From: Phycisphaerae bacterium
GTDB lineage: Bacteria > Planctomycetota > Phycisphaerae > Sedimentisphaerales > Anaerohalosphaeraceae
Direction: 5' to 3'
DNA: 48,001 bases
Assembly (NCBI GenBank): GCA_014859965.1
Contig: JACZKQ010000119.1
Span: forward strand, 1 to 48,001
A program made the translations under genes and the position numbers. The notes beneath the pieces are model-generated. The model had not been told where the DNA came from. It was given only the letters and a program-made list of their open reading frames with translations, and did no database searches. Below, piece by piece: positions 1 to 48,001 of the stretch (its first letter is position 1; each line of letters starts with the position of its first letter).

Positions 1-186
1 ACCACAGAGGTACGGCCTCGGTCCATCGCGGGCCCTCCGAAGACCAGTATATCCAAACTCGAAGCCCTTTTCATTCTTCCGGGTGTCCCCGCGGGGGACA
101 TGATTGACTGGGGCCCCGACCGGTTTTGCTCGGTCCTGGCGGCGGCGGCTGCCCAGCGAGGTATGAGGAGAATGCGTTTGCCCTGA
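1..186 (+). CDS. Possible C-terminal end of a gene cut by the left edge
   Basis: Frame 1 is open from the first base to a TGA at 184-186 (61 codons). The other two forward frames close earlier. The peptide contains LEALFILPGVPAGDMIDWG and ends in a basic tail (RGMRRMRLP). I do not recognise the family. The stop lies just before a well-formed promoter for the pseudopilin gene, which is what one expects at the end of a gene. Nothing else supports coding, and 61 open codons can arise by chance in GC-rich DNA. The rest of 187-444 holds only that promoter and the pseudopilin leader. Confidence 0.25.
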   Translation, partial: TTEVRPRSIAGPPKTSISKLEALFILPGVPAGDMIDWGPDRFCSVLAAAAAQRGMRRMRLP

Positions 187-203
187 TCAGGACAGGCAAA
201 TTG

Positions 204-232
204 TTGACGTGCTGCGGCGTCTCCGTTATTAT
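204..232 (+). promoter_or_regulatory. Sigma-70-like promoter of the pseudopilin gene
   Basis: TTGACG (204-209), a 17-base spacer and TATTAT (227-232). The predicted transcript start near 239 leaves about 205 bases of leader before the chosen ATG at 445. This is a sequence match only. Confidence 0.5.
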
Positions 233-444
233 TGTACTGAAATTGGATAGTCGACGGAGAAAGGAACATGATCTAATGGTCTCATCTGCTTCAGCGTGGC
301 TGACCCCCAAGTGTTTCGACAGTGCCTCTCTTCTTACACACCTGTGTAAGCCGATTCTCACCATTTCCGCGTACCCCTGTAACATATTGCCTGTATCTTG
401 TCCTTGTGTTGTGCATGGAAATAACATCTGAAGAGGCGGGTACG

Positions 445-1290
445 ATGGAGCACGCTGGAAAACGCCGAGAAGGGCGATCACGATGCCGATGGTGCACAAA
501 ATGGGCTCGGCGTCGGTCGGTCGGCAGCGCGTTCACATTGATCGAATTATTGGTGGTGATCGCCATAATCAGCCTTCTTTTGGCGATTCTCGTTCCTTCG
601 CTGAACAAGGCCAAGCAGCAGGTCAAGTTCGTCCTTTGCAAGAACAACCTCAAGAGCTACGGTGTGGTGGCGATTATGTACACCTTCGATAACCAGGAAA
701 CCATGCCAAATGCATGGACGAGTTTCTACAACAGGCACGGTGAGTATCCCCCTGACGCCGACTACCCCCAACCGGAGCCGCACCGATACTGCCGCTGGCA
801 CAACCCGCGTTTCGATTTGACTGTAAACCCTCAATATGCCGGGCCCTTGTGGCCTTATCTTGAATCCAGGAAAGTCCAGATGTGTCCGACCTTCATCCAG
901 GTTGCCCGCCAGTTCGGCGACAAGCATCCGGAACACCGCGAGACTATTCCCATCGTGCCCAACTACAACTATGCCATGAATCAGCACCTTGGCGAACGCA
1001 AGATTGTCGAAATTAAAAACCAGTCGCAAATCTTCTTCTTCAGCGAAGAGAACCTGTGGGTTACGGCGGGCTGGAGTACATTTGCGTTTAACGATACGGC
1101 GCTCTGCGTCATCAAAGACGCCCACAACAGTTTTTCCGATGGTATACAGCCGTGGGATTCTTTCGGCACGTTTCACAATGCCAAAGATGAAAAGATGGAG
1201 ACAGGTGTGGTGAACGCGGTCTTTGTCGACGGACATGTGCAGACCGTGCTTCGCGAGGAGTCACAGAAATTTGCGATTATCGATAAATAG
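445..1290 (+). CDS. Prepilin-type N-terminal cleavage/methylation domain protein (type II secretion pseudopilin-like)
   Basis: 281 aa. A basic N-terminus (KRREGRSRCRWCTKWARRR) is followed by the class III signal AFTLIELLVVIAIISLLLAI at about residues 31-50, then NKAKQQ, the usual start of the amphipathic helix. The body is the globular domain common in Planctomycetota and Lentisphaerae, ending with the VNAVFVDGHV signature of the H-X9-DG family. Such proteins are processed by a prepilin peptidase and held in the inner membrane; most are of unknown function and very numerous per genome. The frame is open back to an ATG at 322, but the ATG at 445 has a purine-rich GAAGAGGCGGG upstream and gives a normal leader length, so I prefer it. 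The next gene starts 115 bases downstream with its own ribosome site. Confidence 0.85.
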   Translation: MEHAGKRREGRSRCRWCTKWARRRSVGSAFTLIELLVVIAIISLLLAILVPSLNKAKQQVKFVLCKNNLKSYGVVAIMYTFDNQETMPNAWTSFYNRHGEYPPDADYPQPEPHRYCRWHNPRFDLTVNPQYAGPLWPYLESRKVQMCPTFIQVARQFGDKHPEHRETIPIVPNYNYAMNQHLGERKIVEIKNQSQIFFFSEENLWVTAGWSTFAFNDTALCVIKDAHNSFSDGIQPWDSFGTFHNAKDEKMETGVVNAVFVDGHVQTVLREESQKFAIIDK

Positions 1291-1405
1291 CCGTTCGGTG
1301 CATTAGGCGCCGCAATATGCAGCAGCGTCAGGAATGGTGCAGGTTTTCAGTACAAGTTAAAGCGGCAAAGGTATTTGTCTACAACTTATGTAAAGGGAGG
1401 CAGAA

Positions 1406-4400
1406 ATGAAAATGAAGAGTCTTGTACTGTTGGTGGGCGTGCTGGGAGCGATCTCGCAGGGCGCGGTGCGACAGCCGGTGGGTATCTGGGATTTTGACCC
1501 CGCCGATCCGAATATCGCCACCTTGGGCGCGGATTTGGGGTTTGTGGGGACCGTACAGCCGGCCGCGGGGGTTACTGCGGAGGATACCGCTGTGCTGGTC
1601 GGCGTGGGCAGCCATTTCGTCTGCCGGCACGGCATTGAGCCGAACGGCGGCGGCGCGATGGTTAATCAATGGACCATCCTGGTGGACTTCCGTTATCCGG
1701 CCGCGAGTGTGGGCAAGTATATCGACATCCTGCAAACGGATCCTGAGAATTCGCCGGGGAACGATTCAGACTGGACAGTAGCTTCAAGCGACGGTGCGAT
1801 AGGAATTGCAGCGGTTGGCTATTCGAGACAGACCGGTTTCTACACGCAGCCGGATACGTGGTATCGGATGGTTATGCCGGTGCACAACGGCGCGCGGCAC
1901 GATCTGTTCGTTGACGGGCAGCAGGTCCTTGTCGGTAATCAGCAGGGGATCGACGGACGTTTTGCGCTGGCGGACAGGCTGCTTCTGTTCGCGGCCAGTG
2001 ACGGCGACGACAACGACATTATTGTCAGCCGGGTGGCTGTCTGGGATGTGCCCCTGACGGCCGGCGAGATAATGGCCCTGGGGGATCCTAATTATGGTCT
2101 GTACCACGACAACGCCGGGCCGGATGTGCGGGCGGGCGCCGACCAGGAACTGGAGATGGACGAAAGCGGCGTAACGGTCATCGCCTTGGACGGAACAGTT
2201 GTCGATGACGGTGCGTATACGGTGGAATGGAAGCAAATCAGCGGCCCGACGACCCTGGTGATCGGCGACCCCGCTTCCGAAGACACCGTCGCAACGATCA
2301 CCACACCGGGCAAGTACGTCCTTCAGTTGACCGCCGACGACGGGCAGTTTCAGTTGAGCGATACGGTAACGTTCGTGGTGCATCCCTTCGATTATCGCGG
2401 GCTGATCGTACACTGGAATTTCGACCAGACATGGGATGGGCTGACGGTGCAGGATGTATCCAGCCACGAAAACCACGGTCGCGTGATGGCCGGCATCGGC
2501 CAGGCGGCCTATATCGCCGACGGTGTCCATGGCCAGGCACTCGATTTGCCAAACGGGGCACAGAAGTCCGTCGGCGACTGTATTGCTCTGGACATGGTCC
2601 TGCCAAATTCAGGCACCATCGCCTTGTGGTTCAAGCCTCACCAGTTTTACAACTACAACTCGGTTTTTGACAACTCCGTGCAGCAGGATGACTGGGAGAT
2701 GTGGATTTACAATGATGGACGAGTACGGTTCAGGGTCGAGGCGGGCACGGAAGTAACGGCCAACCTGACGCAACTGGCCCAAGGGCAGAACCCCCTCGCC
2801 TTATGGTGGCACATGACGCTTACGTGGAATCGACTTACCGCCACGACTGTTACAACGCAAATGTATATTAACGGGTCCCTGGCCGAGCAGAAGACCGGTC
2901 CGTGGGTGAACCCGGGCGCGACGTTCTACCTGGGAGGCGGTCATCCCGGCAACACGTATGCCTATGGCGCCGTCGACGATTTCAGAATCTACAACCGCGC
3001 GCTGACCGCCTCGGAGGCACTGGACCTCGTCTTTGGCGAGAACGTACCGCCGGAAGTGAACGCCGGACCGGACCAGGAGTTCGAGATGGATGAGGCGTCA
3101 ACGCCGATCGTGGTTGCTCTGGACGGAACGATAACGGACACCGGCGAAATAATTACAGCCTGGTCGAAGATCGCGGGTCCTAATGATATCACAATTGAAA
3201 ATGCTCACCTGGAGGACGCCACGGCGACGATTTCGGCGCCGGGCAGGTACACGCTTCAGCTTACGGTCGACGATGGGGAATATGTCGTTTCCGACACGCT
3301 TCTGGTGGTGGTGCACCCGCACGGTTACGACGGCAGGATACTGCACTGGGATTTCGAGACGGGTTCGGGCAGTCAGGTTATCGACGTATCGGGTCATTCA
3401 AGCCACGGCACGATTATCGACGGTGCTATTGGCTCGACCCGCTATACCGCCGGCAAGATGGGGCGATGCCTGGAGTTTCTGAACGGAGACTATGCGGCGG
3501 GCGGAGACCATGTGGCCGTTGATATGCGGCTGCCCGATAACGGGACAATTGCTCTCTGGTATAATCCGCACGCTCTGTACAACTACAACGCGATATTTGA
3601 CAATTCGTGCGATGCGGATGACTGGGAGATGTGGATTTACGATTATGGCACCGTGCGGTTCCGTGTAGACGATACCGCCATTGTCAGCGCTGATCTGTAT
3701 GCGCTGTCGCCGGCCGAGAATCCGAGCCCGGTGGGCAAGTGGTGGCATATCGCCGTTACGTGGCAGCGTATGGGCGAGACCGTGGCGCTGAAGATGTTCG
3801 TCAACGGGGCTCAAATCGATCAGGTTACCGGCCCGTGGATCGACCCCGGCCAGACTTTCCAGGCGGGCGGCGGCCACCCCGGCAATGATTACGCGCACGG
3901 CCTGATGGATGAACTTTACATTTACGACCGGCCGCTGGATATGTTGGAAGTGCTGGGATTGATGTACCGCGGCAATAAGCCGCCGATCGTCGATGCCGGG
4001 CCGGACATCGTCAGATGGCTGGATGCTTCCGGACAGCTTTCGGTGCAGTTGCAGGGGTACGTTACTGACGATGGCGGCCCGTCCGATCTATTGGTCTCAT
4101 GGACGAAGATCAGCGGACCCAACGACATCATCATTGATGATCCCAGCCGGCCGGACAGTTGGGCCGCCATCGCCCATGCGGGCATTTACAACCTCCGGAT
4201 CGACGCCAACGACGGTGAATTCTATTCCGCCGATGACATGTTCATCGAGGTTTACCCTGCCGGCTACACCGGTTTGATTGCCCATTGGCCGTTTGACTCC
4301 GATACGCTCGAAGACGTCGGCGGCAGGGGAAATCACGGCGTGCTGGTTGACGGTCCGGCTTCGGAATCGGGCTATGCCAAAGGCAAGCTGGGCCGCGCCT

Positions 4401-5077
4401 GGCGACCGGGCAACGGCGATTTTGCCACGGGCGGCGACTACGTGTCGCTGCGGCTGACCATGCCCGATGCCGGGACCATTGCTTTCTGGTATCAGGTGAA
4501 TAATCTCTATAACTACGCCACCCTGTTCGACAACTCGGTGCAGCAGGACGACTGGGAGATGTGGATTTACGACAGGGGCGAGGCCCGCTTCCGAATTCAG
4601 GCCGGAGGCGAGGTGTCAGCCAATCTGCACGCACTCTCCTCTGACGGGGACGCACGCGGCGACTGGTTCCACTTCGCGGCCACGTGGAAGCGGCTTTCCC
4701 CGACGACGGTGGAGAACAGCCTTTATGTCAACGGTCAGCTAATCCAGTCGCGCGTTGGGCCGTGGGTCGATCCGGGCACCACGTTCTATCTGGGCGGCGG
4801 CAACGACGGAAATGATTACGCCGACGGCCTGTGGGACGACGTACGGTTGTATGAGCGAACGCTGTCCTTGGGCGAGATACGTCTGCTGGCCTCGATGAGC
4901 AATTTTGACGGTGATCAGGACGTGGACGCCGCCGATCTGCGGATTCTTGGCGATCTGTGGCTGCACGAAGTTCCGGACTGCGTTTCGACGAGTCCGGGCG
5001 ACTTCAACATGGACTGCCGTGTAGACATACAGGATTTCGCCGCCTTCGCAAGGTGGTGGCTGGAGTCGCTGGACTGA
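1406..5077 (+). CDS. Secreted PKD-like/LamG repeat protein with C-terminal dockerin
   Basis: 1223 aa. The start has a strong ribosome site (AAAGGGAGG, 6 bases before ATG). Signal peptide about 1-20. An N-terminal concanavalin-like beta-sandwich (about 24-230) is followed by three PKD-like plus LamG cassettes. PKD-like units begin near 235, 548 and 858 with NAGPD or DAGPD; LamG units begin near 332, 645 and 956 with HWNFD, HWDFE and HWPFD. The LamG copies share DDWEMWIY and GPW-[VI]-[ND]-PG. A two-repeat dockerin-like module closes the protein (about 1168-1223): NFDGDQDVDAADL and DFNMDCRVDIQDF, each ending in W-L. LamG and PKD modules usually bind glycans or proteins; no catalytic domain is visible. 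It is probably exported to the surface and may be a carbohydrate- or matrix-binding protein. An intrinsic terminator follows at 5108-5138. Confidence 0.85.
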   Translation: MKMKSLVLLVGVLGAISQGAVRQPVGIWDFDPADPNIATLGADLGFVGTVQPAAGVTAEDTAVLVGVGSHFVCRHGIEPNGGGAMVNQWTILVDFRYPAASVGKYIDILQTDPENSPGNDSDWTVASSDGAIGIAAVGYSRQTGFYTQPDTWYRMVMPVHNGARHDLFVDGQQVLVGNQQGIDGRFALADRLLLFAASDGDDNDIIVSRVAVWDVPLTAGEIMALGDPNYGLYHDNAGPDVRAGADQELEMDESGVTVIALDGTVVDDGAYTVEWKQISGPTTLVIGDPASEDTVATITTPGKYVLQLTADDGQFQLSDTVTFVVHPFDYRGLIVHWNFDQTWDGLTVQDVSSHENHGRVMAGIGQAAYIADGVHGQALDLPNGAQKSVGDCIALDMVLPNSGTIALWFKPHQFYNYNSVFDNSVQQDDWEMWIYNDGRVRFRVEAGTEVTANLTQLAQGQNPLALWWHMTLTWNRLTATTVTTQMYINGSLAEQKTGPWVNPGATFYLGGGHPGNTYAYGAVDDFRIYNRALTASEALDLVFGENVPPEVNAGPDQEFEMDEASTPIVVALDGTITDTGEIITAWSKIAGPNDITIENAHLEDATATISAPGRYTLQLTVDDGEYVVSDTLLVVVHPHGYDGRILHWDFETGSGSQVIDVSGHSSHGTIIDGAIGSTRYTAGKMGRCLEFLNGDYAAGGDHVAVDMRLPDNGTIALWYNPHALYNYNAIFDNSCDADDWEMWIYDYGTVRFRVDDTAIVSADLYALSPAENPSPVGKWWHIAVTWQRMGETVALKMFVNGAQIDQVTGPWIDPGQTFQAGGGHPGNDYAHGLMDELYIYDRPLDMLEVLGLMYRGNKPPIVDAGPDIVRWLDASGQLSVQLQGYVTDDGGPSDLLVSWTKISGPNDIIIDDPSRPDSWAAIAHAGIYNLRIDANDGEFYSADDMFIEVYPAGYTGLIAHWPFDSDTLEDVGGRGNHGVLVDGPASESGYAKGKLGRAWRPGNGDFATGGDYVSLRLTMPDAGTIAFWYQVNNLYNYATLFDNSVQQDDWEMWIYDRGEARFRIQAGGEVSANLHALSSDGDARGDWFHFAATWKRLSPTTVENSLYVNGQLIQSRVGPWVDPGTTFYLGGGNDGNDYADGLWDDVRLYERTLSLGEIRLLASMSNFDGDQDVDAADLRILGDLWLHEVPDCVSTSPGDFNMDCRVDIQDFAAFARWWLESLD

Positions 5078-5107
5078 TTGCAGGTGTCGGGAGTATTTTG
5101 CAGTGTG

Positions 5108-5138
5108 CGGGCCGGAGGTCTCACTCCGGCCCGTTTTT
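5108..5138 (+). terminator. Intrinsic terminator after the LamG/PKD gene
   Basis: A perfect 10-bp stem, CGGGCCGGAG (5108-5117) and CTCCGGCCCG (5124-5133), with a 6-base loop GTCTCA is followed directly by TTTTT (5134-5138). It lies 31 bases after the stop at 5077 and separates this gene from the LamG-GDPD gene. Confidence 0.9.
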
Positions 5139-5203
5139 CGGTAAACACAAAGAATCGGCGGCCGCAGGGTTTGCCGAGCGAAGACAAACATTGGGAGTGC
5201 ATC

Positions 5204-7126
5204 ATGAGTAACACACATAGTCGGCCTGGTTCCCGGTCTTTGACACGGCTGCTGTTGGCGGCATTCCTTGCGATTGGCGGCGCCTTTGTCCCGGTCCACG
5301 GGGCGCTGCAGGTTCACCTGGAGATGGACGGCAACCTCAATGATTCGGCCGGCGGCGATCACAACGGCGTGCTCGTCGACGGTCATCAGGGGTTCAATGC
5401 CTTTGTGCCTGGCGTCATCGGGCAGGCCCTCGACTTGAGCAATATCAGCTCTGATCCCGGACCGACCAACAACGATTATGTGCGAATTCCTTATGTGATG
5501 ACGGACAGCGGAACGCTGGCCTTTTGGTTTTACGTCGATGACGTGTACAACTATGTCACCCTGTTCGATAATTCGGTGCAGCAGGACGACTGGGAGATGT
5601 GGATCTACGCCACGGGGCAGGCTCGTTTTCGCATCGAGGGCGGCGGCGAGGTGTCGGCGAATCTGCACGGTCTTGCCCCCGACGGCGACGCGCGCGGCGA
5701 CTGGTTTCACCTGGCCGTCACGTGGCGGCGGCTGTCGGAGACGACTGTGGAAAATGCCATTCACGTCAACGGCCGTCTCATTGAGTCGCGCCAGGGACCG
5801 TGGGTCAGCCCCGGCGCAGCGGTTTTTCTCGGAGGCGGACACGCCGGCAATGACGCCGGCACAGGCAAGTGGGACGACGTCCGCATCTATGATCACGTGC
5901 TCGACGACATCGAGATCCGCTGGCTGGCAATGAACTCGCTAATCCTGGACCCCACGGAGGTCAGTGTCAAGGAGGGGCATTCCGGGTCCTATTCAGTCCA
6001 ACTGGACTGCCCGCCGGGCCTCTATCCCGCAACGAACGTATACGTCACGATTACGCCCGATGAAAACGTCGCCCTCAATGGTCCGGCCGCGGGCCGACAG
6101 GTGACGTTGACATTCGAACCCGGTTCTTTCGGAACGCCACAAATCGTACAGGTCCTTGCGGTCGATGACGCAGTCAACACGGGCAACCGGGTTGCGACGC
6201 TGATGCATACCGTCAGCAGCAATGATGCTCGCTGGAATGCGATGCAAAGCGCGTCCCTTTCGGTCTTCATCCTCGAAGATGATCTGGGCTGCGGCGCGTG
6301 GGGCTACCTGCCGACCGACCTGAACCGCGATTGTTATGTCAACTTTGCGGATTTTGCCGCTTTTGCGTCACAGTGGATGGCGTGCACGGACCCCTCCGGC
6401 AGCCATTGCATTCGCCCGTCCAGCGTGAAGATTGCCGCTCACAGAGGCTACTCCCAGGCTGCCCCGGAAAACACGCTGGCCGCCTGCAATGCGGCTCGCG
6501 GCTATGCCGATCTGGTGGAATTCGACGTGCGGCCGACGCAGGACGGCTGGCTGATCCTGATGCACGACGGCAACGTGGACCGGACCACCAGCGGTACGGG
6601 TCCGGTGCAGACTTTCACGCTGGAGCAGATCAGGGCGCTGGACGCCGGATCGTGGTTCTCTTCGGAATACGCGGGCGAGCTTGTGCCTACAATGAGTGAA
6701 GCCATCCTGGCCGTATTGCCGGACATGGTTCCCCTGATCGAACGAAAGACCGGTACCGCCCAGCAGTACGTGGAAGTGCTCAAAGCGCTGCGCTGCACCA
6801 ACGATGTGGTCGTGATCGCCTTTGACTGGGATTTTCTGGCACAGTTGGAGGCAATTGATTCGACGATTATTACCGGGGCGCTCGGCAGCAGTACTCTGAC
6901 GAGCGATACGATCAGCAGCATCCGTTCGCTCGGGATCGATTTCATCAACTGGGAACACAGTACGATCACGGCCGACGAGGTTAGCAGAGTTCGCGGGGCC
7001 GGCATGGAACTGTGGGTCTGGACCGTCAACAGTGCCGCCCGAATACAAGAACTGCTGGACATGGGCATAGATGGTATCACGACGGATAACCCGGAGTTGG
7101 CCCGGCGGCTCCTGGAACAGCAGTAA
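5204..7126 (+). CDS. Secreted LamG / Calx-beta-like / half-dockerin / glycerophosphodiester phosphodiesterase fusion
   Basis: 640 aa. ATG 5204 follows GGGAG; an open extension upstream runs through the terminator and is rejected. Signal peptide about 1-33. One LamG domain (about 34-247) carries the same DDWEMWIY core as the preceding gene. A Calx-beta-like strand-rich module (about 248-345) follows, then one dockerin-like repeat (DLNRDCYVNFADFAAFASQW, about 368-387). The C-terminal 230 residues are a GDPD TIM barrel with the family motifs AAHRGYSQAAPENT, VEFDVRPTQDG and LMHD, then PLIERKTG, and ending in ELWVWTVN and GIDGITTDNP. GDPDs hydrolyse glycerophosphodiesters to glycerol 3-phosphate and an alcohol. 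The catalytic histidines and acidic residues look intact. Outside the cell it could scavenge phosphate from phospholipid head-group diesters or teichoic-type polymers. A dockerin in the middle with the enzyme at the end is an unusual order. Confidence 0.88.
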   Translation: MSNTHSRPGSRSLTRLLLAAFLAIGGAFVPVHGALQVHLEMDGNLNDSAGGDHNGVLVDGHQGFNAFVPGVIGQALDLSNISSDPGPTNNDYVRIPYVMTDSGTLAFWFYVDDVYNYVTLFDNSVQQDDWEMWIYATGQARFRIEGGGEVSANLHGLAPDGDARGDWFHLAVTWRRLSETTVENAIHVNGRLIESRQGPWVSPGAAVFLGGGHAGNDAGTGKWDDVRIYDHVLDDIEIRWLAMNSLILDPTEVSVKEGHSGSYSVQLDCPPGLYPATNVYVTITPDENVALNGPAAGRQVTLTFEPGSFGTPQIVQVLAVDDAVNTGNRVATLMHTVSSNDARWNAMQSASLSVFILEDDLGCGAWGYLPTDLNRDCYVNFADFAAFASQWMACTDPSGSHCIRPSSVKIAAHRGYSQAAPENTLAACNAARGYADLVEFDVRPTQDGWLILMHDGNVDRTTSGTGPVQTFTLEQIRALDAGSWFSSEYAGELVPTMSEAILAVLPDMVPLIERKTGTAQQYVEVLKALRCTNDVVVIAFDWDFLAQLEAIDSTIITGALGSSTLTSDTISSIRSLGIDFINWEHSTITADEVSRVRGAGMELWVWTVNSAARIQELLDMGIDGITTDNPELARRLLEQQ

Positions 7127-7190
7127 ACATTCACGCAGGAAAGGCGCGGCTATCCGAAGGGTGAGCGTTCGATTCCGCGGCCTCGCTCAT

Positions 7191-7222
7191 AAAGCTCTGC
7201 AGGTAAACCGCTGCAGAGCTTT
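7191..7222. terminator. Shared hairpin terminator between convergent genes
   Basis: A perfect 12-bp stem, AAAGCTCTGCAG (7191-7202) and CTGCAGAGCTTT (7211-7222), with an 8-base loop lies between the GDPD gene (ends 7126, +) and the isomerase-like gene (ends 7248, -). The stem ends in A/T-rich arms on both sides, giving TTTCTTT on the + strand, so it can serve both directions. Confidence 0.75.
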
Positions 7223-7247
7223 CTTTGCGTCTTCGGATTCGTCGTGT

Positions 7248-8225
7248 TCACAATCCTGAATTGTGACACCAGGTCTTCACCTTGGTCAAATCCCGCCCGA
7301 TTGCATCGAAGACGTTCTTTTCGGACATGGTGGTCGGCTGGCGTCCATGTTCGGCCCCACCGAGGTTGTATTCCAGGTGCAGCGACAATGGCCCGGCGAC
7401 TTGATTCCGCTTTACCATATCAAAGTATTGTGAAAACTGGACCATACCGGCTCCGAGAGGGCAATTGACGGGATTCCAGCCGCTGCCGCTGTTTTCCCAG
7501 TAAAAATCCTTTGCGATAATGCTCGTGATGTGGGGCGCGATCAGTTTGAAATCGATCGGCCACGCTTGACCGCCTTCGACGGTTGCATGACGAATATCGA
7601 ACTGACACCCGAGTTCCTGCGGTTCGATCCTGCCGATCAATTGCCATAGATCCCAAATGGGCGCACCGAGGTAATTTCTTCCGGCATGGTTTTGATAGGC
7701 GCCGTGCAGCCTGTAGTGTTTGTTCATGGCCGCCAGGTCTTTGAACATCGGCCGCCATTCATCCAACTGCTCGGGAATCGAATGATTCAGATCGTACTTA
7801 AAATACCCCATGCGATAATGTTTGAATCCCAGCGCCGCGGCCGTCTCCAGCACGGCTCGGGTATGCTTATCCCGCGGATCGTTGATCCCCGTGGTCATCA
7901 TATCTATTGTAAGGCCGGCCTTCTTCATCGCTTCCACCGCACGGGGCAGGTCCTCTTTTACACGCTCCGGCTGAACATGGCCGCCGGGACGCACCGTCAA
8001 GTCCAGCCCATCCAGTTCAAGGGCCGCTGCCGCTTCGGACATGCGTTCGTAATCCAGCCACTGCAAATGCTTCGAAAACAGGTATATCTTGGTGTTTGAT
8101 TGTGGTGCGGCTTGCGCCCATGCCGCCTTGCCGCCCAATGCTGCAATCGCTCCTGCGGAACCCGCTAAAAAACTGCGTCGTGACAATGTGGTCTTCTTCT
8201 GTTTCACAATACGTTTCCCTTGCAT
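7248..8225 (-). CDS. Tat-exported sugar phosphate isomerase/epimerase-like TIM-barrel protein
   Basis: 325 aa. The N-terminus has a twin-arginine signal, SRRSFLAGSAGAIAALGG, ending at AWAQA. The rest resembles the xylose isomerase-like TIM barrel (AP endonuclease family 2): ELDGLDLTVRPGGHV, alternating strands with GFKHYRMGYFK, LHGAYQNHAG, CQFDIRHATVEGG, SIIAKDFYW and LHLEYNLGGAEHG. The acidic and histidine residues expected at the metal site are plausibly present (E, D, H, E pattern). Homologous planctomycetal proteins are numerous and mostly untested; a role in sugar epimerisation is inferred. ATG 8225 is preferred over an in-frame TTG two codons earlier. It lies 63 bases after the giant lamin-tail gene on the same strand. 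Tat export suggests it folds with its metal before crossing the membrane. Confidence 0.8.
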   Translation of the reverse strand: MQGKRIVKQKKTTLSRRSFLAGSAGAIAALGGKAAWAQAAPQSNTKIYLFSKHLQWLDYERMSEAAAALELDGLDLTVRPGGHVQPERVKEDLPRAVEAMKKAGLTIDMMTTGINDPRDKHTRAVLETAAALGFKHYRMGYFKYDLNHSIPEQLDEWRPMFKDLAAMNKHYRLHGAYQNHAGRNYLGAPIWDLWQLIGRIEPQELGCQFDIRHATVEGGQAWPIDFKLIAPHITSIIAKDFYWENSGSGWNPVNCPLGAGMVQFSQYFDMVKRNQVAGPLSLHLEYNLGGAEHGRQPTTMSEKNVFDAIGRDLTKVKTWCHNSGL

Positions 8226-8288
8226 CTTCAAGACAACGATTGACCTTATTCCAATGTATAAGAGTATAGCGGAACATCAGGTTTTATT

Positions 8289-11200
8289 CTACGGGGAGGG
8301 CTGGAGAGGCGACAGCCAGGAGGCGGCGAAGACGCGCAAGTCGTCAAAATCGACTATTCCGTCTGCCGGAAAGGCCAGATCGCAGGCGGGGTTCCACGCC
8401 GCACTGCCTGATTCGCTCAGCCATGTCGCCGAAAAGACGGCGGCGTCTTTCATGTCGACCTTGCCGTCGCCGTCGAGATCGGCGAGGCTGACGGACCGGC
8501 CGCCGGGAGTCGGCGGGGCCACCCTCCACGCACGCGGGTCGTTTCCGGTCAAGAGGTGAGGCTGTCGCTGCAGAACGGACGCCGCAGCCTGCGGTACCCG
8601 GGGCCAGGGCGAACCGCTGAAATAGATCGCCTCATCGACAATGACCCATGACGGGGAATCGCCGGACGCATCGGGGGCCTGCGGTCTTTCGACGGCGAGG
8701 CGGGCGGTGACGTTGGAGAGTCGGCCGGAAAAGGGACCGACCAGGTCAATGCCGGGGGTTAGTGATTGGGCGGAGTACATGGCCCGGAACGAAGACAGGA
8801 CGGCGGGTTCGGCAAAGGGGTCGAAGTCGGCAACAACAAGGCGGCCGTGCGGAGGAATGGATGCAGTCGGGCCGAATACGTAATTTATGCTGCCGGTCAG
8901 CCGCCAGAGGCCGGCTGCGTTTTGCAGCGGGATCGTATCGCCGGTGGGGTTGTATAACTCGATGTACTGGCGGGCGGGCAACTCGGCATGGTACATGATT
9001 TCGCTGATTACGATGTCGGAGACGGGGCCGCCGTTCGGCAGATCGCGCGTGGGCGTCAGGGTTCGCCAGAATGGATCGCCGTCGGGGAAGCGGCCGAGCG
9101 TTACATTGGTTTCCTGGCCTTTGAAACGGACGGAGTCGACGACATGCTGCGGGCCGGCGGCGGGCAGGTAAGACAGGTATATCTGCTCGCCTGCCTTGTC
9201 GAGCCCAAAACCGGTTGTGATCGGATTGTGGAAGTCGTTCACTTCATCGAATGTGATCCTGCCGCCGGGCTGGACGATGGCATCCGGCAGGGCCCACTTC
9301 GTGAGATTGTCCTTATTATCGCTGAGATACCAGTTGCCGTTGATCTGGACCGGCGAATCGCCCGTATTGAAAAGTTCTATCCAGTCGTTGGAGGCGTGCG
9401 GCGGCAGATGATAGTCGGTGTGGGCCATGAATTCGTTGAGCAGTATGCCGGGGGGCAGTTCGGGGTCGGGCCCGCCGGGCGAGCCGTGAATGTACGCGCT
9501 CTGCCGCCAGTTGCCGCAGTAGTTCATCGAGCCGGACGGCTGATCGAAGATTGCACCGGTCAGCGGAACGAGCGAATGGCCGGGCCCGTCGGCGCCGAGG
9601 GGCCAGCCGCGCGAGTCGTTGTATGCAAATGCCAAAACCTGGGCTCCGAAGGCGCCCCGGATTACGATGGAATCGCCTTCGTTGGCAAGGGCCCCGGCGT
9701 ACTGCCCCGCGACGGGAATGTTGTCGCCATAGCGGGATTTAAATGCGGCGATGTCGGAGGCGACCACAATGTACCCGCCGGGTGGAATCGATGCGATTGT
9801 GCTCTGTGCAAACGAAAACCAAATGCCGCCGCCGATAGTCACCTGGGAGATGTCGAGCGTCTCCGGCCCGGTGTTGCACAGTTCGATGAATTCGTAATCC
9901 TTGCCGCCGAGCGGGTCATGCATGACCTCGGTCACGCGGAGGTGTTGGCGGAGAGGTCTTTCGCTGGACACGCTGGTTACGGCAATCGCTGCGGAGGCGA
10001 GCAATCTGTCCTGATAATCGTACGCCTGGAGCGAAAACTGGTTGAGCCCGAACTCCAGCGGCAGGGTGGTCGACCACGAGGTCAGACCGGTCCACCGGAC
10101 GTCGAGCGGCTCATCTCGTCCGGCAAGGCGGATCGTGCGGACGTTGATCCAGCCGTTTCCCTGCAGGGTGACGGTATCGGCGTCGATGGTGAATGGATTG
10201 CCTCCATTTGTGGTTATGGCGTACGATACCGCGGCCGGGAGTCGTCCGAGCACATAGGCGCGGCGCTGATCGACGCGACTGATGATCTCACTGCTGACGT
10301 TCTGGCCGCACACGGCGCCGTAGTGCTCAACCCATTCGGCAAGATAGGCGGTGTTGAACGCAGTGTCGATAATGTCGTGCAGGTGGCCGTAGAAGAGCCG
10401 CTTGAATCGATCTATGGCGATGACCTTTTGCAGATTGCTGCCCGAGCCGAAAATCGGCGCGGAGGTGGATTGGAAGAAGGCAAAATCCAGGTCCCACGGC
10501 AAAGCGAGTACGCGACGGTCGGCGGGGCGAACGTAGAGCATGAGATTGTGAGCCAGACCCTGGTTGTAGGTGTCGCCGACTCCGCCGAGCGATTCGAAGG
10601 CGAAGACTCGCATCCAGTGGTCCACGTCGATGACTTCATTGATGGCGCCATCGAGCGGGGTTCCCGTGAGGGCGAACGTTTTGGCCATGTCGATGATCCG
10701 TGAATAATCGTCGGCGGCGCGATTGTTCTTAATGAGATAATTCCACCGGTAGGCTTCCTTGTCGGGGCCCATGTCTCTGAAATCGATGGCCAGCACGTTG
10801 CTGGGAGGCAGTTTCAGGCTTTGCGGGTTGCCGTCGACGGTGTTCTGAGAGTGGTAGATCAACTCGAATTCGAAGAGGGTGCCGTCTGAGCCGTTCTTGT
10901 ACTGCGCGTCCAGGAATGCGTCGTCATAACGGGCCAGCATCAGTTGGGCGGGCCCGTTGCGATCACCCAAAGGCGAGATCAGGTGGACGACGTCGTCGTG
11001 CATGCCGGGCAGGCCGCCGGCGCGGTTGCCTATGTGCTTGAGAACGAGTTCACGGTGACTGGCTCCTGCGCCGCCCGGGCCGCCGTTGCGGTCTATGGAG
11101 ACGACGTCGTGGACGCCCTGGAACAATTGTTCGGGACGGAAGCGGACATTGAAGCCGGCGGCGGTATGATTGCGGCCGTAACCGCTGCCTTTGAGGTGCA

Positions 11201-14200
11201 GGGCGACGTCGTAGAAGACTTCACTTTCCTTGTAGATGACCGTGGCGGGCATGCGGTGATTGCTCATGACATTCGTCGAGCTATGGAGGAACGCTGCGTC
11301 AGAGGCGGTCATAATGATGCGGAAATTGTGGGCCGGAGCCGGACGGGCCTGATTGTCATCGACCTTAAACATCGCGCGGCTTTCCGAGCCCGCGGGGGGC
11401 CAGGTGGTAACGGCGTCGAGCACGTCCCGGCCTTCCACATAGAACTGGACGAGGGTCGCGGCGGGTAATCCGGCGATTGTCGCCGTGTACCGCCCGCCGC
11501 CACTCGGCGTCATAGGCAGAGTCTGAAAGCGCGTCTCGGCGGCCGCCCAGTACAGAGTCATCGAGGCGATGCCGTCGGGGTCTTCGGCTTGTACGGTGAC
11601 GGTGACATCCTCGTCGGCGCGGGGAACCGCCGGGCTGTGCGAAAGGGCCGAGATCGTCGGGCCCATGTTCGGCGTATACTGCGAATTGCGCTGTCCGGGT
11701 GTGCCGGCCGACTGAGGCACGTGCAGGAGCGTGGTTTTGGGTGCGCGATTGAAGTAAAGGCGTGTATTCAGTTGGTCGGAGCCGGCCAGCCAGCGGGCGC
11801 GGAAGGATATTTCATATTCCCGGCCGTTGACGACCGTTCGGCCGCCGGCTAAGGTGGTTTCCACGTGGTTATGCATGTGCTCTGTGGGTCCGGTCGCGAC
11901 GAGATGCAGGATGCGGTTGTAGGGATTGCCGGGCTCAGCGATGATGCGGCTCAAGCCGTGATTGCCGAGGAGCCGCCACGTGCCGGGCTGTGTCTCGAAT
12001 GAGCCGTCCTGGATCAGTTGGATCCTTGTGCCGGCGGGGTCCTCGATGACGCTCACGTTGTCGATAAGAACTTCGCCCGCCTGGAGCAATCCGATGATGA
12101 ACTCGCTCCAGTTGGACGGCTCGTTGCTGCCGGGCGCAAAACCCGCCACCGTCCGGTACGTATAGGTTCGCCACTGGCTGTCAGCGGTTTCGTCGCTTGC
12201 GGCCCACGCCGCCGCCTTGGAGTTGTCGGCGCACGGGTCGCGCAGCTCAAGACTCGAACCGCCGCCGTCGGCGTAGCCGGGCCAGTACCCGCCGTCGTAG
12301 TAATGCACATCGTCAGCGATATTGCCGTTGCTGTCGCTGAGCACGATCCGATCTTCGCTGTTAGAAAGCCTGCCGTCGAAATCGCCGACGACGGCAGCGG
12401 CCGAATATTGTGCGCGGAGCTGCTCGCTGTTTTTGGCGACAACGAGATAACCGTCGGGCGGGATGGCCGTACCCTCCTCGAAATTATAGCGAATGCCGCC
12501 GCGCAGGGTCCAGCCGGTAAGGTCGACTGGCGTATTGCTTCGGTTGTACAGTTCGATCCATTCCTGGTCGGGTTCATGAAACGGGGCGTGCGGGGACAGT
12601 ACGCGTCGGGCTTCCAGTTCCGGCAGGATCAGCAAATCGGTGCTTCCAGCGGACCAGTTGAGCCCGTGGATTGCAAGGATGTTTCTTCCGGGGCGGAGAC
12701 GCTGTTTGTGAGAGGTGATATCGAACGGCTTAAACGCGACCGCCTGTGCATTCGGATGGCTGGCGGTGGAGCGCGAAGACCAGGTGAGAAGCTGGGCATT
12801 GCCGTCCCTTCCCGGCGCGTTGGCGTGGGCAACTTCGGCGCCATTAATGTACGCGACGAACCCGTCGTCATACTTCATGTGGAGGATCAGCGTTTCCACT
12901 TGTGCAGGATCGGCAAGGTCGAAGGGAATGCGGATGTATACTGAGGTGTTGCCGCCATACATCAGGGCCTGGGTGTCGGCGCCGATCAGGCCCGCAAAAT
13001 CGCCCGGTGAGGTCTCGTAACCGACGCCGGTTGTACTGCCCTGGGCGTCGCGCCACGTTGAATCGTCGAATGACTCATTGCCGCCGGTCCACTGAAGTCC
13101 TTCGGAATTGTCCTGGGGGACCCGGACCGCCGCAAACGCACCTGAGGGTATTATAATCGTAGTCTCATGTTCCGCGGCGGTTTCCCGGACAGGGCGGCAA
13201 TGATACATGATCTCGTTGATGACGATCTCGTCGCGAAAGACGAAGCTGTTGTGTGAACCGGGTGTTTCGGCGTGCGGCCGGGCCCATTGGCCGACGCCGT
13301 CGGGGCTTCGCCCCCGAAGAGAATTCTTGACCACGGCCGCGTCGACAATGAGATTGTCGGCGGAGTAAAGAAACAGTTTGTCTTCGTCGGATGGGTGAAA
13401 GCCGAGGTCCGCCTCATGGATCACCATGAACGCCGCCGGATCGATTCTGCCGGCGGGCAATGTGTATTGTCCGTGTGTCGTACCCCTGCACGCGAGCACG
13501 AAGCCGGCGGTGTCGACGGGCATGTCGCCGTAATTGTACAACTCGATGCGCATGGGAGCGATCCTGGCGGAAGTGATCTCATTGATTGCGATGGTCACGG
13601 GTTCGTCCGGCGGCAGGGGGGTCTCGACAGCCGTAAGCGAAGCTGCAAATCGCATGTCCTCGCTACCCGCTGCGTGATGCACCTCCACCGCGAGCACATT
13701 TCGGCCGTTCACCAGGGGCGCCGAGGAGATCGCAAGCGCGCCCGTAAACGCGCACGTGCCGACCTCCAAAAGTGCATGCGTGTCAAAGGCAATCTCTCCA
13801 TCCGGCATGTTGAGGCGGTGGACTTCATGCCCGTTGAGGTAAAACACGGCGCCGTCGTCAATGAGGGTATTGAGTGCCAGCGTTACGCGCGTGAATGGCT
13901 TGTAGTCATAGAAGAATTCTTTGCGAAAGTAGTATGCGTCGGCGGCGGCCGCCAGTTCCGTTTGCTCGACGACCGCTGCCGCTGTTCCATCAATCCGGAC
14001 GCGAAGGCCGGATGGATTCGGAGACGAACCGCCATTGGCAAACAGGAATTCGAGGGTATTGATTCCTTGCGCAAACCCCCCGGTGAGGCTGAAGGGCCCG
14101 GCGAGCGAACTGAAGCCGGTGGACGCGATGCCGGTGCTGAGACCGTTGAGGTGCACGTTGTTCAACACGTCGTCGACCGCGATGAGCATGGCCAGTTCCG

Positions 14201-15176
14201 CTGTCGCCGGGTCGTAGCCGGCCAGATCGAACGTCGTGCGGAACACATAAGCCCCGGCCGGCAGATTATCCGTGCCTTGGCCGCTGAGGCCGATCCATTG
14301 AGAGGCCGTGTCGTTGGCAAGCCATGCGGGATGATTCTGCATGGCAAACACGTGTTCGCCGGTTGCTCCGATTGTGTAATGCGGGTCTCTCTGGCCGGGG
14401 GCCAACGGCTTTCGTTCGTCGTCCAATCCGGTGCTGAAGAGGGTATCAATTGTCCTGCGTTCGGTGGGGGCCGCGCCCGGCCCCACGTAAAACCCGGCTC
14501 GGCCCGCCGGCCAGTCATCCTCTGCGTAGTCGGGCTGCTTCCACGCATTGCCGAGATCAACGCCGGCGTCACTGTAGCGCCATGTGTCAAAGACGCCGAT
14601 GAGCTTGTGTTGGGTCGGGAGCAGGTCGCCGGAGGGGAAGTTCTCTCGGCCCGGCGTTCCACCCGGCTGGGGACTGCCTCGCCAACTCGCCGGGTTTGCG
14701 CTTGCGGTGTGCGGATCGCGTTTGGCAAGCGAGGCCCCGGAGCCGTCGGCGGCAACGGGCCATTCGCCTCCATCCCCGTATTCTATTTCGTCCATGATGC
14801 GGCCGCTGTTGCTGATCAACTGCAGCAGTTCGCCATTGTTATCGAGGCGGCCGTGAAAGGGTCCGAGGACGTTTGAGAGCCCGGCGACGTCTTCAAGGTA
14901 AGCCGGATCGATAGCTACGACGAGGTAGCCGCCGGCGGTGATGATGGTGCCCGCAGGGAAGCAGAAATCAATCCCGGCAGCAAGGCGCCAGCCCGACAGG
15001 TCGACGTTTACGGCCAGCAGGTTCTGCAGTTCCAGCCATTCGAGCTGCGCTTCGTTCTGCTCCGGATGGTACATGATCTCATTAAAGACGACCACACTGT
15101 CAACCGCCCTGGCGATCGAGCCTGCCAGCATGATCGCCACGACGGCGGCGGCGATAATTCGAAATGTCGTACGCAA
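8289..15176 (-). CDS. Giant secreted lamin-tail / CotH-like protein with C-terminal dockerin
   Basis: 2295 aa. The start codon is TTG (15174-15176), chosen because GGAGGG lies 4-5 bases upstream and a signal peptide follows (AAVVAIMLAGSIARA). Lamin-tail domains, marked by N-E-[IF]-M then W-[IL]-E-L, begin near residues 28, 527, 649/869, 1749, 1912 and 2055. Beta-sandwich segments with VYFLNG-type or YDDGFVAYING motifs lie between them. A Big/Fn3-like unit (about 1172-1260) precedes a CotH-like region (about 1280-1640) containing LHLKGSGYGRNH and PWDLDFAFF. A two-repeat dockerin-like module ends the protein (DLDGDGKVDMKDA; DGIVDFDDL). CotH-family proteins phosphorylate secreted partners; the WDLD motif fits a metal-binding site, but the usual lysine-containing block after the R-G-x-S/G motif is weak, so kinase activity is uncertain. 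It is probably a surface structural or modifying protein. Confidence 0.85.
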   Translation of the reverse strand: MRTTFRIIAAAVVAIMLAGSIARAVDSVVVFNEIMYHPEQNEAQLEWLELQNLLAVNVDLSGWRLAAGIDFCFPAGTIITAGGYLVVAIDPAYLEDVAGLSNVLGPFHGRLDNNGELLQLISNSGRIMDEIEYGDGGEWPVAADGSGASLAKRDPHTASANPASWRGSPQPGGTPGRENFPSGDLLPTQHKLIGVFDTWRYSDAGVDLGNAWKQPDYAEDDWPAGRAGFYVGPGAAPTERRTIDTLFSTGLDDERKPLAPGQRDPHYTIGATGEHVFAMQNHPAWLANDTASQWIGLSGQGTDNLPAGAYVFRTTFDLAGYDPATAELAMLIAVDDVLNNVHLNGLSTGIASTGFSSLAGPFSLTGGFAQGINTLEFLFANGGSSPNPSGLRVRIDGTAAAVVEQTELAAAADAYYFRKEFFYDYKPFTRVTLALNTLIDDGAVFYLNGHEVHRLNMPDGEIAFDTHALLEVGTCAFTGALAISSAPLVNGRNVLAVEVHHAAGSEDMRFAASLTAVETPLPPDEPVTIAINEITSARIAPMRIELYNYGDMPVDTAGFVLACRGTTHGQYTLPAGRIDPAAFMVIHEADLGFHPSDEDKLFLYSADNLIVDAAVVKNSLRGRSPDGVGQWARPHAETPGSHNSFVFRDEIVINEIMYHCRPVRETAAEHETTIIIPSGAFAAVRVPQDNSEGLQWTGGNESFDDSTWRDAQGSTTGVGYETSPGDFAGLIGADTQALMYGGNTSVYIRIPFDLADPAQVETLILHMKYDDGFVAYINGAEVAHANAPGRDGNAQLLTWSSRSTASHPNAQAVAFKPFDITSHKQRLRPGRNILAIHGLNWSAGSTDLLILPELEARRVLSPHAPFHEPDQEWIELYNRSNTPVDLTGWTLRGGIRYNFEEGTAIPPDGYLVVAKNSEQLRAQYSAAAVVGDFDGRLSNSEDRIVLSDSNGNIADDVHYYDGGYWPGYADGGGSSLELRDPCADNSKAAAWAASDETADSQWRTYTYRTVAGFAPGSNEPSNWSEFIIGLLQAGEVLIDNVSVIEDPAGTRIQLIQDGSFETQPGTWRLLGNHGLSRIIAEPGNPYNRILHLVATGPTEHMHNHVETTLAGGRTVVNGREYEISFRARWLAGSDQLNTRLYFNRAPKTTLLHVPQSAGTPGQRNSQYTPNMGPTISALSHSPAVPRADEDVTVTVQAEDPDGIASMTLYWAAAETRFQTLPMTPSGGGRYTATIAGLPAATLVQFYVEGRDVLDAVTTWPPAGSESRAMFKVDDNQARPAPAHNFRIIMTASDAAFLHSSTNVMSNHRMPATVIYKESEVFYDVALHLKGSGYGRNHTAAGFNVRFRPEQLFQGVHDVVSIDRNGGPGGAGASHRELVLKHIGNRAGGLPGMHDDVVHLISPLGDRNGPAQLMLARYDDAFLDAQYKNGSDGTLFEFELIYHSQNTVDGNPQSLKLPPSNVLAIDFRDMGPDKEAYRWNYLIKNNRAADDYSRIIDMAKTFALTGTPLDGAINEVIDVDHWMRVFAFESLGGVGDTYNQGLAHNLMLYVRPADRRVLALPWDLDFAFFQSTSAPIFGSGSNLQKVIAIDRFKRLFYGHLHDIIDTAFNTAYLAEWVEHYGAVCGQNVSSEIISRVDQRRAYVLGRLPAAVSYAITTNGGNPFTIDADTVTLQGNGWINVRTIRLAGRDEPLDVRWTGLTSWSTTLPLEFGLNQFSLQAYDYQDRLLASAAIAVTSVSSERPLRQHLRVTEVMHDPLGGKDYEFIELCNTGPETLDISQVTIGGGIWFSFAQSTIASIPPGGYIVVASDIAAFKSRYGDNIPVAGQYAGALANEGDSIVIRGAFGAQVLAFAYNDSRGWPLGADGPGHSLVPLTGAIFDQPSGSMNYCGNWRQSAYIHGSPGGPDPELPPGILLNEFMAHTDYHLPPHASNDWIELFNTGDSPVQINGNWYLSDNKDNLTKWALPDAIVQPGGRITFDEVNDFHNPITTGFGLDKAGEQIYLSYLPAAGPQHVVDSVRFKGQETNVTLGRFPDGDPFWRTLTPTRDLPNGGPVSDIVISEIMYHAELPARQYIELYNPTGDTIPLQNAAGLWRLTGSINYVFGPTASIPPHGRLVVADFDPFAEPAVLSSFRAMYSAQSLTPGIDLVGPFSGRLSNVTARLAVERPQAPDASGDSPSWVIVDEAIYFSGSPWPRVPQAAASVLQRQPHLLTGNDPRAWRVAPPTPGGRSVSLADLDGDGKVDMKDAAVFSATWLSESGSAAWNPACDLAFPADGIVDFDDLRVFAASWLSPLQPSP

Positions 15177-15216
15177 TGCACCCTCCGCAACGGCAATCGC
15201 GGTTTTCCGTTATGAT

Positions 15217-15256
15217 GGAAACAGGCTGCGAAGTAAATGCCGCGCAGCCTGTTTCC
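15217..15256 (-). terminator. Long inverted repeat after the 1208-aa LamG gene
   Basis: A perfect 14-bp inverted repeat, GGAAACAGGCTGCG (15217-15230) and CGCAGCCTGTTTCC (15243-15256), with a 12-base loop. It sits between two minus-strand genes, 76 bases past the stop of the LamG gene. There is no strong T-run on either side, so it may be a weak terminator or an RNA-processing or stability hairpin. Confidence 0.6.
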
Positions 15257-15331
15257 CTGACTCACTCGCTACCAACTTGTCCTTCACCTTATCCGCCACC
15301 CGTTGCGGGGTGGCGAATCAGGCGAACCATA

Positions 15332-18300
15332 TCAATTCCATCTTTCCGACAGCAGGCCAAAATCGACCATATCCACAGCGCCCGAACGATTGACGTCCGC
15401 CGCGGGATCGTCGGTCAGCCAGCCTTCGGCCATCATCGCAAGATCTTCGAAGTCGACTTGCCCGTCTTCGTTCAAGTCGCCCACCACCGGCAGCATGGCC
15501 ACCATTGCGGCGATCTGATCCGGCTGGAGTTCGTCCTGCCAGATTGTGATCTCGTCGATTAGTCCTTCGAGGCGATACCAGTCATGCGGGTGCAGAGCCT
15601 GGGTGAGCCAGTCACTGAGCCAGGCGCGGTCGGTTCCGAAGGCGCTCCACGCGTTGACGTACTGACCTGCCATGTCGTTGGTCGTGCCCGCGGAGATGCC
15701 GTCAATATAAAGTTCCACCTTTCCGAATGTCGATCGCGTGACGGCGAAATGATGCCACAGCCCATCGTCAACCCTCGGACCGGTGATGCGCCGCAGGCCT
15801 CCGGAGGCGGAAATAAATCGGAAGTGTCCCGGGACATTGTCTGCGCCGTCGAACCCCACATAAACAGCGAGAATGCCGGGATTCCTCATTGCGAAAATCG
15901 GCCCCTGGCTGTCATTGGTCCTGAAGTACCCCGACATCGAGAAAGCAGAGCCCTGGGCGGCCGTAAGCGGCGTCGTGTCGGCAAGGCTCACGTAATCATC
16001 GACGCCATCAAGGCTGATCGCCGTACCATCGATTCCGGGAACCCATGCGGCGTTCGGGTCGGCGAAGTTGGTAAGTGTGCCGTCCAGGCCGGTGCCGGTG
16101 ACCTCATGGGCCACACCGCCGCTCCCTTCGTCCATCTTCCACGCCACGAGCAACTGGGCAGGCGTGCTGGATTTCGTGTAGAACGTCCAGACCGGGCCGT
16201 TGTATACGATCTCCCCTTCCAGCAAGCCGTCCACCTTCCAATAGTACCGGGTCTGCGGATCAAGGTCCGTGAGTGCGAAACTCGTACCCGGCAACGCCAT
16301 CTGCTGGGCTACGATAGCCGTCAATTCCGGGTCAGTCGCAACCGTCAGGTTATACGTTGCACCCCACGCGCCTTCGAGCGGAACCGGCAACCAACTCAGT
16401 ACAGCGTCCATATCCACCGTCGCCAGCGGGGCGGGAGTGGGCGTCAGCTCGAACGGAAGGGCGATCTCATTTGAAAACGCGTAATGGTGCCAGCTATTCC
16501 CTTTGATCTCAGCGTCGAACACAAAGCTCATCTCCGTGCTGGTTGCGGTGTAGGTGTACTTGATGAGCCTTCCATTACTGCCGCCAGGGGCATTCTGGTC
16601 GATCCGGGTGGGGCTGTCGGGATTGTCGCTGGGGGTGATCCTCACGTAACGATCTCCCGCTCCTCCGAAGCTGGTCGTGTACAGAGTTGTGATGTACTTC
16701 GTACCGAGGGTCAAGCCCGTGAACGTAAGCCTTGGCAGTACGCCGGCCTGTTCACCAAAGTAGAACCGGCGGGCAAGAGTCAGGCTGTTACCCGTAATTG
16801 GCGGCGCATGATCGACCCAGAACACACTCGGAGCGCCGGTAAGGCTCCAGTTGACTCCGGATGAGTCGTTGACGCCGTTTGCCTTGACATCATTCTCGAA
16901 GTATACCCCGTTGCCCGCATAGATCAGTTCGCCATCGGTCCCCGTGGCGCTAAAGTTCACGGCATGGGTGTACGTCTTGCTCGAACTGATCGATGAGTCC
17001 GCATCGCCCGTCCACGGATGGAAACTGAACGCTCCCACAGTTGCGGCGATCGTTCTAAACGTCCAGATGGGGCTTGTGTAAACCACTTCATTGGCCCTTA
17101 CGAGTTCGACCTGCCAGAAATAGCGTGTATCGTAATCGAGCGGCTCAGTCGGAACGAACTCGGCCGTCGTCAGGCCCGTTGCGCCATCGGTCGACATGTT
17201 CATATCGAGCGTGGTGCCGAGGTAGACATTGTAGGTGTCCACGGAAACACGGTCAATCGGCGCCGTCCAGCGCAGCACGACGTCGAGGTTGGCTTTTGCG
17301 TCCATCGCCGGAGTCGGATTCAGACGGTAAGGAATGAGATCGACCATAGCGTCGATCTGGCTCTGCTTGAGCGCACCTTCCCAGACAACCACTTCGTCGA
17401 TCAGGCCATTCAGATACCGCTGCCCGGCCGCGCCGTGACTGTCATTGATCCAGCGGATCTCCGAACCGATCGCCCGCAAGTCCACATTATAGCCTACGCG
17501 CATGTCGTTCAATGAGCCGCAGGAGCGGCCGTTGACATACAGGGTGATCGTCCCGTCGATATCCCGGGTGAGCGCAAAATGATTCCATTCCCCGTCATTT
17601 ACCGCAGGGCCGGTGAGGCGGAAGAGACTGCCGCCGTCGAACTCCCGTGCGATAAACCGCAAACGGGTCGGGATGGTGTCGGCGCCGTCATAGCCCACGG
17701 TCAGCGCCACAATCGGGCCGCCGTCTGCTGCATTACGGAACGTGACGAGCGGGCCTTCGGCGTCCATTGTTTTAAAGTATCCAGAAATCGAGAAACCCTT
17801 GCCTGCGCCGAACGGCAGAGGGGCGGTATTACCGAGATCGACATAGCTGTCTGCGCCGTCGAAGCTCAGACAATTGCCTGCGATGCCCTCGACCCATGCG
17901 GTGCCGCCCTCATTGGGATCGTCGAAATTGATCGCCGCAGCATGATAGCCTCCGATGGATTCGCCGACAGTCGTACCGGAGGTCTCATCCATTTTGTATT
18001 GCAGCGCCTTCTCGGCCGGGGCAAGCGTCTTTGTAAGAAACATCCATGCCTTGCCGGTTTCATTCGGGTCGGTGCTGTAAAGCAACTCGCCGTCGTCGAA
18101 TATATCCACCTGCCAATAATACGTGGTGGATTCGAGCAGGCTCAGCGTGTACGTACCTGCCGTCAGGTCGGCCACCCGATTGACGACATTGGGGTCGGAC
18201 CACCAGTACAGGTCGTATACGAGATTGCTCGTGTCAACGCCCTCATCGGGAATAGCGGTGAAGTCGAGGGTTACCGTCAAATCGGTGAACGCACCCGGAA

Positions 18301-18958
18301 CGGGCTTTGGATCGACATAGACGGGCAGCACTTCTTCATTGGAAAAGGCGTAGTGATGCCACGACATATTCGTGCTCAATTCAGCGAATGTCAGAGACAT
18401 GGTTCCCGAGGCGGGGGCGGTGTATGTATACTTCAGCAGGAGTCCGTTGCCTCCCCCGTAGAGATCCTGATCGATTGTCACAGCGTTGTTGGGGTCATCG
18501 GAGGGCGTTATGTTGATCACGCGTCCTGCGTTCTCCCAACCCTTGGCGTACAGGGTCAAGGTGTATTTTGTGCCCGGTGTCAGATTTTCCAACTGCAGGA
18601 CCGGATGCATGATTCCGGCCGGGTCATCGCCATAGACAAAATGGGTCAGCAGATTGCCGCCGGCCCCGGTTACGTTGGTCCCATGGTCCCCAGCAAATAC
18701 GTTGGGAATATTCGACATCCGCCAATCGACACCCGTCAGGTCCCGGTCGCCTTCAAACCAGACGCCGTTACCCGCATAAAAAGGCTGGGCGTCCGCAGGC
18801 GCCCAGAATTTACCCGTGTGGGTGTACAACTTGCCGGCGCTGATGCCTGAATCGGCGTCGCTCGTCCATGGGGACGACACAAACGTGCCCGCATGCGCAG
18901 CCGCGGCCAGGACGAGTGCGCATCCAATAATTGTGATTAACTTCCGTTTACCTTCCAT
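15332..18958 (-). CDS. Secreted double-cassette LamG protein with C-terminal dockerin
   Basis: 1208 aa. An in-frame ATG five codons upstream (18973) is part of the ribosome site itself: ATGAGGAGG lies 6 bases before ATG 18958, so the latter is the start. Signal peptide about 1-24 (VLAAAAHA). The body is a duplicated cassette. An unnamed beta domain (about 24-230 and again 643-834) shares SPWTSDADSGIS / HPWTGDADSSIS, YAGNGVWFE / YAGNGVYFE and SWHHYAFSNE. An Fn3-like stretch with YYWQVDIF / YYWKVDGL and then a LamG domain (about 321-541 and 936-1150; YKMDETSG, WKMDEGSG) complete each copy. A full dockerin-like pair ends the protein (DLNEDGQVDFEDL; DVNRSGAVDMVDF). No catalytic domain is seen; binding or adhesion is likely. 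Confidence 0.85.
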   Translation of the reverse strand: MEGKRKLITIIGCALVLAAAAHAGTFVSSPWTSDADSGISAGKLYTHTGKFWAPADAQPFYAGNGVWFEGDRDLTGVDWRMSNIPNVFAGDHGTNVTGAGGNLLTHFVYGDDPAGIMHPVLQLENLTPGTKYTLTLYAKGWENAGRVINITPSDDPNNAVTIDQDLYGGGNGLLLKYTYTAPASGTMSLTFAELSTNMSWHHYAFSNEEVLPVYVDPKPVPGAFTDLTVTLDFTAIPDEGVDTSNLVYDLYWWSDPNVVNRVADLTAGTYTLSLLESTTYYWQVDIFDDGELLYSTDPNETGKAWMFLTKTLAPAEKALQYKMDETSGTTVGESIGGYHAAAINFDDPNEGGTAWVEGIAGNCLSFDGADSYVDLGNTAPLPFGAGKGFSISGYFKTMDAEGPLVTFRNAADGGPIVALTVGYDGADTIPTRLRFIAREFDGGSLFRLTGPAVNDGEWNHFALTRDIDGTITLYVNGRSCGSLNDMRVGYNVDLRAIGSEIRWINDSHGAAGQRYLNGLIDEVVVWEGALKQSQIDAMVDLIPYRLNPTPAMDAKANLDVVLRWTAPIDRVSVDTYNVYLGTTLDMNMSTDGATGLTTAEFVPTEPLDYDTRYFWQVELVRANEVVYTSPIWTFRTIAATVGAFSFHPWTGDADSSISSSKTYTHAVNFSATGTDGELIYAGNGVYFENDVKANGVNDSSGVNWSLTGAPSVFWVDHAPPITGNSLTLARRFYFGEQAGVLPRLTFTGLTLGTKYITTLYTTSFGGAGDRYVRITPSDNPDSPTRIDQNAPGGSNGRLIKYTYTATSTEMSFVFDAEIKGNSWHHYAFSNEIALPFELTPTPAPLATVDMDAVLSWLPVPLEGAWGATYNLTVATDPELTAIVAQQMALPGTSFALTDLDPQTRYYWKVDGLLEGEIVYNGPVWTFYTKSSTPAQLLVAWKMDEGSGGVAHEVTGTGLDGTLTNFADPNAAWVPGIDGTAISLDGVDDYVSLADTTPLTAAQGSAFSMSGYFRTNDSQGPIFAMRNPGILAVYVGFDGADNVPGHFRFISASGGLRRITGPRVDDGLWHHFAVTRSTFGKVELYIDGISAGTTNDMAGQYVNAWSAFGTDRAWLSDWLTQALHPHDWYRLEGLIDEITIWQDELQPDQIAAMVAMLPVVGDLNEDGQVDFEDLAMMAEGWLTDDPAADVNRSGAVDMVDFGLLSERWN

Positions 18959-19136
18959 TTGGAACCTCCTCATGAATGATTATAGAAGCTTTTGGTGGTT
19001 GGCGCCGTTCACGTGCGCCCTCACTTGTCACGCCACGTTTGTGATCGTCTGATGGTATCCTCCCGGGCCGTGCTGCCTTTGCCTTAAGGTGTGGTTCATC
19101 TTTCTCCCTGGCAAGGCCCAGTCACTTCCCGGATCA

Positions 19137-19163
19137 ATTATATCTTGCCCGACATAATATCAA
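19137..19163 (-). promoter_or_regulatory. Candidate promoter of the double-cassette LamG gene
   Basis: On the minus strand, TTGATA (19158-19163) and a perfect TATAAT (19137-19142) are 15 bases apart, shorter than ideal. The leader to ATG 18958 would be about 170 bases. The surrounding stretch is the most A/T-rich of this intergenic region. Confidence 0.4.
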
Positions 19164-19381
19164 AGAAGTAATTTTAAAAAAAAATGGCACATCGTGAGAT
19201 AGCATTTCGTCTTACCGTATCGGTCCTGTCCCTATGGCGGCATGCCGGCGCACCGTCACGAGCGGCACCAGTGCGGGCAGCGCTGCACATGCTGTACTGC
19301 ATAACCGAATCACAATAAGCAGAAGGTTGGGAGCCGGCACACGCAAATTAGGAGCAAGGTTAGAACGTAAGGGGACCTGTA

Positions 19382-19483
19382 ATGGCGGATCGCGAAACCT
19401 GGGCAAAATGGCTGGATTCGGTGGGTTCAGAGGATGTGGCGGCGGTCGGCGGCAAGAACGCCTATTGTCGCCGAAGCCATTGA
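19382..19483 (+). pseudogene. Remnant of a PEP synthase / pyruvate-phosphate dikinase N-terminus
   Basis: A 33-codon ORF begins MADRETWAKWLDSVG and continues SEDVAAVGGKNA, which matches the opening of PEP synthase and related dikinases (W-L then [DE]-V-x-x-V-G-G-K-N-A). After GGKNA the expected ASLGEM is replaced by YCRRSH and a stop. Another frame stays open for about 20 codons but does not resume the family pattern as far as I can read. A purine-rich GTAAGGGGA precedes the ATG. Downstream DNA belongs to the convergent transketolase gene, so the rest of the enzyme is missing. It may be a decayed 5-prime end left by a deletion or rearrangement; a chance match over 20 residues is possible. This is the only gene-like content in the 630 bases between 18959 and 19588. 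Confidence 0.45.
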
Positions 19484-19527
19484 GGGGAGTTACCGACTGC
19501 GAGCGGTACGACACCGGTGAAGTTTCA

Positions 19528-19557
19528 CAGAACCCGCGGTGCTATCGGCGGGTTCTG
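19528..19557 (-). terminator. Hairpin after the transketolase operon
   Basis: A perfect 10-bp inverted repeat, CAGAACCCGC (19528-19537) and GCGGGTTCTG (19548-19557), 32 bases past the stop of the transketolase C-terminal subunit. The U-tract is poor, so termination is inferred from position and stem strength. Confidence 0.55.
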
Positions 19558-19588
19558 CACATCGACCGGATCGCCGCTGTCAAGTTCG

Positions 19589-20566
19589 TCACGTCGAGAC
19601 GTGCTGTTTTCGGTTCACAACGCTTTGAGCGGCCGCGGCGATGTCCTGCGGAGCCAGGTGATACTTCGTCAACAGGTGTTCAGGGTCCCCCGACTCGGCG
19701 TACGTGTCGTCAAGTCCGACACACGCGACGGGAACCGGATAACGCCGGCAAACCACCTGCGCGACCGCGGCGCCCATCCCCCCGGCAAGGAGATGTTCCT
19801 CGGCGGTGACGATGGCGCCGGTGTGGCGGGCGGCCGATTCGATCGCCTCGCTGTCAATGGGTTTCACTGTGTGCATATCCAGAACGGCTGCCTTGATGCC
19901 TTCTTCCGCGAGTTGATGGGCGGCCACGAGCGCACAGGCGACCATGAGGCCGCACGCAATGATCGTGACGTCGTCACCGCTTCTTAGCAGGTTGGCCTTG
20001 CCGATTCGATATTCGAAATCATCCCTGTAAACAATGGGAAACTTAGGTCGCCCGACGCGCATATACACGGGCCCTTCGTGATCGAGCATGGCGTCCGTCG
20101 CCTTGCGGGTCGAAGGGGCGTCGGCAGGGCACAGCACTGCAAATCCCGGCAAAGCACGGGCAAGGGCCATATCCTCGATGCCCATCTGGCTTGGGCCGTC
20201 CTGGCCGATGTTGATGCCGTAATGCGAGCCGACGAACTTAATGTTCAGCCGGGGATAAGCGACACTCATCCTCAATTGATCGAAGGCGTTGCACATTAGA
20301 AAAGCGGCGAAACTGGCGACGACGACCTCCTTGCCGAAGGCGGCCAACCCGGCGGCGATGCCGACCAGATTACTTTCGGCAATTCCGACGTTGAAGAAGC
20401 GGTCGGGGAATTCCTCCGCAAAGTACTCCGTGCGAGTCGAGTTTGCAACGTCGCCGTCAAGGACGACGAGATCCAGCCGGTGCCGTCCGGCTTCGGCGAG
20501 CGCCTCGCCGAAGGCATCGCGGGTCGCTGGGCCGTAGTCAAGCCCTATGTCTGTGCCTATGTTCAT
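19589..20566 (-). CDS. Transketolase C-terminal subunit (pyrimidine-binding and C domains)
   Basis: 325 aa. This is the second half of a split transketolase. It has a pyrimidine-binding domain (about 10-175: LDGDVANSTRTEYFAEEFPD, FFNVGIAESNLVGIAAGLA, SHYGINIGQDGPSQMGIED) and a transketolase C domain (about 190-325: GDDVTIIACGLMV, AVLDMHTVKPID, IVTAEEHLLAGGMG). The glutamate in GIAESN is the family's cofactor-activating residue. With its partner it would transfer two-carbon units between ketose and aldose phosphates in the pentose phosphate pathway, in the cytoplasm. ATG 20566 follows AGGAAAAAAGA. The gap to the upstream subunit gene is only 9 bases, so the two are co-transcribed. A hairpin follows the stop. 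The split form is common in Planctomycetota, archaea and some Firmicutes. Confidence 0.93.
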   Translation of the reverse strand: MNIGTDIGLDYGPATRDAFGEALAEAGRHRLDLVVLDGDVANSTRTEYFAEEFPDRFFNVGIAESNLVGIAAGLAAFGKEVVVASFAAFLMCNAFDQLRMSVAYPRLNIKFVGSHYGINIGQDGPSQMGIEDMALARALPGFAVLCPADAPSTRKATDAMLDHEGPVYMRVGRPKFPIVYRDDFEYRIGKANLLRSGDDVTIIACGLMVACALVAAHQLAEEGIKAAVLDMHTVKPIDSEAIESAARHTGAIVTAEEHLLAGGMGAAVAQVVCRRYPVPVACVGLDDTYAESGDPEHLLTKYHLAPQDIAAAAQSVVNRKQHVST

Positions 20567-20575
20567 TCTTTTTTC

Positions 20576-21451
20576 CTATGTCTGGTTTTGATACTGCTGC
20601 TGAAGTTCATCGAGCGCGGCCTGCACATGGTCTTCCTTGACTGCCGTGCCGTGCTTTCTGCTTTTGGCATCCTCTTCGAACGTGCTGAGTCCTTTGCCTT
20701 TGAGCGTGTGGGCGATGATCATCCGGGGTGCGCCGCCGGTCTCCGGCGGTTCTTCGAACGTATGGAGGATGGCGGAGATGTCGTGGCCGTCGATCTCTTC
20801 GACGTGCCAGCCGAAAGCCTGCCATTTCGGCGGCAGGGGATACAGGGCGGGCATCACCTTGCCGACGGCGTTGGTCTGTTGATACCCGTTGTGGTCAATG
20901 ATCGCGGTGAGATTATCCAATTTATGGCTTGCCGCAAACATCGCTGCCTCCCAGACCTGGCCTTCCTGGACCTCACCGTCGCCCAGCATGACGTAAACAT
21001 GGAAATCGCCGTGGTCCATCTTACCGGCCAGGGCGTGCCCCACACCCAGGGACAATCCTTGACCCAGCGACCCGGCGGACGACTCCAGGCCCGGAACGGC
21101 TCGCATATTCGGGTGTCCCTCAAGAGGCGAATCGTTCTTACGCAACGACGGTAAAAGATCCTGAGAAAAGAAACCGGCGTGCGCCATGGTCACGTAGAGG
21201 CCCGGCGCGGCGTGCCCCTTGCTCAGGACAAAGCGGTCGCGATGCGGCCACTCCGGCCGGTCCGGGTCGTACCGCATGATCGGCCGTAGATAGAGACAGG
21301 TCAGTATGTCAATGGCGGATAAGGAACTGGAGGGATGGCCTGAGCCCGCCTCGCTGGTGATCTCGATGATCTGTTTGCTCATGTTGAGACTGATCTGCCG
21401 CAATTCGTCCGCGGAGCGCTGCTGCGTTTGTGCCGGCGAGGAAGGCTGCAT
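20576..21451 (-). CDS. Transketolase N-terminal subunit (thiamine diphosphate-binding)
   Basis: 291 aa. This is the first half of a split transketolase. It contains ITSEAGSGHPSSSLSAIDIL, DRFVLSKGHAAPGLY, PGLESSAGSLGQGLSLGVG, and the thiamine diphosphate motif GDGE...N (MLGDGEVQEGQVWEA to IIDHNGYQ), ending with HTLKGKGLSTFE. The start is ATG 21451, where AAGGAG lies 9 bases upstream; a longer reading adds 18 residues without a ribosome site. It is the promoter-proximal gene of a two-gene operon with the C-terminal subunit. Together they equal one classical transketolase of about 620 residues. The histidines in the GSGHP and SKGHAAP motifs are conserved. Confidence 0.93.
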   Translation of the reverse strand: MQPSSPAQTQQRSADELRQISLNMSKQIIEITSEAGSGHPSSSLSAIDILTCLYLRPIMRYDPDRPEWPHRDRFVLSKGHAAPGLYVTMAHAGFFSQDLLPSLRKNDSPLEGHPNMRAVPGLESSAGSLGQGLSLGVGHALAGKMDHGDFHVYVMLGDGEVQEGQVWEAAMFAASHKLDNLTAIIDHNGYQQTNAVGKVMPALYPLPPKWQAFGWHVEEIDGHDISAILHTFEEPPETGGAPRMIIAHTLKGKGLSTFEEDAKSRKHGTAVKEDHVQAALDELQQQYQNQT

Positions 21452-21624
21452 TTTATGATGCTCCTTTTTGCCTGATAAGCGTCCATATCGCCGCAGAACC
21501 GCCAAACGGTCCTCTCAAACGGCGTCCATTCTGCTGTTCTGTAGTCGTACATAAACAGGCTTTTCTTTATATCCGAATAACTTGGCATCAAGGCATATGC
21601 GATTGGGCTTAATAAGCTATATAC

Positions 21625-21771
21625 ATGTCCCGATTACCAGTTCAAGGAGGTGTTTACTGCTCTGATAAACGCAGCACTTGCCCAAATTGTAAGGAGGTGC
21701 AGGCGAACAGCCTTCCGGCCGAAGGTATCATTGCGCATCGGCGCCAGTGCCGGGAGTGCGCCTTACTTTGA
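21625..21771 (+). CDS. Small zinc-ribbon protein (48 aa)
   Basis: ATG 21625 to TGA 21771 encodes 48 residues with two cysteine pairs: C19-P-N-C22 and C42-R-E-C45, plus an extra C12. The spacing and the A-x-R-R-Q-C-R-E-C segment resemble the zinc ribbon of NrdR-like regulators (C-P-x-C ... R-R-R-x-C-x-x-C), without the ATP-cone. It ends 26 bases before the GH130 start on the same strand. A strong AAGGAGG lies inside the proposed coding region (21644-21650), in the wrong place for this ATG, and no ribosome site precedes the ATG, so the true start is unclear. Overlapping reading frames here lack a recognisable pattern. Zinc binding is inferred from the four cysteines; a DNA- or RNA-contacting role is a guess. 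Confidence 0.45.
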   Translation: MSRLPVQGGVYCSDKRSTCPNCKEVQANSLPAEGIIAHRRQCRECALL

Positions 21772-21797
21772 AGCATGGGTCATAGAAAGGTTTGCCA

Positions 21798-22721
21798 GTG
21801 CAGGACCGCCAGGAAATATTTCACCGTTCGCCGCATAACCCGATTCTCACGCCGCATGACCTGCCCTTCAGGGCGGTGGGGGTGCTGAATCCGGGTGCAG
21901 CCGAAAGGGATGGCGAGGTGATTTTGCTCTTGCGTGTTGAGAACGTCAACGGCATATCGGACATTTACCGCGCCCGCAGCCGCAATGGTGCTACAGATTG
22001 GCAGATTGATAAAGAACCGGTGCTTCGCCACGGACTCAAGGAGTGGCACTATGAGGAGTGGGGTTGCGAAGATGCCCGCGTCACCTACGTGCCTGAGGAC
22101 GCCTGCTGGTACGTGACCTATGTGGCGTTCTCGCAGATGGGGCCGGCCGTGGCGATCGCTCGAACGACGGATATGGAGAACTTCGAAAGACTCTGCCTGT
22201 TAGGCGCAACCAACGACAAAGATGGCGTCCTGTTTCCAGCCAGGTTCGGGGGCGATTACGCCATTCTGCACCGGCCCGACGCAGGAGGTTATCAGCATAT
22301 CTGGTCAGCTTACTCCCGCGATCTCATACGGTGGGGCGAACCCCATGTCGTCTTGCAGGAAAGGGGCGGCCCTGAATGGGACGCGGTCCGCGTGGGTGCA
22401 GGGCCGCCGCCCATCAGGACGGCCAAGGGCTGGCTGCTTATCTACCATGGGGTAAAGACGTACGGGGCCGGCCCTCTGTACCGTGCGGGGGTGGCCCTTT
22501 TGGACAGCGATGTGCCGTACAAAGTTGTAGCCAGGTCGCACGAATTTGTTTTTCAGCCCGAGGCGCCCTACGAGTTGTCCGGCCTGCTTCCCAACGTGGT
22601 ATTCCCCACCGGCGCGCTGATTCGCGGCGACGAAATCTGGATGTATTACGGGGCGGCGGACCGCTGCGTCGGTTTGGCGACGGCGAAACTCAGCGACCTC
22701 CTGGCAGTGCTGGACGTCTAA
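21798..22721 (+). CDS. Glycoside hydrolase family 130 protein (beta-mannoside phosphorylase-type)
   Basis: 307 aa. GTG 21798 is chosen because GAAAGG (21785-21790) lies 7 bases before it; a TTG two codons earlier is too close. Family motifs appear in order: NPIL (about 15), NPGA, ILLLRVENVNGISDIYRARS, WGCEDARVTYV, NDKDGVLFPAR, RVGAGPPPI, WLLIYHG, and WMYYGAADRCVGLATA. These form the five-bladed beta-propeller of GH130. Members phosphorolyse or hydrolyse beta-1,2- or beta-1,4-mannosides; phosphorylases release mannose 1-phosphate. The E-D-x-R segment carries the proposed catalytic aspartate. There is no signal peptide, so it acts in the cytoplasm on imported oligosaccharides. Which linkage it uses cannot be told from the sequence. 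Its divergent neighbours are the transketolase genes. Confidence 0.9.
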   Translation: MQDRQEIFHRSPHNPILTPHDLPFRAVGVLNPGAAERDGEVILLLRVENVNGISDIYRARSRNGATDWQIDKEPVLRHGLKEWHYEEWGCEDARVTYVPEDACWYVTYVAFSQMGPAVAIARTTDMENFERLCLLGATNDKDGVLFPARFGGDYAILHRPDAGGYQHIWSAYSRDLIRWGEPHVVLQERGGPEWDAVRVGAGPPPIRTAKGWLLIYHGVKTYGAGPLYRAGVALLDSDVPYKVVARSHEFVFQPEAPYELSGLLPNVVFPTGALIRGDEIWMYYGAADRCVGLATAKLSDLLAVLDV

Positions 22722-22739
22722 GGGTCGCAGAAAGGGCAA

Positions 22740-22771
22740 GGGCGCCGCTGCAGTGATTGAGAGCGGCGCCC
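22740..22771. terminator. Hairpin between GH130 and tRNA-Ser
   Basis: A perfect 10-bp stem, GGGCGCCGCT (22740-22749) and AGCGGCGCCC (22762-22771), with a 12-base loop. It sits 18 bases after the GH130 stop and 6 bases beyond the 3-prime end of the minus-strand tRNA, so it can end both transcripts. On the minus strand it is followed by CTTGCCCTTTC. Confidence 0.65.
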
Positions 22772-22777
22772 TTCGAG

Positions 22778-22862
22778 CGGAGGAGGAGGGATTCGAACCC
22801 CCGGTACCTTGCGGTACAGCGGTTTTCAAGACCGCCACCTTAGGCCACTCGGTCACTCCTCC
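22778..22862 (-). tRNA. tRNA-Ser (anticodon TGA)
   Basis: Read on the minus strand, the 85-base sequence starts GGAGGAG and ends CTCCTCC plus a G discriminator, a perfect 7-bp acceptor stem. It has a D-arm, an anticodon stem GGCGGTC/ACCGC with loop CTTGAAA (anticodon TGA at 22826-22828), a long variable arm TGTACCGCAAGGTACCG typical of serine tRNAs, and a T-arm with loop TTCGAAT. The 3-prime CCA is not encoded. It reads UCN serine codons. Confidence 0.95.
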
Positions 22863-22905
22863 CGGTTCAGGTCCAATGAGGAACCCTTCGGACAAGTTCC
22901 CGCTT

Positions 22906-22934
22906 ACTCTACATCCAACGGAGCGATATTGCAA
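22906..22934 (-). promoter_or_regulatory. Candidate promoter of tRNA-Ser
   Basis: On the minus strand, TTGCAA (22929-22934), a 17-base spacer and TAGAGT (22906-22911). A start near 22899 would leave a 37-base leader before the mature tRNA 5-prime end. Confidence 0.45.
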
Positions 22935-23129
22935 GAAGATAAGAGCGAGGGACGGTTTTCATCCACTCCTCGGGTAAATTCCCGGACTTGTCAAGGCAAA
23001 AGCTTTCCATATTCGGGTAAAACCGCTGCCGGTATCACCCGATGTCCGCAACAACGCGCGAACCAGCGGTTGTTTGAGCTTGATAATTGGGCGAACCAGT
23101 AAAACCATATTTTTTAGATGAGGTGAAAC

Positions 23130-23513
23130 ATGGCAATTATGACACGTCGAAAGTTTGCAGTACTGGCGTTGGCGGGGCTTAGCGCGGTCACCGTAGCGGG
23201 GTGCAGGAGAAGAGAGCCTCAGCCGCCGGCGGCCGGCACCGAGACCCGGCAGACGACGCCGGAGCCGCAGGAGGCGCCTGAGCCCAGGCCGATGGACCCG
23301 GAGCCTGAGTACGACACTGAGTACGAGCCCGAGCCGGAACCTCAACCCGAGCCGGAGCCTGATGACGAGCGCCAGCCTGGCGAAACCGATCAGACCGATC
23401 AGCCCGACGAGTTCGACGGGACCGATCAGCCCGACGAGACTGATGAACCCGACGATCAATCCGACGAGACTGATGAATCCGACGAGACCGGCTGGCAGGA
23501 CATGGAAGAGTAG
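23130..23513 (+). CDS. Small acidic, proline-rich lipoprotein
   Basis: 127 aa. ATG 23130 is preceded by GAGGTGA. The N-terminus is MTRRKFAVLALAGLSAVT followed by VAGC, a lipobox (cysteine about residue 25), so it is probably lipid-anchored. The twin arginine in TRRKF is Tat-like. The mature part has no fold-forming hydrophobic residues: first a P/E-rich stretch (PEPEPQPEPEP), then a run of D/E/T/Q in a degenerate repeat (TDQPDE, TDEPDD, SDETDE). It must be highly negatively charged and disordered; it could bind cations or act as a spacer. I do not recognise a family. The region 22863-23129 upstream holds only the tRNA promoter. Confidence 0.7.
   Translation: MAIMTRRKFAVLALAGLSAVTVAGCRRREPQPPAAGTETRQTTPEPQEAPEPRPMDPEPEYDTEYEPEPEPQPEPEPDDERQPGETDQTDQPDEFDGTDQPDETDEPDDQSDETDESDETGWQDMEE
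23385..23490 (+). repeat. Degenerate tandem repeat encoding T/S-D-[EQ]-x-D-E units
   Basis: Inside the acidic lipoprotein gene, units such as ACCGATCAGCCCGACGAG and ACTGATGAACCCGACGAT recur with small changes. Units of about 18-24 bases stay in frame, which points to slippage or unequal exchange with selection for charge. Confidence 0.65.
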
Positions 23514-23565
23514 GGCGGGTTGGCCTCCAGAGCGAAGCGGCTGGCCGTGTCCTGTGGGCGTAAGC

Positions 23566-24957
23566 TCAGACCGGCCGGCCGAAAAGCGTCAGGGCCGACG
23601 TCTGGTCGATGCGGATACGCGCAAACCGCCCCGTTAGTGACTCCGGGCCATTGAACACGACAATGTAATCTGTCGCCGTTCGCCCGACGAGCTGAGGATG
23701 GCCGGCTTCCTGTGCGTTGTTCAGGTGGGGCTTCTTGCTCAAGCCTTCCACGAGGACTTCAAGTTCGCGCCCCAGAAACCGGCTGTTGTAGTCGGCCGCG
23801 ATCTCGTTCTGCAGGGCCAGAAGCGCGTGATTCCGCTGCTGTTTGATCTCCGAAGGCACGGAATCGGCCAGCTTCTGCTCTGCACGTGTGCCCGGCCGCG
23901 GCGAGTACTTGAAAACGAAGATGTTTTTGTAACAGGCCGCCCGCACCAGTGCCGCCGTCGCCTCGAAATCCTCGTCGGTCTCCCCCGGAAAGCCCACGAT
24001 GAAATCGCCTGCGATCGCAATGTCCGGCACAATCGCGCGTGCCTTGGCGAGCAGATCCAGATAGTGCTGTGCGGTATAACGGCGGTTCATTGCTGCAAGG
24101 ATGCTGTCTGAGCCGCTCTGTGCCGGGATGTGCAGATAAGGGCAAACCTTCGGCAGCCGGGCCATCGCATTGAGAATGGAATTGTCGAATGCCCCCGGAT
24201 GGCTGGTCACGAAGCGCAGCCAGTGAATGCCCTCAATCTCGCTTGCCATTTCGAGCAGGTCCGCGAGTTTGTAGGTGCGTTCGCCCGCGCTATACGCATA
24301 GGAATTGACCGTCTGGCCGAGCAGTGTGACCTGCTGAATGCCCTGATCGGCAAGTTTGCGAATCTGCTCCATGATCGCACGCGGCGGCCGCGACACCTCC
24401 GGCCCGCGTACGTACGGCACCACACAATAAGAACAAAAATTGTTGCACCCCCTCATGATTCGCACAAAAGCCTGCGATTTGATGTGATTTTCGTCCGAAT
24501 CATAGGCCGTTTCGAACGCATCCAGGTGTTCCGCTGCCGCGGCGTCGTCGGGCGTGCGAATATGCTGCGTCACGGCAATGCGTACCGCGGGCCCATTTGT
24601 TTCCAGAGCGGCGGTGAGCATATCGGGCATTTGCGGAATCTGGTGCGGCCCCACGACAATATTTACGGCCTCATGCGCCAGCAGCGACTCGCCTAACCGC
24701 TGGGCCATGCAGCCCATGACCGCCACAACCAGCCCCGGGCGGCTCTTCTTCATGTGCTTCAAGTGCCCCAAATGCGAAAAAACCCGCGCCTCGGCGTGCT
24801 CCCGCACCGAGCAGGTGTTGATCACCACCGCATCGGCATCGGTCGCCTTGTCGGTCATCTCGAAGCCCGCCGCACGCAGCGCAGCGGCGACCAGAGATGA
24901 ATCCAACTTGTTCATCTGGCAGCCGAAGCACTTTATGTATACCTTTCGGGTCGTCAT
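23566..24957 (-). CDS. miaB: tRNA-2-methylthio-N6-dimethylallyladenosine synthase MiaB
   Basis: 463 aa, close to the usual 440-475. The N-terminal UPF0004 domain has three cluster cysteines (KCFGCQMN, INTCSVREHAE, VMGCMAQR). The radical SAM motif CNNFCSYCVVPYVRGPEVSR lies near residue 156, and a TRAM domain ends the protein (GRFARIRID). MiaB adds a methylthio group to position 2 of i6A37 in tRNAs that read UNN codons, using two 4Fe-4S clusters and S-adenosylmethionine. ATG 24957 follows GGAG; an 18-residue extension upstream is rejected because it has no ribosome site. It is divergent from the metallophosphoesterase gene. MtaB and RimO relatives are less likely because of the VVPYVRG-E-x-SR context. 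Confidence 0.95.
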   Translation of the reverse strand: MTTRKVYIKCFGCQMNKLDSSLVAAALRAAGFEMTDKATDADAVVINTCSVREHAEARVFSHLGHLKHMKKSRPGLVVAVMGCMAQRLGESLLAHEAVNIVVGPHQIPQMPDMLTAALETNGPAVRIAVTQHIRTPDDAAAAEHLDAFETAYDSDENHIKSQAFVRIMRGCNNFCSYCVVPYVRGPEVSRPPRAIMEQIRKLADQGIQQVTLLGQTVNSYAYSAGERTYKLADLLEMASEIEGIHWLRFVTSHPGAFDNSILNAMARLPKVCPYLHIPAQSGSDSILAAMNRRYTAQHYLDLLAKARAIVPDIAIAGDFIVGFPGETDEDFEATAALVRAACYKNIFVFKYSPRPGTRAEQKLADSVPSEIKQQRNHALLALQNEIAADYNSRFLGRELEVLVEGLSKKPHLNNAQEAGHPQLVGRTATDYIVVFNGPESLTGRFARIRIDQTSALTLFGRPV

Positions 24958-25004
24958 CGGAACTCCGCAGTATAGCGGTTTTTTCAAGGTAAAGCAATAT
25001 ACGC

Positions 25005-25033
25005 ATGCCAAGTCTGGCGGTTGCTGCTATAAT
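25005..25033 (+). promoter_or_regulatory. Candidate promoter of the metallophosphoesterase gene
   Basis: A perfect TATAAT (25028-25033) lies 17 bases after ATGCCA (25005-25010, 4 of 6 to consensus). The predicted transcript start near 25040 excludes any coding start upstream of it and fits ATG 25062 or 25077. Confidence 0.5.
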
Positions 25034-25076
25034 AAGGGTTTGTTCCTGTCGAAAAAGCATCATGTTAACGGGTGAT

Positions 25077-26003
25077 ATGCGTCCGATCAGTGAGAAGCGA
25101 CAACGTGTGGAGCGCGAGCGGCGCGAACATCGGGTCAGCCGGGGCCGCTGGGGAAGGTTTCATTTTGAAAACATGCCCTGGCTGGAGGACGTGTTCAAGG
25201 TGATGCTTCGCACCGTCGGCCTGAAAAGGCGAGGCGAGCGAAACGCGCTGGCGCTTTCCGTGGAGTCAACAGAGTTTGCATTCGATAATTTACCGGCGGC
25301 CTTTGATGGCATGCGCATTCTGTTTATCACCGACACGCACATCGACGAGTTTCCAACCCTTGGCGAGACAATACGCCGTCTGGCCGAGTCCGTCTCTTAC
25401 GACGTGTGCATCCTCGGCGGCGATTACAATTTCGCGTATCGGCAGGAGAGCGGCATGGCCTATCTCTGGATGAAGCAGCTCGCCGACGCGCTGGTGCAGC
25501 GATCGCCCGTCTACGGCGTATTGGGCAATCATGACAAGTATGCTATGGGCCAAATGCTTGCCGACTGCGGCGTGACCATGCTGGTGAACGAGCACGCCTA
25601 TCTGGAAAACGATGGCGACCGCCTCTGCCTCGTTGGGCTGGACGATTGTCATTACTACGAGGCCGCCGACATGGATCTTGCCGAACAGGGCATGCAGGAC
25701 GGCTCGTTCAAGGTGCTCATCTGCCATTCGCCGGAAATGTATCAGGATGCCGCCGACGCCGGTTACTCGCTGTACCTTGCCGGGCATACCCACGGCGGGC
25801 AGGTCTGTCTGCCCGGCGGCATCGCAGTCGTCACCTGTGCGACCGTGCCGAGGCGGATCCTGCGCGGCAAATGGTATTACGGCGGGCTGGCGGGCTACAC
25901 CTCGCGAGGCTCCGGTGCAAGCGGCGTATGCGTTCGCTTTTTCTGCCCCCCGGAAATCACCCTTATCACGCTCCGGAAATCCACGGCAGCGGCGCCCCTC
26001 TGA
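25077..26003 (+). CDS. Metallophosphoesterase (YkuE-like, calcineurin fold)
   Basis: 308 aa. The start is ATG 25077, preceded by GGGTGAT; ATG 25062 is an alternative. The five metallophosphoesterase motifs are all present: ITDTHID (D-x-H), LGGDYNF (GD), LGNHDKY (GNHD), ICHSPEMY (H) and LAGHTHGGQV (GH-x-H). These bind two metal ions. A basic, charged N-terminal segment (EKRQRVERERREHRVSRGR) precedes the domain; no signal peptide or transmembrane helix is clear. YkuE-type relatives act on lipid-linked or other phosphoesters at the membrane; the substrate here is unknown. It is divergent from miaB, and the VOC lipoprotein gene follows 88 bases later on the same strand. Confidence 0.88.
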   Translation: MRPISEKRQRVERERREHRVSRGRWGRFHFENMPWLEDVFKVMLRTVGLKRRGERNALALSVESTEFAFDNLPAAFDGMRILFITDTHIDEFPTLGETIRRLAESVSYDVCILGGDYNFAYRQESGMAYLWMKQLADALVQRSPVYGVLGNHDKYAMGQMLADCGVTMLVNEHAYLENDGDRLCLVGLDDCHYYEAADMDLAEQGMQDGSFKVLICHSPEMYQDAADAGYSLYLAGHTHGGQVCLPGGIAVVTCATVPRRILRGKWYYGGLAGYTSRGSGASGVCVRFFCPPEITLITLRKSTAAAPL

Positions 26004-26091
26004 AACGCTGCAAATTCACTGGACGGCCGTGCCCGCACGTGGTACACTGCCCCGAAGTCGACACCAATATGTAACCTGAAAGGAAGAGGTC

Positions 26092-26661
26092 ATGAAGAAT
26101 CACATCAGAAAACAAACGTACGTAGCTGCCGGGCTGGCGATTTACCTGGTCGTGGTGGGCGGCTGCCGTGAGGCACAACAGAAAAAGCAGGTCGCGGACA
26201 TCGTAAAGACCGGAGCTTTCTCGCGCTTGACGATCGATCTCGGTACGGTCGTCAGTGACGTCGAGAAGTCCGCGAAGTTCTACACCGAAGCCCTCGGATT
26301 CACCGAAGTGCCCGGTTTTGATGTGTCGCCTGAAATGGCCGGCGATTCCGGCCTGACCGATTACAAGCCGTTCAAGGTTCGCGTGTTCGTACTCGGCGAG
26401 GGCGACACGGCCACCCGCATCAAACTCATGGAGATCGCCCCAACCGGCGCCAAGGTAGACAACACGTACATCAACTCCAGCCTGGGCTTCAGCTACCTGA
26501 CGATATTCGTCACCGATACCACTGCCTCGGTCGAACGCGCCGTAGCGGCGGGAGCGAAAATCGTCAAGCCGCCGCTTGTTCTGGGCGATGGCGTTACCTA
26601 TCTCACCGTGATCAAGGATCCGGACGGCAACAATGTAGAATTCGTCGGGCCCAAGAAGTAG
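26092..26661 (+). CDS. VOC (glyoxalase/bleomycin-resistance fold) lipoprotein
   Basis: 189 aa. AAAGGAAGAGG precedes ATG 26092. The signal ends with a lipobox, VVVGGC (cysteine about residue 25). The mature domain has the VOC paired beta-alpha-beta-beta-beta layout: FSRLTIDLGTVVSDVEKSAKFY-type opening split over residues 43-64, then LGFTEVPG, FVLGEGDTATRIKLMEI, a second half starting FSYLTIFVTDT, and the closing DPDGNNVEFVGP. Such proteins are often dioxygenases, isomerases or binding proteins with a metal held by H/Q/E residues; the final E is present but an opening H is not. A cell-envelope location is unusual for the family. Its convergent neighbour ends only 14 bases downstream. Confidence 0.82.
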   Translation: MKNHIRKQTYVAAGLAIYLVVVGGCREAQQKKQVADIVKTGAFSRLTIDLGTVVSDVEKSAKFYTEALGFTEVPGFDVSPEMAGDSGLTDYKPFKVRVFVLGEGDTATRIKLMEIAPTGAKVDNTYINSSLGFSYLTIFVTDTTASVERAVAAGAKIVKPPLVLGDGVTYLTVIKDPDGNNVEFVGPKK

Positions 26662-26675
26662 CCGATTTCCGCGGG

Positions 26676-28046
26676 CTAATCGGAACACATCGGATCAAAA
26701 GGATTACCGCAGCGAAGCCATTCGGCCGCGAGAACGGCGAGGTCCTGCATGTTGACATAGCAGTCGCCGTTAAGATCCGCCGGCAGGGCGGTGCGGCAGT
26801 GAAAGACAGTGAACGGGGCGTCGCTGGTGTCGCAGATATCGGGTTTCTCAACCGCCGCGATGTGGATGAGGCACTGTTCGGACTGGATGTCGCCTTCAAT
26901 TATCCACGGATATGACCCTGAATTCTGCGAGATTGTGAGGGTCGTCCAGGATGAGCCGCCGTCGGCCGAGAACTGGATGAGTACGGCGCCCACCTGGGCG
27001 AATGGGCTGGTGTTCCATCTAATAGTTTGTGTGCTGCCTGCGGTCAGGTGCTCGGCGCCGTTGGGCCAGAGGACATTCAGCGCGGGCTCAACTGTATAAC
27101 TCCAGAGATCGTATGGTTCATATTGCCCCGGCAGGCTTAGGTCCTGGGTGTGCCTGCCCATGAATGTCAGCGTCACGGTCGGGCCATCCACTTCAGCGAG
27201 AAGATATCCATAGCGGGGATGCACGTGCTTAACGAGCACGGGGTTATTATCGCCATTGTCTCCGTCGTATACATCGTTCCAGAAGTGCCATTGAATGGAC
27301 CCTGCGGTGCCCACGACGAACTGGTGAAGATCATTGTCCGGATCACCGTCCAGATCATCGATTCTCGCGTGATTATAGAAGTGGTCATGTGTGCAGAAGT
27401 ATGTGCGGCCGCCGGCGTTGGCGATGCTCCGCCAGAAAACGTCGCGTTCTTCCGGGAAAAAGCCCATGCAATCGTCATGCGCAACAGAGAAGGCGGGTTC
27501 GTGGGCAAAGACAAAAATGTGCGGAGCGGCATTCTGAGCAAGTGTGGCGTCAAGCCAGTCCTGATTGATTCTGTGCAGCTTGATGTATTGATCAAGCCCG
27601 ATGAAGAGAGCGTTCTTGTGCGGGGCTGAGAAGGTGAGGTTTTCCTCGCCTGCGGGCCCGTTTTGCGGCAGGGCGTAATCACCGCTGAATACATTGTGCC
27701 ACGGGGCTAACCCGGAGTCGTCATCATGGTTTCCTCTGACGGGGTAGACCTTGACACCTGCATCATACAGGGGTTGGAGGGCTGCACGCCACGTCAAGAG
27801 CTGCGTTTCCATGTCATATGAACAGCTATCGCCCATTACGAGGTCGCCGGGAAACAGGAGGCACTCGACGTCGCGGTCGAGCATTTCCTCGGCCAGTTCA
27901 CCGAGAATCAGGGTGTTGACGCAGTTCTCATCGTATGTGAAGGGGGTGCCGTAGCTGTCACCCGTGACCGCGAATCGCCACGACTCCGCACCGCCGTGCC
28001 CAGAAGCTATTACCAGCATCATCGGCATCAAGAGGAACTGCTTCAA
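26676..28046 (-). CDS. Secreted metallophosphoesterase with C-terminal half dockerin (copy A)
   Basis: 456 aa. The start is TTG 28046, 7 bases after GAGGAGG; an adjacent TTG at 28049 is the alternative. Signal peptide about 1-21. The metallophosphoesterase domain (about 24-300) has VTGDSYG, LLFPGDLVMG, VRGNHDDD, FVFAHEPAF and CTHDHFYNHAR; the last has T in place of the usual G. A beta-sandwich (about 320-415, LWPNGAEHLTAGSTQTIRW) is followed by a single dockerin-like repeat, ADLNGDCYVNMQDLAVLAAE, and a C-terminal disulphide-type CGNPFDPMC. It probably hydrolyses phosphomonoesters or diesters outside the cytoplasm. It lies 30 bases after its paralogue and they are likely co-transcribed. Confidence 0.87.
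   Translation of the reverse strand: MKQFLLMPMMLVIASGHGGAESWRFAVTGDSYGTPFTYDENCVNTLILGELAEEMLDRDVECLLFPGDLVMGDSCSYDMETQLLTWRAALQPLYDAGVKVYPVRGNHDDDSGLAPWHNVFSGDYALPQNGPAGEENLTFSAPHKNALFIGLDQYIKLHRINQDWLDATLAQNAAPHIFVFAHEPAFSVAHDDCMGFFPEERDVFWRSIANAGGRTYFCTHDHFYNHARIDDLDGDPDNDLHQFVVGTAGSIQWHFWNDVYDGDNGDNNPVLVKHVHPRYGYLLAEVDGPTVTLTFMGRHTQDLSLPGQYEPYDLWSYTVEPALNVLWPNGAEHLTAGSTQTIRWNTSPFAQVGAVLIQFSADGGSSWTTLTISQNSGSYPWIIEGDIQSEQCLIHIAAVEKPDICDTSDAPFTVFHCRTALPADLNGDCYVNMQDLAVLAAEWLRCGNPFDPMCSD
26740..26833. repeat. 94-bp direct repeat shared by the two metallophosphoesterase genes (copy 1)
   Basis: This stretch and 28141-28234 match at 90 of 94 bases by my alignment. It encodes the half dockerin and the preceding TSDAPFTVFHCRTALPADLN. 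The rest of the two genes is much more diverged, so the tail has been copied or converted recently. Confidence 0.85.
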
Positions 28047-28076
28047 CAAAATGCCTCCTCAGCGTTCAACTCTAAA

Positions 28077-29438
28077 TTACAATTCACATGCCGGGTCAAA
28101 TACATTTCCGCATTTCAGCCAATCCGCAGCCAAGAGCATCAGGTCCTGCATGTCGACATAACAGTCGCCGTTAAGGTCCGCCGGCAGGGCGGTGCGGCAG
28201 TGAAAGACGGTGAACGGGGCGTCGCTGGTGTCGCTTACAGTAGCGTCTTCCCAGTCGCTTAAGCGCACGAGGCATTTGTTACTGTCCTGGGCGTGTGCGG
28301 TGGGCCAGAGATATGAACCCGTATGTGCGGCGACAGGGGTGCTGTTGATTGCACGCCATGCTGAGCCGTCAAAATATTCCAGCCGTACGTTCTCCGTGCC
28401 TGCCCATGCCTTGCGCTGCCACTGAATCATGTTGTCCCCGCCGGCAACCAGACGTTCGCCGCCGTTTGGCGATAGCAGAACAAGCGAAGCTACCGAATAG
28501 CTCCACGACTCAGCGGCAGCATACACACCCGTAATGGCCAGATTGTTTGTATGACGAGCAATCCACGTCAACGTCACGTCCGAGCCCTCCACGTCCACCC
28601 GCACATAGCCGTATGTTTCGGCATGCGCGACATTGACGGGCGTCATGGCGCCGTTGTCGCCTTCATAGCGCGGTTCCCATGTATAGGGCCGGGCCCCGGC
28701 CGTTCCAACAATGTACTGGTGCAGGTCATTTTCGATATTGCCGTCCCCGTCGTCGATCCTCGCATGGTCGTAGAAATGGTCATGTCCTGCAAAGTAGACG
28801 CGAGCACCCGCATCGGCGAGCGACCGCCAGAAGGCGTCCCGTCTTTCAGGGTAGAAGTCCAGACACGGCCGCGGGAGGGCTCTATAGGCCGGCAGGTGAC
28901 CAAACACGAAGACGTGGGGGTGGGTGTTGGCGGTTAACTGGGCATCGAGCCACGGTTGGTTCGCAGCAAAGATGTCTACGTACTGGTCAACCCCCACGAC
29001 CATCGCATTCTTGTGCACAAACGAATAGGTCAGGTTGACCTCGCCTGGCGGGCCGTTGCCCGGAAGTGCATAGTTTCCGGAAAAAGTTTCATGCCAAACA
29101 GAGATATCCGGGAAGAACTCTCCATCCTCGTGATTGCCGCGAATGACGTAAACGCCGATGCCCGCATTGTAAACCGGCTGCATGACGCTCAGCCAATAGG
29201 ACAGTTGGGTCTCAACCTCGTAAAAACCGCTGATTAGATCGCCCGAAAAAAGCAGGAAATCGACCCCAGCGCTGACAGTCTCTTCGGCGACTTCCGACAG
29301 GATTACGCTATTGACGCCGTTATCCGGCCCACGGCTGTCGCCCACAATAATGAAGGACCATGGTTCCGGCGAGTGCGCCGAGGCCAGCGCGGCCGCCGAT
29401 AGGGCAAGCAGCATGCTATTTATATGCAGACTGCGCAT
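28077..29438 (-). CDS. Secreted metallophosphoesterase with C-terminal half dockerin (copy B)
   Basis: 453 aa, a paralogue of the adjacent copy A. Signal peptide about 1-21 (LLALSAAALASA). Metallophosphoesterase motifs: IVGDSRG, LLFSGDLISG, VIRGNHEDG, VFGHLPAYR and FAGHDHFYDHA; here the GHDH motif is complete. A beta-sandwich follows (LLSPNGGERLVAGGDNMIQW), then one dockerin-like repeat (ADLNGDCYVDMQDLMLLAAD) and CGNVFDPAC. There is no clear ribosome site close to ATG 29438; an in-frame ATG at 29414 would still leave a hydrophobic signal. It is the first gene of a probable operon with copy A. Substrate unknown; extracellular phosphatase or phosphodiesterase is the best guess. Confidence 0.87.
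   Translation of the reverse strand: MRSLHINSMLLALSAAALASAHSPEPWSFIIVGDSRGPDNGVNSVILSEVAEETVSAGVDFLLFSGDLISGFYEVETQLSYWLSVMQPVYNAGIGVYVIRGNHEDGEFFPDISVWHETFSGNYALPGNGPPGEVNLTYSFVHKNAMVVGVDQYVDIFAANQPWLDAQLTANTHPHVFVFGHLPAYRALPRPCLDFYPERRDAFWRSLADAGARVYFAGHDHFYDHARIDDGDGNIENDLHQYIVGTAGARPYTWEPRYEGDNGAMTPVNVAHAETYGYVRVDVEGSDVTLTWIARHTNNLAITGVYAAAESWSYSVASLVLLSPNGGERLVAGGDNMIQWQRKAWAGTENVRLEYFDGSAWRAINSTPVAAHTGSYLWPTAHAQDSNKCLVRLSDWEDATVSDTSDAPFTVFHCRTALPADLNGDCYVDMQDLMLLAADWLKCGNVFDPACEL
28141..28234. repeat. 94-bp direct repeat shared by the two metallophosphoesterase genes (copy 2)
   Basis: Partner of 26740-26833; four substitutions and no gaps over 94 bases. It covers the half-dockerin coding region of the second paralogue. 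Confidence 0.85.
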
Positions 29439-29483
29439 GATGAAAACTAAACGCCTTCCTCAGATACAGACTTCAACGATATT

Positions 29484-29512
29484 ATCTTACCGGAAACGGT
29501 TTCAGGATGCAA
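29484..29512 (-). promoter_or_regulatory. Candidate promoter with embedded LacI/cre-like palindrome
   Basis: On the minus strand, TTGCAT (29507-29512), a 17-base spacer and TAAGAT (29484-29489). The spacer contains TGAAACCGTTTCC (29492-29504), whose arms GAAAC and GTTTC are inverted around one base, similar to LacI-family or catabolite-responsive sites. It would drive the two metallophosphoesterase genes. Confidence 0.35.
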
Positions 29513-29546
29513 GCAGGGTCGCCACAAAATCCTTGCCGAGAACGCA

Positions 29547-30647
29547 CTACGGTACCACATAAACCGCGCGGAAGGTTTTTTTGGCCGGGTCGGCGAGGTG
29601 CTTGTTCTGGCAGGTGCGGTCGTCGATCAGTTCTCCGGGCAGGCATTCGGACGGGTGTGAGATACGGACCGGGCGGCTGCCGTCGTCGCTGAGGAGAAGC
29701 AGCCGCTTACCATCCGGGGCAGGCATGAGTGCCTCGGGTGCGAAATCCTTGAGTCGCTGTATCGCCATAGGCGTTTCGTCCGGGTCTCCGGACCAGCGAT
29801 ACAGGACACATTCGTTCCCCTCGTCGTGGGAGCCGGCAGTTAGGAAAAACGCCTTGTGCGCGGGGCAGTAATCCATGCTTCGCAGGCCCAGGCCGCCCAT
29901 GTCCCACAGGATCGGTTGACCGAATTGGGGCCGCCGGCCCAGGTCGATGACCTCCTTGCCGTTGGTCATGGGCACCACCAGCGCCTGCCGACGACCTGTC
30001 ACCGGATGGGCAGGTCGCGGGTTCCGGAAGCCGATGTACAACACTTTGCCGTCGGCGGTCGCCGCCAACGCCTCGATGTTCAGGCCTTCGTCCTTGGGGG
30101 CGAGTTTCTCCCGATCCTTCTTTTTCAAATTCTCACCAAGCCGCACCGCCTCGTGCAGTCCCAGTGCCCGCGCAAACGGCGCTTGCAGCAGCGCCGGCAC
30201 GAGATCATTGCAGGGTCGGCCGGCGGGCACAAGCCCGATGTCGCTCCCATCCCGACGGATGTCCGTGGCGAAGAAGCGGTATCGATTCGGCCGTTCCTTG
30301 CCATCCTTGTTGCGCCCGTGCGACGTGATCCAGTAGATGCGGTCGCCTGCCCGGGCCGCGCCTTCGATGTCCGCTTCCGGATTAAGCACCGTTGTCCGCA
30401 GAAAACCCGATATGTCGTAAGCAGCGCACGGCGTCGACGGCTGGTCCATAGCGTAGATTCTAAGGCTGTTGCTTTCGTCGTCGGCGACCACAAACCGGTC
30501 AGCGGTCAGGAACACACCCGCCGAGGCGTCGCTCATGCCGTTGAAAACGAGTACGGTTTCGTCCGGCGCCTTGTCGGCGCCGGCGCCGCACCCCATCAGC
30601 AGCGGCAAGACCGCCAGGCAGGTCTTTAAAGCTGTGTGATTTCCCAT
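29547..30647 (-). CDS. DUF3616 / phytase-esterase-like lipoprotein
   Basis: 366 aa. ATG 30647 begins a lipoprotein signal with lipobox LLMGC (cysteine about residue 20). The mature part looks like a beta-propeller of the DUF3616 or esterase-like phytase type: FNGMSDASAGVFLTADRFVV, ADDESNSLRIY, AYDISGFL, ADIEGAARAGDRIYWITSHG, GLNIEALAATADGKVLYIGF, and later APEALMPAPDGKRLLLLSDD. The spaced D and E residues may bind calcium. Function is not established for the family. A much longer upstream reading exists, but it runs through the promoter region of the divergent mltA gene and is rejected. The TATAAT at 30654-30659 lies so close to the ATG that the mRNA may be leaderless. Confidence 0.75.
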   Translation of the reverse strand: MGNHTALKTCLAVLPLLMGCGAGADKAPDETVLVFNGMSDASAGVFLTADRFVVADDESNSLRIYAMDQPSTPCAAYDISGFLRTTVLNPEADIEGAARAGDRIYWITSHGRNKDGKERPNRYRFFATDIRRDGSDIGLVPAGRPCNDLVPALLQAPFARALGLHEAVRLGENLKKKDREKLAPKDEGLNIEALAATADGKVLYIGFRNPRPAHPVTGRRQALVVPMTNGKEVIDLGRRPQFGQPILWDMGGLGLRSMDYCPAHKAFFLTAGSHDEGNECVLYRWSGDPDETPMAIQRLKDFAPEALMPAPDGKRLLLLSDDGSRPVRISHPSECLPGELIDDRTCQNKHLADPAKKTFRAVYVVP

Positions 30648-30653
30648 ATCCAC

Positions 30654-30682
30654 ATTATACCGCATTCCGGGTCGCAAAGCAA
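30654..30682 (-). promoter_or_regulatory. Promoter of the DUF3616-like gene, predicting a leaderless mRNA
   Basis: On the minus strand, TTGCTT (30677-30682), a 17-base spacer and a perfect TATAAT (30654-30659). The predicted transcript start, about 7 bases downstream, falls on the A of ATG 30647. Confidence 0.5.
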
Positions 30683-30706
30683 TATGCGGTTCGTGCGGGT
30701 GTCCCC

Positions 30707-30735
30707 TTGACAAACGGCCGTCGGACGGGCATAAT
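30707..30735 (+). promoter_or_regulatory. Promoter of mltA
   Basis: A perfect TTGACA (30707-30712), a 17-base spacer and CATAAT (30730-30735). The leader to ATG 30822 would be about 80 bases. Its -35 box lies 24 bases from the -35 box of the divergent DUF3616-like gene. Confidence 0.65.
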
Positions 30736-30821
30736 AACCTGTGTTGAAGGGGGGTACCGGTCCCGACGGACGGGACGGCGTCTGAGTGCCAACAGGTTGA
30801 GCCATAAAAGGGAGTCGCGCC

Positions 30822-32096
30822 ATGAAAAGGGAATTTCTCATTTCGGGAATTTTGTTCCTTGTTATTTTCGCACCGGGATGCCGTACGCCGCAGCAGCAGG
30901 CGAAGGTCGAGACGCTCGACTATGACCGCCCGCTGCCGCCTGGCGAGCTGGCCCTTCGGAGGATCACCGACCCGGCCATGATTCCCGATTTCACATTCGC
31001 CTGTTACGAAGTGACCGAGCTGCGCGAGGCGGTTGGGCGCAGCCTGAACTATTTGAACAAGCCGTCCAGCAGGCAGTTTTTTCCATACGGCGATATCACG
31101 CACGAACATGCCGCCGCCAGCCTGCGGGCGATGGCCGACCTGCTGGACTCCGGTCTCGCCGGGCGCGAGCTTGCCGCCCGGATCAGGGACACGTTCGACG
31201 TCTACATCAGTGTCGGCTGCGACAATCGGGGCACGGTGCTTTTCACGGGCTACTATACGCCGATATTTGCAGGTTCCAAGCAAAGGACGGCTCAGTTCCA
31301 ATATCCGCTGTACAAGCAGCCCGCCGACCTGGTCAAGGGCGACGACGGCGCCATCCTCGGCAAGCGGGGCGCCGGCGGTACGTTTACGACGTATCCGTCA
31401 CGCGGGGAATTGACGACCTCCGGACAACTGGTCGGCAGTGAACTCGTGTGGCTCAGCGATCCTTTCGAGGTGTACGTGGCCCACGTGCAGGGCTCGGCGA
31501 AGATCCGTCTGCCCGACGGGCAGCTCATTACCGTGGGCTATGCCGCCAATAACGGGCACGAATACAAGAGCATTGCACGCAAGATGGTCACGGACGGCGC
31601 GATGCGGTCGGACCAGTTGAGCCTCAAGGGGATGATCGACTACTTCAAAACGCATCCGGGCGAGGCGGAGCGTTATATTGCACAGAATCCTCGGTTTGTG
31701 TTCTTCCAGATGAGCGAGGGCGATCCTCGGGGCAGCCTCAACGAACCGGTCACCACGATGCGGACGATTGCGACGGACAAAGCCATCTATCCGCGGGCGT
31801 GCCTTGCCTTTCTGTCCACCGATCTGCCCAGCGTCGCCGGCAATTCGATTATGCAGCGCAAGTTCACCGGCTTTGTGCTGGATCAGGATGCGGGCGGCGC
31901 GATCCGCGCACCCGGCCGGTGCGACGTTTACATGGGCGTCGGCGACGAAGCAGGCCGGCGCGCCGGAAACACGTACCAGGAAGGAAAACTGTACTACCTC
32001 TTCCTCCGGTCGGGCTCGCTGACCGCAAGTCCCTGGCGCCCGGAGTCGCTGCCGCTGCCTGCCCCCGTGACCAGCCAGGCCATGTTGAACCGGTAG
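30822..32096 (+). CDS. mltA: Membrane-bound lytic murein transglycosylase A (MltA)
   Basis: 424 aa. GGGAG precedes ATG 30822. Lipobox FAPGC places the lipidated cysteine at residue 20. The MltA domain follows (about 90-300: VLFTGYYTPIFAGS, YPLYKQPADLV, YPSRGEL, LVWLSDPFEVYVAHVQGSAK, YAANNGHEYKSI), and a 3D barrel domain ends it (DQDAGGAIRAPGRCDVYMG). The aspartate of the D-x-G-G-A-I motif is the family's catalytic residue. It cleaves the glycan strands of peptidoglycan, forming 1,6-anhydromuramic ends, at the inner face of the outer membrane. Planctomycetota do contain peptidoglycan, so this is expected. Its last 103 bases overlap the end of the convergent FGE/sialidase gene. Confidence 0.93.
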   Translation: MKREFLISGILFLVIFAPGCRTPQQQAKVETLDYDRPLPPGELALRRITDPAMIPDFTFACYEVTELREAVGRSLNYLNKPSSRQFFPYGDITHEHAAASLRAMADLLDSGLAGRELAARIRDTFDVYISVGCDNRGTVLFTGYYTPIFAGSKQRTAQFQYPLYKQPADLVKGDDGAILGKRGAGGTFTTYPSRGELTTSGQLVGSELVWLSDPFEVYVAHVQGSAKIRLPDGQLITVGYAANNGHEYKSIARKMVTDGAMRSDQLSLKGMIDYFKTHPGEAERYIAQNPRFVFFQMSEGDPRGSLNEPVTTMRTIATDKAIYPRACLAFLSTDLPSVAGNSIMQRKFTGFVLDQDAGGAIRAPGRCDVYMGVGDEAGRRAGNTYQEGKLYYLFLRSGSLTASPWRPESLPLPAPVTSQAMLNR

Positions 32097-34060
32097 TAAA
32101 GTCGGCTGCTGATCAGGTGAATCATGCCGTCAGGCGTCTGAGTCGCGGCAAGGTAGCCTTTGGGCTCGGCGTGCGTATCGTCCAGCGTGAAGGTGCGCGT
32201 CCAGGCGCCGCCGTCCAGGGTTGCCGAGCCTCCGGGTGTGATGAGCTTCTTTGTCGGCCACGTCTTGCCTTCGTCAAAGGACAAAGCCGCAAACAAGCCG
32301 AACGCCTGTCGATCCCTGCCGGAGGCGTCCGTGATGACCAGCCCCTTTGAAGCGTCCGTGAAACTCAGCAGGACAATGGGCCCCTCGCGCAGGCGCATCA
32401 GTACAAGCCGCTGGCCGCTGCTGATCGGCGTAAATTCACTGGCGCTGTAGGTCCACGTGCGGCCCATGTCCGTCGAGAGGCTCATTGGCATGCGGCCGTT
32501 GATGCTGTCGCCCCGTCCCAGGGCCATGAGGTTTCCATCGGCCAGTTGCACCAGCCCGGCATGGATGCCCGCGATCCAGGCGCCGGCTTGCCCGTCGGCG
32601 AATCTCGGAGTCGGCCGGCCCAATCCCGGATCGCCCCACGTTTGACCGCCATCACTGCTGACATGAACGGCCGTTCCGCCGCTGCCGCCGGTGACCGCGT
32701 CACACTTGACGATGAGATCGCCGCCGGCTGTCCGGACCGCCCCTGAGATGACCTGGTTGCGAAGGCCGTGTTCCGGATTGATCAGCCGTGCCGCAGACCA
32801 CGTCGCCCCGTTGTCGGTGCTTGTTCGCATGACCAGCGCCAGCTTGCCCCATGTCCCATCTGTGCCGAGGCCGTTGAAATGGTAAAGCGTGTCTTTGCCG
32901 TCCCACCAGACCTCGTTGCCGTGGTCGTTGCGGTCGGGTGCATCCCAGAAGACCGAAGCGGGTTGCCATACATTGCTGCCGTGGCGCAGACGACTTGCCA
33001 GCACTGTCAGCTCCCGCCCCGGCTCGGTGTTGGTCGAATACCACACGGCCAAAAGGTCGCCGTTCGGGCACGCGGTAATGGCGGGGCAGTGGTTGTGTTT
33101 GGAATACAGGGGTCCGTTGGAGCCTGGAGGGATCTTCACGTAGTCCACAGGGCCAAAGAAGTGCGGCTGTCGCCCCGCAGGCTGGGTCCATGCAGACGGC
33201 GACTGAGAGACATCCTGAGCCCAAAGCGCCTTCTCAGGATCGCCCACAGGCGGCGTCGACGGGTATTCCGCCACGACAATTCGAAAGCCGATCAGCCAGT
33301 GTTTGTCGTCGGGCAGCGTCCCCATCCGATTGGCTGACCGCAGGTACTCCAGGGTGGTGCTGTAGCTGCCGCCGCGCGTCACTTTGAAGTCGCCGTTTGC
33401 GCATCCCGCGGGGTCTGTCTGGTCGCCCGGTTCGTAAGGGCCGTACCAGTCGCTGCACCATTCCTCCACGTTGCCGTGCATGTCGTGCAGGCCCCATGCG
33501 TTGGCAGGCGATTGGCTAACCGTGAGCTTGATCGGCGCCGGATCCCAAAGCTGTTTCTGGTTTCGGCGCCACGCGGCCGGAAGTTGGGTACCCGTCGAGT
33601 AGGGCGTCTCCGTACCCGCGCGGCAGGCGTATTCCCACTCGGCCTCCGTGGGCAGGCGGCAGGGGCGTCCTTCCCGCTTGCTGAGCCACTTGCAGAATCG
33701 CACTGCGTCATGCCAGCATACGTGGACCACCGGCTCGTCATCCTCTGTGGAGATGCCGTGGATTCCCCGCATTGCCTTATGCGCGGGATCGAATTGTTCG
33801 TACTGGGCATTTGTGACCTCCGTGACGCCCATCCAGAACCCGCGGGAGAGGGTCACCCGATGGACGGGCCGCTCGTCGAAGTCGCCGCCTTCCTGTTGCC
33901 CCATCAAGAATGTGCCCGGCTCGACCCGAACAAGCTTCATGCCGATGGAATTGGTCATAGAACCCCCGGCGATCTCCGCCGGACCCCCGCCATCGTCCGC
34001 TCGCACAGAATTGCCGGCCGCCAGCAGGAAAATCGTCCCAATACACAGAAACTGCCTCAT
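31994..34060 (-). CDS. Secreted formylglycine-generating-enzyme-like / sialidase-like fusion
   Basis: 688 aa. ATG 34060 follows GGAGGA; 23 extra upstream residues are rejected. Signal peptide about 1-22. An FGE-sulfatase (SUMF1/EgtB/PvdO) domain fills about 33-262: NSIGMKLVRVEPGTFLMG, WMGVTEVTNAQYEQF, CRLPTEAEWEYACRAGT, LHDMHGNVEEWCSDWY, VTRGGSYS and IGFRIV. The C-terminal part (about 298-680) is a BNR-repeat sialidase-like propeller with Asp-boxes STDNGATW, SSDGGQTW, STDMGRTW and FDEGKTW. FGE relatives often lack the copper-binding cysteines and serve as binding or regulatory modules. Sialidase-like propellers in this phylum mostly act on, or bind, other sugars. The two domains together are unusual; substrate unknown. 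The gene end overlaps mltA by 103 bases. Confidence 0.85.
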   Translation of the reverse strand: MRQFLCIGTIFLLAAGNSVRADDGGGPAEIAGGSMTNSIGMKLVRVEPGTFLMGQQEGGDFDERPVHRVTLSRGFWMGVTEVTNAQYEQFDPAHKAMRGIHGISTEDDEPVVHVCWHDAVRFCKWLSKREGRPCRLPTEAEWEYACRAGTETPYSTGTQLPAAWRRNQKQLWDPAPIKLTVSQSPANAWGLHDMHGNVEEWCSDWYGPYEPGDQTDPAGCANGDFKVTRGGSYSTTLEYLRSANRMGTLPDDKHWLIGFRIVVAEYPSTPPVGDPEKALWAQDVSQSPSAWTQPAGRQPHFFGPVDYVKIPPGSNGPLYSKHNHCPAITACPNGDLLAVWYSTNTEPGRELTVLASRLRHGSNVWQPASVFWDAPDRNDHGNEVWWDGKDTLYHFNGLGTDGTWGKLALVMRTSTDNGATWSAARLINPEHGLRNQVISGAVRTAGGDLIVKCDAVTGGSGGTAVHVSSDGGQTWGDPGLGRPTPRFADGQAGAWIAGIHAGLVQLADGNLMALGRGDSINGRMPMSLSTDMGRTWTYSASEFTPISSGQRLVLMRLREGPIVLLSFTDASKGLVITDASGRDRQAFGLFAALSFDEGKTWPTKKLITPGGSATLDGGAWTRTFTLDDTHAEPKGYLAATQTPDGMIHLISSRLYYRFNMAWLVTGAGSGSDSGRQGLAVSEPDRRKR

Positions 34061-34100
34061 TATATGTCCTCCGAACAGAGCCTCGTGTCTTTGATATCCG

Positions 34101-34129
34101 AAAGTATCACGTTTTGCGGCGTATGGCAA
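34101..34129 (-). promoter_or_regulatory. Candidate promoter of the FGE/sialidase gene
   Basis: On the minus strand, TTGCCA (34124-34129), a 17-base spacer and TACTTT (34101-34106). The leader to ATG 34060 would be about 34 bases. Confidence 0.4.
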
Positions 34130-34194
34130 ATATTTAGCGGCGTAAGGGCCTGCTCACCGAAGCAGAGAATTTGCCGACCGGAGACGTCGAAATG

Positions 34195-34223
34195 TTGACC
34201 CGCAACGGCAAAGCATGTATAAT
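34195..34223 (+). promoter_or_regulatory. Promoter of the beta-CASP hydrolase-ltaE operon
   Basis: TTGACC (34195-34200), a 17-base spacer and a perfect TATAAT (34218-34223), 11 of 12 consensus bases. The leader to ATG 34266 would be about 36 bases. Confidence 0.7.
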
Positions 34224-34265
34224 GCATGGTTTATGCGTTTCGCAAGGTTCTTCTGAAGGCACGAC

Positions 34266-35672
34266 ATGAAAATAAAGCTCAGTTTTCTCGGGGCCGCCGG
34301 TAATGTGACCGGCTCGCGTTTTCTGGTGGAAGTCAACGGCGTCCGGATACTGGTCGACTGCGGCCTGTATCAGGAACGCGATTTCCAGAACCGCAACTGG
34401 GATCCGTTCCCCGTTCCGCCGTCCAGTATCGACGCGGTGCTGTTGACGCATGCCCATCTGGACCACATCGGCCTGCTGCCGAAACTCGTCAAAGAGGGCT
34501 TCAAGGGCCCCGTTTACTGCACCGAGGCGACGGCGGAGATCGCAAAGATCGTCATGCTGGACGCCGGCCACATCATGCAGGAAGACGCCGCCTACAAACG
34601 CAAGCGGCACAAACGCGAAGGCCGCATCCCCGCTCGGCCGGTCCTGCCGCTGTACACGGTCGACGACGCGGCCGCGTGCGAACCGTTGTTTGCCCCGGTC
34701 AAGTACGAGCAGGTGGTCAGGATTCGCGAGTGCGCCGAGGTGACGTTTCACGAAGCCGGTCACATCCTCGGCGCGTCGATGATCAAGCTGCGGCTCCACT
34801 GCAACGGCCAGAGACGCACCATTCTGTTCTCCGGCGATATCGGCAGAGACGGCAAACCCCTCATCAACGACCCCACCGTTTTTGAAGAGGCCGACTACGT
34901 CCTCATCGAATCGACGTACGGCGAGCGCATTCACGAGGATGTCGACGACATCAAAGACAAAATGGCCGAAGCCGTAAACACCACGCGGGCCGCGGGCGGC
35001 AACGTGGTCGTACCCAGTTTCTCGGTGGAACGCAGCCAGGAGGTCCTCTACTTCCTTCATGAACTGCTGATGGAAAAGAAGATCCCCCCCATGATGGCCT
35101 TTCTCGACAGCCCCATGGCGATCAAGGTCACCGAGGTGTTCAAGGAGCACCCGGAACTGCTTGACGACAAGATGCAGGTCCTGCTCGCCAATCATACGTC
35201 GCCTTTCGATTTCCAGGGCCTCAAGATGACGCGGACCACGAAGGAGTCCAAGGCGATCAACAGCATTCGGGGTACCGTGATCATCATCGCCGGTTCCGGG
35301 ATGTGCACCGGCGGGCGGGTCAAACACCATCTGGTCAACAACATCTCCCGGCCGGAAAGCACGATCCTGTTCGTAGGCTATCAGGCCGTCGGCACCCTCG
35401 GCAGGCAGATCCTCGACGGCGCCAAGGAGGTGCGCATCCTCGGTCAGATGCGCGAGGTAAAGGCCCAGGTGGTCCGCGTGCACGGTTTTTCGGCGCACGC
35501 CGACCGCGATGAATTGATGCAATGGCTGGGCGCCTTCAAGAAGGCCCCGCGCCGTGTTTTCGTCGTTCATGGCGAAATGAAGTCCGCACAAAGCTTTGCC
35601 GAGTACATCCGCCAGCAAAAGGGCTGGGACGTCGCGACGCCCGACTATCAGGACCAGGTCGTGATCGATTGA
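34266..35672 (+). CDS. Metallo-beta-lactamase fold hydrolase with beta-CASP/RNA-specificity domains
   Basis: 468 aa. GAAGG precedes ATG 34266. Metallo-beta-lactamase motifs: LLTHAHLDHIGLLP (about 61-74), FHEAGHILGAS, LFSGDIGRDG, and further beta-CASP motifs ESTYGER, VVVPSFSVERSQEVL, IIAGSGMCTGGRVKHH, FVGYQAVGTLG, and VHGFSAHADRDEL near the end. This family includes the RNA-processing nucleases CPSF-73 and RNase J; this shorter form, with the RMMBL C-terminal motif, is widespread in bacteria and is likely a cytoplasmic zinc-dependent ribonuclease. The metal ligands all look present. It is separated by 29 bases from ltaE, so the two are probably co-transcribed, although their functions have no obvious link. 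Confidence 0.92.
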   Translation: MKIKLSFLGAAGNVTGSRFLVEVNGVRILVDCGLYQERDFQNRNWDPFPVPPSSIDAVLLTHAHLDHIGLLPKLVKEGFKGPVYCTEATAEIAKIVMLDAGHIMQEDAAYKRKRHKREGRIPARPVLPLYTVDDAAACEPLFAPVKYEQVVRIRECAEVTFHEAGHILGASMIKLRLHCNGQRRTILFSGDIGRDGKPLINDPTVFEEADYVLIESTYGERIHEDVDDIKDKMAEAVNTTRAAGGNVVVPSFSVERSQEVLYFLHELLMEKKIPPMMAFLDSPMAIKVTEVFKEHPELLDDKMQVLLANHTSPFDFQGLKMTRTTKESKAINSIRGTVIIIAGSGMCTGGRVKHHLVNNISRPESTILFVGYQAVGTLGRQILDGAKEVRILGQMREVKAQVVRVHGFSAHADRDELMQWLGAFKKAPRRVFVVHGEMKSAQSFAEYIRQQKGWDVATPDYQDQVVID

Positions 35673-35701
35673 ACAAGTGCAGTCGCGGCAGGAGGTCCGT
35701 C

Positions 35702-36742
35702 ATGAGAATTATTGATCTGCGAAGCGATACGGTTACCCTCCCGACGCCTGAAATGCATCAGGCGATGTCGGATGCCCCGCTGGGCGACGACGTGTTCGGC
35801 GAGGACCCGACCGCCAATCGTCTCGAAGCGCTCGCCGCAGAACGCACGGGCAAGCCGGCGGCGCTGCTGACGCCCAGCGGCACGATGGCCAATCTCGCCG
35901 CCATTCTGACCCACTGCGGCCGCGGCGACGAAGTCATCCTCGGCGATCAGTCGCACACCTTCCGTTATGAAGCGGGGGGCATTTCCGCCTTCGGCGGCGT
36001 TCACCCGCATACGATCAAAAACCAGCCGGACGGCACAATGGCGCTCGACGAGATTGCCGCAGCGATCCGGCCCGACGACGTGCACTTTCCCCGGACGCGG
36101 CTGATTTGCCTGGAGAACACGCAGAATCGCTGCCGTGGGGCGGTCCTGACGCCCGAGTATATGGCGTCGGTTGCCGACCTTGCCGCCCGACACGGCCTTG
36201 CCGTGCATGTCGACGGGGCACGGATCTTCAATGCCGCCGTCGCGCTCGGCTGCGATGTCCGCCAACTGACGCAGCACGCAGACTCCGTTGCCTTCTGCCT
36301 GAGCAAAGGGCTGGCCGCACCCGTCGGCTCGCTGATCTGCGGATCGCAGGAATTCATCGCCGGCGCCCGCCGCATCCGCAAGGCGCTCGGCGGCGGCATG
36401 CGGCAGTGCGGGGTCATCGCCGCCGCCGGCATCGTCGCGCTCGAACGGATGGTCGACCGCCTCGCCGACGACCATGTCAATGCCCGCCGACTCGCCGAGG
36501 GCATCGCGCAGATCGAAGGCCTGTCCGTGGACCTCGACACGGTAGTCACCAACATGGTCTACTTCTATTTGGAGGCGGGCCGACTGACCGGCGATCAGCT
36601 CGTCCGGCGACTGGATGAAAAGGGCGTCAAATGCCTGGCCCTCGGCGCCGTCGGCTTCCGCATGGTCACGCATTACGGCATCGAGCCCGCCGACATCGAC
36701 ACGGCGCTGCAGGCCATGCGAGCGGTCATGGGCGGCGCGTAA
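35702..36742 (+). CDS. ltaE: Low-specificity L-threonine aldolase
   Basis: 346 aa. AGGAGG lies 7 bases before ATG 35702; a longer open reading overlaps the previous gene and is rejected. Family motifs: IDLRSDTVTLPTPEM, DDVFGEDPTANRLE, LLTPSGTMANLAA, GDQSHTFRYEAGG, ENTQNRCRGAVL, VDGARIFNAAVALG, and FCLSKGLAAPVGS, whose lysine binds pyridoxal phosphate. The enzyme cleaves threonine or allo-threonine to glycine and acetaldehyde in the cytoplasm. Length and motifs are normal. It is the second gene of a probable operon with the beta-CASP hydrolase and converges with the nitroreductase gene 30 bases downstream. Confidence 0.94.
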   Translation: MRIIDLRSDTVTLPTPEMHQAMSDAPLGDDVFGEDPTANRLEALAAERTGKPAALLTPSGTMANLAAILTHCGRGDEVILGDQSHTFRYEAGGISAFGGVHPHTIKNQPDGTMALDEIAAAIRPDDVHFPRTRLICLENTQNRCRGAVLTPEYMASVADLAARHGLAVHVDGARIFNAAVALGCDVRQLTQHADSVAFCLSKGLAAPVGSLICGSQEFIAGARRIRKALGGGMRQCGVIAAAGIVALERMVDRLADDHVNARRLAEGIAQIEGLSVDLDTVVTNMVYFYLEAGRLTGDQLVRRLDEKGVKCLALGAVGFRMVTHYGIEPADIDTALQAMRAVMGGA

Positions 36743-36772
36743 CGCCTGCCGTTTGGGCCGGGGCCGATCCGA

Positions 36773-37318
36773 TCAGGCGTAGCCGTTGTAGCGGCGAAAC
36801 TGATCTGCGGGCTGCCTCTTCTTGGGGCGTATCCCCTCCTCGGCCGAGTATCCCGCCGCCAGAATCAACTCGACGCGTTTGCCCGAGGGAATGGCGAGCG
36901 CAGCCTTGACGGCGGCCTCGTCAAACCAGCCGATCATGCACGTGCCCAGTCCCGATTCGGTCGCCGCCAGGCAGAAGTGCTCCGCCGCGATCGCCACGTC
37001 CATCTGGTTGAAGGCCTTGCGCTTGACGAGGCTGCCGATGGTCGCCTGAAGGTTCTGCCTTTCGGAAACGATGACCACCAGAACGGGCGCCTGCACGACG
37101 AACTGGTTGAGCGAACGCAGCGGCCCGAACGTCTTCTCGGCAACCGTCCGCCGCAAGGGGGCGTCATCCACCACCACAAACGTCCACGGCTGCGCATTAC
37201 ACGCCGACGGCGCAAGCCGCGCCGCCTCCAGGCAGTACTCGATCTTATCGCGCTCCACCGCTCGGTCGAGATAGGCCCGACAGCTCTGCCGGCTGCCCGC
37301 CAGTTCGAGAAAATTCAT
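36773..37318 (-). CDS. Nitroreductase family protein
   Basis: 181 aa. AAGGAGG lies 6 bases before ATG 37318, so 11 upstream residues are left out. The sequence opens FLELAGSRQSCRAYLDRAVE and continues CLEAARLAPSACNAQPWTFV, the FMN-binding signature, with AAEHFCLAATESGLGTCMIG in the middle and ILAAGYSAEE near the end. These proteins are dimeric FMN flavoproteins that reduce nitroaromatics, quinones or flavins with NAD(P)H. The fold and flavin-binding residues are clear; the natural substrate is not. The C-terminus is short and may lack part of the extended arm of larger members. Confidence 0.9.
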   Translation of the reverse strand: MNFLELAGSRQSCRAYLDRAVERDKIEYCLEAARLAPSACNAQPWTFVVVDDAPLRRTVAEKTFGPLRSLNQFVVQAPVLVVIVSERQNLQATIGSLVKRKAFNQMDVAIAAEHFCLAATESGLGTCMIGWFDEAAVKAALAIPSGKRVELILAAGYSAEEGIRPKKRQPADQFRRYNGYA

Positions 37319-37355
37319 GGTTGCCTCCTTTTTACAGTCCGAATAAATCAAGTTC

Positions 37356-37383
37356 AGTGTATCGCCTCCGATAATAAGTTCAA
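37356..37383 (-). promoter_or_regulatory. Candidate promoter of the nitroreductase gene
   Basis: On the minus strand, TTGAAC (37378-37383), a 16-base spacer and TACACT (37356-37361). The leader to ATG 37318 is about 30 bases. Confidence 0.4.
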
Positions 37384-37510
37384 CAGTAATGTTCGCGGTG
37401 CGGCGACACGCAATTCACGCAACCCGTGTTCCAAAACCGCCGAATACTTTGGTGTGGCGTGCTGTCATTGGCGGCAGCCATGCGGAACTGCCGGTTTACA
37501 GGAGAAAACC

Positions 37511-37798
37511 ATGGACATTTATGTCGGCAACCTGTCGTTCGACGCGACCGAGGCGGACCTGGAGCATGCCTTCGGCGCCTACGGCAAGGTGCGGTCGGTC
37601 AATATTGTTCGCGACAGATTCAACGGCAACCCCCTTGGGTTTGCCTTCGTCGATATGCCCGCTGACGATGAGGCCCGGTGCGCGATCGGTGCATTGCACA
37701 AGAGCAGGCTGATCGATCGCGTCATAACCGTCTCGCAGACGCAGCGGCGAGCCGAGCGAAGGACCCCCGTCGACGTGGATGTGGAAGCGACCGTGTAA
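37511..37798 (+). CDS. Single-RRM RNA-binding protein
   Basis: 95 aa. AGGAG lies 5-6 bases before ATG 37511; the open frame upstream runs across the nitroreductase gene and is rejected. It is one RNA recognition motif. RNP2 is IYVGNL (residues 3-8) and RNP1 is in NPLGFAFVDM (about 41-50), so the aromatic RNA-stacking residues are present. The C-terminal tail is charged (QRRAERRTPVDVDVEATV). Bacterial RRM proteins of this size (Rbp type, known in cyanobacteria and others) bind RNA and often respond to cold; the function here is unknown. The leader has a 6-bp hairpin, CGGCAG (37472-37477) with CTGCCG (37488-37493), just upstream of the ribosome site, which could be a site of self-control. Confidence 0.9.
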   Translation: MDIYVGNLSFDATEADLEHAFGAYGKVRSVNIVRDRFNGNPLGFAFVDMPADDEARCAIGALHKSRLIDRVITVSQTQRRAERRTPVDVDVEATV

Positions 37799-37877
37799 GT
37801 AGCCGTGCACGCGCATGCCGCCCGCAGGCATGTGCTCCGCCGATCTCCGTGTGACCTCCGTAAAGAAGGATTGGAAT

Positions 37878-38273
37878 ATGTTCAAAGCCAGAGACGTAAT
37901 GACCGGCGCCGCGATTTGCGCACGACCGGAAATGTCCATCTATGACGCGGTCCGCCTGCTGGCGGGGCGAAACATCACCGGGATGCCCGTCGTTGACGAA
38001 GACCTGAACCTGATCGGGGTGCTCAGCGAAAAAGACGTCCTGAAAATGCTGTACACCGAAGACAGCATCGGCCATACCGTCAGCGACTATATGAACACCG
38101 ACCCCGTAAGCCTGCCCCACGACGCCAGTCTGGTAGACGTGTGCGACTGTCTCATCGAGAACAATTTCCGCAGGGTCTTCATCACCGAAGACGGGGTGCT
38201 CGCCGGCGTCACCAGCCGAAGCGACGTCATTCGCGCCATCCTGCGTCTGAAACACCAGGAGCTTAGAGACTGA
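37878..38273 (+). CDS. CBS-domain pair protein
   Basis: 131 aa. AGAAGGA precedes ATG 37878. Two CBS motifs fill the protein: KARDVMTGAAICARPEMSIY to GMPVVDEDLNLIGVLSEKDV (about 3-60), and VSDYMNTDPVSLPHDASLVD to RRVFITEDGVLAGVTSRSDV (about 70-122). Such pairs bind adenosyl ligands (AMP, ATP, SAM) and usually control partner enzymes or channels. There is no attached catalytic domain and no obvious partner nearby. It is 79 bases downstream of the RRM gene on the same strand, and they could share a transcript. It converges with the giant dockerin gene 25 bases downstream. Confidence 0.9.
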   Translation: MFKARDVMTGAAICARPEMSIYDAVRLLAGRNITGMPVVDEDLNLIGVLSEKDVLKMLYTEDSIGHTVSDYMNTDPVSLPHDASLVDVCDCLIENNFRRVFITEDGVLAGVTSRSDVIRAILRLKHQELRD

Positions 38274-38298
38274 CGGCCGCCCGCAATCCGCCGGGGCG

Positions 38299-41200
38299 TC
38301 ATTCGCCCGGCGTCGGGTCGGCGGCGCGCCAGTTGACCACGTCATTTCCGTACTCCGCCGGGGCGATGCGTTCCAGCGCCTTACCCGCTGCCGCCGCTTC
38401 CGCCGGCCACGGCCACGTGTTCTCATACACGACGCGATCAACGCGGATATAGTACTGTCGCCCGCTTTCGGCGTCGCCGGGTTTGGCGAGCGTCACCTGC
38501 TCGCCGCTATTGTCGAGCCGCCCGTCGTACGGACCCAAAGCCGGCGCGTCCAGCTCGCCGTAGCGTTCGAGAAACGCCGCCGGATTCTTCACCACGACCA
38601 GCCGTTGGCCCGCGCCGATCACGGTTCCCATGGGAAATTCGTAATCGATCCCGTCGGTGAATCGCCACGGCACCCAGGCGTTCGCTTTTCCGTCGAATTC
38701 CTGCAGCGCTACCGGCGAGTCGCTGATGTTGAGCAGTTCGAGATACTCGTATTCGTTGTGGTCCCATGTGCCGCCGGATGCGGGGTTGTACATGATCTCG
38801 CTGATGACCACCGGGCCCACCTTCGGATAAGCGTTGGCGGCCCCGGGCGTGTTTTCGCTCATCGCGACGAAGTTGTACGTGCCCGTGCTCTTGAGATATC
38901 GCCCGAACGCCACGCCGGTCTCGGATGCGTCGAATCTCTCCTCTTCGTAATAGCCCGTCAGCGCGCCGTCGGCATCCGCCCCGGACCGCAGGTAAAGCGT
39001 CTCGCCGTTTTCGCTTAACGCAAACGGCACATGGCAGCCCGCATGATTGCGGTTGCCGAAGTGCTGATCCTCATAGAAGACCGCATAGCCGCCGGGGCTC
39101 AGCGTCGTGCCCGCCGGAATCTCGAACTTGCGGTAATTGTCCCGGCTGTCGCTGAGGAACCACCCGCCGATGCTGATGGTCGAATCGGTGACGTTGCGCA
39201 GTTCAATCCAGTCCGCCGCCGCCCCGTGCGAGTGGGCCAGAATTTCGTTGATCTTCACCGCTCCAGGTCCGGGCACGGCGCCCGTATCATCGAAGCCCGG
39301 CGAGCCGCCCACCCGTGCGCTCGGCCGCCAGCAGGACTTGCTGCCGGGGTATTTGCCGCGCGTGTAGAGCGCCTCGACGGAGGCGCTGTCCAGCGACTCG
39401 GAATAGATGCGCACGTCGTCGATGAGCCCGGCGAAGAACGGGCCGTCCTCGTCGAACGTCCCGATGGTCACGAGGCCGCCCGCCGATGTCGAGATCGACC
39501 CGGAGTTCACCGCACTGGGCGGATCGGGCCGCCCGTCGACGTACAGAACGATGTCGCGCACGGCGCCCGTGTCCGAGACGACCGCGATGTGCCGCCACTG
39601 CCCGTCGTTGACGACTTTGGAGCCTGTCACGTGTCCGCTGCCCGCGTCGACCTGCAAGAGACCGTCTTCGTTGACGACCACCGCCCATTTGCCGGAGCCC
39701 GACTGGCCCCACGCGACGATCGCGCCGCCGGCCCTGGTGCATATCCACGCTGCACACGTCCGGTCCGCCGATCCGCCGATGCCGGCGTACTCGGCCGCCT
39801 GGATGTAGTCTTCGACGCCGTCGAACAGCATTGCCCCGTCGATCCGGCCTTTGCCGTGCCGCCATACCGGCTCGCCGAACAGCAGGGCCGTATGCCCGTT
39901 GCCCGAAGCATCCGGCGCGACGTCGCTGCTTCGCTCATCCAGCCGCCAGTGCGCAGCCGTCCGCGCGTCCAGATCCTGTATCCGCTGCTGCGCCGCGCTG
40001 CGAAGGGTCAGGGAAAACCCGTCTCCGTCGGTGATGTCATACCAGTCGTCATCGTACGAAAACTCACAAATCGTCCTGCCGAACGCGTCGGCGAGGCGAA
40101 TCTTTTCGCCCGCGTTGTCGAGTCGGCCCGTGTACTCGCCGGCGATCAGCCCGGCAAATGCAGGATACGCCTTCTCGAAGTCCGCCCGGCTGGCGACCAC
40201 GACCGCGTAGTCGCCGCGTTCGAGCTGCACGTCGCCGAACGTAAAATGAATGCCCTCGGTAAACCGCACGAGGTTCAGGTTGATCATCTCGTCGCCGACG
40301 TTCCTGACCTCGATGAACTCGGTGTTCGACTCGGCGTCGTCCGCGTCGGCGGGGTGGTACATGATTTCCGTCACCTGCAACCCCTCGGCGACCGGCCCGA
40401 CGGCATACGGCGCTTCGGTCAGCGCGCTCCACTGGCCCGCCTTGCTCAGCGTCCGCGCCTTGACGATGCGGCTCTTGTCCAGCGTAAACGGCTCGCTATA
40501 CAGCGTCGCCGTGTCCGACACGACCACGTTTTCATGCACGACAAGCTCCGCCCATGTCAAATAGTCCGGACTCGCCGCATCGAAGTTAACGCCCAGGATG
40601 CCGAAGACGTTCTCAGCGCCCGGCCGCAGCAGAGACCTGTACCGCGTCAAGTCGAACTCGCTGACCTGGGCGGCGTCCGCGTTGGGGCGGTCCACCGTCG
40701 CCGTCGAATCCCAGCCCGGCTGACCCCACACGTTGCTTCGGGCGACCTCGTAGCCGTTGAGGTACGCCACGAAACCGTCGTCGTACCGTATCCGCAGCGT
40801 CATGCCGAGCACCTCGCCGAGCGTCGGAGAAACCTCGAACGGGATGCGAATGCAGCAGGTGCTGTTGGCGTCGTACATGCCGTCCTCGACGTCGATGCCG
40901 ATGTACTCGGCGAAGTCGGCGGTCCCGATCTCGTAGCCCGCGCCGCCGGTTCCCGTGCGCCATTCAGGCCCCGTGTCGTCGTAGTCCGGTTTCGCCCAGA
41001 ATTCCCCTTCGACCATCACTCTCTCGATCTCGTACGGCCACAGCGCCCGCGAATAGATGCGCACGTCGTCGATCTCGCCCTCGAACGAATCGATGTCGCG
41101 AATGACGTCGTTCTTTTCATCGTACCACAATTCATGATTATTCCCGATCATCACGCGCCACGACGTCGCCGTCGGGATCTCCAAATCGCCCTCCACGTCG

Positions 41201-44200
41201 AGCATGCCGTTGACTTCGCCGTCGACGTACAGAATCATCTTGTTGTAGCGCCGAACCGCGGCCACGTGGTGCCACTCGTCGTCGTTCCATGTATCGTCCG
41301 AAATCAGATTGCCGATGCCCGCCAGTGAAAAACGCAGTTTGCCCTCCGCCGCCGCCTGGGACAGCATCCACGAGGAAGTGCCCCGGGTCACGATGCCCGC
41401 CTGCGGATGGTGCACCGAATACCTGACCCAGCAGGCCAGGGTGATGTCGTTGCGAATATCGAAGACGGGCACGTCGTCGCCCGGCACATAGACGAAGTCG
41501 TCTTTCCCGTCGAATCGCACGGCGCTGTTGTCGATCTCGTTGCGATTCGGCACCAAGAACACGTTGCCGTACGGAGTGCCGTCGTGCGTGACGGGCGGAT
41601 CCTCGCCCGGCCGCTCCGCACTGTCGGCGTAATTGTCGTTGAACTTCCAGTGGCCCACGTCCGGTCGCGGGGCGTTATTGAAGCCGTCGTCCGGTCCCGT
41701 GGGAACATGCACGCGCTTGAAGGCGTTCGCATCGAACATCGCGGCCGTCGCCATGTGCAGTGCGTTCTCCGGAAGACGCGGGTCGGCGCCGTCCAGCGTG
41801 AAGAACATGCGGCCCTCGGGAGCGCTCATGGAAATCTGATCGTCCTTCGAAATATGCCCGCCGTGGCGATACACACCGTTGACGGCGTAGCGGGGGGCGG
41901 TCACCGACGGGTACCACTGCTTGGCGCGAAACTGGCCCAGCACGACGCCGGTCCGCGACGGGAAATAGCCGTTGATAATGCTGTTGATCTCGGCGACCCA
42001 GTCGGCCCTGGTGAACGGCTCTTCCCGCTTCGAATCGCCCCAGCGCGCGCTTTCGGCGATGATCGCCTCGTCGATTTCACCCGCCCGCGACATCAGGCTC
42101 GCCGCCGCCTGCCCCGGCGTAAGCAGTCCGTTGTCATAGAAGTAATTGTGCACCCGGTCGCCGAAACGCACCCGATATTCCGGATGCCCCGCGAGCCTCT
42201 GGTGCAGCCACTGCGGATTGAAATACACGAAATTACTGCCCGCCGGATACGGCCCGGTGCGGTCCCGGTTGCGGTCCATCAAAAACAGTGAATGCTCCGC
42301 GTCGTGCCGGAAGAACTTAAACCCGTCCGGAGCGGTGCGATTGTAAATGCCGTAATAATTGTTCGGTCGCCCGTTGCCCAGAAACCATGAGATCGGCGAA
42401 TCGCAATCCCCCACGTAGAACGTCGAGATCATGTAGTCGATCAGGTTGTCCACGTCAACCAGCCGTTCCAGTGCGTCGTCCGGCACGCCGTTGGGGTCGA
42501 GCCCCTGAACCCCGAAATACGCTTCATTTGTTCCAAAGCCCGCCGCGGCCGCCTCCCACAGCCGCCTGTACGCATCCAGCGTGCCGTCCGTCGCCTCGAT
42601 CGTGTACGGCCGACCCGGACCGGCGTCCACCTTCACAACGTCGTAGTCCTCCACCTCGCCGCCCATGTACGACGCCGCGTATCGCGCCTCGCTCCGCTCC
42701 TGCGACTGAAACAGCCCCCAGTAATGCCCGTCGAGATACAGATGATAGTAGCGGCTCCGCGTGTACGGCTGGCCCATGTCGCGCTGCATATCCCGCGAGA
42801 ACACCTCGCGCACCAGCGAATTGTGCCTGTCGCCCCCGTAACTCCACGAGTAGTTCTGCGCCGTCCGCAGATCCACCTTCTGAAACCGGCTCACCCCTTC
42901 GTCGCCGAACAGCGGAAAATCCAGCACCGACTTTCCGTATTCGCCCCGGAAGAACAGGCGAAAGGCGTGCTTGGGGTTATCGCTCGAACGGCTGTAGCCG
43001 CCGCGAAGCCGCAGCCCCGCGTTGATGTGGAACCCCTCGCCGCCGCCGGGGTTCAGCATCTCCACCGACGCCGGCCGTTCCCAGTCCCGCCCGTCCCGCA
43101 GGGCGTTGACATAGATCCCGCTGCCCGAGTTGAACAGGTTGCCGAGGTCCGTCACAATCGAAATCGAAGGAATCGCCGTAAGCGACCCCTCGATGCGGCC
43201 GCTGTATTCTTCGCTGTCGACCACCTCCGGGTCCATCCCGTAGTTGATCTGCTGCCCGTTGACGCTGCCGTTGGGCCACTGCGCCGAAGGCGGCTCGCCG
43301 TCGGGCGACTGCCGGATCACGTCATGGATAAACAGGTACGTCTGCGTGTCCACGTTGCCCGGCGACCAGCCCGGCTTCGACGCCCTCGCCCGAAGCGTCG
43401 TCGTCCTGTCGATCACGATCGGCCCGATGTAGCGTCTGCCGTACCGGTCCGTGGGCGTGCTGCCGTCGGTCGTATAACGGATCACCGCCCCGGGCGTCTT
43501 GCAGCGGATCCGCAGCGAGAACGAACCGTCGTAAAAGCCCCGGTCGTGGCTGAACTTCGTATCTCCGACGTATCCCATGAAGGCGCCGTTGTTCGGCGCA
43601 CCCGGAGTCGGTATTGCGAAGTACCGCATCTCGTCGTAGAACATGCCGAAGGAAATGTCCTCTTCCTGCGGCCCGAACCCGAAACGCTGCGGCGAGAACT
43701 CATAAATCGTGTACTCGTGCGCCGCCGTCTCGCCATCCGGATAGATCAGCCCAAGATACTCCCCGTCCTTGCTCAGGCTGAAATTCGTGTGCAGAGCCCC
43801 CTCGTCGTCGACATACGGATAATTGCCCGGATTGGCCGCCTCCGTCTTTCCCGAGGCGAACACGACGAGATACGCACCCGGCGCCAGAACCACCCCCGCG
43901 GGAAACGTCCACTTCGTCAGGTTGTTCTCGTTGTCCGTCAAATGCCAGCCCGCAAGATCGACCGGCAGCGACGACGCGTTATACAGTTCGATCCAGTCCG
44001 CGAAGACCTCTTCGCCCGCCACCGTCGTCGCAAGCGTCCGCTCATTGTCCGCCATGAATTCGTTGATCACCACCGGGCTCTTCTCGCGCAGCCAGTTCGC
44101 CGCCATCCGCGAGAAGTCCTCGAGATTGACGCCGTCGCCCGCCCGCACGTCTACGCACCGCACGTCCGCCGTATCCGTCCGCGCCAGCGCCCACACCTCC

Positions 44201-44964
44201 TCCATCGTCAGCGCCCGCTCGTAGATCCGCACCTCGTCGATCGTCCCGCGGAAATACCGCCCCGAAGCGCCGAACACCCCGACGCACACATCATCGCCCG
44301 CCGACGTGGAAATGTCCTGCGCAGTGCGTGCGCTCACCACCTCCAGGACGCCGTCGACAAACAGGCGCACATCGTCCGTGCCCGTGCCGTCGAAGGCCGC
44401 CGCCACGTGGTGCCACGCGCCGTCGTTGACATAGGTCGACCCGTCGACGTACCCCGTCCCCACGTCCAGCCGAAGAAGCCCATCCCCCTGAATGCACAGC
44501 ACCCATCGCCGCCCGGCGCCGCCTGCGCCCCACGTCAGGATCTCCGCGTTGGTGCGATACGTGCGTATCCATGCGCTGCACGTCCGCGGATCGCGCCCCG
44601 TGATGCCCTGGTAACCCGTCATCCGCACAACGTCGTCGACGCCGTCAAACTCCATGGCGCCGTTCAAATACCCGCCGCCCGGCCGCCAGATCGCCTCGCC
44701 CTCCACCTCGCCCGTCCGCCCGTGTCCCGAGGCGTCCGCCGCAATGACATCCTCCGCCTCGTCGAGTTTCCAATGCCCCGCCAGAGCCGTCTCCGTGCAG
44801 AGCGGCGGCTCGGAAAGCCACTCCAGCGCCAGCAGACTCAGGTCCGCCAGGTTGACCTTGCGGTCGCCGTTGAAGTCGCCCACCATAAAGCCGGCCTGCG
44901 CAGACGCACACACGACCAGCGCCGCAGCCGACGCAAATAACAACGCCTTGCGAAAATCAAACAT
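38299..44964 (-). CDS. Giant secreted dockerin / LamG / lamin-tail / CotH-like protein
   Basis: 2221 aa. ATG 44964 follows AAGGGTGA. Signal peptide about 1-24 (ALVVCASAQA). One dockerin-like repeat (DFNGDRKVNLADLSLLALEW) starts near 29, LamG 1 fills about 60-265, and the partner repeat (DVRAGDGVNLEDFSRMAANW) follows near 272. Then come a lamin-tail domain (about 301-460), a chitobiase-type C-terminal domain (about 481-545, YTTDGSTPTDRYG), a CotH-like domain (about 598-1000, GLRLRGGYSRSSDNPKHAFR and FFRHDAEHSLFLMD), LamG 2 (about 1105-1310), a beta-sandwich (1320-1470), lamin-tail (1530), LamG 3 (1671-1865) and two more lamin-tail domains (1903, 2053). The CotH-like part keeps the R-G-x-S-R, lysine and H-D-A-E motifs, so kinase-like activity on secreted proteins is possible. 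It ends without a C-terminal dockerin. Confidence 0.87.
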   Translation of the reverse strand: MFDFRKALLFASAAALVVCASAQAGFMVGDFNGDRKVNLADLSLLALEWLSEPPLCTETALAGHWKLDEAEDVIAADASGHGRTGEVEGEAIWRPGGGYLNGAMEFDGVDDVVRMTGYQGITGRDPRTCSAWIRTYRTNAEILTWGAGGAGRRWVLCIQGDGLLRLDVGTGYVDGSTYVNDGAWHHVAAAFDGTGTDDVRLFVDGVLEVVSARTAQDISTSAGDDVCVGVFGASGRYFRGTIDEVRIYERALTMEEVWALARTDTADVRCVDVRAGDGVNLEDFSRMAANWLREKSPVVINEFMADNERTLATTVAGEEVFADWIELYNASSLPVDLAGWHLTDNENNLTKWTFPAGVVLAPGAYLVVFASGKTEAANPGNYPYVDDEGALHTNFSLSKDGEYLGLIYPDGETAAHEYTIYEFSPQRFGFGPQEEDISFGMFYDEMRYFAIPTPGAPNNGAFMGYVGDTKFSHDRGFYDGSFSLRIRCKTPGAVIRYTTDGSTPTDRYGRRYIGPIVIDRTTTLRARASKPGWSPGNVDTQTYLFIHDVIRQSPDGEPPSAQWPNGSVNGQQINYGMDPEVVDSEEYSGRIEGSLTAIPSISIVTDLGNLFNSGSGIYVNALRDGRDWERPASVEMLNPGGGEGFHINAGLRLRGGYSRSSDNPKHAFRLFFRGEYGKSVLDFPLFGDEGVSRFQKVDLRTAQNYSWSYGGDRHNSLVREVFSRDMQRDMGQPYTRSRYYHLYLDGHYWGLFQSQERSEARYAASYMGGEVEDYDVVKVDAGPGRPYTIEATDGTLDAYRRLWEAAAAGFGTNEAYFGVQGLDPNGVPDDALERLVDVDNLIDYMISTFYVGDCDSPISWFLGNGRPNNYYGIYNRTAPDGFKFFRHDAEHSLFLMDRNRDRTGPYPAGSNFVYFNPQWLHQRLAGHPEYRVRFGDRVHNYFYDNGLLTPGQAAASLMSRAGEIDEAIIAESARWGDSKREEPFTRADWVAEINSIINGYFPSRTGVVLGQFRAKQWYPSVTAPRYAVNGVYRHGGHISKDDQISMSAPEGRMFFTLDGADPRLPENALHMATAAMFDANAFKRVHVPTGPDDGFNNAPRPDVGHWKFNDNYADSAERPGEDPPVTHDGTPYGNVFLVPNRNEIDNSAVRFDGKDDFVYVPGDDVPVFDIRNDITLACWVRYSVHHPQAGIVTRGTSSWMLSQAAAEGKLRFSLAGIGNLISDDTWNDDEWHHVAAVRRYNKMILYVDGEVNGMLDVEGDLEIPTATSWRVMIGNNHELWYDEKNDVIRDIDSFEGEIDDVRIYSRALWPYEIERVMVEGEFWAKPDYDDTGPEWRTGTGGAGYEIGTADFAEYIGIDVEDGMYDANSTCCIRIPFEVSPTLGEVLGMTLRIRYDDGFVAYLNGYEVARSNVWGQPGWDSTATVDRPNADAAQVSEFDLTRYRSLLRPGAENVFGILGVNFDAASPDYLTWAELVVHENVVVSDTATLYSEPFTLDKSRIVKARTLSKAGQWSALTEAPYAVGPVAEGLQVTEIMYHPADADDAESNTEFIEVRNVGDEMINLNLVRFTEGIHFTFGDVQLERGDYAVVVASRADFEKAYPAFAGLIAGEYTGRLDNAGEKIRLADAFGRTICEFSYDDDWYDITDGDGFSLTLRSAAQQRIQDLDARTAAHWRLDERSSDVAPDASGNGHTALLFGEPVWRHGKGRIDGAMLFDGVEDYIQAAEYAGIGGSADRTCAAWICTRAGGAIVAWGQSGSGKWAVVVNEDGLLQVDAGSGHVTGSKVVNDGQWRHIAVVSDTGAVRDIVLYVDGRPDPPSAVNSGSISTSAGGLVTIGTFDEDGPFFAGLIDDVRIYSESLDSASVEALYTRGKYPGSKSCWRPSARVGGSPGFDDTGAVPGPGAVKINEILAHSHGAAADWIELRNVTDSTISIGGWFLSDSRDNYRKFEIPAGTTLSPGGYAVFYEDQHFGNRNHAGCHVPFALSENGETLYLRSGADADGALTGYYEEERFDASETGVAFGRYLKSTGTYNFVAMSENTPGAANAYPKVGPVVISEIMYNPASGGTWDHNEYEYLELLNISDSPVALQEFDGKANAWVPWRFTDGIDYEFPMGTVIGAGQRLVVVKNPAAFLERYGELDAPALGPYDGRLDNSGEQVTLAKPGDAESGRQYYIRVDRVVYENTWPWPAEAAAAGKALERIAPAEYGNDVVNWRAADPTPGE

Positions 44965-45130
44965 GCTTCACCCTTCCACTCATCGTCCCTGTCTATCGGC
45001 CGTCGCGTCCACCGCCGCCCCGACCGAATCTCCCTGCCGCCATCCTGCCGCCGGCGGCCCTCCCGTGCCTGATCACGACGCATCTGCTCCCATGTCAGCG
45101 CACACCGTCACCCGCAGGCCCAGCGGGGTT

Positions 45131-45160
45131 ATTATAACAAAACACCCCCAACAATGCCAC
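45131..45160 (-). promoter_or_regulatory. Candidate promoter of the giant dockerin/CotH-like gene
   Basis: On the minus strand, GTGGCA (45155-45160, 4 of 6), an 18-base spacer and a perfect TATAAT (45131-45136). The leader to ATG 44964 would be about 160 bases, similar to the double-cassette LamG gene. Confidence 0.35.
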
Positions 45161-45455
45161 TATAAACGCCAAAAAAGCCGATGTGAAGCCCAAACCCCAC
45201 ACCGGGGAACCCCGCGACTGCGTTGCCTCAAGACGCTCGCCCGCCTGCCTCACCATCTTTGCTCCCTCCGTTTCTCCAATCGGACCCAGCCATCACTCCG
45301 CGACCAACCATAAAGCCAATAACCTAGTAAGGTTGTTAACCATCCATCTAAAGTGTACACCATAAAATCCAACATGCAAACCGTTTTCTGAAAAAAAGTG
45401 AAAATATTTTGCGCCCGCCTAACCCCATGCCCCAAACGACCTTACCAACATGCTC

Positions 45456-45585
45456 GTAGGGGCGACCTTTACGGTCGCCCGGCATGCCGACCGCCGGCAC
45501 CGGTGCGCATCGCCCGTCGCGTGCGCGGGTGGGCGCATGTCACCTTCCGTCGGCGAACCCGGGCGGGGGTGAACCCCGCCCCTGC
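45456..45585. repeat. Hairpin-bounded MITE/REP-like element
   Basis: About 130 bases bounded by GTAGGGGC (45456-45463) and GCCCCTGC (45578-45585), which are inverted with one mismatch. Near each end is a perfect 8-bp hairpin: GGGCGACC/GGTCGCCC (45460-45480) and GGGCGGGG/CCCCGCCC (45561-45581). Similar GTAGGGGC-type palindromes occur as dispersed intergenic repeats in many bacteria. No target duplication is clear. Confidence 0.5.
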
Positions 45586-45792
45586 TTCGTTGCCGGGAGC
45601 CTTCGGCTGTGTGTGTAAATCTATGCCAAGTTTGCAGCCTTTGGGATTCTGCAAAGATTCTCCAATGTTCGTGCGCATCTATGCGTTTGGGGCTCAAAAA
45701 CTCAAAGGCTGTAAATATATAAGAAAACCCTCTTAGATATACCTGACTACTAACTGCACCACCACCGAACCCCATTCGGCGGGTCGTGAACC

Positions 45793-47574
45793 TCACGCCG
45801 TGCTGAACCGCTCGATCGCCAGCGCCACCGGCGACGGCGCCTCTTCGCCCGCCCCGATGCGCTTCTGGACCTCCTCAATCGCCTCGTGCAGGGCGACGCA
45901 GGCCGCCTCGTACGTGCAGCCGCACACATGCACGATCAGCCGGCAGCCCCGGTCGATCAGCTTCTTGTTGCTCGGCGACACCCACACCATCGCGTTGCCG
46001 ACGACCCGGCCCATCCGCACCATCGTCACCGTCGAGATCGTATTCAGCACGAGCTTGACCGCCAGATGATGCCACAGCGCCAGCGGCGAATCCGGCAGGT
46101 CGCATTCGAACGAGAACACCCTGTCCGCCGCAACACCCGCGGGCCGCTCGCCGACCGTCAGCAGGGCGGCCGTGCCGTACTCGCCCGCCGAGTACTCAAG
46201 CATGGCGTCGAAAATTCGCTCCGCATCACCGCCGACCGCCAGCGCCACCGCCGCCGAGTCGACGCCCGCCGTCCGCGAGGCATCCGGCTCGCTGCCGATC
46301 TGAAACTTGTGAATCTCGGCATTGTCCAGTCGCGGCGGGTTCGCCTGGATCGCCGCCGGCGCACCAATTCGCCGGTACGCCTCAGCATCCCACTGCAAAC
46401 CCCGAGGCGTCCGCCGCAGCATCTGGCGCCACGCCTCCTGCGTCCCGAAGAACGGGTTCCTCGCAAACGCCCACGAACGCGGCGACACGCGGTCGTCGTT
46501 CCTGCGGTAGGGCGGCAGCATGAACGTCGGCGACCGCTCCGTTGTATCCGTCAGCACGTCTAACATGAACGCATCCGCGAAGTACGTAACCAGCCCGCGC
46601 CGCCGGTACAGGTCCTCCTCGAACGCCGCCAGCGCCGCAAGATGCTCAACCGCCCCATCCGCCGACAACTGCTCCAGCAGCGCACCGAACAGCGCACCGA
46701 CCTCCGCACGCCCGCGGCAGGGGATCCGCAGCGCCTCCAACTGCGCCTCCGACAGATATGTCCCTAACAGCCGCACCAGCGCCTCCTCCACGGCCGCCCC
46801 CACGATCAGCAGCTCGATCGTCGTCGCCTGCATCCGCGTCGAGCCCGAGATCGCCATCGGCCCGGTGAACAGATCGATCGTGCGCACGCGCGGCTCTTCG
46901 ATGATACGCCGCGACCGCTCCACGTGCTCGCGCAGCACATCCGTGGGATTGTTATACACGAAGAACACGCTCGCCCCCCGGTCGAGCCCCTCCCAGGCCG
47001 TGCCGATCACAAACGACGTCTCGCCGCCTTCGGTGATCGCCACCACCATATCGCCCGCCGCGATCCCCGCCTCTCGCAACTGATGCCGCCCGAAGTCCGT
47101 GAAATCCTCAAACCCCTCCACCGACTTGATCAGCGCAAAGTCGCCGCCGGCCATCACGCTGAACGCCCGGTCCTCCAGATCCGGCACGCCCGCCGCCGCC
47201 TCCGGGTGCTCCGCCTTGAAGTTCTGCCAGAACCGCCGCCACGCCGCCTCCAGGAGAATGCTCAGCCGCCCGGTCGCCCCGCAGCCGGTGAAGAACATCC
47301 GCCCGCCGCCGGCCAGCGTGCGAACAAAACAGTCCACCAACTCGCCGAACACCGCCGACCCCAGCACCGCATCCGCCACCGGCGGCATATCGTCATCAAC
47401 CGACTGAAGCAGCCGGATGCCCGCCGCCAGGTCCTCGGCCGCCGTTTGGCTGAGCCGCTCGGTCTTCGGATGAAACGACTCCGTCGGCAGCTCGCCCAGG
47501 CGAAACGCCTTCTCCTCTTCCAGAAACCGCCGCGCCTTCTCGGCCGCACTCGAATGACTGTTCGCTCCCGCCAT
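45793..47574 (-). CDS. Double-SIS MurQ/GKRP-type protein
   Basis: 593 aa, about twice the length of MurQ (300) and close to glucokinase regulatory protein (about 625). ATG 47574 is chosen with GGAGGA upstream; an in-frame TTG six codons earlier overlaps that site. The first SIS domain (about 75-270) contains FFTGCGATGRLSILLEAAW, ITEGGETSFVIG and TGPMAISGSTRMQATT, matching the MurNAc-6-phosphate etherase pattern. The second (about 400-560) contains HHLAVKLVLNTISTVTMVRM and GNAMVWVSPSNKKLIDRG, the MurQ C-terminal signature. MurQ cleaves the lactyl ether of N-acetylmuramic acid 6-phosphate in wall recycling; GKRP binds sugar phosphates and regulates glucokinase. Which applies here is open. No recycling genes are adjacent, although mltA is in the window. 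Confidence 0.85.
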   Translation of the reverse strand: MAGANSHSSAAEKARRFLEEEKAFRLGELPTESFHPKTERLSQTAAEDLAAGIRLLQSVDDDMPPVADAVLGSAVFGELVDCFVRTLAGGGRMFFTGCGATGRLSILLEAAWRRFWQNFKAEHPEAAAGVPDLEDRAFSVMAGGDFALIKSVEGFEDFTDFGRHQLREAGIAAGDMVVAITEGGETSFVIGTAWEGLDRGASVFFVYNNPTDVLREHVERSRRIIEEPRVRTIDLFTGPMAISGSTRMQATTIELLIVGAAVEEALVRLLGTYLSEAQLEALRIPCRGRAEVGALFGALLEQLSADGAVEHLAALAAFEEDLYRRRGLVTYFADAFMLDVLTDTTERSPTFMLPPYRRNDDRVSPRSWAFARNPFFGTQEAWRQMLRRTPRGLQWDAEAYRRIGAPAAIQANPPRLDNAEIHKFQIGSEPDASRTAGVDSAAVALAVGGDAERIFDAMLEYSAGEYGTAALLTVGERPAGVAADRVFSFECDLPDSPLALWHHLAVKLVLNTISTVTMVRMGRVVGNAMVWVSPSNKKLIDRGCRLIVHVCGCTYEAACVALHEAIEEVQKRIGAGEEAPSPVALAIERFSTA

Positions 47575-47768
47575 GGCTCCGCATTCCTCCAAAATATCAA
47601 CAGACGCCGCTCACATAAGCGGCAAACTATTCGCCGGCCACGATAACAAGCCGGCCTAGTGTTTTCAACCACAAAGGTCTATATCTATTTCAGAGTTAGA
47701 CAAATCGCCGCAATTGCGTTACCATAACACGCGACGAAACTCGATGCACACGGCTTAAGGAACGAAAG

Positions 47769-48001
47769 ATGGCTCTCGATCGCTTCTCCGCTAAACGCCC
47801 GTTAGCAGCATGCCTGCTCCTCTGCGCCCTCACCGTCGTGACCGCGGCAGGGGCGGGGCGAGGCGCTGGGGCAAGAACCGCTCCCGTCGCCTTCGACGAT
47901 TTCCTCGCCTGCTTCGACCCGCAGACCCAATCCGCCGCCCGCGGCGTCTGGGAGTCCATCGCCGCCCCCGAACCCGCCGTCTCTGCCCCATCCGCTGCCG
48001 C
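47769..48001 (+). CDS. N-terminal part of a secreted protein, cut by the right edge
   Basis: Open from ATG 47769 to the window end (77 codons seen, no stop). AAGGAA lies before the ATG. Residues 1-33 form a signal peptide: basic RFSAKR, then LAACLLLCALTVVTAAGAG. The mature start reads APVAFDDFLACFDPQTQSAA, followed by an A/P-rich stretch. I do not recognise the family. It is divergent from the double-SIS gene. Confidence 0.65.
   Translation, partial: MALDRFSAKRPLAACLLLCALTVVTAAGAGRGAGARTAPVAFDDFLACFDPQTQSAARGVWESIAAPEPAVSAPSAA

Follow-up and report, generated by a model that had tools for sequence, protein, structure and literature searches.

A dockerin with a LamG domain apparently nested between its two F-hand repeats in a lamin-tail/CotH protein of a Phycisphaerae bacterium

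Within the window analysed here, the whole 48,001-nucleotide stretch of DNA from a Phycisphaerae bacterium, a 2221-aa secreted-type CotH/lamin-tail protein (38299..44964 (-); ORF call and Pfam) carries near its N-terminus two dockerin-type F-hands, F1 and F2, flanking a complete LamG domain. Judged from the sequences, this looks like a genuine domain-in-domain insertion, with LamG sitting inside the inter-repeat loop of a dockerin, rather than two unrelated half-modules. Dockerins, which are among the smallest modules used for protein docking, are as a rule regarded as units of about 60 residues that cannot be divided. Our main reading, to which we assign a probability of about 0.7 on the basis of sequence comparisons, is that F1 and F2 would still form one dockerin, into whose loop LamG has been inserted.

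The domain order of the 2221-aa protein is a signal-peptide-like N-terminus (assigned by reading only), F1, LamG, F2, a lamin-tail domain (LTD), a chitobiase C-terminal-like domain, a CotH kinase domain, and further LamG and LTD domains; Pfam recognised three stretches of Laminin_G_3 and four of LTD, together with CHB_HEX_C_1 and CotH. F1 (residues 29-50, 44815..44880 (-), GDFNGDRKVNLADLSLLALEWL) is of the repeat-1 type, and its calcium-ligand positions 1, 3, 5, and 12 are complete. F2 (residues 271-292, 44089..44154 (-), VDVRAGDGVNLEDFSRMAANWL) is of the repeat-2 type; by direct reading it keeps D1, D12, and the helix, while positions 3 and 5 are occupied by R274 and G276, with the loss of two calcium ligands. 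The first lamin-tail domain (residues 295-415, 43720..44082 (-); Pfam and paralogue comparison) adjoins F2 as in unsplit paralogues. The inserted LamG (residues 61-261, 44182..44784 (-)) is supported by Pfam, AlphaFold, and fold matching: the PF13385 profile match covers the full domain, the AlphaFold pLDDT is mostly >90, and the best fold match is domain 4 of AbnA. Clostridial neurotoxin binding domains, which also appeared in the fold search, were disregarded, having 10-17% identity and only the jelly-roll fold in common with it.

Both F-hands were detected by a profile HMM built from the repeats of ten contiguous dockerins, with split members and window sequences excluded, which scored F1 at 18.5 bits and F2 at 19.4 bits. 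A chance origin of these matches was rejected, since the best of 200 shuffled proteins reached only 2.0 bits. With separate profiles for the two contiguous repeats, F1 scored 18.7 bits and F2 4.5 bits as repeat 1, and F2 scored 20.0 bits and F1 14.1 bits as repeat 2. The two F-hands flanking a complete LamG, as proposed in the initial annotation, are thus recognised by profiles of contiguous dockerins and are not mimicked by shuffled sequences. The Pfam dockerin model PF00404 covers the first repeat only, with 12.7 bits against a cut-off of 22.9; because it scores one half only, and that below the cut-off, annotation pipelines miss such dockerins. The gap between F1 and F2 is 220 aa; among the fetched loci, which comprised 32 non-redundant split pairs and 60 contiguous pairs, the contiguous repeats are separated by 3-15 aa, except for two pairs with gaps of 32-34 aa.

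The genome to which the window belongs encodes many paralogues with the order F1-F2-LTD and 5-11 aa between the repeats, and a profile of these unsplit paralogues aligned with both repeats of type I dockerins of known structure (2y3n_B, E 1e-9; 4fl4_A, E 8e-9). On a tree of the downstream LTD region, the unsplit copy on contig C84 and the split copy on contig C48 are sisters with a support of 100/100; starting at F2, 550 aa of the two are 62.5% identical, the F1 stretch is 44% identical, and the main extra piece at the dockerin is the LamG present in C48. The nearest unsplit paralogues of the 2221-aa protein itself are 39% identical to it over about 530 aa downstream and 48-54% identical in F1. 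The window provides two internal controls with contiguous dockerins, one at the C-terminus of a 1213-aa LamG/fn3 protein (15335..15481 (-)) and one at the C-terminus of the other LTD-CotH protein (8418..8588 (-)), with a 13-aa linker from which the start of its first repeat was computed. The latter protein is a second LTD-CotH giant (2295 aa, window 8289-15176) with an uninterrupted C-terminal dockerin instead of a split N-terminal one. Unsplit paralogues exist, the halves are still recognisable as repeat 1 and repeat 2, and the split is found more than once; these findings support the description, made before the comparisons, of two dockerin repeats separated by an inserted LamG.

A search with the split N-terminus revealed five complete copies of F1-LamG-F2-LTD in the same genome (the window, C45, C37, C111, and C48), one further copy apparently broken across contigs C8 and C95, and the same arrangement in 12 other genomes from two families of the order; no full-length match outside those two families was found among 397 sampled genomes of the class. 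The same order of parts in a dozen further genomes ruled out an assembly error as the source of the split. Viral contigs yielded LamG matches and no split dockerin. The survey of homologues suggested in the initial annotation found F2 in all 18 LTD-type members, the most distant of which is only 36% identical to the window sequence. Without the LTD, F1-LamG-F2 turns up in at least three unrelated contexts: it precedes GHL10 (PF02638) in five genomes, it precedes a pectate-lyase-like domain (PF12708), and elsewhere it stands at the C-terminus of the protein, with F2 as the final element.

The order of the parts and the spacing of 213-241 aa are uniform across all these contexts, as they could be if F1-LamG-F2 had arisen once and then moved between proteins as a cassette. 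However, the LamGs of the GHL10 context fall into a separate clade with a support of 100, which also contains LamGs located after uninterrupted dockerins, and the split label must change at least four times on well-supported branches of the LamG tree and at least twice on the LTD tree, which makes such a single origin unlikely. The trees thus require several gains or losses of the split, and repeated insertion (or insertion combined with loss or LamG exchange) is more likely than one event.

Several single F-hands are located in the window, including those that the initial annotation had correctly assigned to a GDPD protein and two metallophosphoesterases. The LamG-GDPD protein has one F-hand (6317..6379 (+)), after which there is a C-x8-C loop but not a second repeat, and the two neighbouring metallophosphoesterases each end with one (28116..28181 (-) and 26715..26780 (-)). 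These enzymes are tandem paralogues (window 26676-28049 and 28077-29438), and their C-terminal single F-hand tags are near-identical; a further single F-hand was found at window 4997-5062. Among the matches listed for the genome, 98 of 124 ORFs have one detected F-hand, a count in which weak second repeats may be missed, and 18 of 21 sampled repeat-1-only matches proved to be true single F-hands, mostly C-terminal. Single F-hands, which by far outnumber paired dockerins among these matches, look like a widespread C-terminal tag, and since they are common in the genome, an F-hand evidently needs no partner.

These numbers speak for the possibility that F1 and F2 are two independent single F-hands, each folding or docking alone on its side of LamG and never pairing, as does a protein on contig C50 (L054) in which two F-hands lie 468 aa apart with a LamG and a beta-helix between them. 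On the other hand, the single F-hands are repeat-1-like in 22 of 22 cases (with an LTD-trained profile), while the split F2s are repeat-2-like and differ from the single F-hands of the genome with p 6e-6, a value that is optimistic because the sequences are related. On the same scale, F1 outscores F2 in 24 of 30 split proteins. Repeats are typed less than perfectly if the whole set of contiguous dockerins is used, with 32/48 and 30/48 assigned correctly in leave-one-out trials. The unsplit paralogues also argue against independence, showing that both halves were once one module. Moreover, a search for F-hands across the genome listed ten distant pairs, and in seven of them the distance is 213-242 aa, corresponding to one LamG length; of the other three, one combines F-hands from two separate genes of the same length, one belongs to a tandem array of dockerins, and one is L054. 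For distant pairs within one protein, among the matches listed, this spacing was found in seven of eight. In view of this clustering and of the repeat types, independent halves seem rather improbable.

The L054 protein has its F-hands at both ends, and the second of them terminates with a C...C tail like those of single F-hands; pairing of the F-hands is less obvious there. A tandem array of dockerin-like repeats is located in a 14,875-aa open frame of the same genome (contig C142, ~140187-142100; loci L092, L095, L104, and L110).

A further alternative is that the split is a relic, in which LamG broke the dockerin, F1 keeps its role, and F2 is decaying linker sequence. The two calcium-ligand positions missing from F2 of the 2221-aa protein would agree with this, as would the retention of all four checked positions in 67% of split F2s versus 87% of split F1s. 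However, degeneration is no less marked in the F2s of uninterrupted dockerins, 54% of which keep all four positions, and the retention of D1, D12, and the helix, as well as the persistence of F2 throughout the divergent LTD-type members, make decay very unlikely.

Additional indications come from the cysteines of the linker, two of which are often present in ordinary, unsplit linkers. In the 2221-aa protein, Cys56 (44797..44799 (-)) is among the final residues of the linker ahead of LamG, and Cys270 (44155..44157 (-)) directly precedes F2. Among split modules lacking a cysteine in the F2 loop, 13 have cysteines both before LamG and directly before F2, 13 have neither, and none has a single one, a pattern that goes back to about three independent changes, of which well-supported branches account for one, and is non-significant after kinship correction. 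This both-or-neither distribution would suit a disulfide C56-C270 at the base of the insert. In six other split modules, the cysteine before F2 is accompanied by a loop cysteine in F2, which would suit a local cysteine pair. At locus L150 both linker cysteine positions are replaced by other residues, and the linker cysteine pair is absent from non-LTD split modules. A C...C loop after the helix is also found beside some single F-hands; therefore, the cysteine pair need not report pairing of F1 with F2. If the C56-C270 bond forms, it would bring the two termini of LamG, and with them F1 and F2, next to each other.

Another cysteine pair was noticed in the first F-hands of all fetched loci, where a cysteine just upstream and a cysteine at loop position 6 are both present in 34 cases, both missing in 50, and represented by one only in 8. 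This pair probably forms a local disulfide by which a lone F-hand is stabilised; it is missing in the 2221-aa protein.

AlphaFold was run with two alignments, one containing LamG-only rows and the other containing rows with an F-hand before LamG. In both runs, LamG was predicted with confidence, the pLDDT of F1 and F2 was about 40-69, and helices were predicted with low confidence at residues 39-50 and 281-295.

Whether the two halves pair across LamG or each works alone was left undecided in the initial annotation. The cysteine pattern, the typing of F2, and the genome-wide spacing now favour pairing, short of proof, while the abundance of single F-hands speaks for halves that act alone. According to the favoured reading, that of one dockerin with LamG in its loop, LamG would have entered an ordinary type I-like dockerin at the short loop that joins its F-hand repeats. 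The termini of jelly-roll LamG domains usually lie side by side, and for this reason the domain could hang from the dockerin loop like a knob. A C56-C270 disulfide would close the base of LamG, and F1 and F2 would stay neighbours as in the unsplit form. The result could be a compact surface module at the N-terminus of an LTD/CotH protein, binding via LamG and docking via F1/F2 to a partner other than a Pfam-type cohesin. We infer the packing of the halves, the disulfide, the docking role, and the binding of sugar by LamG from the features described above.

A Pfam search for cohesins (PF00963) gave no match in the window's 99% complete genome, and this family is present in 9 of 161 genomes of the order. 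Two relatives encode proteins that are about 2000 aa long and contain two cohesins each (G006 contig C1, ~2213032-2214213; G037 contig C1, ~1003495-1004697), which are candidates for the type of docking partner used where one is retained. One could tentatively hypothesise that in one planctomycete order the inter-repeat loop of dockerins is a recurrent site of LamG nesting, where lectin-type domains were inserted independently on several occasions. The resulting composite 'lectin-in-dockerin' module would dock to something other than a classical cohesin, and a ligand of LamG could influence the pairing of the F-hands.

A natural and repeatedly evolved insertion of about 200 residues in the dockerin loop would indicate that the halves tolerate separation in sequence, and the LamG-in-dockerin arrangement could be regarded as a ready-made design for display modules. 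The finding also sharpens the question of what the more than 100 dockerin-like F-hands of a cohesin-less genome bind.

No description of a dockerin interrupted by a folded domain was found in the literature searched, which was mostly open-access. Type I dockerins (PF00404; 2y3n_B, 4fl4_A, 1daq) likewise consist of two F-hand repeats, each a calcium loop plus helix, in a fixed order; the module described here differs from them in its 220-aa linker with a complete LamG, in the partly degenerate F2, and in the lack of a Pfam cohesin in the genome. The dockerins of Ruminococcus flavefaciens include some with inter-repeat linkers of 37-45 aa; group 1b carries an insertion and ScaC carries two, and certain C-terminal dockerins show only one recognised repeat (PMC2930009). 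Those of group 1 and group 2 are a precedent both for long linkers and for single recognised repeats, although no folded domain between the repeats is described for them (PMC2930009). In planctomycetes, work on the 'planctosome' hypothesis (PMC6461901) and on Limihaloglobus sulfuriphilus (PMC11557425) demonstrates that the phylum does possess non-cellulosomal dockerins. The cohesin-dockerin systems described there concern the same phylum and likewise place dockerins on non-cellulolytic surface proteins, and a lamin-tail protein is part of the model (PMC6461901, PMC11557425); however, those genomes encode cohesins, of which Pfam detects none in the window's genome, and a split dockerin is not described there. 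Finally, the insert resembles LamG/Laminin_G_3 domains (PF13385) and domain 4 of AbnA (5hon) in being a full LamG jelly roll, but unlike these it is nested inside another module instead of forming one bead in a chain.
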